A stretch of DNA of 64,000 nucleotides from Lineus longissimus. Taxonomy: Eukaryota; Nemertea; Pilidiophora; Heteronemertea; Lineidae. Below the pieces are notes generated by a model that was not told the origin of the DNA, made no database searches, and worked only from the letters and a program-made list of their open reading frames with translations. This document shows, in pieces, positions 1 through 64,000 of the stretch; the stretch's first letter is position 1, and every line of letters begins with the position of its first letter. The translations under genes were made by a program, and so were the position numbers. The stretch lies in contig NC_088325.1 of assembly GCF_910592395.1 (NCBI RefSeq), positions 930,001 through 994,000 on the forward strand, read 5' to 3'.

Positions 1-310
1 TAACACTGCTGGCTACCACGCAATAGGGCCCGGGTTTGATCCCGGGGAGAAGCCAGGATTGTACAGGAGCCTCATAGCCTAGTGGTTAACACTGCTGGCT
101 ACCACGCAATAGGGCCCGGGTTTGATCCCGGGGAGAACAAGGATTATCTAACTGGATGAACACATCTACAATGTATACAATACTCGAGGGTCTGTCGGAT
201 GAGACTGAAGCTGTGGTCCCTTATACCTGAGTGTCTATGCCAGGGAAAGTAAAAGATATGTGGACAGTAGCCTACAGTGGACTCCAGACCTCTGGCAAAG
301 ATCAAATAGG
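1..310 (+). repeat. tRNA-derived SINE, family 1, with duplicated head
   Basis: Two heads in tandem (1-50 partial and 70-135), each with box-A-like TAGCCTAGTGG (second copy) and box-B-like GGTTTGATCCC. A body follows with GAGGGTCTGTCGGATGAGAC and GTCTATGCCAGG. The same body recurs at 28285-28400 and the head at 27265-27352 and 60325-60375. Not a functional tRNA: no cloverleaf is kept. Confidence 0.75.
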
Positions 311-395
311 GTTACGACAGTGGTAAGATGATATGATATTATGTGGACACAGCAGATCAGAGTCGGGTGCTTCTATCTATCTTCTTTTGGAAATA

Positions 396-554
396 CAGCA
401 GAACCTCTCTATTAAGGACACCCTTGGGACTGAAAGTGCTGTCCTTAATAGAGAGGTGTCCTGATTAAAGATGCCAAATTGAATGGAAACAACAAATTTG
501 GGACGTAACTAAGTGTCCTTAATAGAGAGGTGTCCGCTAAGGGAGGTTACACTG
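396..554. mobile_element. Pogo/Tigger-like MITE
   Basis: Begins CAGCAGAACCTCTCTATTAAGG and ends with its inverted form ...AGGTTACACTG, flanked by TA on both sides (394-395, 555-556). Internal GTCCTTAATAGAGAGGTGTCC motifs repeat. No coding capacity. Same family at 8660, 18304, 24543 and 47753. Confidence 0.75.
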
Positions 555-700
555 TACAATTCATAATCGAACTCCTATAGTCAAGATACAATCAGACACA
601 AATTTCGCAAATTTCAGTTTTTTCACAATTACGCACAGAAGTCTAAAATGAAATTGTCGGACGGAATTCACTTTTTGAACCCTCGTCCACATGTACTCAC

Positions 701-857
701 GCGTCTAACGCCCTGGTTGCAGCGATGATTGACACCATGCCGCTCGGACACTTCAACTTGAACTCCATGTAACCGCGACGTTTGTGCGTAGCCGTGATGG
801 AAACAAAGACATGCTCGAGACTGAATAAGTTGAGACCATTTAACATCTTCTTGGTGA
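701..857 (-). CDS. Convertase exon 9: P-domain segment
   Basis: 157 nt, acceptor TTGCAG, donor GTGAGT, phases consistent. Encodes [20 protein letters not shown] and then an [16 protein letters not shown] segment, matching the P (Homo B) domain motif LEHVxxxxxxxHxRRG...L.SP.GT. The remaining P-domain exons and the tail lie beyond the window start. Confidence 0.88.
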
Positions 858-3800
858 CTGCAAGGAAAGTGCGAGACTTATAGCAGACAAGTGATACTCA
901 CCACGGTCGACTTGCGATAAAAAGTGTCCTTTGACAAGAAAGTTCTGGGTATTGCAACATGTGATGAATATCTAAAGAGTCTCATTGCAATTTTGCTGCA
1001 GACTAGTGATATTTTTATTGCTCATCGCAGTGATAAATATATCACATCTCTGCATCAAAATCGCAAGTCTGCAGTAAGCAGTCTGTGTGTCATAACGCAA
1101 AGGGCAGGCTCCTATGGCACAAAGACGTCGTACAATGCAATCGACATTAGAAGCTTGCGATTGCGTTTGTGTGAAATTTACTGAAGGAGATGACAATAGC
1201 ATGCCGCGAAGTTACTATTTATAGCTCACAAGGTCATTTGCATAAGATATTGATGACGTTTTAGTCAGGTGACAGTCGGACATCGACACTTATTTCTACG
1301 CATTTGAACTTATTTCAAAGTCAATTATCTTTGACCCTGCATTGTTTTTAGCATGAATGATAGCATAGAGTCAGAGAGAGAAATATTCAGAACAATTATG
1401 TAGTATTTCCAACACTCGGACATGTGCCAGATTGAATCTAACTGCCCTAGTTAGAAAGCCTGAATCCATTACGAAACCGCATGTTTGTCCGACATTGCCT
1501 GTAATTCAGCGATGGGGAAATAGAGGGCAGCAGCTGCAGTGACGTCATCTTCGCGGAATGTTATTGGTAGAGCTACACTGGTATTTGCTTCTCACACTAA
1601 TCAAGCAACGGGGCCCTGAATCAACAGTGATGGGTTTAACAGCGCCACCTACTTGTATGCGTAGTCGAATATATTAGTGGATATTTCTGGATTTTCGCAT
1701 TGACTTTTAAATCTTGCGTAGTGAAAGACGTCAGGAATGGCACCAGCGGCCATATTTTAGCGGCGTTGACGAGACGCCAGGCGTCCATTAGGCCAAAGCC
1801 ATGCTGGTGGCTGTGGTGTAGGCCGGCACTGTTGGTCGCCCAATCGGCACCCTTCACATCAACCTGTGGGGAATGAAATGAAAAATTAAAAAAAATTAAT
1901 CATCGAGAGACTTGACTGGTGAAAAATGTTTCAAATTGTAATTTTTCTTTAATTGTGTGAGTGGCACAAAATACACAAAAATAAAATAAAATAAAATTTT
2001 TATTTTGATTATGAAATTATTTTGGTTTATTCAATCAAAAAAAAATTATTTTTTGCATTTTCTATTTTTGCAATTTTTATTTTGATTATGAAATTATTTT
2101 GGTTTATTCAATCAAAAAAAATTTATTCTTTGCATTTTCTATTTTTGCAATTTTTATTTTGATTATGAAATTATTTTGGTTAATTTAGTCAAAAAAATTT
2201 ATTTTTTGCATTTTCTATTTTTGCACATTGATATTAATTTTGAAATCTTTGAAAATAAAGTGCCTGCAAAATTTGGCAGTTTACTCAATTCCTTACCTTG
2301 TAGCTCGTTAAAATAATAAGATGTTGTACGTCCCGCCATGTCAGACAAGGGCGCACACTCAGAATGAGCGCGATCATTCCTGCGCCGATCGGCGCTGCAG
2401 CACTCGTACCAGAATGAGACTCCGTACACCCGATACCGCCCCGCAACGTCCAATCAGTCGTCACCTGCAAATATAGGGGGCGCTGTCAGTGAACAGAACA
2501 AGTAATGAGGTTATTTCTTCAGTCAGGGCAAACAAGGAATTTCACAGTTTTACAACAATAACATTTTTAGTTAATATATCTGAAATGATTGACAAAGTGA
2601 CTCTGATATTTTGATTTGAGTACATATTTCTCTTACGAATCTTGAAAAATGAAATATAATTCTCCAATGTCAGAAAAACAGAAAACGATTAAGTTGTAAC
2701 AAAAGAGATTCCTTCCTCTGAAAGCTACAAACAGGACAATTGTTAAAACAGGCAGATATTAGCAAGTGGGAAATAATTTATAGCCAACACATGCAAAATG
2801 TGGTTGGGAGTCATGCACCAGTCAATGTGAACCATGTACCCCCTCTCAGTCAGGGGTCACAACTAATTCAGTGTCAGATTAGTGTCAAGATTTGAGCAAA
2901 CACGTTTTTCTGGCTGTCAACTATCTGCTGAATATATGAAGTGACGAAGACAAGTTGAGTTCTACATCATTTTATCAAGAGTCGCATAAGATTCCATCAC
3001 CTGACCAGGGGGTACAGGGTTCAGATTGACAACTGCATCATCCTGAACAGGTCTGTTTACATCCAGCCTTACCCCACTGAATCAAATACAGACACCATTC
3101 AGAATGACGATCATTAAAGGCGTACTGCCATTCGTGTCATTGTATTTTCTAGTGGTACAGGTAAATAGTAATAGACAATGCTGTAGTGCAATCACAACGC
3201 ATGCAAATTTGTTGAAACTTGGCATCTACAGTCTATGTCTTTCAGTCGATACAGTGACATTGATGAAATTTATACTTAGTACGTATTCAAACAAATTGGA
3301 AATTTTCAAATTCGTGTTAAATTTTCAAATGTTTCAGCGAATGGAGCAGGCCTTTACAGTACAGGTTTTTGGTGCCTTAGTGTAATAAGCATAAACACTA
3401 AAATATAAATGGTTAAAGATGAAAAATGAAAGCTTATTTACTAAAACATTATTTACTAAAGATTATAATATAAAATGATGTATTAAAGGGTTAGTCAAGT
3501 GGCTAAAAACGTGTGTTATTTACAAAAGCATTAGACATTAAAGAAACGCAAAACGGTCAAGATTTGAAAGTTCAGTATTAAAGGGCTAGTCAAGCTGCTA
3601 AATCGTGCGACAACGATCATTGTGCGACTTACGATACTTCGTTGCGATCCCAAACTCCCGCTGCTGTAAGTGACGGCCATGATGGCCGCGCACTCCTCAG
3701 CATAGTACGGGATGTTCAATTCCTCGTCCACTGCCCCTGCAAAGGTTGAGAATGACGCAACGGATAAAAAGCTGGAAAGCATCAAACATAATCGTAGCTA

Positions 3801-6800
3801 GAACCTGGTGAGTGAAAATCGGAGGCATTTTCAAAGAGATCGAAAGGATTTTGTTAAAGTGGGTCAGCTGGCCCCCAAGGGGATCCAAGCCTTAGTGCCC
3901 CCCCAAAAAAAAAATATTTGAAACCGACCACGAAATTTCAAAACTTGGGGACGTGAAACTCATCACATCAGTCATAATAATGTGTTCAACCCTTTGTCCA
4001 CACCTCCAATTTTCAACTCACATAAACAGCTAGCGAAAGTTTTTCTGAAACTGAAATATACTTAACTGGGCGTAGTTTTTATCGATTACCATGGCAACGA
4101 AGACATTACAAGCATAGTAACCTTCCCAATATTACCAAACCCAGGCAACCCTATACCTCCAGAATGTTCATTCATGTGCAGAGCGGTTTTTATAGCTGCG
4201 ACCTGCAATCATAATTGCTGCAATGTGTGGCAAAGAGATCTCTTGTCTGCAGGTAAAACCAATAATTGCTGGATTTGATATTCATAGCAGGTCGATGCAA
4301 TCACCTAGTCTTACTACAAATGAGAGATTTTTGTTGCATGCCATCACGATCGCAAGTCACTGTGATAAAAATCACTTGTTTGTGCACAACTTTAAATCCT
4401 AAGGAAAGGAGAGAGTACCATCCCTACCGATGCCTACATCTGGCAACACTACAAAAAAAGGACAGATGCTTCTTGCAAACATAATCAAACATAGCCCCTT
4501 TCGTACCAATGAATCAATGTAGCGTTTATCGTGAGCGAAACGCAATCGCCCAGGACATGTTAGCATAGCAACCAGAACCAATTCCTTGTTTCCAACAGTC
4601 TCCACCACCACAGTGCTCCCCTCTATGGATAATTCTCGACACCAACTTACAATCGATCGCGTATTCCAAGACCCGCTACTGAAAGTTACCGCATGCATAG
4701 CAGAGCAGGGCTCCGCGTACCCTGGGGTCAGGAGGTCGTCCGCTAACGCACCTGACAATGGGAAAACAGCCAATATGGATTACAGAACGGGCACGAAAGA
4801 GACCGCAGGTATATTTCGAACACGTCTTCTTTTTTATCTTCAGCATGTACAACAAGGGGAGAAAGGGCCAAAAGATTGATCCCTGTGGTACTCTGGTCTG
4901 TTCAGTAGCACAAACAATTCTCGCTACAACGAATGTTGTGCTGGCATTCCTTGCAGTTCGTCACAGCAAGATTGGACTACCAGGGCCATCATCCACTGCG
5001 GAAGTTCTCGATGCATGGCACTGATCAGTCCGCTAGTAGCACTCCAACATGCAAGCCCCTCCCTCATAAACATCCCCAACATTCGTTGAAGCTCCTACCA
5101 CCTTTTACCAATGGACAAACCCTAAACATTTTCCTCCTCAAACATTACCTACTAAACACTGAAAAATATTTCCTCCACAAACATACCATATCTCATCCTA
5201 ACACAACATCATCATAAAAATAGATACTCTCTATCTATTTTTAGAAGTCTTTGATATCCCGTGCACACACGTGAAAGCTCAAGACAATTCAAAAATTTCT
5301 CGCTCTACAATGGGGAAGATGTTAGATCCCCATCGACAATAGCATTCCGCGAAGATGACGTCACTGCAGCTGCTGCCCTCTATTTCCCCATCGCTGAATT
5401 ACAGGCAATGTCGGACAAACATGCGGTTTCGTAATGGATTCAGGCTTTCTAACTAGGGCAGTTAGATTCAATCTGGCAAATGTCCGGTTGGAAATACTAC
5501 ACAATTGTTCTGAATATTTCTCTCTCTGACTCTATGGTATCATTCATGCTAAAAACAATGCAGGGTCAAAGATAATTGACTTTGAAATAAGCTCAAATGC
5601 GTAGAAATAAGTGGCAATGTCCGACTGTCACGTGACTAAAACGTCATCAATATCTTATGCAAATGACCTTGTGAGCTATAAATAGTAACGTCGCGGAATG
5701 CTATTACAAAGTTAAGCATGTAGCACATTTCGCTGATGAGCTGAGATCATTTCGAATCTCCTGCTTCTCGACAGATTGTCTCCCCTTATAAGGGGATAAT
5801 GTAACTTCCTAATCCAAGGAACACACATATTGTACACCTGGCCATTTCAGTTGAGAGTTTCCAGAGTGGCACTGCGTGGCAAGGCCTCGGACCCTTGACC
5901 TCCCGATTACAAGTCAGACAAGCCTGCACTGCACCACCTCCCCAAAAACAACACACAACATCTGCAGTTTTACCTAACTTAACGAGAAATTCATGATTGT
6001 CAGATATTCACGTGTGCGTACAGGGTATGACTTACTATTCTGCGAGTCCCCCACGAGCCACTACTAAACGTAATGGCGTGCATCGCAGAGCAAGGCTCTG
6101 CGTAGAACGGCGTTGCCAAATTCTCACCCACTGCACCTACGAACGAAGCAATGTGTTTCAAAATATTTAAGCCATAGGAGTGGATTCACTTCTACAGATA
6201 GATGCCCTGCAATCCAAGGCAACCCTTGCACAGCTCAGAGGGCCTGGTCCTTTACCTAGCTCACAAAATGCGCCCCTACAAGCCCAGATACCATTGGGTT
6301 CCCTGACCTCAGTGACCTTTCCAAGTCCAACTGATAAGGCCTAGCCCCTAGCTTTTGGTACCTGCTGTGCACTCCAAGCGCTCTCTTTCAACTCACATCA
6401 GTTCCCTGGCTCTGCCACTTCAGCTTGACTCAATTAGATCCAAGTCCCTCAGTCTGCCCCTTCCAAACTCTTAATGATGACACGGCCCAGCCCCTAGCTT
6501 CAATTTATAGGCACCCTGCACTCTGAGCACCCCCTTTCAACATGTAGTGAATCATAAACTTACTATCCGACGAGTATCGGTCCACCAGTTCCCACTACTG
6601 AAGGTCACAGCCGTCATAGCTGAACAATACTCGCCATAAAGGGGTGTCGCCATGTCTTCCCCAAGAGAACCTACGACATTGATGCACAGGACTCAGCGTT
6701 ATGGAGCGCAGGCAAGACATTCCTTAGAGAACCAATGACATTGATGCACAGGACTCAGCGTTATGGAGCGCACGCATGACATTCCTTAGAGAACCAATGA

Positions 6801-9800
6801 CATAAATGCACAATGAGCAATATTACTCGACATAATGGGGCGCTATGAACAGATATCCAATATGTCCGCCAGGCGGCCATCTTGGACTTGGCACTCTGAA
6901 GGGATTTCTGCATTGGTTCACATATTATGAGCCTCTTTCAAAGTAGATTTTGCCTTGCCCACAAAATTGTTCAACATAAGGCCTGGCATAAAACTCTCAT
7001 TTCTGTAGAATCTAGACAACACTTGAATCAACCCCACAATACAGAATCGGCTACATATCATCAGGGATATAAAAGAGGGCGAGAAAAGGCAAAAAAGCAT
7101 CATCATTATTCTTACCTATCGTAACTGTATAATGGGAATTTGCATAGCCATCAAAATTGCAGTTGTCGATATAGCGACCGCCGTTGCCGCTAGCGACCAC
7201 GTAGATACTACCATAACCACGGCGACCAGTCTCGATGCCCTTGACGATGGCTGCCTTTGCCATGGTGTGTGGTCCGTCCACCGTCTTACCATCATCGTCC
7301 GGACCCCAACTGAAACAGGCAAACACGAAAGTTTTATCAAATTTATTTCATACGAAGAAGAGGGGGACACTGGAGGAAGTAGATGGAACCAACCGCAAAA
7401 GGGAAATTGCTTTGAAGGAGACCTGCCGAGGATCAAAAACTGTCAGCTGCAGTAATTTTTCATTATTATCTCAAGAAATAACACCTAGATAATGTCAACA
7501 CCTTATGCAAGTATCAATTCGTTTCTTGTACCCCCCTCCTCAAGGGTAGTTAAGCTATCACCACTAATCTTTGCCGATGCTTGAGTAGTATTTATTTTTC
7601 CTTTAGTGAAAATTTGGCGAAGCTGGAAAGAATAAGGATGCTAATGTGTCGATGTCTTGTCGAACATACAGCCTTACCCAGTAAAATTAGTTCGGTTACT
7701 TTATATGACGGTGATAACTGATATATTGTTGATGGTGATGTCTTGACGAAAGAAAAAGTAGCATTGGTGAAAAAAGGGTGATGCTTGAGCCTTAAGATGT
7801 CGTTATAGGGTGATAAGGTGTCGTACCCTTGAGGAGGGGGGGTACAAGACACGAATTGATACTTGCATTAGGCAGTGGTCAAAAGTGGTGTAATTACTTA
7901 TAAATTTTTTTAAATGTAAGCCTTTTTCAACCCCAAAATTTGAACTTACACCCAAAATAAAGGAAAATGGATATTTTCAGTCAAAAATCGAGATTTTTAT
8001 GCTTTCTATTACTGGGTCACAATGATAGGCTTAAATAGCAATGCTAAAGTGAAACCTTGAAAAATAAAGGTTTTGCCCAAAATAATGCCTTCACGCAAAA
8101 AATTAAGTTTTAATCCTGTCCTGAGAGGGTTAAAGGTTCTCCATGTACTTAGTCAAGGTAGTTTGCCAGCAGCTGCAGTATGGAGAGTGTTACTCTATGT
8201 ATATCATGCAAATTGGAGAAAATTATGCAAACTGCATCATTTCAATCATCACCAATTATATGTTGGTAAATATAAAAAGTGAAGTAAACATTGTGATATA
8301 CATTTCTATTAACCCTTTCCGAATTGCAGGCACAAGATTACCGGGATAAAACCCCTGAAATGTCAACTAGGACATTATAAGCTCGAAAGGCAATATTGGG
8401 TGATTGTAAATATGTAGGAGGAAACCGCACAGCCCGGAGGAAATTACGCTGACAAAGAAAGTCGCCCTGTCTGTCACACAAGTGCACCAGGACTGATTGG
8501 GAATTGAACCTGGGACCTCAGAGGTGAGAGGCACGGATGTTTCCGCTGTGCTATTTCAAAAACCCGTCCCCGATTATGACAAAAGTGTCAGAGACTCTTT
8601 CTAACGAACAGGTTTCCATTTTTTATCCCTTGAGACGTGCTCAAAATATGTCCAGGCTACAGTAGAACCTCCCTATTAAGGCTACGGCTGAAAAATGCTG
8701 TCCATAGTTGAGAGGTGTCCTGATTACAGAGGTTGAAATCAATGGGAATGACCAAATTCAGGCCCTTAGGGAAGGTGTCCTTGATGGAGAGCTTTCCGCC
8801 ATGGAAAGACACACTGTATTCCTTAATTCGTTATTCCGAACTCACCTCATAGAAAACACATCGTTGACTTGTAATTTCGTCGTAAAAGCCGCAGCTTCCA
8901 GCCTGTCCGTGATTGGTCCATCAAGCGCCCGGATACCGGATACCCGAGCATTGTAGGCCACTCCAACAGAACACACCGAGTTTGGGACGGCGGCTATTTC
9001 TCCAGCACAACGTGTCCCGTGATTATTATTGCCTGGAGGTGAGAATGAAATTTGCATGGCTAATAACTGCACTAGGCATTGTGTATAACTGCATTTCTAT
9101 TTTTCTGATCAAGATCGAGGACTAAATTCAACGGTGTATCTCTTAAACTAGGATAAATTTATGACAAGCTGTGTAAACAAGGTTCAAGTCATAAAAGTCA
9201 AATGGATGGACCTGACGGCCTTATGATCAATAGAGACCACAAGGATAAGAATAATATTATCCCGTGGCTGCCGTCCAACCAAAAAAATATTGATGCAGCT
9301 AAAACTACAAATAAGAAATTAACAACCAAACGAGTTGTAATAGAAGCATAGAATATAAATGTTAGATAGCTTCGGATTCCATTTTGGATTCCAATATTGT
9401 AAGGGTCATTGGCGTTCATCGTAGAAAAGCTAAAATTCACCGTTGCCAAGCTGGGATCAAAATTTATTGAGCTTAAAACGACTTTTCCCTTGCAGAATAG
9501 AATTCTATTGTGCATCCATTATGTGAGGGGAAAGTTTTCTGGGCCACCCTGTAGTACTTATTAGTACACCATTTTCGGTCCACGATTTTTCTTTGCGCTG
9601 TACTGTTTATCCGGGAAACTTGAATTGAGCGAGACTACGTACTCTTCCACGCATGTGGCATTGGGTCATCATCGTTGTCGTTGAGATCGCGGCTCCCGGC
9701 CGCGTTGTAGTTGGCTTGGATGTCTGGGCTGTTCCACTGGACACCTGAAGAGACACCGAGGCAACTGACATTAGGATACACTGAGCTATAAGCTGTGATC

Positions 9801-12800
9801 AGTGAAACAACTCACATATTGGTCACTTGGAGAGAACAGGCTATTTACCTTTACACCCCCCAGTTTTTGGAATGGGCTCTTCTTATGCATTAGCAAGAAG
9901 AGTCTATACAGGGAAATGGGGGTGAAAGGGTCAAAGGACCAATGCCATTGTTAAGGTCATTAGGACCAAGCAGCTGTTTGCTGCCCTGTCACACTCTTAA
10001 AATTAATTAGTAATTTGTATTCTGGAAGTTCCTACCCCTACATGTATTGCACCAACTGTGAAATTAGTTGTTTGAACGAACGAAATATTAACAAATTTAA
10101 AGTGTTTTTTACTACTTGTTGATTAGTTGAATAACTAATCAATTAGTTAGCTTCACTACTATTTTTACTAATTTCAGAGTTATTGCAAAAGGACCTGTCA
10201 GTCTAATCAGATTAGTAGTTTTTACTGATCAATTTCAAGCTGCATTTTTCGTCACTCATCACAGCAAATCATTCCAGGTTGCAGCAACAAAAATCCCTAG
10301 TTTGTGAGGCACTTTAAATTGGTTTAATTCTGCCATATGGATACACCTACTAAAATAAAAAGACACGTAGGCCTAGGCCTACTGGTATCTAGACAGTATG
10401 CACAGCTGTTTGTGAAGGCCTGTTTGCTAAAGTATCCACCTACATTGTTTCATACATGCCAATATCATGTATGGTAATTTAATTAATAGTGATCTGAATT
10501 TAGAATGTGGCATTTGAATTTAACCTATTAAAACCAACTCTGTACAAAAGAAAAAGATAAATAAATTAAGCCGTTCAATATTACCCCAGTTGGTCGAGAA
10601 TTTCCTATAATATCAACAAGAAACCACATCACTCCCCAAAAATCCCACGCTCGATGCAAAGTTGGCCCAATTGGTGGAGAATTTCACTAAATTACCCAGA
10701 TAAATACCAACCACCACTGCGGAATCTCTCAACCACAAGATTAACTCAATTGGGAGCAGATTACACGAAATTAACATGATTGCTTTCAAGGTGCAATCGG
10801 TACTTCCCACAATATGCTGACTAGGCAGTATTCATGCACCCTGCATACAGACTTAATATCAACGTCACCAGGTGAAAAATTCTGAATACTTCTATTTATA
10901 TTTCTCAACTCTAAACATTGTTAAAACTTTTTTTGTTGTAAGCAATCACGATTGCGGGTTGAAGACACTCAAATCATTCCTTCGTGGAGCACTGAATGGA
11001 GTGATAACTGATCAGCAACCCACAGCCTATTCAACCGATGTACGAATATCTTCTGAATACCTTGATAGGCCTTATCACCAGAAGAGCACCAGTATACTTG
11101 AGCCGCATAGAGGCACTCAAGAACCTATGTGATAACAAGTAACCGAACAACGGACATGTGATAAGAATTAAAGTACCCCCAACTTGGGCCTACTTGGACG
11201 TACTGTGAACAGTCAAATTTACACAAGCCCTCAATTCGTAGCAAATTCAACCGATGTACGAAAATCGCTTATAAATTCTTGGATTGTCGTAGCAATAGCT
11301 TTCTTGAGCCGCCTTGAGGTACTCACCAACCGAGGCGATAATATGTAATCTAGCAACCGTCATGTGATAACTAACTAAGTGCCCCCTACTCGGGCCTACT
11401 AAGACCACTCAACACACTTTTTGAATACTGTTCAAACCTGGGCTACCTACCGTCATCGATGATACAAACAGTCACTCCATGGCCTGTGGCGTTGTACGCC
11501 CAAACGCCCGTCACATTTATATCACGTCCCGGGTATTTGCGGTTCAGCTGAAATGAGGCAAGAGAAGGAGAAATTAGTTTCTTGCAAAATAACAAGAGGC
11601 CCAAGGGCCTAGCACTCAGCTGATCGATTTTGTTATTCTATATTATCATACTACCAAAGTTTCAAAGACTCTTAGACTGCAAACACCCCTGGCAATCCTG
11701 CAAACAACCATCCAACCCACTGGAAACACCCCTGCAATCCTGCAAACAACCATCCAACCCACTGGAAACACCCCTGCCATCCTGCAAACAACCATCCAAC
11801 CCACTGGAAACACCCCTGCCATCCTGCAAACAACCATCCCACCCACTGGAAACACCCCTGCAATCCTGCAAACAACCATCCCACCCACTGGAAACACCCC
11901 TGCAATCCTGCAAACAACCATCCCACCCGCTGGAAACACCCCTGCAATCCTGCAAACAACCATCCAACCCACTGGAAACACCCCTGCAATCCTGAAAACA
12001 ACCATCCCACCCACTGCAAACACCCCTGCAATCCTGCAAACAACCAACCAACCCACTGGAAACACCCCTGCAATCCTGAAAACAACCATCCCACCCACTG
12101 CAAACACCCCTGCAATCCTGTAAACAACCATCCCACCCATTGCTAACACCCCTGCAATCCTGCAAACAACCATCCCACCCACTGGAAACACCCCTGCAGG
12201 TTTAGTTGGCACCACAACCCTGCAAATGTTTGGCAGATTGTGCGAAATCTCTTCGAGTTTTTCAATCAAGAACTTTTTTATTTTTGCATATCAAGGCAGT
12301 TTGGAAAGCTGGGGAAAAAATGCCCACAAAAAATAGCAGTGCAAAGTATGGTTAATCAAAAAGACATTTTTTTCCGGACTATTATATTGACTTCTAAATT
12401 ACTTTTATCACTGACGCCAGCTGCTGCGATGGCCAGGCCGTTGGGGGCTCCTTGATATCAGCGCCCCGGAATGAAATACGATTCATAAAATAATCTTATT
12501 GATTACCAGTTTGCATGATGTCTCGCGATCCATGTCAGCAACTGAGATAATATAAATTACGATTAACGGATTTTCTGTTCAGCATGTTTGTTCATTTTCC
12601 AGTACTTTTCTGGAAAGTGATTGACGTTTTTCCTACATGTGCTATTTTGTTTGAGCTCTGAGATAGTAGAATAAGGCATAATTCGTTATTTTTAGCATTG
12701 TTCATGTTGGGTACCGAGATATGAATTACGATTAGATAACAGATTTTCCCTTCAATATGTTAACGGGCGATCTTCTCCTCTCTTCTTCAGTAAAGTACTT

Positions 12801-15800
12801 TTCTGAAAGTGATTGCTGTTTTTCAAATTTTGTTTCAACTCTAAGATACAGAAATAAAGTGCATTATTGAGTACAAGTATTACTTACAGTGGAACCTCCC
12901 TGAGTGGACACCTCTATATCAAGGACAACCTCCCCATAAAGGGTCCCAAATTGGTCGGTTACAATATTTAATATGACCTCTGTACATTGTAATCAGGACC
13001 CTTCTCAAGGACAGCATTTGTCAGTACCAAGGGTGACCCTTATACACCTTTCCAGAAATGGGGTGCTGAGCGTCCGAAATAGTGATGTCATAAGGGGAAA
13101 CTTGGCCTTATGGTGGAGGGACAAAGGAGATAGACATAATTGACCAACACACTTGAATGCCTTTAATGACAGACAAGGGGGAAAAAGTTAGTTCCAATGC
13201 AAGCCACCAATTTCGGGAAGCATGCATAGAGAAGTTTTTTCTTTGACTCTTTCCTACATCAGAGCGCATACTGCCAAGGTACCACAACCAACAAATCATC
13301 GAGAATTATTTTAGGAGATCTAACATGTTCTATCATCTCACAACCTGCTTGTTAATTCACGTTACAAGCCTACAAATCATTCCTGAGATTACTTCCTTCA
13401 GCAGACGATAGCGTCGGCAGTAAATCACCGTACGATATCGATACAACCATACTGGGTGGGGAACCGGCTTCCGGTAGTGCCGGTTAGAAAACACAATTTA
13501 CTGCAAATTGCCTTTTTTTCAACATTTTATTTTCTAGATCGTGAAAATTAACGAAAAGAACAAAATTTTCATGAATTAAGTTTTTGCAGATACGAAATTT
13601 CATTCAGTTTCCCAACAAGAAATATTTTTCCGTGATGTTTTTTTTCTCGCAAATCTACGCGATTCCAGAAATGCTCATAATATTCTCCTTTTTATGTAGC
13701 CACTATCTGAGTCTGACACATTAACTTCTGTCGGAGAAAGCCAACCTCCTTAGATTAGGTTTCCTCAGATCAAAACATTGGTTCACCTTGCTGGAACATG
13801 TTTTGGGTTCGTTTTTCGAGCCAGGAATTTTTTACAGATTGTTTCTTGTTTCTTCTTACAAGTTAGATCTTACCAGCTAGCTCCGAGGTGGTTTGGGGCT
13901 GATTACCTCGCCCCATTGTTTGTGTGAGACAATATAACTGGCGTTATTTGAGTCACAACATCATTAGGCGTTCACATTAACCCATTTAGTTAGATAGGAC
14001 TGTTCACACCGAATGCCCTGATCCAAGAAAAAAGATTCAAGGGGAATGCCTTGAAAGTAGTTTTGTGATCTCAAAAGAGAAATGTTCATGACTGAAATGT
14101 CAAGGGCAAATGGAAGTTGATAATTAGGGGTCATTTGCTTAGCAGGGTGGTTTGTGGCCTTGACTTGGAGATGTGGAAATTACTCCAAGAACTAGGTTGC
14201 TGCACATTCCAAAAGCAAGGCTTGTTTTTAACCACTGCCACCCCTGCCATGGCATTCGGTGGCCTCCAAAATGGCCTTCGTACCGTGCCATCTCAATCAT
14301 CTTACACACTTTCCAGTAACCAAGGCAAAAATGGCTCTAAAATGGTCCCCCTTAAAATCTTCTTGAATTCAAAACCTGCAAAGGATACATTTTTGGAAGC
14401 TGGAACCGTGTTCGGCGAAGGTTTTGATGCGGGTGGCACCGACACTGATCAAACTTGCCGAAGAAATCGGGTTAAATTTTGTGGCTTCTCCGATCACCAG
14501 GAGCAAACCAGATACGGAGCATCTTGCTTCCTCGCTTATCTTGCTCATCAGGTTCCCCTTTAAACAGTTTGTCAGCTTGTGGCAACATTTGCCTTGTAAC
14601 CAAATATTTCCCGCCCGCTGATCCGTCTGATAACCATATTGTTGGCATCCTTTCGCAACAAGGATGAAATCAACCTTTGTGTACAATCACTATCATAATC
14701 TATTTCATGAGTTGTTGGCACTGCGCAAAAAAATACACCTCGTGCTGCGTGAACAAGCAATTCAAATCACAGCTACCTAAAATGGAGGTGTCCGCCTGGT
14801 AGAGGTGTCGGCAATAGAAGGTTCTACTGCAGACCAGAAATCTGTCTTACCGAACTCCTTGCTTTCATTCAAACTATACATACCACAATTAATCACATCG
14901 CTCAGTTTCAGTTTCATTCCTTCCGTCTAATTTATTAGTTTCTTGTTTGACCATCACCCGAACCATGACATTCTATCCCTTTCAAGAACACCCATTTCTC
15001 CCTATTTCGTTTCCGTTTCATCATTCTGCAGTTTCAGAGCCACCCACCATGGAACGGCCTCAAGCAAGCGGGTGCTCTTCAGGAAAAGTTCTGAACTGAC
15101 AGGAGGAATGAACAGCATGTCTGGGCGGGCCTACGTCACTCATCACACAAAAATGAGGAAATTATGACAACACAACATGAGCGAGGGGTTTTTATCTTCT
15201 CAGCACAACAAGTAAGAAAAATGTTTTTTTAAATGTTGTCCAGATCTGCAGGGTAAACTCCTGAGGCTGTCCGTTCATCATACTTTGATAGTCCTTCATG
15301 ACCTGCCACAAAAGAGAACACTGAGCTTGGAGAACACTTAGATTGGAGAACACTGAGCTTGGAGAACACTGAGATTGGAGAACATTGAGATTGGAGAACA
15401 TTGAGATTGGGGAACACTGAGATTGGAGAACATTGAGATTGGAGAACATTGAGATTGGGGAACACTGAGATTGGAGAACACTGAGATTGGAGAACACTGA
15501 GATTGGAGAAGATTGAGATTGGAGAACACTGAGATTGGAGAACACTGAGATTGGAGAATACTGAGATTGGAGAACACTGAGATTGGAGAACACTGAGCTT
15601 GGAGAACACTGAGCTTGGAGAACACGGAGATTGGAGAACACTGAGCATGGCGAAGGCATCTTGATGATTACCGGCATTACCTTCCACTTACATGACTTGT
15701 AACATATTTACCTACTTTGGATAAATCGTTTGTGCCCCCCATCATCAATAGATCATTCCGGATCAGAACCTGTAACATCATCCCGGCAAGCTACTTGCCA

Positions 15801-17854
15801 ACATTTGGTTCCAATCATCGGGATGTTCATCCCGAGACGAACATGTTTAAAAATCGTACCTGGCATCTTTATTCTCACTTTGCGGTGAGGTACGGAATGT
15901 TTACAGGGGAAGGAATGCCCGCTCCTAATCAACAGAACTAATAATGAAGATTTCATAAACAGAAGGTTGCTACTCAGGCATTAATTGAGTGCAGGCCTTG
16001 ATTGTACCTTGATTCACCTTTTAATTGTGGAGTACAGTAGAACCTCTCTATAGAGGACACCCTCAGGCAAGTGCTGTCCTTAATAGAGAGGTGTCCTGAT
16101 TAGAGAGGTCAAAGTGAAAGGGAACAACCAATTTTGGATGAAAACTAGTACACTTACGATTATGAATCAATACCAGAAATTGATAGTTCATAGTTACATG
16201 TCGTAAAGGAATCAATGCGTACACATGTACATTGTGAGGACTTCAGTGCAACATCAATCACTGAGTGCCAGCTGGGCAGAGTAATCAATATCTACCTGAA
16301 TCAATCGATCAATTTGTTATTAGCCAATATGTTTCATGTGTGTGTGCGTGTCAATTTTGACGGGGGTCCCATGGTTCAAATTGGTCACCTCCAATGTACA
16401 GTGCAGGCCAAATCGACCTGTCGAAGACGTTTGTTTGGGCGCTGAACAATCATGTGTTTCACCTGGAACTAAGGGTCACAGTCCAGGCCTCTCAATTACA
16501 TGATTCCTACACAGTATAACGGTGTAGGCCGTACAGGATGTCCCCAAATTAGGTCTTTTTTTTTTTTTTTTTTTTTTAATAATATGACCCTCCTGAAGCG
16601 TTTTTTGACCCCTAACATAACCAAATCTCATCCAAATGGCCTAATTTTATAGTTTTACCCTAAAATTATAATTTTTCAGGTGTATGTGGTGATATCAGTC
16701 ACTAACTTTGATTTATGACGTCGCTGTTCAGGCAAATTGGCGCAATGAAATGTCCCCAAATTAAGCTAAAAAGCAAAAAAACATGTCCCCAAAATAGGCT
16801 AAAAAAATACAGGGTGTAGAGGTCTCCACGTAATTGAAAGGTCTGCAGTCATGACAGTGGCTGATGGCATTGTCCGAAGTTGTCTAAGGCCTTCTGACAT
16901 GTTCTGAGTCTGCGCATTCGTTTTGTTTGGGCCCCGGTTCGTCTTTGTCGAAAAGGTCCATAGCTATATTTATACCCGACACAATTTTCAAAGATATCCA
17001 CAAAAATCGCTTTTAGTGGTTGTTTATTGAATGGGTTTGGACGAAATTCTCAATTCACCTTTGGGAAACGACCCACTACACTGTCATAATAACAAAATAC
17101 AACTCACCAGAAAATTTTTTTAATGGTTTTTCATCATTGTTCATGGAATATGAGTTTGGACGACGGAATTCTCAATTCACCCTTTGATAACGACCGCGAC
17201 ACTACGTCGTCAAAGTAACAAAATGAAACTCACCAGATGCCACTGCTTCACGTAGTACGGATCTTTAAACGTCGGCACGTGGGGCTCTATCACAGCCTTA
17301 ATCCGGCGCGGCGACCGTTTCAATATCACTTGCGGTTCGAACCACTCCACAGCACTATCGTCATGAAACTTCTTATGAATCTCATCACGTATTTTTAAAT
17401 ATTCTTTCCGACTGATTTTGCCGTCATTTTGTTTTTTATAAGCCCTGTACATCAAATCATCCATTTTCTTCGGGTCGATATGATGCGCCTCGGGATTCTT
17501 ATGTTTCAAACGTTCATGGTCCGTCGCATCCCGCCGCAGACGGTCCTGCGTGTTATTTTTATGATATGCGTGAGAAAATAAATAAATGTTCGTTAACCCC
17601 CCAACATTCCCGTCATTCTTTAACCCCAATCCGGCAGCGACGATATCCGCGATATCATTTCTTTCCTCCTTGCTCGCATCGCTGTTGATGAAATCGTTCA
17701 TGTTGAGTTTGACGCCCCACTGGAGAAGCTGTGTCCCCTTACTGTCACCAGGGGGGTGTTTTTCCTTGTGGCTGGTTATGGCTATCACAGATGAGACTAG
17801 AAGCACCACGAAGCATGTCACACACGATTGACGATGAAAATCGGAAGACGCCAT
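701..17854 (-). CDS. Proprotein convertase (furin/kexin-type subtilase), 3'-partial
   Basis: Calcium-dependent serine endoprotease of the secretory pathway, a family that cleaves precursors after paired basic residues. Coding exons in transcript order: 17854-17234, 11547-11451, 9744-9643, 9032-8846, 7309-7116, one of four alternative exons (6670-6564, 6136-6036, 4751-4651, 3736-3633), 2464-2297, 1863-1653, 857-701; the rest of the P domain lies beyond base 1. Phases match at every junction. All four catalytic elements are visible: Asp in CIIDDG, His in NHGTRCAGE, oxyanion Asn in ASGNGG, Ser in [10 protein letters not shown]. Asn rather than Asp at the oxyanion position argues against PC2. The S1-side aspartates of WGPDDDG, DNC and FDGY are kept. 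It is shorter than furin between the pro-region and the catalytic Asp, and the prodomain carries an insertion. I cannot assign it to one vertebrate PCSK subtype. Confidence 0.95.
1195..1565. mobile_element. ~370-bp TIR MITE with TATA- and CRE-like motifs
   Basis: Begins AATAGCATGCCGCGAAG and ends CTTCGCGGAATGTTATT (inverted). Contains AGTGACGTCA near one end and CTATTTATAGCTC near the other. Two more copies are at 5338-5705 and 22447-22818. No coding capacity. This copy lies between convertase exons 8 and 9. Confidence 0.8.
1653..1863 (-). CDS. Convertase exon 8: end of catalytic domain, entry to P domain
   Basis: 211 nt, acceptor CCACAG, donor GTAGGT. Encodes [20 protein letters not shown] then [13 protein letters not shown], the family's catalytic-domain end (HxxGFGLxDA), followed by a less conserved stretch leading into the P domain. 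The donor was chosen because its one leftover base restores frame with the next exon; reading on would hit a stop soon after. Confidence 0.85.
1995..2230. repeat. AT-rich tandem repeat, ~77-bp units
   Basis: Three units of TTTTGATTATGAAATTATTT TGGTTTATTCAATC plus TTTTTTGCATTTTCTATTTTTGC. Lies in the short intron between convertase exons 7 and 8. Confidence 0.8.
2297..2464 (-). CDS. Convertase exon 7: catalytic Ser
   Basis: 168 nt (56 codons), acceptor TTTGCAG, donor GTAAGG, phase 0 at both ends. Contains [20 protein letters not shown] with the nucleophilic serine and [14 protein letters not shown]. Constant exon after the alternative cluster. Confidence 0.95.
3633..3736 (-). CDS. Convertase alternative exon 6, version A (last in transcript order)
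   Basis: 104 nt, acceptor TTTGCAG, donor GTAAGT, same phases as its siblings. Encodes [18 protein letters not shown], then [16 protein letters not shown]. This version looks most like the general family (PYYAEEC against PWYSEAC in furin; TYSSG shared) and may be the ancestral exon. It joins the Ser exon as RSI-VTTDW. Confidence 0.92.
4185..4400. repeat. Dispersed repeat with TTTTTGTTGCATG motif
   Basis: GAGATTTTTGTTGCATGCCA with TCGCAAGTCACTGTGAT and an upstream TGTGGCAAAGAGATCTC. Similar order at 48150-48345, 58330-58575 and, more loosely, 930-1190. Class unknown. Confidence 0.5.
4651..4751 (-). CDS. Convertase alternative exon 6, version B
   Basis: 101 nt, acceptor TTGTCAG, donor GTAAGT, same phases as its siblings. 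Encodes [18 protein letters not shown], then [15 protein letters not shown]. Keeps Tyr, Glu and Cys; the residue before Tyr is Gly. No stop or splice-site lesion is visible. A ~370-bp MITE (5338-5705) sits between this version and version C. Confidence 0.9.
5338..5705. mobile_element. ~370-bp TIR MITE with TATA- and CRE-like motifs
   Basis: Opposite orientation to the copy at 1195. Termini AATAGCATTCCGCGAAGATG and GTCGCGGAATGCTATT. Inserted between alternative exons B and C of the convertase. Confidence 0.82.
6036..6136 (-). CDS. Convertase alternative exon 6, version C
   Basis: 101 nt, acceptor TTCGTAG, donor GTAAGT, same phases as its siblings. Encodes [18 protein letters not shown], then [15 protein letters not shown]. 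Most similar to version B (both AEPCSAMHA), which suggests a recent duplication. The residue before the conserved Tyr is Phe. It lies 427 bp from version D and about 1.3 kb from version B. Confidence 0.9.
6564..6670 (-). CDS. Convertase alternative exon 6, version D (first in transcript order)
   Basis: 107 nt, acceptor GTCGTAG, donor GTAAGT; enters needing two bases and leaves in phase 0. Encodes [18 protein letters not shown], then [17 protein letters not shown]. Homologous to the exons at 6036, 4651 and 3633. Family-invariant Tyr, Glu and Cys (LYGEYC) are kept; the residue before Tyr is Leu. Longest version, with two extra codons in the loop after SSGN. The region around its acceptor is duplicated in 62-bp units at 6675-6815. 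Confidence 0.9.
6675..6815. repeat. 62-bp tandem duplication of the exon D acceptor flank
   Basis: GACATTGATGCACAGGACTC AGCG and AGAGAACC repeat at 62-bp spacing (from 6675, 6737, 6799; the last degenerate). In the extra units the minus-strand acceptor CGTAG|GTTCTC reads CATTGGTTCTC, so AG is lost and they should not splice. Confidence 0.7.
7116..7309 (-). CDS. Convertase exon 5: substrate pocket and oxyanion Asn
   Basis: 194 nt, acceptor TTTCAG, donor GTAAGA. Encodes [13 protein letters not shown] (an S1 and calcium-site Asp of the family), [12 protein letters not shown] (oxyanion Asn) and [17 protein letters not shown]. The Cys of DNC corresponds to the furin residue that pairs with a Cys encoded by the alternative exons. 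The furin motif CNCDGY is CNFDGY here. Leaves one base (G), completed by GG or GT from whichever alternative exon is used. Confidence 0.95.
7507..7866. mobile_element. Foldback element with ~45-bp TIRs
   Basis: GCAAGTATCAATTCGTTTCT...CCTCCTCAAGGGTA at 7507-7550 is inverted at about 7823-7866 with very few mismatches, enclosing about 270 bp. Non-coding; lies in the intron between convertase exons 4 and 5. Confidence 0.7.
8360..8560 (-). repeat. tRNA-derived SINE, family 2
   Basis: The minus strand carries GCACAGCGGAAACATCCGTG, an internal tRNA-like GGTTCAATTCCC and a body ending in CTACATATTTACAATCACCC. It pairs with the copy at 35055-35265. It sits in the intron between convertase exons 4 and 5. 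Confidence 0.65.
8660..8816. mobile_element. Pogo/Tigger-like MITE
   Basis: CAGTAGAACCTCCCTATTAA at the left, ...AGACACACTG at the right, TA on both flanks (8658-8659, 8817-8818). More diverged inside than the 47753 copy. Confidence 0.7.
8846..9032 (-). CDS. Convertase exon 4: catalytic His
   Basis: 187 nt, acceptor CTCCAG, donor GTGAGT. Begins [15 protein letters not shown] with the catalytic histidine, then [16 protein letters not shown], both hallmark stretches of furin-type convertases. A pogo-like MITE (8660-8816) ends only 30 bp downstream of the donor in the intron. Confidence 0.94.
9643..9744 (-). CDS. Convertase exon 3: segment between Asp and His
   Basis: 102 nt, acceptor CTTCAG, donor GTACGT. 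Encodes [20 protein letters not shown] and then [13 protein letters not shown], matching the family segment with a conserved Asp-rich stretch (DVNDxDxDP in furin). It joins in phase 1 to the catalytic-His exon. Confidence 0.9.
11028..11430. repeat. Direct duplication, ~215-bp units
   Basis: ATTCAACCGATGTACGA, TTGAGCCGC, CATGTGATAA and TGGGCCTACT/CGGGCCTACT occur in the same order in 11028-11240 and 11249-11430. Ends just before convertase exon 2. A looser direct duplication lies at 12497-12850. Confidence 0.6.
11451..11547 (-). CDS. Convertase exon 2: catalytic Asp
   Basis: 97 nt, acceptor TTTCAG, donor GTAGGT, starts phase 0 and leaves one base. Encodes [18 protein letters not shown] followed by TVCIIDDG, which carries the catalytic aspartate. 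The Gly codon is completed by the next exon. A 42-bp minisatellite begins about 110 bp upstream in the preceding intron. Confidence 0.93.
11693..12200. repeat. 42-bp minisatellite in convertase intron 1
   Basis: About twelve copies of CATCCCACCCACTGGAAACA then CCCCTGCAATCCTGCAAACAAC. Open in several frames, not coding. Close to the acceptor of convertase exon 2 (11547). Confidence 0.9.
12890..13035. mobile_element. Pogo-like MITE, truncated
   Basis: Left end CAGTGGAACCTCCCTGAGTG preceded by TA. The right end is replaced by a different dispersed repeat that starts near 13036. Confidence 0.5.
13036..13225 (+). repeat. Dispersed ~190-bp repeat, copy 1
   Basis: ACCTTTCCAGAAATGGGGTG through CCACCAATTTCGGGAAGCAT. 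A close inverted copy lies at 42195-42380 in a TBC1D23 intron. No terminal repeats seen; class unknown. Confidence 0.75.
15313..15650. repeat. 16-bp minisatellite
   Basis: About 21 copies of GAGAACACTGAGATTG with variants (GAGCTTG, CATTGAG). In convertase intron 1. Confidence 0.9.
16035..16158. mobile_element. Pogo-like MITE, right end missing
   Basis: TA then CAGTAGAACCTCTCTATAGA, followed by TCCTTAATAGAGAGGTGTCC. No right terminus found. Confidence 0.6.
17234..17854 (-). CDS. Convertase exon 1: signal peptide and prodomain
   Basis: Encodes 207 residues. The start ATG at 17854-17852 is followed by a hydrophobic stretch (about residues 11-27, [16 protein letters not shown]) typical of a signal peptide. 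A prodomain follows, with a candidate secondary processing site DRLRRD (about 105-110) and a candidate primary site KRSPRR (179-184), then [10 protein letters not shown], which opens the catalytic domain. Between the two sites lie about 45 more residues than in furin-type prodomains. The insert contains [14 protein letters not shown] (139-152), which resembles one EF-hand loop with Gly and Ile at the usual positions and a final Glu, but has Lys at loop position 1. The exon ends in phase 0 at a GTGAGT donor. A single exon holding the whole pro-region is unusual for this family, though N-terminal introns vary. Confidence 0.9.
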
Positions 17855-20743
17855 TTTTTCTATTTACAACGGAAGACCTAAAATAAGACAATATTGATAA
17901 TAATAAGAACATTGTTTGAAAAATTTTAAAGTTTTGGGTTAAGAGTCTGATAGCCTGTACTGGTTGTTGCTCATACTGAGATTACAGAAGACGTACAATC
18001 TAGTCAGATTAAGAAGGAAGACAGCAGTGAGATCAGATTTTTATGCACATAGGCTTATCATAGGCATTGTCCTTTTCAAATTTGTTATTTGTTCAAATGG
18101 GACAGTTTCGCCACCAGTAAAACCTTTCAAAGTAATTGTTCCCTAGCAGTAGCAGTACTATAGAGTGTCAAGTAGAAATCACAAACAAATGTCCTTTAGC
18201 TGACAAATAATTTCAGAGTATGACTAGTCAACAGGCCTAGTATGTATGTAGATAAGGAAGACACCAGATGGGCAGAGCTTGGCACACATGTTGGATACAT
18301 GTACACTAAAACCTCTCTAATAGGGACATCTTTGGGACTAAAAAATAATGCTGTCCTTAATTGAGAGGTGTCCACTCTCCAGATTAAATAGGTCAGATTC
18401 AATGTAAATCCACTCAATAACCACTTTGGGATCAAATGTAGTGTCCTTAATAAAGAGGGTGTCCTTAATAGAGAGGTGTCTATTAAGGGAGGTTTCAATG
18501 TATGTTGCATACAAAGTGACATGCGTCATGATGCTGTGGCCCAGAATACAGTATGTTGTAGTGAGAGGTTTTACGGATGTGAATAAAAACCTTTCGCAAG
18601 GGTTGACCACAGGTACGGCTTGAAATCCTGAAACAAGAGTCCTCCTGAAGTGAATGCCAATTTCAAGGGTGGGAGTCTGTCTTTGTTTTCCAGAGAAGAG
18701 AATCCATTATAAATGGACATTTACTTCATTTTGAACGAGCATTTTGAATTGCTTTGAAGTTTGAATTTCAATTTCTGGCCAAAATTGTGGTGCTTCAAAA
18801 TTTAGGACATAGGCTACATGTAGGCCTACAGTTAGAGCCAATTACGCCCAATTTTAAATCAAATTCGCACACCAGCCTTGACTAACAAACCGAACACAAA
18901 AACACACCCTAAATATATAACATAAACACTTATTAAGGACACCAATGTCCCAGCAGTAGGCCTATGTTATACCTGTCATTGACCACTTACCTGACAGTTA
19001 GAGTTGGTAAAGTGACGAATGATTCACCCAAAAATGGAGCCTTAGGCCACACAAAAAAATCCTGGTTTCTCATTTGTGCCTTCATCTAGATTTTTGGGTG
19101 GATAACTGGTATCATGAAAACAAGTTTCTTTTGATTTTTTAGCTTTTTCATTTGGAAGCAACGAACTTCTTAAAATTTTTGATTTATCAGTGCCCGGGAG
19201 AAAAGTGATTTGTGAAACACCCAAATAACACGCCAGACCCATTACCATGTTGCAAGTGAGACCGAGGGAATGAAAGTCGTAGAATACAGCCCTATGAGGT
19301 TTTTTTCAATTCATTCTTCATTTTTCGCTTGAAAATATATCCAAATCCCTGCTCACTGTCAGAAAACAATTTTCTATTGCCAAAAAATGAGTGTTTTCAT
19401 CAAAATAATGAAAAAGTTTGGCTAATGTTTCAAAACCATGCGGGAAGAGTACGGTATCTGAATTCTGTGACTTTCATGCCCTCAGCCTAAACGCATTCAT
19501 GTTTTTAGGGACACCCTGTAGTGTACAGTAACACATTGCATGCATGATGTAGTGCATGACTGACTTCCTGGTTGGTGAATGGTTTCACTTCAGTATCAAA
19601 ATCGAACTAAATCGCATAAAAGAAAACAAACCAAAGCATTGGATTGTTTTCATCAATAGAGTACAAAACTTCCAACACAAACCTGACTATTGCTCCTTGA
19701 GTTCCCTCAAATTGACACCATATTACTCAAATACTCTAGAACTCGCATGTTATCGTTGATGTTCACCATCCACGCGATTTGTTACATCCTCATATACACA
19801 TTCGCAATATCGGTGGTAATTGCGGCGACTTCTTACACTTGTTTTGATTGGACGTTTACCAAATTGGAAATAAGACAACGAATTCTATTGGTTACAAAAT
19901 TAAATCCCCATTACCCTGCCACTGGACACCAGTGTGGTCTCATTAGCCAGTGGCTAAAAAACTAGTTCTTTAATCTCGGGCGATTTCCATGGATACAGAT
20001 GGGCCTTCTCTATTTCTATTGGTACCTGTTCAAATGTATGTCCGAGGTATTCTGTAAAGGGGTAGCTCTGATGATTATTTCTGTGCACTTACGCGGTGAG
20101 CAGGCCCTGCATGCTATTTATAGCTCAACAGGAAGTTGACAGATACTGATTCCTGTGACATTGCACATGTTCTCAAGGTAAAATTTCGAAGGCAAAAAAC
20201 TCAAACAAAAGCCGCAACGACACCCTATTTTTATATTAAAGATTGAAATAGTTGATAGTTGGCTTTCTAAAGGTGATGAGTAGGCCTAGATGTGATGAAA
20301 ATCCTTGAAAATCTTTAAGTAATAAGGGCATAAAGGTGAAATTTTTCATACCCTGTATGTTAACACAACTTTCTGAGCATATGCGGAAACCGTTTATGGT
20401 CTAATATCACTTTAAATTTCATGAAAATCTCCACTAATAAAAAAGTGAAAGCCAAAAAACGAGGTCTGTAAAGTCTTTGGTCTGTAGAATAGACCCTGCC
20501 CACAGGCACCTCGCATTCGTCCCTATACAACCTCGCAGGCAGGAATTTCATGAATCGAGGTTGAAAAATAGTTTCCTATTTTGCCGATAGGACACGGGTA
20601 AATGCGCAGTGGCCATGGCGACTGCACGTAAATAATCAATCTGCGCATATGACAACCATAACACACTGACAAACCTTTCTATTTCTCCCTTTTAAAATCG
20701 ACTAAAACATATCATAAGCGAGATTTTAACTAAAATATATAAC
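17855..20743. promoter_or_regulatory. Head-to-head intergenic region, convertase and CFAP45
   Basis: About 2.9 kb between the two start codons, transcribed outward. It must hold both promoters, but I see no convincing core promoter. It contains a pogo-like MITE (18304-18500) and a foldback repeat (about 19259-19520: GAGGGAATGAAAGTC near 19263, reverse complement near 19470, ending in ACACCCTGTAG). No coding exon is supported here. Confidence 0.5.
18304..18500. mobile_element. Pogo/Tigger-like MITE
   Basis: CACTAAAACCTCTCTAATAG at the left and TTAAGGGAGGTTTCAATG at the right, TA on both flanks. Located in the convertase/CFAP45 intergenic region. Confidence 0.7.
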
Positions 20744-20746
20744 ATG
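20744..20746 (+). CDS. CFAP45: CFAP45 start codon exon (ATG immediately before the intron)
   Basis: The sequence ATATAACATGGTAAGTT places an ATG directly against a strong GTAAGT donor. Splicing to 21678 gives M-PGSTYSGSSG, which resembles the MP... start of vertebrate CFAP45. Only the start codon is encoded upstream of the intron. The alternative is an in-frame ATG inside the intron before 21678, which would add intron-derived residues and fits the family less well. Upstream 5' UTR limits are not visible. Confidence 0.7.
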
Positions 20747-23700
20747 GTAAGTTAATTTAGTTATCTGTCATTCATCAGAATGTGTGATCGGGAGAAATGA
20801 GGCTCATTCAAGGTGTTTTTGACACTTCAAAAGTGTCCCTCACTTCACAAAAATCAACAAATGAAAACATTTCACTTGTCTTGTGTATGGCAGTGCACAC
20901 GAAATACACTTCCCTTGTGCATGAGACATGTATCATAGGACATGGAGCCTAGCCTACATTGATTCAAAAGTTGACTTTGTAGAAGTTGGAAGTGGCTGTT
21001 CAGAGCCAAAACAAACCTATACCGGTTTGCACAATGTCGATAGGCCTACTGGCGTGGTACCGGATACCGCACAGTCTTTTGGGCTCCTCGACCTCATCAA
21101 TCAATGTCCTGATGATGATGATAATCATGTCATTTGCAATCCCCGACCCGAAATGATGTACATAGGACTTTGTCACATTCAACGATAAATTGTAAATAGT
21201 AAACTCATTCCGTTCCGTGCTTACTGCTGCAGTGTTGATTTGTTGTGGCTCACAACGGCTTCCCCAGCTGATATAAAGTTGTAGTGACGCAGTCGCAGAA
21301 TAAACAAAAACTGACACACAGTTTTGCATTAATGTTGTCAGCTCAGGGTGTGCTTTAATATAATGGCCGGGTCTATTTGGCAAGCCGCTCGCCGAACAGG
21401 CATCTTTTTTTGTCCTGTTTGGAGAGCCGCTTGCCAAACAGCACTAAAAAGCCACCCTGTTCGGCCAGCCGGGCTTGCCAAACAGTTAAAAAATCTACCC
21501 TGTTTGGCGAGCTGGAGACTTTACTTTAATATTAATGAGTTCGGCTCTCCATTCAGGACAAGAAAAAGTCACTGTTTGGTAAGCCGGGCTTGCCAAGTAG
21601 TCACTTCCTAATATGATTCACCAGACACTATCCTTTTGTTTATGCTGCCTCCTAATCTTAACCTCTTATCTTTTCAGCCTGGCAGTACATACAGCGGGTC
21701 CAGTGGGACACAAACATCATCCGCCGCTCGCAGAGCCAAATCACGACAATATCGAGTGGTCAGCAATTCATCGCAAGTCGACGAATGCCTGTTCGGGACG
21801 CCGAACCGCGTTCAACAGAGGAAGGACATGTTGGATAGCAAATGGAAGAACGATACTAATGAGGAGACAAATATCGAGAGTGAGGCTCGCGAACGAAGCG
21901 CCAATCGTAAAAGTAACGGCAAAAAGAAGAAATCAAAGAAGGAAACCGTACAAGTGATAACAAAGGATCTTATTCGTAACTTAATGTACGTTGGTTTCTT
22001 GAAGAAATTTTAGAAATAAATCAGGTTGTCCTTGACCCTTTTATGCCTGCTCAATTTCATGCTTGTGTCATCTGCCTGTGTATTTTTGTGAAAATCCATC
22101 GAAGATTGCTGTAGAAAATGTAAAGTACAACCTCCTATTGTGGATAGATCTGATAAATGCTGTCCTTTATTGAGAGGTGTCCTGATTACAGTAGACAGAG
22201 TTCAAATTCAATGTACCTTTGCATATCAAACTTACCAAATCTTTTTTAGTGGGCGTAATAATCCAAAAAAATTGATTGCAGAGTTCCATCAGAGGATCCC
22301 TCAGGTCAGTGCATCATTCTCCCAGCGCCCGATTTCAACAGAATCCGCCGTGCGGCTATTGTGGTGACGAGGGAGGAGAGAGAGGCTATGGAGTTGCAGA
22401 GGAAGCTCGAGAAAGAGGAGGCAGACGTAAGTGAAAAAAAGCATTCAATAGCATTCCGCGACGTTACTATTTATAGCTCACAAGGTCATTTGAATAAGAT
22501 ATTGATGACGTTTTAGTCTCGTGACAGTCGGACATCGACACTTATTTCTACGCATTTGAGCTTATTTCAAAGTCAATTATCTTTGACCCTGCATTGTTGT
22601 TAGCATGAATGATACCATAGAGTCAGAGAGAGAAATATTCAGAACAATTATGTAGTATTTCCAACACTCGGACATGTGCCAGATTGAATCTAACTGCCCT
22701 AGTTAGAAAGCCTGAATCCATTACGAAACCGCATGTTTGTCCCGGCATTGCCTGTAATTCAGTGATGAGGAAATAGAGGGCAGCAGCTGCAGTGACGTCA
22801 TCTTCGCGGAATGCTATTCGAGCTCAATTTGCCAGTCGGGCAACCAGTGAAGCAGAGCTGATCATCCTACTTCACAAACCGGTTGTCCCTTGTAGTATAT
22901 TTTTGGGAAAAAGTGACGTATCTTGTCGCTAGTATGTTTATATATTAGACGTGTCGCTTGCATTGCTAGACATGGCCTTCATACCCTAGTGACAGCCAGT
23001 GTGGCTTATTGGGTGCCGGTAGCCAAATGCAGGGGAACGATCGCAAAAAAGGGCAGCAATGAAAAAAAGAGGCAAATAGACAAAAAGAGTGCGCAACCTA
23101 GAATCCTCTACAGGGTGGCCCAGAATTATTTTCCCTTGCACAATAGACTTCTATTGTGTATCCATTGTGTGACTGTGAGGGAAAACAATTCTGGGCCACC
23201 CTGTAGTGATGGTCATTGCGGTATACTATCAAGCTTGGGATGCTGCCAACTGACAATTGGCTAGTAAGGTGATTCACTGCAGCTAGCTATACCAAGCATA
23301 TTGAGAAACTGGCTCATGTTGGGATTCTGAGCTTGATTGAGTAGCACTTTGATACAGACCTGTATTAGTTATAAGTACGGTATAAAATTTATTAATATTT
23401 GCTCAAAACATCTTCATTATAGAATGAAGCGACAAGACGTAAAAATTTCCTAAAACAGATGGATATGAAGCGTCAGAAGAACGAAGCTCTAAATGACTTG
23501 GAGGTGGAGGCCCAGGAGAATGCTAATCATCTCCTGGAGAAGGCCAAGGAACAGGTGCAAGAACAGGAGGATGAGATCAAATACTTGAATGAGGTAGGTT
23601 AGGTGATAGCACTTGGGGGGGGGGGGGGGGAGTTTCAACCCTCTGCATACCTTCTTTGAGGCCAGTACATTCTCCACTAGGCCATTTGTCAGGGCGACCC

Positions 23701-26700
23701 ACCCTACCTTGGCAGCTTACCACTCTCCCTTGGAAGAGACACCCTTCCTTGCCACTTATCACCCTCCCTTTGAAAAGCCACACTACCTTGGCAGCTTACC
23801 ACCCTACCTTGAAAGAGACACCCTACCTTGGTAGCTTACCACCCTACCTTGGAAGAGACACCCTTCCTTGCCACTTATCACCCTCCCTTTGAAAAGCCAC
23901 ACTACCTTGGCAGCTTACCACCCTACCTTGAAAGAGACACCCTACCTTGGTAGCTTACCACCCTACCTTTGAAGAGCAGTCCTACCTTGCTCTACAGTTA
24001 CATAGGGGTTTCTATAGGACCACCCTACCTTAGATTACTGGCCACCCTACTTTGTGTTGCAAACTGGCAAAATTTCATGAATATCAAGGGTAATACCCAA
24101 CCTTGAGAAAACCATGTAGAGAGCCTGTTATATGATCTGAGAGGTTTCTGTAACGCATCCTGTCTACCTTGCAGCTGATTTTGAATGCAAAGTGCCACGC
24201 CATCCGCGATGCTCAGGTCATAGAAAAAGACGAGATCAAGCAAGAGATGACGGAGGAAGAGAAACGCCTTGACAGCATGATGGAGGTCCACCGTGTCAAC
24301 GTCATCCGCATCCAGGAGGAAATCGAGAAGCAGCGCCGTGAGGAGCGCCTACTGGGGGCCGCCACACTCCTCGAGCAGATCCAAGAGAATGAGCGTGAGC
24401 GATTGTTTGAGTTGGAGCGCAAGGATCAGGAGAATGTCGAGGGGCAGAAGTTGATTCAGCGGAATATTGAGGAGGACCGTATGATGCTCGAGGACAGGAA
24501 GATACAGCAGGCTCACTTGAGGGTGCGTTCGACTTTTACCTGAGTAGAACCTCGCTATTACGGACACCCTTCATACTGACTAGTGCTGTACTTAGATTAA
24601 TAGAGAGGTGTCCTGATTAGAGAGGGCAATTTGAATGGAATTACCAATTTTGGACTAAATGCAGTGTCCTTTGAGAGGGTGTCTTTGTAGAGAGGTATTA
24701 GCTGTAGTCGGGACTTGATGCAGAGGTGGCTGTCCTTGATGGTCTAATCAAGACTGCTCAGGTTGACTGAAAGTTCTGACCAAAACCTGTGGTACTGGCT
24801 GAGGGTTTTACTCAGATGTAATTTGAGGTCTCCCCAAGTGGTCTTGATTGAGGCAACAAGGGACCTAAAGCAAGGTACTGACTGCCATTCTTAAAGGGCT
24901 CAAAGTGGATTTTCTATGTTTTTCTTCACAGGAAGACCTGAATGAAGCCAATGCGGACATGATGAAACGTAAGGAACTCCAAATGGAACAGGAGAGATTA
25001 GCTGAACAGAAAGTGGTCGAATATCAGAAACACAAAGCAGTAAGTTTAGTCCCGATTCCGAACTTTTTCATTTTAGGTCAGTGTTACTTTTTCACGTTAG
25101 TTTTGTCTAAGTCGTTCATGAATCTGTCGCATTCATGTCTTCTTTTTGATAGGTGCGTTGTTGTTAATTGATGCGAGTATTTCAAAAGTTGTTCATGCGT
25201 ATCAATTGAAAAAAATGAAATAAAAACTGAAATTTTCACTTTTTCCAGGAACGAGAGGCAGAATATGAAAAAGAGCAAGAGCGGGCACGACTGGAGAAAG
25301 AAAAGGAAGTTGGCCGACTGAGGGCACAGCAGGAGCGCATGAAGGATGAGCAGGCGGAGAGAGACGCATTGAGGGCAAAGCGTGCCCAGGAGCAGACGGA
25401 GAGAGAATGGCGTGCCAAGGAGGCTGCTGAGGCCGCTAAGAAGGCAGAGGTGAACGCCATGTTGAAAGTTGCCCGGGCGCACCAGATGGAAGAGAAGGAG
25501 CACTTCCTTGCTGTACAGGCCAAGCGGGATCGGGCCGAGTTTGAACGCGTGCTCAGGTGGGTAATCTTCTGTATTTTAGCATGTCCACGACACCATTGGC
25601 GTCCGCTGAAAAATGCCAGGTCCAACGCATTTAAGCCAAAAGCCAGGGACGAATGTTCTCCACAGGACAATTGTCAGGGCGGCCCAGCCTACCTTGGCTG
25701 TGTTACCACTCTACCTTGGAAGAGCCACCCTACCTTGGAAGAGCCACTCTACCTTGGAAGAGCCACTCTACCTTGGAAGAGCCACTCTACCTTGGAAGAG
25801 CCACCCTACCTTGGAAGAGCCACCCTTCCTTGGAAGAGCCACTCTACCTTGGAAGAGCCACCCTACCTTGAAAGAGCCACTCTACCTTGGAAGAGCCACC
25901 CTTCCTTGCTCCAGAACTTTTCAAAGGGTTTCTGTAGGGCCTTGTGTCGGACTCTGGCAAAACTTCTTGAATACCTAGGTTACCCCCCTCCCTAGAGAAA
26001 ACCCTGTGGAGACCCCTGGTGGACCCTACTGTAACTAATCTTGTCTTTCCTTTGTTCAGAGCGCAGAAAGAACGCGTAGAGAAGGACAAGCGAGAGAAGA
26101 TGGAGGCTGAGTACAAGAGGAAGGAGCATGCCGATGACGTCAGGAAGCAAATCCGTGAGAAAGACCAGGTGAAAGTCGCTGAGAGAAACGCATTCTTCGA
26201 GGAGGGCGTCAAGCTAGACATGGAGGCGAAAGTCCGACGACAAAAACTGGATGACATCAAGGCCAAGAAATTAGAAGAATTAAGGTGGGTGTTCTGTTTG
26301 TTGTCGTGACGTCGTTAGTTGCATAAACTTTTTGGAGTTGATAATTTTTCCCGTTATTTAACCTTACCCCTTTTATATTTTCCTGTATTTTTTTTCTGTC
26401 AATTCTTCCCTTTCCCTGTTCTAATTCTGTGAGTGTCATCATGAGGTATTCCCAATTGCGAAAAATGGAATCGTCATGATTCAACATCAACCAAAACGAA
26501 AAAAATTGAACATCATATTTTTGTCAAAAATTTTCACAGATCACAAAATTATAGAGGCGCAGAAGTTCTGTTTATTTTATTGGAAGTATTGTTTCAACAT
26601 GAATTCATTCATTCTTTTCTGTCTGTCCTTGCACAAGATTTTAGCGAGCCCCTTTTTCTGTACCATACTCTTACTGTTGTAGTATTTCACACTCTGTTCT

Positions 26701-28556
26701 GATTTTTGTTTCCCTCACGTTAAATTTCAGGGATGTCGGAATAGATGATCACTACTTAGCGAGAATTGCTCGTAAAGTCAATATTCCCTTGGAGTCTGTG
26801 CATTGATCAGACGACGGGGTGATATGTTTTTACTCGTAAGGTGATATGTTATGGTAGTCTTCACCTGCTTGCTCAATGTCATCTCAAACCCTGCATCTCT
26901 CTTGTGCTTATTCCTAGTCCTTTTCAATGGCTAGCTGCTGTAGTAGCCCAACTTCTTCTTCTTCTTCAGCGTTCGCTCTGCACTTGGAGGGGTCATTCTC
27001 CTAGGAGTAATCCTCCTCCAAGGCGGGATGAGCGTATCCTGAGTGCCACTACGGTTAGGCGCCAATTAGATTTATTGGCCTAGTGGTCCGACTTTGGCGA
27101 GAGAGATAGAGTCACGCAAGCTACTCATGTTTCTCACTTGGTGGGGTCTTAGCTTGCCCTGGCATAGACACCAGGTACAAGGAACCTCGGTTTTGAGTCT
27201 CATTCGAAGGACTGTGAAGAGCCAGGAATTTTAGTTCCTTGAAAGCCACGCCGGTTCATCCAGACATACGATCCTGGGTTCTCCCGGGATCGAACCCGCG
27301 CCCTATTGCGTGGTGGCCAGCAGGGTAAACCACTAGGCCATGAGGCTCCTTATTGCCCAACAAATCATCTGGTATGACCAAACCTGTCAACGTCATCATC
27401 CCTCCTAATCCTATGCGACAAACCAAATAAGTCCCAAAACTCCCCCTCCCCTCCAATATTCCTGGACAAGGTTTACACAAAGAAATACATGACTCTTTAA
27501 AAACTTCACCAGTAGTAGAAAAACTTTCAAATCTTTGGAGGCCCAGGCCTGTTGGTCCCAGAGGCCAGACTTCAATGTTTTTCATGACTTAGGTGTAGAA
27601 AGGGTTTCAAAAGAGAGTTCAACTCATGCTAGTAGACCAGTGCTGTTCTTTTCAAATCTGCACTGATTTTGCCACAACCTGTAGCTTCATCTTTTGTGCC
27701 CTCCATTCACCTCTGTAGTGTCACTCTGTATTCAAAGCTTGTACGCAAACCTTTCCTCTCAATTAGTCAATACCCGGCTTTTAAATGTAGATTTTCAATG
27801 TTTTGACTTTGATCAGATTATCAGTTGATTAAAATGTCTGTGCTAATCTTTTCATTTTGTGCATTGAAAGTAGTGGAATGTTGTTTACTGTGATTGCCAT
27901 GTCATGTTCATGAAACACATCACTGTGTTGAATCAAAACAAAATCTCCGAGGGTATCCCCCTCTCCGAGTCAAAGCTAGCCACCTCGCCGAGTAAATCCA
28001 CTCTCAGGTTCAGGCTAGACTGGACTCTTGCATTGAACTTGCTCAGCCTGGTCACCCAAGGAACTGTGTTGTCAAACTGATATTGCATCTCTGTCTTCAA
28101 TGTTTGAACAAAGAAAGTTTTGCTTTCAGTTTCTTTTGATGCAAAGTTTGAGCAAATTTGTGTCCGTGATGACTGCACTATGATGGCTTTGTAACTTCTG
28201 TCTATTTGACCCACATGAAGATGTGATAAACAGCAAAAGCTATTGATCATTACGCGACTTTCCCACGGGATGTTAATGTGATAAATCAATGAGGGTCTGT
28301 CGGATGAGACTAAAAGCCGTGGTCCCTTGTACCAGAGTGTCTATGCCAGGGCAAGTAAAAGATCCCGCATAGGTGGACAGTAGCCTCTGGTGGACTCCAT
28401 GAGTGATATGAATAAAGACCAGCAAATGCTTTTTTATCTAAAACTCCAAGTACATATACACTAGGCCTTTCAGTACAAAATTGAAGTAAAAGCATTTGCT
28501 AGTCTTTATTCATATCACCCATTGCCTCCAGAAAAAATCCAGCAGGGTTGATGATA

Positions 28557-28594
<38 letters not shown>

Positions 28595-28713
28595 CCCCAC
28601 TCTTATTTCACTCATCCACTACCTCTTATCATTACAGAATGGCCGGTATCGATAGGCGCTATATCACACAAGTCGAACGCAAGATCAACCAACCACAGCA
28701 TATCAGCGTCTAA
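20744..28713 (+). CDS. CFAP45: Cilia and flagella associated protein 45
   Basis: Microtubule inner protein of ciliary and flagellar doublets (formerly CCDC19), coiled-coil throughout. Coding exons: 20744-20746 (ATG only), 21678-21985, 22282-22426, 23423-23593, 24175-24522, 24932-25039, 25249-25556, 26060-26284, then one of two terminal exons, 26731-26806 or 28638-28713. Every junction is in phase and the protein is about 563 aa, close to the human length. Landmarks: SSQVDECLFG, VQVITKDLIRNL, VPSEDPSG, LILNAKCHAIRDAQVIEKDE, AERDALRAKRAQEQTEREW, AVQAKRDRAEFERVLRAQ, KKLEELR. The N-terminal region (about residues 75-95) is Lys/Ser-rich. Introns hold two copies of a minisatellite-bearing repeat, a ~370-bp MITE and pogo-like MITEs. 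Confidence 0.95.
21370..21602. repeat. Cluster of self-complementary ~28-bp motifs
   Basis: Five imperfect copies of CTGTTTGGCAAGCC..GGCTTGCCAAACAG-type palindromes at about 21373, 21416, 21458, 21500 and 21573. Each unit can form its own hairpin. Located 75-300 bp upstream of CFAP45 exon 2. Confidence 0.7.
22124..22215. mobile_element. Pogo-like MITE, truncated
   Basis: TACAACCTCCTATTGTGGAT and CCTTTATTGAGAGGTGTCC. Only the left half is present, in CFAP45 intron 2, ending about 65 bp before exon 3. Confidence 0.5.
22447..22818. mobile_element. ~370-bp TIR MITE with TATA- and CRE-like motifs
   Basis: Termini AATAGCATTCCGCGACG and CTTCGCGGAATGCTATT, same orientation as the copy at 1195, in CFAP45 intron 3, 20 bp after the exon 3 donor. 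Three copies over 21 kb with few differences imply fairly recent activity. Confidence 0.82.
23111..23203. mobile_element. 93-bp foldback MITE
   Basis: CAGGGTGGCCCAGAATTATT inverted as AATTCTGGGCCACCCTG, flanked by TA on both sides. Nearly the whole element folds on itself. A related right end (TCTGGGCCACCCTG, then TA) occurs at about 9480-9551. In CFAP45 intron 3. Confidence 0.75.
23665..24140 (+). repeat. Dispersed repeat with internal minisatellite, copy 1
   Basis: Left flank CATTTGTCAGGGCGACCCAC, central units built on CCACCCTACCTTGG (about 23700-23985), right flank GGCCACCCTACTTTGTGTTG ... CCTTGAGAAAACCATGT. In CFAP45 intron 4. Confidence 0.75.
24543..24705. mobile_element. Pogo-like MITE, decayed
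   Basis: AGTAGAACCTCGCTATTACG at the left and TAGAGAGGTATTAGCTGTAG at the right; starts 20 bp after the CFAP45 exon 5 donor. Confidence 0.6.
25650..26015 (+). repeat. Dispersed repeat with internal minisatellite, copy 2
   Basis: Left flank ATTGTCAGGGCGGCCCAGCC, about eleven 19-bp units (CCACTCTACCTTGGAAGAG), right flank AAACTTCTTGAATACC ... CTAGAGAAAACCCTGTGGAG. In CFAP45 intron 7, the second insertion of this family in the same gene. Confidence 0.75.
26731..26806 (+). CDS. CFAP45: CFAP45 terminal exon, proximal version
   Basis: 76 nt after acceptor AAATTTCAG. Encodes DVGIDDHYLARIARKVNIPL then ESVH and a TGA stop. It joins the preceding exon with two bases (AG+G, Arg). Aligns with the vertebrate CFAP45 C terminus. 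No AATAAA lies close downstream, so its polyadenylation site is uncertain. Confidence 0.88.
27085..27352 (-). repeat. tRNA-derived SINE, family 1
   Basis: On the minus strand the head reads GAGCCTCATGGCCTAGTGG with box B GGTTCGATCCC, then a body containing GTGTCTATGCCAGG. This is the best preserved copy in the window. It lies downstream of the proximal CFAP45 terminal exon, between the two alternative 3' ends. Confidence 0.75.
28285..28400 (+). repeat. SINE family 1, headless body fragment
   Basis: GAGGGTCTGTCGGATGAGAC through GTGGACAGTAGCCTC matches the body of the copy at 185-285. The tRNA-like head is missing, as in a 5'-truncated copy. Confidence 0.65.
28552..28592. repeat. (GAT)n microsatellite
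   Basis: About 13 GAT triplets, 46 bp upstream of the distal CFAP45 terminal exon. Its reverse complement, (ATC)n, occurs at 37388-37425. Confidence 0.9.
28638..28713 (+). CDS. CFAP45: CFAP45 terminal exon, distal version (duplicate)
   Basis: 76 nt after acceptor CATTACAG. In the same phase (AG+A, Arg) it encodes MAGIDRRYITQVERKINQPQ then HISV and a TAA stop. Exactly as long as the proximal version (24 codons plus stop) and homologous to it (GID..Y...V/I.RK.N.P). A perfect AATAAA follows at 28789-28794. The GATGAT microsatellite at 28552-28592 lies just upstream. Confidence 0.85.
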
Positions 28714-28788
28714 ATCAACGAGATCTTAGAAACCATCCTGGAAAGAACGACTCGTAGAAAACTCAGAGGATTGTTTAAATTTGGGTTT

Positions 28789-28794
28789 AATAAA
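28789..28794 (+). terminator. Candidate polyadenylation signal for CFAP45 (distal terminal exon)
   Basis: AATAAA 76 bp after the TAA stop of the distal terminal exon. Position and sequence are ordinary for an animal poly(A) signal. No transcript data support it. Confidence 0.5.
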
Positions 28795-30809
28795 TAGACG
28801 ATCGATATTTTCATCAAGGACTTTTTTGTGTTGAATATCGTCAAGTTAACTCTTTGTATTCTTTTACAAAAAAGGAAAACTTGTTGTCAAGGAATGCATC
28901 AAATATGATGGTTAAGAGAGAAGATTATTTTATGCTTTTTCGGGCATATTTTTCGGCACCAAAAGAGCAAACTTTAGAATAGATGTCAACTCGACTCTGG
29001 GTCTGTTTGAAATCAACCCTTTTGCAATCAAGGGCCCAGGGTTAATGGGTGCATGGTCGAGTGGTATTGCGTTAGAAAAAACAATCACGTTTTATTCTCA
29101 TTTGCCTGTGATTGCCATTGCGATGCTCTGATTGGTTCCAGAGCTTCTGAATTATTAGAACAGTGTTTGCGGTCTTGGGGCGTATTCAAATCAGTGTTCT
29201 CAGGAACACTGCAGTGCTCGTTTTCAACTCTGAAGTGTTCAATTTGAACTCGCCTAGTTAGGAAAGAACTGTGGACTAATACAATGTACATGAAGGTTTT
29301 TGTTTTGTGAAAATGTTTCATTCTAAAAATACATTTACTAGGCCACTGCCATTGGTTGGCTTTTTAACTGGGAGTGTAATATAACACTCTTCTACCAAAA
29401 TGGTATTTCATAACTTCATTATGAATATTTTATAATTTAAAGGGAAATTGAGTATCTTTAGCTTTGATGATAAACCGTCCACAAATTTGTTAAGTTTTGT
29501 TGAAGTGATTTATTTTGTGAGATTTTAAAATTCAAGTGGCCTGGATTAGATAAAGCCAGGCAGTTTTGAATATTCCAAAATATTGTGTTTGGAATAACCA
29601 ATTGAAATATAAAGTTTTTTTAGAATGTGTACTTTTTGTGCATGAAATTTCCGTCCTCGATTTTCATGTATTCATGTTGCGATTTCTTAATTGACAAAGT
29701 CCATTTGAGTATGCGGTCAGTGGAAGAGGAGGCCAACTTTACCAGGTTTTAAAGTCCAAGTGTTAGGTTTTAAAGCCCAACCGGGACAGGTTTTAGGGCG
29801 CAACAGTTTCAGATTTTAAATTGTGGCATTCCTAGACTAACTGGCCTATAATGTCTACAGTTATTGAGGTATTTTAGTTTATATAATCACTTAAAGCTAA
29901 GTTTATGTACATTTATGTACATACATCATCACTTTGAATTATAAACCTCTGTAAATACAAAATAGCGTAATTTTTTTGTGGAGAAACACGGTTGCACCTG
30001 GGACTGAATTACAATGTATTGAACACTTTTCTAAAGCGCTTCATTCTTACCTGGATCTGTCTCAAGCACTTTGCAACAACTTGTCGCTATTATAGGTCAA
30101 CACAGATGAATTCTGGGACATCAAGGAGCTGCTGATCCTCATTTAGCGCTAAACTTGTTCACTTGGGACTTGACTTTGTACTAACTGCTCTCGAAGAGTA
30201 AAAATAGAAGTGGTCAATTTTACTTAATGCGAAATGTGTGAATATTTGAATTTTTGTAAATAAAATGTTAAGTATATTATGTCTAATATATTGAATTGCT
30301 TAGTTCTTCTTTAATCAAGCTGCCTGCCTTTATGTTTGGAGAGGAGAGGCCACCATAACCTCTTTAATAGGTTGGTATGAAATCTGTCTGAAGCAGATTC
30401 TTAGTGTTAGTAATGTAAGTCTCACCGAACATCACTCTGGTGGAGCTCTCATTCACCCAAACCTTGGCAAGGCGTCTCAGATTTGGCCTAAATTTTCTCC
30501 CTTTTGATCTCTGTGCCTCCAAGACACAACGTCCCTGTATCACTGGCCTCACAATACCTAGTTGCCCTTTTGTCTTTGTCCCCAAGACAACCCCAGGTTG
30601 TCTCTATGCCACTGGACTCTACCACATTGTCCCTCAGCTCTGCCTCTAGATGAAAACTTGTCCTTTCGTCTGGAGAAGATACTAAGTTTCCCTTTCCCCC
30701 CCAAGACAACACAAAGCTGTTGCTATCTCCCAAGACAATATCAAGTTGTCCCTTCATCTCTATGCCCAAGACAATGCCAGATTATTCCTATATCTCTGTG
30801 CCCCAAGTC

Positions 30810-31100
30810 AGCCTTTGTCTCTGTCCACCAAGACCATGGCCCTTTGTCTCTGTGCCCCAAGACCATGGCCCTTTGTCTCTGAGCCCCAAGACCATGGCCC
30901 TTTGTCTCTGAGCCCCAAGACCATGGCCCTTTGTCTCTGAGCCCCAAGACCATGGCCCTTTGTCTCTGTGCCTCAAGACCATGGCCCTTTGTCTCTGAGC
31001 CCCAAGACAATGATGGCCCTTTGTCTCTGTGAAGACAATTCCAAGCTATCTCTTTGTCTCTGAGCCCCAAGACCATGGCCCTTTGTCTCTGTGCCCCTAG
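30810..31100. repeat. 29-bp minisatellite
   Basis: About eight copies of CCAAGACCATGGCCCTTTGT CTCTGAGCC, with degenerate CCCCAAGACAA units extending back to about 30480. Intergenic. Confidence 0.85.
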
Positions 31101-31269
31101 ACAATACTAAAGTGTCCCCAAGTCTCCGTGTCACCAGATCTCAATGCTACAGTAGACACTGCCGAAAACCGTTCCCGAGCATCTTTGTGCATTCATATAC
31201 ATAAAGAGAGGGGAGCCTTGTGCCAAGAGATGCATGGGTGCAAGTGTGTGCATGTTTACAGTGAGAGAG

Positions 31270-31400
31270 GGGTGAATGCGGAAGGTGACTCGGACTCTCG
31301 GTGAGCCGTCAGCTTGGTCAAGAGGCCCCTGGTTTGAATCCTACAGCCGGCCTGATACTCAAAGCAGTCTCTTGTCATGACTAGCCTTAATCCACCAGCT
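31270..31400 (+). repeat. tRNA-like repeat, unassigned
   Basis: TTGGTCAAGAGGCCCCTGG with GGTTTGAATCC suggests A- and B-box remnants, followed by unique sequence. Single copy in this window, so SINE status is uncertain. Confidence 0.4.
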
Positions 31401-32307
31401 GTAAAAATAAGTACATTGTACTGCTGAGAAATGCTTGTATGTGAATGTACTATGATCACAACGACATTTCTCAAGATTTAGAAGGAAGGTTTCCCCATCC
31501 CTGAATCACAACGAAAGAAAACAGAGAAAATATTTTATGATGTACATGTTGTGTTTACACCTTTATTGTTAAACATTACCTATCACCCCACCTATAGCAC
31601 AGATGGAGAATTACTCAACATAAATAGAATTATTTTACATTTAGAGGAGCATGCACCGCAATTCCAAAACTACAAAACGACTTTGAACTTTGCCAAAATT
31701 TTAACACAACTTTGAACTTCATCAAAAATTCTATTTTCCACCATTTTTTTCACATGACTAACCTAATAAGGTGAGAGAATAGAAATAGTTTTGTAATTTT
31801 GGAACTTGTTAAGGCCCACTCTCCCCAAGCTATACATTTGTGTACATATCAACATTTAGAGCTGGTCCGGAAACACACCAAAGGATTATTTACAGATTAG
31901 TTTATTTACAATTGACAACTTAATTGTAGCCCAGAGGCTCTGTGTTGCTCTACTCTCCTGAATACTTCCTTACATAACTCTTAAGGGACTCTAACATAGG
32001 ACATTACAATGATTTCAATTATTATATTCATCCCTCTTTTGTGTATGCTTTCAATCATCCAAGCAGTTTAACAATAACACGAAACAATTCAATTTGATCA
32101 CTAGATTCAAATTTACTGAACAATGTCTTCAGTTTCACCATTGACATTGTACACAATGCCTTCTTCAGGACTGATGTCGTTCCCGACTGATCTTCTCAGT
32201 CCTACGGGACGTTCCAACCTCAAACTAATGCTCGATTACTGTGTTGATCTGTTTAACCAGGTTGAGGGGGTGCCTGTGAGGCTTATTTTACCAGTAATAT
32301 TCATACT

Positions 32308-32729
32308 TCCACCTATCAAATCCCCATGTCTTTCGCGCTTACACCTATGAATTGCCGTGTCTAAATGGCCCGTGTGTCAAATCCCTGTGTCTATTAGCCC
32401 CATCGAGCTCGATGGGGCTAATCAGGGGCTAATTTAGACCCGTGTTCAACACGGGTTTTTTGATAGGTGGAATCTGAAGACACAGCAATTGCAAGTTCTA
32501 TGATCCGGCGACAGATGGCGCGGTGTAGTTGCCTCGGTATTGCGCATGTGAAATTCCCCTCCAACGGGAAAGAAACACAGGAGAGCTCCCTACCTACAGC
32601 GCACCTGTCGCCGGGGCTATTAACCATTATCTAACACCACTGATAGGTGTAAGTGCGGCCCGGGTTTTTTCACACACGGCGAAGACACGGGTCTTGAAAA
32701 AACACGGGGTTTTATGATAGGTGGAACTA
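32308..32729. repeat. Foldback element with nested hairpins
   Basis: Outer inverted repeat TTCCACCTATCA / TGATAGGTGGAA. Inside are a perfect 30-bp palindrome (32393-32422, centred GAG|CTC) and the hairpin ACCCGTG..CACGGGT followed by T6 (about 32439-32460). GATAGGTG occurs again at 32463 and 32641. Non-coding. Confidence 0.65.
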
Positions 32730-34435
32730 CGACTATAATGTTGATGTGTAACAGACTCACCTGAACTGGCTTAAACATGTTGACACAGTATGTATCAGGG
32801 GGTGAATTTACAGAACGGACTATTCTTGAAATCAGGACAGCACAAAAATATACAGGACAAAAATATATGATATATTAATTCTCCTAATAATGCACAGCCA
32901 CATTGGCCTACAAATGTTTGTGTACATGAGGATTAACCCTTTACATGCAGCTCTGGACTTAAGAGGTTTAAACCCTTTGGTCCATCAGCGAGACGGTGAT
33001 TACAAAAGCTTGCCAAAGGATAAATGGGTTTATAATCTTTTGAACTCGGAGTACATTTCCCACCCTGGAGAAACGACTTCCAAACTTATCGAGAATCAGA
33101 AAGGCCTCCCAACTTAAAGGGTAACTCGTGTCAAATTTCACCATATAATGTTTTAGCTGTTTTTGACAAATGACTACGTCACTTTCTTATAAATCGGTAA
33201 GGTTTTCGAATCGAAATGCACATTTTCTAGAAATTGATGGTTTAATCTCGCCCGGACGGCTCGCTTCGATGCCGTTTTCGTTGATGACGTCACAACATGA
33301 ACATTTTTGCGGTCGCGGTGGTTTACATTCAGCGATTTTATAATAAATCTAATCAAAAATGGAAAATTTGAGCTTTACATTTGTGATCAACAATTAAAAA
33401 CGGACGTATTTCCGCAAAGTTATAAATCACATCATGGTATCACTTTAATACTGAGCTGGCCTGCCATGGAAAAGGAGAAAATTTACTCACTAAGTTGGGA
33501 TGCCTGCTTGAATATATATGATTCTCAGCAAGTTGGGGCACCCCTCCAGGGTATATCCAGAGCTGCCACCTATGCTAAATCACCATACTAAGTTCAACTA
33601 CTGTTGGTGGGTGCAACCAAGAATCTAAAAGGCGACCTGGAGAGATTGACAATTCTGATTAATTTTCAAATTGCTCATCATGTCTCATTTTGCCAGCTCA
33701 GGGTCACATGATCACGTGACTGTGCTTCCCCACACAAGGACCGTCTGCTCACAAGACCCACCTTGTTATGCAAATTTGTTCGAGTATATTTTCGATTAAG
33801 ATCAAAAATGTTAATGTGGGATACAGCTAATTAACATCAGGTACTAACAACTTTGAACTAAAACACACACACCCTCCCTCCCTCTCCAACCAAAGTCATT
33901 CCATCCTTGGTCTGAGTTGTGCTACTTCTAACAGCAAAGTCCCAAAACTGGGAAAATACAATATTTTCCTAACCAAGAACTCAGCTTGTAGCACTGATTG
34001 AGCTGATCTAATGGGAGGCTTCAGGATGTCATCGATAACATCATCGCTATCGGACCATAAACCCAAATGTTACCTTAAACAAAACATGGTTCTGGAATTC
34101 ATAATAAAATGTCCACAATTTAAAACAATTCTTCATGCAGACTTTCAGGGGCATCTGTGGTGTCCTGTGCACAGGAACTATGTACAGTTTCAGGTCCATT
34201 CTGTCCTAGTCCGAACCTAGGAACAATGCACAAGCATATCAGTGAAGTTAACAGAAACTCACTCAACATGTACTTTCTGACCTTCCATTTCCAAAGGGAC
34301 CTGAATTTAATTGGATATCTGAAGTAGTCTTTGAAATTGACCAGGATTTTGAGTGTGTGGTGCTTCGTGAGAAGAGTCGTCTGAACGTGTCCGGACGCGT
34401 CATCAAAACGATCAATCGTCTGATTCACTTTCGTA

Positions 34436-44323
<9,888 letters not shown>

Positions 44324-46290
44324 GTTTGTTTCGTCGTTTCGCTCCCTAATCTTTTCGCCCCCAGTCGTTTCGCTCCAAATTGAAGTCGTTTCGCACTCGC
44401 AGCTTCGAATCGATTCTTGAACTTCAGAAATGACTTTTTGTCTTTTGCCACCTCGATTAGGCTCGGTACTCTATTAGTGCGCATCGGCGATCCTGCATAT
44501 CGGAAGGACTTGCATGTGTCACATGGACCGACTAATGTCTGTTCGTAGGAGGCCTACGTCGGGGCTACAAACTCTCCGAAGACAGTCACAACCCAAATGT
44601 CACAACCCTACATATTGTATCTTTTTGCTTCATCGTAATATAGCCACCCTGACCCTTTTCCTGGAGTTAACATCTCGCTGCCGTGCATAAACTGGACATC
44701 ATTCCAGTATATGCATTATTATCTACTGACTTGGGTAGTATCTAAAACCACATACCCACATACCCACATGCCAATTTTTTCCAGGTGGGGCAATTCAATG
44801 ACGGTTGAAGCTTTTTCTTCACAACTTAAAATATCGACAAATTTCACCTTTAACATTAGTTCTTGGCGGTCTCAGTCTCAGTAGAACCATACCTTAAAGG
44901 TTAAATGCCAAAGTTAACCTTTTGTTACCTTTACTGAGATGTCAAATGTAGTGAATTTATTTGCATAAATATCGCATGGAATAAAGAATAGCTCAGCATT
45001 TGACCTTTAACCCGACGTTACCAACCAGGGAAGGCCACGTTTTCCAGTGGTCATTCCATTCTGCTACACTAGGATACGAATCCTACCAAACTGGAGCGCC
45101 ACCTGTTCGCAAATGTAGTGCCTTCATAGCTTTTTGTTAGAAATGTCGTTCATAATCCAGGACAAAATTTGACACGTCCTTCCTGTGCTAGTGGTCGTTC
45201 AAATTGCATTAGCCCGTTGATGATGTCTTTTAACGTGGCGTTAAGTTGATTGGACTTAACTGCATGAGGTAACGCCTTGTAAGTGTCTTGACTTTGTCGA
45301 CAACAAGCGGTTCCTGTGAAGAACAATCAGGACCAAGTGTGTTGTCGCACCACTTTCGCTGTCACAATCACATCAACATTATCAGGATCGCCGATACTTC
45401 AGGAGTCGGGGAAAAAACTCAGGTGCAAAAGCAGAAAATTCCCCTTGGAAAAAGTGTCCGGGCCTATTGTATTCTGTCGGATTATGCTATACTAGTAAAT
45501 GGCTCTGTACTAGATGCCATGACCGCCAATAGCTTCAGATTAAAGTGAGTGATAGAATGCTTGGTTCCCGGACATTCTATCCCCGGCTGAAGAGCTCCCA
45601 GTAAAAAGTTGTAAATTCTACTCTAATAATTTATTGTTCAATAAAGATATTAAAAACAAGATCGTGATATTTGTCATCCTCTTCTCCTCGGTGACCCTTG
45701 ACGTCGCCAATATGATTGGCCCATCATGGGAACGACACTTTATTAGACGGCGTTCCGTCCTCTCAATAGATAGGAATCCGCGGCGCTGAGTACATGGGCA
45801 GTATCAGATAAAAAGATTTACCATGGTGAGCATGGTAAAACTCTGAAGTCACCATGGTGAGCATGGTAAATCTGAGATCTTTTTCGTAAGGGACGACGGA
45901 CGAATGATAACGAAAGAGCAGAGACCTGTCAAGTCCTAGGGAGCGAAACGCCTGGGGCGAAAAGGTCTGGGAGCGAAACAACCGCAATTCGTTTCGTACG
46001 TGTTTGTCGTACGGCGGTCAACGTTAGGTGGGTCATCGTCGTGAACATATTCACTCTAAGATGCAATATTAAAATAATGTTACACATTTGTTGTCAAGAA
46101 TAGTGCTGATGATATGTGGTGGTGCCAACAGATCTTGCACAAAGTATGTTTAAATGCTATTGCGCACTTACTATCAATTACCCCATTCCCCGCGGCCCCA
46201 ATTTGTGAATGAAATGCGTAGGCGGAAGCGATGCATTCTGGGATATGTCGACCTCTTGATAATGGGGTAAGGCAACACGGAAGAAGCAAG
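44324..46290. promoter_or_regulatory. Head-to-head intergenic region, TBC1D23 and CBL
   Basis: About 2 kb between the start codons. Both promoters must lie here, but most of the interval looks like one inserted element bounded by inverted GCGAAACG-rich repeats (about 44332-44395 and 45938-45985). Inside, ACCATGGTGAGCATGGTAAA occurs twice (about 45820 and 45853). Sequence from about 46000 to 46290 is left as the likeliest CBL promoter and 5' UTR. No core element is obvious. Confidence 0.5.
44332..45990. mobile_element. Candidate ~1.65-kb element bounded by GCGAAACG-rich inverted repeats
   Basis: Left: CGTTTCGCTCCC, CTTTTCGCCCCCAG and CGTTTCGCTCC in a row (44338-44382). Right: GGAGCGAAACGCCTGGGGCG then AAAAGG and GGGAGCGAAAC (45942-45980), the reverse complement in the same order. 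The left repeat starts about 10 bp from the TBC1D23 start codon. No transposase is recognisable between them. Exact ends and target duplication not established. Confidence 0.5.
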
Positions 46291-49200
46291 ATGGCCATCA
46301 ACAGGTCGAGAGAACAGATGAGGGGAGGGAAGAATTTAGGGGGCTTTTTGAGCCGTATTCAGGGTGCGATCGCTGAAGCGGTCTCCCCTCCGAAATTAGT
46401 AGTGGATAAAAAAACAATCGAGAAATCATGGAAGCTCATGGACAAGGTGGTAAAGCTGTGTCAGCACCAAAAGATGAACCTAAAAAACTCGCCTCCTTTC
46501 ATTTTAGACATTTTGCCCGACACCTATCAACATCTGAGACTTGTCTACACAAAGTATGAAGACAGGTTACACCTTCTCAATGACTGTGAATACTTCAGAA
46601 TCTTCATTGAGAACCTCATGAACAAATGCAAACGGACAATAAAGCTATTCAAAGATGGGAAGGAGAAAATATTCGATGAAAATTCTCACTATCGGCGAAA
46701 TCTGACAAAACTTAGTTTGGTTTTCTCACACATGTTGGCTGAGTTGAAAGCGGTTTTCCCAAATGGTGCGTTTGCAGGCGAGACTTTCCGGATCACGAAA
46801 TCAGACGCCGCTGACTGGTGGAGACGGTCATTTTGCAGCAGGTAATTGTCAATGTTTGTATGGCTATCTAATCGAATTCCTTTGCAGACGAAAAGATACT
46901 CTACTGTGACAGGTGATGAGTGAAGAAGCTGGATCGCTGCGGAAGAATAGGCAGAGTTACATGCAGGCTGCTTCCAACCGAACCGCTGTGTTGGCATATA
47001 AATGGTGTTTTCGTTATCGTCTCGTGTTGACGTTCAAGAGTATTGCTTTCCAGATCTCAGTGACAGATAACTTTATAAGGCGACAGGATGAAGCACGCCG
47101 CTGACACCGTCACAGACAGATTCACAGTCTACAGCCTGTCCGCTTGTTGCCCCATCTTCTCCTGTTTTTGGTCTACTCGTTATAAATACTTAAGTCATTC
47201 ATTTTTTGATAAGATGTAGATGTCTCAAATGTGTTTGATTCTGTTGCAGCCCTGTTAATGAATTGATTAGATATTATACAGGGTGTTTCATGCCCCTTCC
47301 CCCTTGCACTGGACTGGAAATCTGTGTTTCAAGCCCTCCTCCCGCCTTGAAGCTAGAGAAGACAGAGAAGTTGGTCTTTGGGGAGCACCACCTGATTTTG
47401 AACTATCACTAGTAAATACTAGTATCAGTGCAGTCATGTCAGTGTATAACTATACAGCGTAGGTTTACCATAACCTTCTGTAAAGTAGTGCAGTTTACAA
47501 CAAAAAAGTGAAAAACTGTTTCTTCAAGGTTTGACTTGCATCTGTTGCTAGTCTTTCACAAGTCCAAGTCGGACAAAGCCATCTTTTTAAACTAGCCTGT
47601 ATACTTGTCGGTGTCCTAGGAAAGTATGATGGACATGATGATGTGGTATGAAAAACTATATTAGGCCCAAACATGTCTCATCAGGGAAGTGACTTACCCA
47701 TATTTCATTTATCTTATCTTCGTCTGTTTTTAAAAGGTTTGATGTACCGGTACAGTAGAACCTCTCTATTAAGGACACCCTCGGGACTGAAACGTACTGT
47801 CCTTAATAGAGAGGTGTTCTGATTAGAGAGGTCAAATTGAATGGAAACAACCAATTTGGGACCAAAACTAGTGTCCTTAATAGAGAGGTTGTCCTTAATA
47901 GAGAGGTGTCCGCTAAGGGAGATTCTACTGTAGTGACATCCTGATGAGATCTCTGGTACAGGGATGTAGGTCAGGAATAAAGATTGGTTGACGCCAATGA
48001 GGGTTACAAAAATGATTTAACACTAGTCTTTACTTGATGATAATGAAATGAATGATGATGTTGCCGTGATTGGGATTTGTACCACAGACATTTGAATTTA
48101 ACATGATCTAAAGTGCCGTGCAGATGAGCACTTCAAATTTCTGCGACTATAATCACTGCTGTGTGTGACAAACAGATATCTCATCTACAGGTTATCGATG
48201 GTCGCTAGAGTAATATCAAATTCTAGTCGCTGTGATCACCGATTTTTGTTGCAGGCTCTTGTGATAACCATCACAAATGAGCGATTTCTGTCGCATGCAA
48301 TCTTGATCGCTGGTAGCAGGAATCGCTCAATTGCGGATTGCTGAGCTATTGAGTTATAAAAGTGTCTCAATTTTCTGTGCAAATGTGGACTAACATATAA
48401 TTTGGCCAGTACCTGATGATGCTGTTGGAGAGACGATAATAACGACTAATGTTTGAGAGTAGATAATCATACATAGGTGATGTTTTTGTCTAATTCTTAA
48501 CATAATGTTGTAGTCTATTATATTGCATTGTTTTCCTGGTCAGCAATCTGTTATCTCAGGAGGAAGTGATCTTGTAGGAATTGCTGTAAACAGGATGCTG
48601 ACTTCTTGTGGCGAGTTCCTGTTCGGTGATTACCGGTAGTCAACACACCTAGCCTCACCAAAGAACAGTGCATTACTGTTACTGTACGGAACTGGAGGGA
48701 TCAGTTGTCTCACCAGATACTGCAAGATGTAGCTAGAATGTGGGTAAAACTGAAGCAGCTGAGGTTTTGGACAAAATTGGGTTTGGGCGAAATTCGGTTC
48801 TGAAATATACCCCAAACCTCATACCCCATACTTTTGACACCTTTTAATCCAGGACTCAGGAGGTTATGGTTGTTTCACCGAAACTTCTGTCATGTCTGTG
48901 AGTGACTATGGGAAAACAATGGGGGGGATAGCCAAACCACTTCAAATCAAATTGACCGGAAATGACCTTCTACTCCAGCCAAAAAGGGATACATGTATGC
49001 GATGCAGTTCTGCCGCTAGTTATGCTGCTTTGAAATTGTATTCATGGAAAATGGTATAGGCCTGCTTTTAACAGTACAATACTTCCTAGGCAAGGCTGGA
49101 ATGTAGGCCTATACAAGTTATAGTAACCAGTGTCACGGAATCCAATCAAACGATTATACCAGCTCATTTAGTCACTACAAATTGCTAATATTATTGCCTT

Positions 49201-52200
49201 CATTACCCCGCAAGCGCTCCGTACTCCTCAATACTTCTCAATTCACCAGATTGACACTTTTTCCAAACAAAATCTGCTTGACCTGAACTTTACCAGCATA
49301 ATGCATTTCGATTAATAATATTTTTTCGCTGTTGAGTATGATGGGTATTGACATTGTGCCACGCATTGGCCTCCATGACATTGGCCTCGATATGATACAG
49401 GTTAGCTGACTTCTGTTCCAGGTATGTGATAGTTTCCGGAATGTCCAAATTTGGTGACCACGCACTGACATGACTGATGTTTTATCGAACAGTATTTACC
49501 ACCAACTGTCAATTTTTTCGCTTCTTTATTTTTGCAATTTGCACAAAAAATGGGAAAAAATGATTTTCACAACTATTCATGGCAGATTACAAAATTCTTC
49601 CAATAAATTTTTTCACCATCTTTGTTTTTTGGATGTTTGTGAATTTCGTTAAAAAAACGTCAGTGGAAATTACACTAAAACTAACATTTATGCATATTGT
49701 TGGGTTAGGAATATGGGTTATTTGGGACGCCAATTACATGGATGAAATTTACAAGACCAATTGAAATATTCAATTTCAAACTTCAAATTGTGAATTCACA
49801 ACATAAGCTGATAAAAAATGCACTTGACCAGTTGTGAGTAGTATCAGCCTCCCAGACCCCATTGTGATGTCGGTCCGATCGATTTTATAACCGGAAGCCA
49901 GAGGGATAGGCAAACAATGCCTCTGCATCTTCACTGACCATTATGAGGAGCGGCATCTGGTCAATGGTAATCACCCAGCTGGGATGACCATCCATTCTTG
50001 ATCTTCAGAGCAGACACAATAGTCAAGCAGATTCTCTCTGCCAGTATTGCCCGACACGTTCAAAACTCGGTCATGGAAACACTGCTTTGTAGATTGGTCC
50101 TGTCAGAACTTGCATTTCCTGCTGGGTAGGCAGGTTCATTCAAGGATTCCTTCGCTGGTGCATGTTTGTCACCGATTCAGAGATAAAGACGTCATCATTT
50201 CGCAGAATGATCTTCATCACAAATTCACCGATGCATAGCGTAATTGGCTCACTACTCTAACCTATCTAAGGTGACACTTCAAACAATCCATTGTTGTGGG
50301 CGAATCCAGGATTAATTTGACTGTAAAAATGTGTTGATGCGTTGGCCGCTGGCTGTTCTGTTATATTTATATGAAAATGATGGGATGTTTGCCAAAAATC
50401 TAAGAAAGCTGGAATTTTCTTTTAATGCCACGCTGTCAATAAATGTGTGTTTTGCAACATTGTTGACAGGGATTGGTTCCTTTCAAAAAACAAGAAGTAA
50501 CTGCATCTTCCGCGTGGCAGAGGTTGTTGATTTGTGGAAATTAAAATGTTTTAAAACTCGCACAGAAATGAATGTTCTCACCGTAATTTTGCCCATTAGC
50601 TTTGTATATATAGCAATATTTATCTTTATAAACAAAAGATACACTTCATGCTTGTGTTCATTCAGCAACTTCACATCATGCGCAGAGTACACAACTGAAA
50701 TAATTTGATTGATTTTTCCCTGTTTTCTGAATTCTAGGACTTTCTGACTCAGACACTTGTCTACCTATTGCAGAATAATTTACATCATCTTGTCAGCCTC
50801 CTTGGCGAGGTAGCGCTTTGCTTCTCCTCACGGATAGTCACCCCTTATCGATGTGCTGACTCAAAGTGACGATTCGTAGTAAATATTGGACATTCCAAAT
50901 ATGGTCGCGAGTACATTTTGATAGGATTCGTAGTATTGACGTTCTGTCCTTGGAGTCGGAGTCTGAGTGATGATGTTATCACTGAAACATTGATCCGTCA
51001 GTATATGAATGAAATTTTCAAAAAATGGCGCTCTCTGATCGGTTATGTGGGCCGTCACGATTGAAAACCGATTTGGAAACAGATGAAGCAGACAGTCAAT
51101 CAGGGGTTCTCCCCTGACCTGGTAGCTGGCAGTGTCCACCACAAGGCAATTTTGTAGGATGGGGCATTTTGAAGAATGGCAATGTTTGATTGGGTACTCC
51201 TATCAGAAAATCCACCCAAGTTTAAATATCAATATCATGTACACCCAGTCGGTTGACAGCAGTTGGTCTGTTTTGAAGGAGTTTCTACACAATGAATACA
51301 TTTGATTGAATATGATTTTATGAAGGATTTTACATTCATCCAAATAATTTTGAAATTCATTCAATTTCGAATTAAATTTTCATCGGCATAGCAATTAGTA
51401 AATGTCACATTCTGACTGCGCAATTTGAATGAATCTAATCTAATTGGCCCCCACCGGATGTAATTTGCATATTTTCTAAAACATGCAGGGGGCATTGAGA
51501 ATAGAACTATCGTATTTATCATCTGTTGAAAACACGGAAATGGCTGTGGTTTTGTTTAATTCCGCGACAATTGAATCGAAAAGGAATTTATTGTCGGTCG
51601 GTTAACAAACATGACCACAGCTGTATTGTGTGCGGGTTGTTATGGGTCGATGCAGGCAGTGCGATGGTGGGATGGCGGTGTTTGTGATCTGGCATATTGT
51701 GATACGGCTCCGAGTCTCCGAGGTGATTTCCATCACCATGCCATTTTCATCGGACTGTGGGAATTTCTGTTGATGAGTAAAAGCGTTGCGGTTTCTTCTG
51801 ATGGGGACTGTGAATGGCAATCAATCCAAAGGTTGAAAAATAGCAACGAAATTCTAAATTTTGCTCAGAAAATCTATTTCGGTTTCCGCAACCCCAAGCA
51901 CATCCTGTGCTGTTTATAAACTGTCTGTACCCTTTTAGATAGTTTGTCCTTCCGTTCCCTATTACTTGACACTTGGGATTTCTGATAGAGTTGTGCAATG
52001 GGATTGGATGAAAATCAAGCTTCTACATTTAGATTGTTGTAGAGACAAAATCGGATGTCACAAGTACAAAACTCCTTCGTGTCCTTGATAGAGAGATGTC
52101 TACAAAGGGAGGTTCCACTGTAATTCATAAATTGATAGCTTGGGGGCCAGGTGGATTGATCAGGTTAGGCTAGGACAGGGCGAAGAACCATAAAAACAAG

Positions 52201-55200
52201 GGTTCTTAGTCTCAGTCTTGGTGAAAATGGCTTTTTAGGCAGTATCAAACAACAAAATTGGCATTTGCGGTAAATAATGTCCGACACTTTCAAACCTATA
52301 CTAGTCAGGGAAACACTCTATGCCCTGTAGTGCAGAGTTAACTCCCCTATCAGTGCAAAGCCATAAATCCAGTTAGATAATTTGTGATGTATGTGGAATT
52401 TGGTCGTGCAAATTTGCCCGCCTAGCAAATTTGTTTTCAAGTATCATCTATTAACTAAAATGTCTTCTTGCTATATGTCATATGTGTCATATTAAACCTG
52501 TACCATGGAGCTGGCTATATAAAGCTAATTGGCAATTATCTCATTGTGGCTGTCATCAGACCCCCTAAATCAGTACCCAGCTCTTGTTACTTATTACATA
52601 ATTCGTTAATTAAGGTAATTATGTCAGCTTTGGGGAGTGGATTGATCAGGTCAGGATGGTACTGGGCGAAACCTACATTAATAATTTATGGCTGTGCATT
52701 ATACTGGTTTGAACAATATTTCAGCTGAGCGCCAGGCCCTTGGGCCTCTTGTTTTAAGCCAATCATAATCTGGTTTAAAAAAACTCAACTAAAGAGTGAA
52801 GACGACTTTTCGCTTCACATTCAAAACATGTTTCACCTGGTATGAATGATGGACAGAACTTTATTTGTTATTTGTCGTCTTGTTTGCTTTCTTTCTTGCG
52901 TTTGTTTACAAAACATTCACTGTCTCTACAATCCTACCTGAATTGACACAGGTGACTTCTATCATCCCTTGTTAAACAAAAGGACAACTGTTGTCAACAT
53001 TGAATTTAAATTATCCACCAAAAGCGAGTTTCTCGAGAAATTGGCATTGCATGCAAAAAGCCTAAGTTGCCAGTATTTTGCTTCAAAGTAAAGTATTGTA
53101 AGAATAAGACACTTTGGACTATGAACTAATGAAGTCTGATAGTATAACATATTTTCAACTGCTTCATTTTCTGTCGCAGTAACCAATAATCTATGTGCTC
53201 CATGTATTTTCTGGTGAAAACCATGTGACCTTTCCTAAATCACCTACTTTTTGGTATCACATGGTCTTTCGATTGACCCAACCATAGCAAGCCACCCGGA
53301 TGTTGGCAAAAGATCACGGCCACATTTGAAAAAACCTGATATTTTCATCAGAATTGTTAAGCCATTTCCTGGTACGATGAACTTGTTTAAGTTTTGGTGA
53401 CCTAGAATAGTGTGATTATCAGAGTACATGTGATAGTCTTTTTCCTATAGGCCTGTAACTCGATTCTGCTCAGATTATTATTATTATTATTTTATTTTAT
53501 TAAAAACATTTTTATAGCGCTTAACGTTGTTTAAACTTCTAAGCGCTTTACAATTTATAATAAAACATTAATACATGATAGAATAAAAGTCATTACTAAA
53601 GAAAACGTGCAAGTGGGATTTAAAAATAGGATTCAAAAGAATTTCTTAAAAATGAGTTTTTAGTGAAGTTTTCAAACGATCCAGGGTACTCTGGCCACGA
53701 ACACTATTTGGAATAGAGTCCCCCATGAATATGAATTCTGCGCTATACTTCGATTAGAGTGAACCACAGTTCACAGTGTATGATGCACTATGCGCACACT
53801 GTGCCTCGTTTTGATGGCAGCGGCTATGGTTAGGCAGTCACGAACACTTGGGTTCAGGTGCAAAATATTGTAGCAGTGAAAAGCAGTCCAGATCAAATTT
53901 TTGGCATTAAAAAAAAGTAGTTGGGGTTGGAAAACACTAATCGTGTTAATGCCATTTGATATCCTTCAAGGAGAAGTGTGAACTACCATGGCAACAAGAA
54001 AGTTGGCAAGAAAATGTGCAGATACAATTAAATCAAATGTAGAAAATTACTGAAAACTTGGTGATAGTGATTTCTTGTATTCATTCATGAATAACGCAGC
54101 CAGGTTAGTTTGTTTGAATTCCACTCTGCAGTTACTTCCAACTTGCTAAGCATCTGACGAGTGGTGTTCAGCACGTTGTCAAGATTGACGAAATTTTCTA
54201 ATTGATTTCTGACGGAGGGAGTGGTATGCTCATTAGTCATGTTTAGATTGTGACCGAACAATCATCTTGTCCGCTCCTCACTGCCGTATTGGCGATGCAA
54301 TTATTACTCCCTCGCAACGTTATTGATGAAACATTTGTGTTATTTTCTGGCGATGCGATCTGCTCAAGGTTATGTCTTGTAGTTTGGAGAAAAGCGGCTT
54401 CCCATATTATATGTTATGAATCGCAAATTGGACGTATTTAGTTGCAAGAAAAACATGTGAGCTTCGTTCAGCCCTGATTTTCACTAAGGGGGACAGCGGT
54501 GCCCGTGGTCAGTTTTTCAAGTCCGATGCTGCGACGATAATAGGCCTGTAATCAACATCAAACCTAGCGTAACCTTGTTATCAATATCAGCTAACAAGTG
54601 ATCATATTTTTGTTGCTCATTGCAGCAATAAAACTTGCTCATATGCTGGGCACCTCAATGTTACCACCTGATAGTAACACTCTGGTCATTTAGTGGTGAA
54701 GTATCTTCATGTACTTTTAGTGTAACAGGTGTACACTCTGAAGTAAATCCACGATGAATTAGTGGAATTCTTCCAAAATCATTCAGTGTTTCAGGATGTT
54801 CACCTCTTCAAGTGTGTTACTTCCTGTTGAGTTCATTTCAGTTCATCGACACCAGTTTCTAGTTGAACCATTTGCAATTTTGCAGCATGCATCAACCCGT
54901 GCAGAGCAGTGGATAACACTGCTGAACAGTGAGGACTTTTATTTGAACAGGCAAATAGTATTCAAAAGTGTCGCCATCTTTAGTATTTGTATCAAACTAA
55001 TGTTTCTTTGAGCGTGTACGACATCTTTTAGAGAGGCTGCGACCAAGTGCTGATGAGCAGGGCCTAGTGTGTTGTGCGCATCATGCACCCTCACTGAATT
55101 ATGGATGATCGATCATAGTAAAAAAACACCCCCCCCCCCCTCACAATTTGTCTCGGCAATTGATCTTTGACTATTTTCTTTCTCATCTTTTTAGGCGAGG

Positions 55201-58200
55201 GCCGGTGGATGAAGACAATATGGAAGCAACAGCAATGTAAGTTAATTTTCTAATGAATAATGAAGATTTTAAAAGATGATGATTCACTTTTTGTCCTTTG
55301 GGAGGGGGTGGATTTCGGGGGTAAAATGGATCAATGCCACCTCCTAGTATGGCAGTGCACCGCACCCTACTCAATATGGCTAGCCGAACCACTGTTTCGG
55401 TCTAAAGAAGATCGTTCATCAGGAAATAAAGTACATTCACAGAAACCCGACAGGAACTCAGGCGAGGGTTAGGGAGTGCCAGAAACCTGATATATCTTAT
55501 GATAAATGAGGTGAGAACATGATGAAGAGCTTTATATTCCAGCTGAAGTAGGGTGGTACAATTCCATGTATAACCTCTGTGTAAATCAATGTGTACTGTT
55601 TTGTGTTTTCTGCAGTGTGGCCTGTGTAAGGCAGTGAGGAAATTTATTACCGCTAGGTACACAAAGGTGCATGTATTACAGCCCTTGTCAAGTCAAGCCC
55701 ATGTCAATTTCATCCATAAAACTAAGGGGTTCTGTATTGTAGACTACATGTGACTGCAACTTTCTGGCATAAGTCCCTCATTGTGGGGGAGGTATAATAG
55801 CACCACTTTATTACCTTACAATTACATGATAAAAAAAACCGGAGTAGGATTTCCGAGTTGATACCATTACCAGGTCAAATGATTGATTAGTGAGGGGGTG
55901 TCCGGCCCAAACACCAAGCACAAGTGACTATTGCATACAAAAGTCTCAACAAAGAAAAAGTCTATTGATAAGTACAAAATCCGGCCTTACCAGTAACCCA
56001 ATACTTGCCGACAAGCAATATTTTTGCCTGGCTGCGTGTTCGGCCTTTGTGAAAATGAAAAAAGTTGCTTGACCTGTCATGTCAGAGATTGCTCCAATTT
56101 GTGATAATCGTTATTGATGGTCCGAGGTTAGATATGATAGTTAAGTCAAAAAAGTTTCTATTTCAAACTTCCTGCACATGAACTATAGATAAGAGTCTGT
56201 TGTGCTCTTATCCATTTCACGCCCCCACCTTCCTTGCAATTTTTTACTGAGTGTGATTGTGAATAGCACAGTGTAGTAGCGCTGAAAGGGTGGATGTCGT
56301 CCTGGGTGCTGACAAATGGTACCCAGGTTCGAGATCGACTGGGCACCCTGGGTGCCATTACACTAGACAAACAGCACCCAGCTTCTTCTTCTTCACTTTT
56401 CTATACCTACAACGAGGTTGGCCCCACGCTCACGGAGGTCACGTGTCACAATACTGCGCTCTAAAAACCTTTCTTTCATCAATTCCATCTTATTCAAACA
56501 GGGGTATTCGTCTCCAGTCCAAGGGGAGAGATAAAGAACCTATAGGCCTAAACGCGTTTTTTTCTGTTTATCTGTTCTTTTTATTTCGCGCACTGCTAAT
56601 GCCGCAATTACCACGGCGTGAGATAAAACGAGATTGCAAGAAACGTCCTCGTCCCTAAGATCCGTAAGCCAGGCAAAAAGAAGCTGGGTGCTGTTTGTCT
56701 AGTGTAATGGCACCCAGGGTGCTTATTGTCTAGTCGATCTCGAACCTGGGTACCATTTGTCGGCACCCAGGACGACATCCACCCTTTCAGCTGTAGTAGC
56801 AATTGGCTGTTAATCCCGTTCTGCATCAATATTGCCCCAACAAGGGTGAGATTCATGCCGTCAGTGAAGATCTCCCTCCATGATCCCTTGATCATTTTAT
56901 TGATCGTTGGGAAGGGTTCAAAAGTTGAGGTCCGTCTCCCCATTGATTTCAGTGTGAGAAGGATTCATCTGAGGAAATTATGCGAAGCCCTTTTGTGCTA
57001 ATATGGCCTTGGGAGAAGTGGCAAGGCCATGTATGTTCCCTTTGTTCTCCAGCAGAGCCTAGGAGGTGTTGCTAGGCCTAGCATGGGTCATGTCTCAGGG
57101 CGCCTCTGTGGGTGAAATGACTTGAAAACCCTCACCCAAACTCTGAGATTTACCACAGCGAGAAATGTGTAATTCCCCTAATGAAATAATCAGCTAAACC
57201 CTGCGAGACAGTCATCATGTGAAGGAGCAAAGAGTGGAAGGTCCTTGTTGCCTTCGGGAGCCTTGTGGAACAGTGGAAGAGCCTCTTGGCTAAAGGTCGG
57301 AAGGTCGTGGGTTCGAGGCTTGGGCAGTGCCACTTACCACTTTCAACTAGCCTTGGTTGAGCTCAGTATGACCCTCCTTGGTTGCAACAGAACAGAAATA
57401 TGTTGCCTTAATCTGCACAGCCATGCTCTAACCAAATACTTTAGTGAAGAGAGAATTACATCCCGACAAAGCAGTGTGCTCTGTAACACCATTTGTCGGG
57501 GCGTCCCACCCTACCTTGGAAGAGCCATCCCACCTTGTTCTAGAATTTTGTTGAGGGTTTCTTAAGGGATGCCCCACCCCAAATTTCTGGCCACCCTCCC
57601 TTGTGATGCACCCTGGCAAAACTTCTTAGTTGAATATCAAGGGTACCACCCTTTCTTGAGAAAACCATGTGGAGAACCTGTCAGTTGTTAGGTGTTCTAA
57701 AGCCACCAAAGTTTCAGAAAGTTTTTCATCCACATGACATTGTGAAGACATGTCCTGGACAGTGCATCGCATGGTGGAGAGGTCGGATCTCCTGGAAGAC
57801 ATGTCTCTGACAAGTTCAATGTTGACTGTCAACTTGTTTTCAGAGTTCAAGCCATTTGTGATGTGTTCAGAATGTTTGATAAAGCAGGTTCAAAAGTTGA
57901 GGTAACTCTCTGATAAGTGCTTATATTTGTCTTCTCGTCAGTTAGCTAAAGCACCACAGAAGGTAAAGACAGGACTGACCACTTCATCTTCCGATTCAAA
58001 TTTACATCTGACAGCAATTTCAAAGTACCTTTCCCATGAGAGGAAAAAATACTACAGCGCTGAATTATCCCTTCCTCAGCACTCCTAGTAACACCAAATT
58101 GGTTTCGTCATGTCAAACAAGAAAATACACAATTCGCTTCATCTTCTAAAGGGATCAATGATGACAGTATGCAGGCATTGGCTCTTATTCGCTTATTCCG

Positions 58201-61200
58201 ATGATGAAAAAGAAAGATACCCTTAATTCCTTTGCAATCTATCGTTGCCACTCCCCCGACTCACCAAATTGGTTCTATCAATATTCGAACTAGATGTAGT
58301 TATCGTGTATCCTACGCAATCAATTCGGAATTGCTGGTTGTCAGATGTCGCAGTATGTTTAACCCCGTGTCGTAGCATTGTGACCACTCCCTCCTCGAGG
58401 GCCGTACAGTTGAGTGATTTTAATTGCTGCGACTTGCGATTTTGTGCGACAAGAAGATCTCTCGTTTGTTGGTCAAACTGATATTCGCTGGGATCGATAT
58501 TGATCACAGGCACCCGCAATGACCACCGCACATGAGCAATTTTTGTTGCATGATTTCATGATTGCAAGTCGTACCTATTTGAAAATCCCACAATTACTGG
58601 GCACTTTTCCTAAACTAAACCTTTTGCTAAAGCCCTGGTACCAATGAGGACCAGATTCAGAGCTCATAATGGTATAATGTTATATTGAAACTGACATGAC
58701 TTAACAGGAAACAACCTTTGTTTCCCTGGTAACAAACTGTATAAAAAACGTAGCTGGTTTCGTCTGAAACTCAGCGACGAGTCACGATCAATATTGGTGT
58801 GCGTGGGAGTGATGCGGTGTGGATAGCCAGGCTCTTCGTTCCATCGCTGCCAGTTTTCTGTTCCGAGAAGTAATCGTATCATTTCCTAGTCGAGGTTGAA
58901 GGTCAGGGTCGGCAGCTCACCTTGACTAACATAGCAGACACGACGTGATTTCTGGGATCGGCTATCACTTGGGAGAAATCTCCAGGGATGGTCTTGCCGC
59001 TGTGAGATTTGGCTTTAAAGGGGTACACCATTCATGCCATTCGTAATTACTGGTGGTCCTGGAAAATAGAAAATATAAACAATGCTGTAGTGCAGTTACT
59101 TTGACTGAGAATTTGCAGAAACTTTAAAATTATCAATGAATGGCGTAGGCCTTTATTTTTGCACTCTCCACGGATGGTTTACTGGCACTGCCTGTAAGAT
59201 TGGGTTTGAATTTCACATGCCCAATGCCGTATGGGTTAGGTTCAAGGGCCCTGGCTGTGTAGCAAATACTCCAGTGGGAAAGCCTGGTACAACTCAGTTC
59301 TGAGGCCTGGCGTTTGGTTTCCTGTTTCCGGCCTGATTGGGCCACAGATTATGCAGATCTCTAGGCCTGTTCTAATTAATGAGTCCAGCTGGTACTTAGC
59401 CCGGGGTTGTTTACATTCTGTGTAGGCTTATATTATCCTGGATGTACTCTACTTTCTTTTATATAAGACCATTCAAGTGGAGAACAGATTTACAATCCCC
59501 GATCACAGCCCAAAAACGGTTATCATTTGACAAAATAAGTGTAATTTTTCAAAGGATTTATTGGCAAATGCGATCAAATAACAGCATTTCCAATCAGAGA
59601 TTGTAAATGTTGGAGAATGGGTTGGCGACTTCTCTGATGGTCCGACTGGTCTTTATTTCAATTTCGTAGAAATTGATGTTGGGAACACAGCAGGACCTTG
59701 AAATAAGTCACTAGTTCAGTCCTATTGGGGAGATGAAGTGGCTGAATGCACAAGAGTAAGTCTAAGATAACCGACAATTCATAAGCTTGACCAAGTCGGA
59801 AGTCAGTCTTTGTATTTTTCCATATTAAAAGACTTACGTTCATTCGCTGACAAATAAATAATGTTCAACATTTAGCCGTAAACTCTTATCATTTTGAAAA
59901 ATATTCTAAAACCTATTAACATTCTAATTGTTCTTTCGGGCCTACTTCCTTGTAAGGCAGTCATGAATACATCCTGGGCATTCCCCAGACAATTAAGAGT
60001 TTGCCAGCAAACAACAAGGATGTGTAAAAATTAATTTCAAATTGTTGAGATATGGGTTAATCAGGAGCCCTTTGGTTGACATGCCTCCCCAGTCACAGAT
60101 TGCAATGTGTCATGATTTTTCTGCCGAATACCAGTGTTGCCTGGCAACCAGAGAGCTGCCAATTGCTGCAGTGAAAAGGGAACATTTGTATGGAATCAGC
60201 GAACTTGTCACCGTTATTCCGTGGCCAATCCTACAGTCTTATTTGTCTGGAGATTCTTAACACTTCCAGCACCAGCATTTTACCCCCATATACACGCCCA
60301 CTAGGACCGCTAGGAAACTGGGGCCTCGTAGCCTTGTGGCTAACACTACTGGCTACCACGTAATAGGGCCTGGGTTCCCAAGAATTTCATGATTGAACAG
60401 GCGTGGCTTTCAAGAAACTGAAATATCTAGCTCTTCACTGTCCTTCGAATTAGACCTAAAATGGAGGGTCTTCAGTGTCTGATGTCTATGACAGGGCAAG
60501 CAAAGGAACCCACCTAGAGAGAAACACGAGTAGTTTGCCTAAACTATTCCTGGCCAAAGTCAGAGTCACAGATTTCTTAAAATTCTCTTGTAAGTTGTAG
60601 TCATACTTTGTGCACATTTCCATGGTAACGAATCACAATTTATTGAAAAATGAGCATACGACCACCGCAAGTTGTCATCTCTATATCATACTAACATAAC
60701 CCGAGGGCGGAAAAATAATCATGGCAGTTTGTTGATATCTGATACAGTATCTGGAAAATAATTCTACTTGATTGGCAGGCTTGAATTAATCTGGCAACTT
60801 TGAGACTTTTGTCAACGAACAGCAGATTCAGTTGGAATCTAAAGTCTAATTTGGTTTGGGCTGTGGTGAAATATATTTGAAGAATTGCGTCTTGAGACTT
60901 CATGGTGTGTGTGAAGATGATGAAGGGTTGACACCTAGGCAAAGTGTTGAAGGGGAAGTGGAGCTTAATACAAGATGCCTCGCTGTGGAATGGAAGGGAT
61001 GCAAGGTCTTTGATGGAGAAATTCCTCACATCGAAGACCAGGCCTCTGAATCAAATCCCTTGAACCTTTAGTTTTCCCTTCCCTCATTCAAATGTTTCAA
61101 TTGTCCATATTGCCATCAATGAAAAGAACTATTGATTGAATTCTAATACAGTTGAAGAGACACAAGGTCTTCGAGATGAAAACTCATCACATCGAAGGCC

Positions 61201-64000
61201 GCTCCTCGGAATCCAGTTCTAAAACCTTTAGGTCTCCCTCCCCCTTCGAATGTTTCAGTTGTCCATGTTGTCATCAAAAACAACAGAATTATTGATTGCA
61301 TTCTCATCTATTCTAATCATAGAGACACAAGGTCATTGAAACAAAAACTCATCACATCGAAGGCCACTCCTCTGAATCGAATCGTTCAAGTGAATTATAC
61401 GATATTGTTGTACTTTTGACCTTGCCCCTGGCTCCTATCCCTATTCCTCGGGGAATCCAACTTCGGTGCCACAAGATCGATAACTTGCCACGTTTTCTGA
61501 ATGAAGCAGAGTAGCATCGCTGAATTGGATGCTGGAGTACTAAGTACCCTATGTGACTGATGCGTGCACTGGCCAAGTCAGCTTGGACTTAGAGAGGGGT
61601 TCTGTCATGTAATCATCTTTGAGGAGATTCATGAGTGTCTTAGTGGTAAACGCTGGGATTACAATCAGGAGGTCGTTGGTTCGACTCTTGGAACGATCAC
61701 GACTGGTGTTTTGGTGTTGTGTCCCAGTGTTCTCCGCAAGGCCATTTGTCAGGGCGTCCCACCCTACCATTGCAGCTTACCACCCTACCTTGGAAGGGCC
61801 ACCCTACGTTGGAAGTACCCACCCTACCATTGCAGCTTACCACCCTACCTTGGAAGGGCCACCCTACGTTGGAAGTACCCACCCTACCTTTGCAGCTTAC
61901 CACCCTACGTTGGAAGGGCCACCCTACGTTGGAAGTACCCACCCTACCATTGCAGCTTACCACCCTACCTTGGAAGGGCCACCCTACGTTGGAAGTACCC
62001 ACCCTACCATTGCAGCTTACCACCCTACCTTGGAAGGGCCACCCTACGTTGGAAGTACCCACCCTACCTTTGCAGCTTACCACCCTACCTTGGAAGGGCC
62101 ACCCTACGTTGGAAGCACCCACCCTACCATTGCAGCTTACCACCCTACCTTGGAAGGGCCACCCTACGTTGGAATTACCCACCGTACCATTGCAGCTTAC
62201 CACCCTACCTTGGAAGGGCCACCCTACGTTGGAATTACCCACCGTACCATTGCAGCTTACCACCCTACCTTGGAAGGGCCACCCTACATTGGAAGCACCC
62301 ACCCTACCTTTGCAGCTTACCACCCTACGTTGGAAGGGCCACCCTACGTTGGAAGTACCCACCCCACCATTGCAGCTTACCACCCTACCTTGGAAGGGCC
62401 ACCCTACATTGGAAGCACCCACCCTACCTTTGCAGCTTACCACCCTACCTTGGAAGGGCCACCCTACATTGGAAGCACCCACCCTACCTTGCTCTAGAAT
62501 TCTGAAAAGGGTTCTTCTGGTTGACCCTACCTTAAATTGCTGGCAACCCTACCTTGTGTTGCACACTGGCAAAGCTTCTGGAATATCAAGTAACCACCCT
62601 ACCTTGAGAAAACCCTGTGGGGAACTCTGACATGCTTGAGCAAGACACTTTTGCATTGCAATAAATATAGCACTGCATTGCGAGTCTTTTACTCATTATA
62701 CTCACTGATAGTTCTCTTGATTTCTCTTTCCAGGGTGATAGTTCCATGGAAGATCTTCCGCCAAATGCTGAATGATACTCACCGCATCAGTTCACCGCTC
62801 GAAGCCATGGCACTCAAATCAACGATAGACCTCACGTGTAACGATTACATTAGCTGCTTCGAATTCGATGTCTTCACAAGGTAATCTGCACAGAAAGTGG
62901 AAAAGTGAAGTTGAAATATCAAATTATGATTACAATACAAAAATAATGTTCACTTGATATAGTGCCCTTTCCCCTGAAAATCATGCCCGGGGTGTATTTC
63001 TAGAAGGAAAAAAGTAATTTAAAATTGCTTGGGGCGCTTGTTGCGTAGTAAAGTTCTTGCCACTGATCGTCACCTAGCTGCATACGTTCAGCGGTTCCCG
63101 TTTGGTGCCATTGCTAAAACACTACACGTTGTTGAAGTGGTAGCACCATCTATTCCAGTGGTCCTTGTCATGGCGCCATCTTTTGCAAGCTCCTCATACT
63201 GATTGCTGATCCTTCTTCCAGATTATTTCAGCCCTGGTCCAATTTACTGCGGAACTGGAATGTGCTTGCTGTTACGCATCCGGGTTACGTGGCGTTTCTC
63301 ACATATGACGAGGTCAAGGCGAGGTTACAAAAGTACATCAACAAGCCGGGAAGGTAGGTCCGGGAGATCTGAAAAAAACGAGAAAATAGTGTTTGCCCAA
63401 TATTTAGGTAATAAGCAGGGTTGGGGGGGAAGGACCCATCACTAATCCCGACATTCAATTTCCACAAATCTCGATGCAGTATTATAACCCAAGCCAAGTG
63501 AACTTTATCAGAGCCCGCTAAAATATGGGTGCTTCAATATCCCAAAATTTCCAGTTGTGTTTTGGTCTATCCTGGTGACTCGAAATCTGTTTTTCTCTTC
63601 CAGTTATGTTTTCCGATTGAGTTGTACACGGCTTGGCCAGTGGGCGATTGGCTATGTGACAGTGGACAAACAGATCCTGCAGACGATACCCCAGAATAAA
63701 TCGCTGTGTCAGGCGCTGCTGGATGGTCAAAGAGAAGGATTGTAAGTTGATGAGGTCATTTCGAGAATGTTGGCTATAATGCTGTGGAGAATAATATCCT
63801 GTGAGAGACATCGGGTCGGTAAATCCAGGAGTTGATAACAACGTTTCTCCTAATATCCTATTTCAGCTATCTATTTCCCGACGGTCGCAACATCAACCCC
63901 GACCTGAGCAACCTGGTATACGACGTTCCCGAGGACCACATCCAAGTGACGCAAGAGCAGTACGAGCTCTACTGCGAGATGGGCTCCACGTTCCAACTCT
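46291..64000 (+). CDS. CBL: CBL E3 ubiquitin ligase, 3'-partial
   Basis: RING-type E3 adaptor that binds phosphotyrosine on activated receptor kinases and directs their ubiquitination. Coding exons: 46291-46841, 62734-62880, 63222-63353, 63604-63741, 63867-64000 (cut by the window end). Phases all fit. The start at 46291 (AAGATGG context) gives a short N terminus; an in-frame ATG at 46231 would add 20 residues that look like UTR. 4H bundle: [59 protein letters not shown]-hand region: [22 protein letters not shown]2: [20 protein letters not shown] with the phosphotyrosine-binding Arg of FRLS. Linker helix start: [17 protein letters not shown], including the regulatory Tyr position. RING and tail lie beyond the window. 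Intron 1 is about 15.9 kb and repeat-rich. Confidence 0.97.
47753..47930. mobile_element. Pogo/Tigger-like MITE, best preserved copy
   Basis: 178 bp, CAGTAGAACCTCTCTATTAA to TAAGGGAGATTCTACTG with TA on both flanks. Inside, a ~20-bp GTCCTTAATAGAGAGGT motif is repeated. Lies in CBL intron 1. Related fragments lie at 14782-14828 and 52070-52122. Confidence 0.8.
48150..48345. repeat. Dispersed repeat with TTTTTGTTGCA motif, second copy
   Basis: TGTGACAAACAGATATCTCA, CCGATTTTTGTTGCAGG and GCGATTTCTGTCGCATGC align with the 4185 copy. In CBL intron 1. Confidence 0.5.
53490..53725 (-). mobile_element. 5'-truncated non-LTR retrotransposon (LINE) 3' end
   Basis: On the minus strand a short open stretch (about 53723-53646) encodes [20 protein letters not shown] followed by THF and a stop, the typical extreme C terminus of LINE reverse-transcriptase ORFs (W-N-S-L-P...F-K..L-K-T-H-L-F). 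The 3' UTR beyond it carries two AAGCGCT motifs, like the SINE tail at 36835. Only the end of the element is present, so it is dead. Confidence 0.7.
55195..55236 (+). CDS. Candidate 42-nt cassette exon in CBL intron 1
   Basis: A long pyrimidine tract ending CTTTTTAG precedes 42 nt, followed by a textbook GTAAGTTAA donor. In the phase left by CBL exon 1 (two bases) it reads [13 protein letters not shown] without a stop, ends in the same phase, and so would insert 14 acidic residues between the 4H bundle (SFCSR) and the EF-hand (VIVPWK). I know of no such exon in vertebrate CBL. Inferred from splice sites and phase only. Confidence 0.45.
56281..56791. mobile_element. Long-TIR element with 9-bp target duplication (Mutator-like MITE)
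   Basis: 511 bp. The first ~105 bp (from GCTGAAAGGGTGGATGTCGT) are repeated inverted at the right end (...ACATCCACCCTTTCAGC). TGTAGTAGC occurs immediately outside both ends (56272-56280 and 56792-56800). Long TIRs with a 9-bp duplication are the hallmark of Mutator-like elements. No transposase remnant is seen inside. Confidence 0.8.
57245..57400 (+). repeat. tRNA-like SINE head
   Basis: GGAACAGTGGAAGAGCCTC followed by GTCGTGGGTTCGAGGC has the spacing of A and B boxes. It lies about 70 bp upstream of a minisatellite-bearing repeat (57470-57690), and a comparable head precedes another copy at 61625-61700. Not a functional tRNA. Confidence 0.5.
57470..57690 (+). repeat. Dispersed repeat with internal minisatellite, copy 3 (unexpanded)
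   Basis: Left flank CATTTGTCGGGGCGTCCCAC, only one CCTACCTTGGAAGAGCCATC unit, right flank GGCCACCCTCCCTTGTGATG ... CTTGAGAAAACCATGTGGAG. Shows the element without array expansion. In CBL intron 1. Confidence 0.75.
60325..60560 (+). repeat. tRNA-derived SINE, family 1, degenerate
   Basis: GGCCTCGTAGCCTTGTGGC with GGCTACCACGTAATAGGGCC and later GTCTATGACAGGGCAAG follow the order of the other copies, but box B has decayed. It lies in CBL intron 1. Confidence 0.65.
61728..62632 (+). repeat. Dispersed repeat with internal minisatellite, copy 4 (largest)
   Basis: Left flank CATTTGTCAGGGCGTCCCAC, twelve 60-bp units of TTGCAGCTTACCACCCTACC plus TTGGAAGGGCCACCCTACGT (about 61760-62482), right flank GGCAACCCTACCTTGTGTTG ... 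CTTGAGAAAACCCTGTGG. All six frames are open for long stretches because the unit is a multiple of 3 without stops; these are not genes. It ends about 100 bp before CBL exon 2. Confidence 0.85.

Follow-up and report, generated by a model that had tools for sequence, protein, structure and literature searches.

What does one protease gene gain from four versions of the same catalytic exon? The question is raised by a minus-strand gene of Lineus longissimus within the 64 kb stretch of DNA that we analyzed (hereafter, the window). Judged by its predicted protein, this gene is a PC7-type (PCSK7) proprotein convertase. The pro-domain, S8 catalytic domain, and P domain all score above Pfam cut-offs in the gene model, and the regions of the catalytic Asp, His, Asn, and Ser are all present. 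The residues equivalent to furin 309 and 316 are Ala and Thr, a pair described as a PC7 feature in section 8 of PMC8453481; PMC8244231 reports a PC7 from the lophotrochozoan Lottia. Exon 1 (17234..17854) encodes the N-terminus, the pro-domain (Pfam S8_pro-domain, E 9.4e-11), and the start of the catalytic domain. It is followed by exon 2 (11451..11547) with the catalytic Asp region (IDDG), exon 3 (9643..9744), exon 4 (8846..9032) with the catalytic His region (HGTRCAGE), and exon 5 (7116..7309), a constitutive exon that contains WGPDDDG, SGNGG with the oxyanion Asn, and DNCNFDGY with the equivalents of furin Asp301, Cys303, and Asp306. Exon 7 (2297..2464), also constitutive, carries the catalytic Ser (GTSAAAP), exon 8 (1653..1863) ends the catalytic domain, and exon 9 (701..857) encodes the first part of the P domain, the remainder of which lies outside the window, beyond its base 1 (L009:8625-8894). 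All of these exons are on the minus strand.

Four homologous minus-strand exons lie between constitutive exons 5 and 7. These alternative versions of exon 6, which we call A to D, are 107 nt (6564..6670; TPLYGEYC), 101 nt (6036..6136; TPFYAEPC), 101 nt (4651..4751; TPGYAEPC), and 104 nt (3633..3736; IPYYAEEC) long, with 427, 1284, and 914 nt of intron separating consecutive versions. Each has an AG acceptor and a GTAAGT donor, is entered in phase 1 (G plus two bases), is left in phase 0, and contains no stop. The GTAAGT donor is found in 4/4 versions versus 0/8 of the remaining donors of the gene. The initial annotation had described the same lengths, splice sites, phases, and absence of stops, and its junctions to the end of the upstream exon (7116) and the start of the downstream exon (2464) are correct as well. 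Since any exon copy inherits its frame and phase, the shared frame and phase do not amount to four independent facts.

Because each length is 2 mod 3, transcripts containing zero, two, or three versions fall out of frame. Across the 16 possible subsets of versions, the reading frame is open through the cluster in four, exactly the singles, and a premature stop occurs in all 12 others (none, 6 pairs, 4 triples, and all four). An open frame with any single version, and a broken one with zero, two, or three, is what the initial annotation had expected; it had also counted a transcript with all four as keeping frame, and this part needs correction. The all-four transcript keeps the downstream frame arithmetically, yet two stops interrupt it in the model, beginning with codon 470, within version B. 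As only single-version transcripts are readable, the gene probably encodes four enzymes that are tuned differently, and we consider it likely that splicing is mutually exclusive and uses several versions of exon 6. The premature stops of the non-single subsets fall 371-586 nt upstream of the exon 8/9 junction, the last modelled junction, and removal of such mis-spliced transcripts by nonsense-mediated decay is therefore expected.

The segment encoded by each version corresponds to approximately furin 318 to 351 and contains the equivalents of Glu331 and Cys333; in furin, Cys333 pairs with Cys303 in a disulfide. That Tyr, Glu, and Cys of the PxYxExC motif stay fixed while their neighbors change had been noticed before, and we find the Pro, two residues ahead of the Tyr, to be invariant in all versions as well. 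The equivalent of furin Trp328 is Leu, Phe, Gly, and Tyr in versions A, B, C, and D, respectively, the residues bracketing the Glu331 equivalent read GEY, AEP, AEP, and AEE, and the loop after SSG, ahead of Ile351, differs between versions. Section 6 of PMC8453481 lists Trp328, Tyr329, Gly366, and Asn295 as the putative S1' site of furin. Because the variable position is, by alignment to furin, that of Trp328, which lines the putative S1' pocket with Tyr329, we would sooner guess that the versions vary prime-side substrate choice. We give prime-side tuning about even chances of being the purpose of version choice.

Alternatively, mutually exclusive splicing might tune the affinity of the Ca(II) site adjoining S1, rather than substrate choice, a reading compatible with the splicing part of our own. 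Both flanks of Glu331, a Ca(II) ligand in furin (PMC12649860), differ between versions, and the mutually exclusive exons of OGDH are described as yielding calcium-sensitive and -insensitive forms (PMC7969005). Yet every version leaves this ligand and its constitutive partners in place (the equivalents of Asp258, Asp301, Glu331, Cys303, and Cys333 are retained whichever is used), so that loss of calcium binding is not predicted for any version and seems less likely, and the position at which no two versions agree sits on the prime-side wall. The initial annotation had proposed altered pocket surroundings or calcium affinity, and the neighboring residues do change. Overall, tuning of the calcium site is a possibility that we take seriously but think unlikely.

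When each version was searched against the window with tblastn, the other three were recovered (E 4e-13 to 2e-5), and there was no further match below E 0.4. A search of the whole 391 Mb genome with version A (E <= 10) recovered no place other than the four versions, with E values of 9.3e-8 for B, 5.3e-6 for C, and 0.10 for D. Six paralogs in the same genome show the segment once each, inside a larger exon without the upstream intron, and a tree of the segment (~34 aligned residues) places A-D together (0.985), with D outside A+B+C (0.895). In viral contigs, one stretch fitted a pattern and no relative was confirmed. Residue identity among the versions is only 44-74%, substitutions at silent sites have reached or nearly reached saturation, and length differences are whole codons. 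A comparison of the dN/dS type, which the initial annotation had proposed, finds every pair constrained, with pS of 0.66-0.98 versus pN of 0.20-0.37 and pN below pS in 6/6 pairs. Third positions show an excess of differences in 6/6 pairs (binomial p 2e-5 to 0.010, the pairs being non-independent). At fixed offsets, the introns flanking the versions are 10-39% identical, versus 50-63% for the exon starts. Judged from these comparisons, versions A-D are old and under amino-acid constraint. The pS and pN values, the whole-codon indels, and the unlike introns thus exclude duplication during assembly and argue against long-dead relics.

Could a single version, D or another, be the one in use, with the others unspliced relics of an old exon duplication? 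Just upstream of version A, two 62-nt tandem units (6671..6794, minus strand) each match 36/58 of the first 58 nt of A and lack the acceptor AG. Because they lie in ungapped register in a tandem array, they look like decayed partial copies of version A, which would indicate that copies die here. A gapped local alignment of version A with the preceding intron is at the edge of chance (3/200 shuffles reach the score), its best piece being a different stretch, of 17 nt, rather than the 62-nt units, and the same alignment of versions B, C, and D with every intron found nothing. Pyrimidine tracts point the same way as the decayed copies: the pyrimidine fraction is 0.55 for A and B, 0.70 for C and D, and 0.60-0.90 for the seven constitutive acceptors. 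As the tracts of A and B are weaker than all seven, these two versions may be used rarely. Against their being relics, 4/4 versions are stop-free with intact splice sites, in addition to the constraint and whole-codon indels described above. In a neutral simulation (substitutions only), the chance of an exon remaining lesion-free was 0.10-0.15 at 0.3 substitutions/site and ~0.04 at 0.5, values compatible with the recent death of one version. We regard use of a single version as improbable.

The 12/12 non-single subsets with a premature stop well upstream of the last modelled junction would also suit poison exons, that is, extra versions co-included to add stops and so reduce enzyme output rather than diversify proteins. 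However, nothing requires a poison exon to preserve the reading frame along with Pro, Tyr, Glu, Cys, and SSG of the active-site segment, and each version, taken singly, fully replaces the coding segment; we find this explanation improbable too. Finally, duplication of the exon by assembly error, a danger raised by the initial annotation, or as haplotype copies has nothing but the tandem arrangement in its favor and is refuted by the divergence of residues, silent sites, and introns, leaving it next to no chance.

How mutually exclusive splicing might be enforced is a separate matter. First, the introns between versions are too long for steric exclusion, and incompatibility between minor and major spliceosomes is unlikely, given the AG acceptor and GTAAGT donor of all four versions. 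Second, the intronic docking/selector pairing that the initial annotation had suggested looking for did not emerge: after a dispersed repeat had been cut from intron B-C, 7/7 intron comparisons were no better than 60 dinucleotide shuffles (17-56/60 reach the observed value), in a single sequence that gives little power. Third, the long AG-free stretch that marks a distant branch point is absent, the nearest upstream AG being 21, 52, 74, and 35 nt away for A-D (18-60 nt at constitutive acceptors). Without either signature, the introns as yet give no explanation beyond the frame rule. A 370-nt inverted repeat around exons C to 8 (1195-1566 and 5337-5705) resembled a potential RNA stem, but its arms are copies of a dispersed repeat that occurs a third time at 22447-22818. 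Among seven splicing-factor motifs scanned, TGCATG occurs 5 times versus 1.5 expected (three lie in the intron that follows D), GTTTG 15 versus 7.5, GCATG 8 versus 3.9, and YGCY 66 versus 48.5; the rest are near or under expectation. Given seven tests, this excess is weak and serves as a lead only.

We suggest the following scheme for the convertase. Splicing would select one version by tissue or stage, and each version would supply an equivalent structural piece of the catalytic domain. The selected version would alter the S1' wall residue, the neighbors of Glu331, and the loop ahead of Ile351, and might thereby change the enzyme's choice of residues directly following the cleavage site, while nonsense-mediated decay would clear mis-spliced transcripts. 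One PC7 gene would then give four convertases with different P1'/P2' choice through a mutually exclusive S1'-wall exon, and the set of processed precursors would be chosen by splicing and evolve by birth and death of exon copies, not by paralogous convertase genes; we hold this full scheme to be as probable as its negation. To our knowledge, convertase diversity has otherwise been attributed to distinct genes (furins, PC1/3, PC2, and PC7). Were the scheme true, nature would have provided, in a drug-relevant family, a series of substitutions that bears on prime-side specificity: the four-way exon switch at the S1' wall. Splicing would then be seen to diversify the processing protease itself, not its substrates or inhibitors.

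Several known systems resemble this gene in part. It shares with PC7 (PCSK7) the pro-domain, the S8 catalytic domain, the P domain, and the Ala309/Thr316 pair, and our searches of open-licence PubMed Central text listed no convertase in which a catalytic exon has alternative versions. Dscam-type clusters are arrays of homologous exons of which one is used per transcript. The convertase cluster is likewise a homologous exon array, but docking/selector pairing was not found in its single sequence. In OGDH, exons 4a/4b are duplicated enzyme exons of which one is chosen, changing a calcium-related property, as described in PMC7969005; there, distant branch points enforce the choice between two versions, whereas the Lineus longissimus gene has four versions without such a signature. 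Insect serpin-1 is similar in that exon duplications and alternative splicing give one proteolysis gene several functions (PpSerpin-1, as presented in PMC12758981). In serpin-1 it is the inhibitor that varies, whereas in Lineus longissimus it would be the protease itself.

A convertase gene starts on the minus strand of the window: its first nine exons run from an ATG at 17854 to 701, with exon ends placed by eye from splice consensus and homology, and the P domain is carried on by a reading frame just outside the window. The gene encodes Ala and Thr at furin positions 309 and 316, where PC7 has Ala and Thr in place of the Thr309 and Ser316 of furin (PMC8453481, section 8), which suggests that it is of the PC7 type. 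According to PMC8244231, PC7 was lost in insects and retained in Lottia.

Between the end of exon 5 (7116) and the start of exon 7 (2464), the gene carries four homologous versions of exon 6, namely A (6670-6564), B (6136-6036), C (4751-4651), and D (3736-3633). All are on the minus strand, and each has an AG acceptor, a GTAAGT donor, and a length of 2 mod 3. The initial annotation proposed that frame is kept with one version or with all four. This holds as arithmetic, and when we translated all subsets of A-D, the four single-version transcripts were indeed open. The other 12 subsets (none, six pairs, four triples, and all four) each contain a stop, 371 to 586 nt ahead of the exon 8/9 junction, so that the all-four transcript does not hold up as coding.

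As a mechanism of exclusivity, only this frame rule coupled to decay has direct support, and the decay part we infer. Steric hindrance was considered and found unsupported, as were distant branch points for A-D. RNA pairing is usually recognised through covariation; hence our search of the introns for docking and selector sequences, which gave no support for such pairing, stands on weak ground with one genome at hand. TGCATG, the motif of Rbfox proteins and one of seven motifs tried, occurs five times across the cluster against 1.5 expected, and we regard this excess as a lead only. As a side observation, a 370-nt dispersed repeat, MITE-like by eye, is present at 1195-1566, 5337-5705, and 22447-22818 (about 96% identity between copies). 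The second copy is inverted relative to the other two, which would allow a long stem around exons C to 8 in the pre-mRNA.

The divergence of the versions, near-saturated silent positions, and dissimilar adjoining introns rule out that the exon was duplicated recently or by artefact; the assembly error that the initial annotation had named as a possible refutation is excluded on the same grounds of exon and intron divergence. Pairwise amino acid identity over 34 codons is 44 to 74%, and the proportion of silent differences (pS, 0.66 to 0.98) exceeds that of replacement differences (pN, 0.20 to 0.37) in all six pairs. A dS value could be obtained for C-D (1.63) but for none of the remaining five pairs, which are past correction. 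Each pair differs at 39 to 46 bases, of which 21 to 27 are third positions (p 2e-5 to 0.010; the pairs are not independent), and length differences are whole codons. At fixed offsets, the adjoining introns are 10 to 39% identical, against 50 to 63% for the first 60 exon bases. Long-standing disuse of any version is unlikely, because neutral copies seldom remain lesion-free (in a simulation of substitution alone, the chance at 0.3 substitutions per site is 0.10 to 0.15). Recent death of one version is possible, and nowhere in the gene are pyrimidine tracts poorer than at the acceptors of A and B.

Copies may also have been lost. Directly upstream of A, two 62-nt units and the beginning of A itself make up a single tandem array. 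The first 58 nt of each match A at 36 positions, and the later 37 nt alone give 21 and 22 matches, a level reached by none of 20,000 base shuffles. Since the acceptor AG and the 3' half of the exon are missing from these units, we read them as dead partial copies of A. Counting against this reading, a gapped local alignment of A with the intron before it was marginal (3 of 200 shuffles scored at least as high), and its best match was a different 17-nt stretch.

We searched the genome (391,118,348 bases in 30 contigs; the window is on C19, 15,888,539 bases) with isoform D, the convertase model carrying version D. The 29 matches at E <= 0.001 fall in the PC7-type gene (10) and in six further genes (19 in all; three of these genes are on C2 and one each is on C3, C5, and C13). 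In all six paralogs, read by eye, the segment is part of a longer exon, which begins at QGR and has no intron after TVTI; a donor-like GT stands at I/V or V/V, the position of the exon 6 end, in five, and L015 reads on. A small exon that can be duplicated as a unit thus appears peculiar to the PC7-type gene among the seven, since the paralogs carry the segment without the upstream intron. This search did not list A and C of the PC7-type gene itself and could miss a short extra paralog exon; the paralogs' own exons are longer than A-D and did score. A genome query with version A found only the exons A-D, as four first-look candidates, and in a small segment tree A-D cluster (0.985), with D outside A+B+C (0.895). 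Among related loci, L002 (C10:10934705-10934944) is a further S8-family gene by Pfam profile that has no match to isoform D, L026 (C3:6955817-6956044) belongs to a PC2-like gene whose oxyanion site reads SGDGG, and L029 (C13:2387823-2388023) is a divergent convertase-like gene without the Tyr of YxExC (LATGESC).

Elsewhere in the window, the plus strand encodes a CBL N-terminal domain (46222-46842; Pfam Cbl_N, E 4.5e-57); in human, PCSK7 and CBL both lie at 11q23. Two TPH-domain coiled-coil stretches (Pfam; 24154-25600, plus strand) are probably exons of a CFAP45-like ciliary gene. Minisatellite-like arrays, picked out by eye from reading-frame lists, lie at 11645-12142 (42-nt units, just 5' of exon 2), 15229-15707, 25610-25980, 30741-31045, 39361-40085, and 61650-62500, and several are open in more than one frame simultaneously.

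Searches of the open literature, a body that mostly leaves out subscription journals, for a convertase whose exons are duplicated or mutually exclusive and for PC7 in invertebrates showed no such convertase in the titles and abstract openings that they listed. Counted from the printed positions of Trp328, Tyr329, and Glu331, A-D align to furin residues 318 to 351, approximately, and share with it Pro327, Tyr329, Glu331, Cys333, Ala338, Thr340, and Ser-Ser-Gly. Trp328 and Tyr329, together with Gly366 and Asn295, make up the putative S1' site of furin (PMC8453481, section 6). Glu331 is part of the furin Ca(II) site, given as 'Asp-Asp301-Glu331' with Asp258 named in a figure legend (PMC12649860). 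By furin alignment, its partners are encoded by constitutive sequence in the PC7-type gene. The initial annotation had suggested altered pocket surroundings or calcium affinity: the kept Glu331 and partners speak against loss of calcium binding, a change in affinity is possible, and residues of the prime-side wall and loop vary. At position 328, A to D have Leu, Phe, Gly, and Tyr, respectively, and three furin-like paralogs of the same genome (L015, L017, and L019) have Trp. Position 350 is Arg in A and B and Ser in C and D. The viral substrate modelled with furin is cut after residue 685. In that modelled complex, Trp328 faces Arg685 and Val687, and Gln350 faces Ser689 (PMC9296015). Judged against furin, the pattern of a kept core with a changing prime-side wall and loop is a better fit to tuning of substrate choice than to lost calcium binding.
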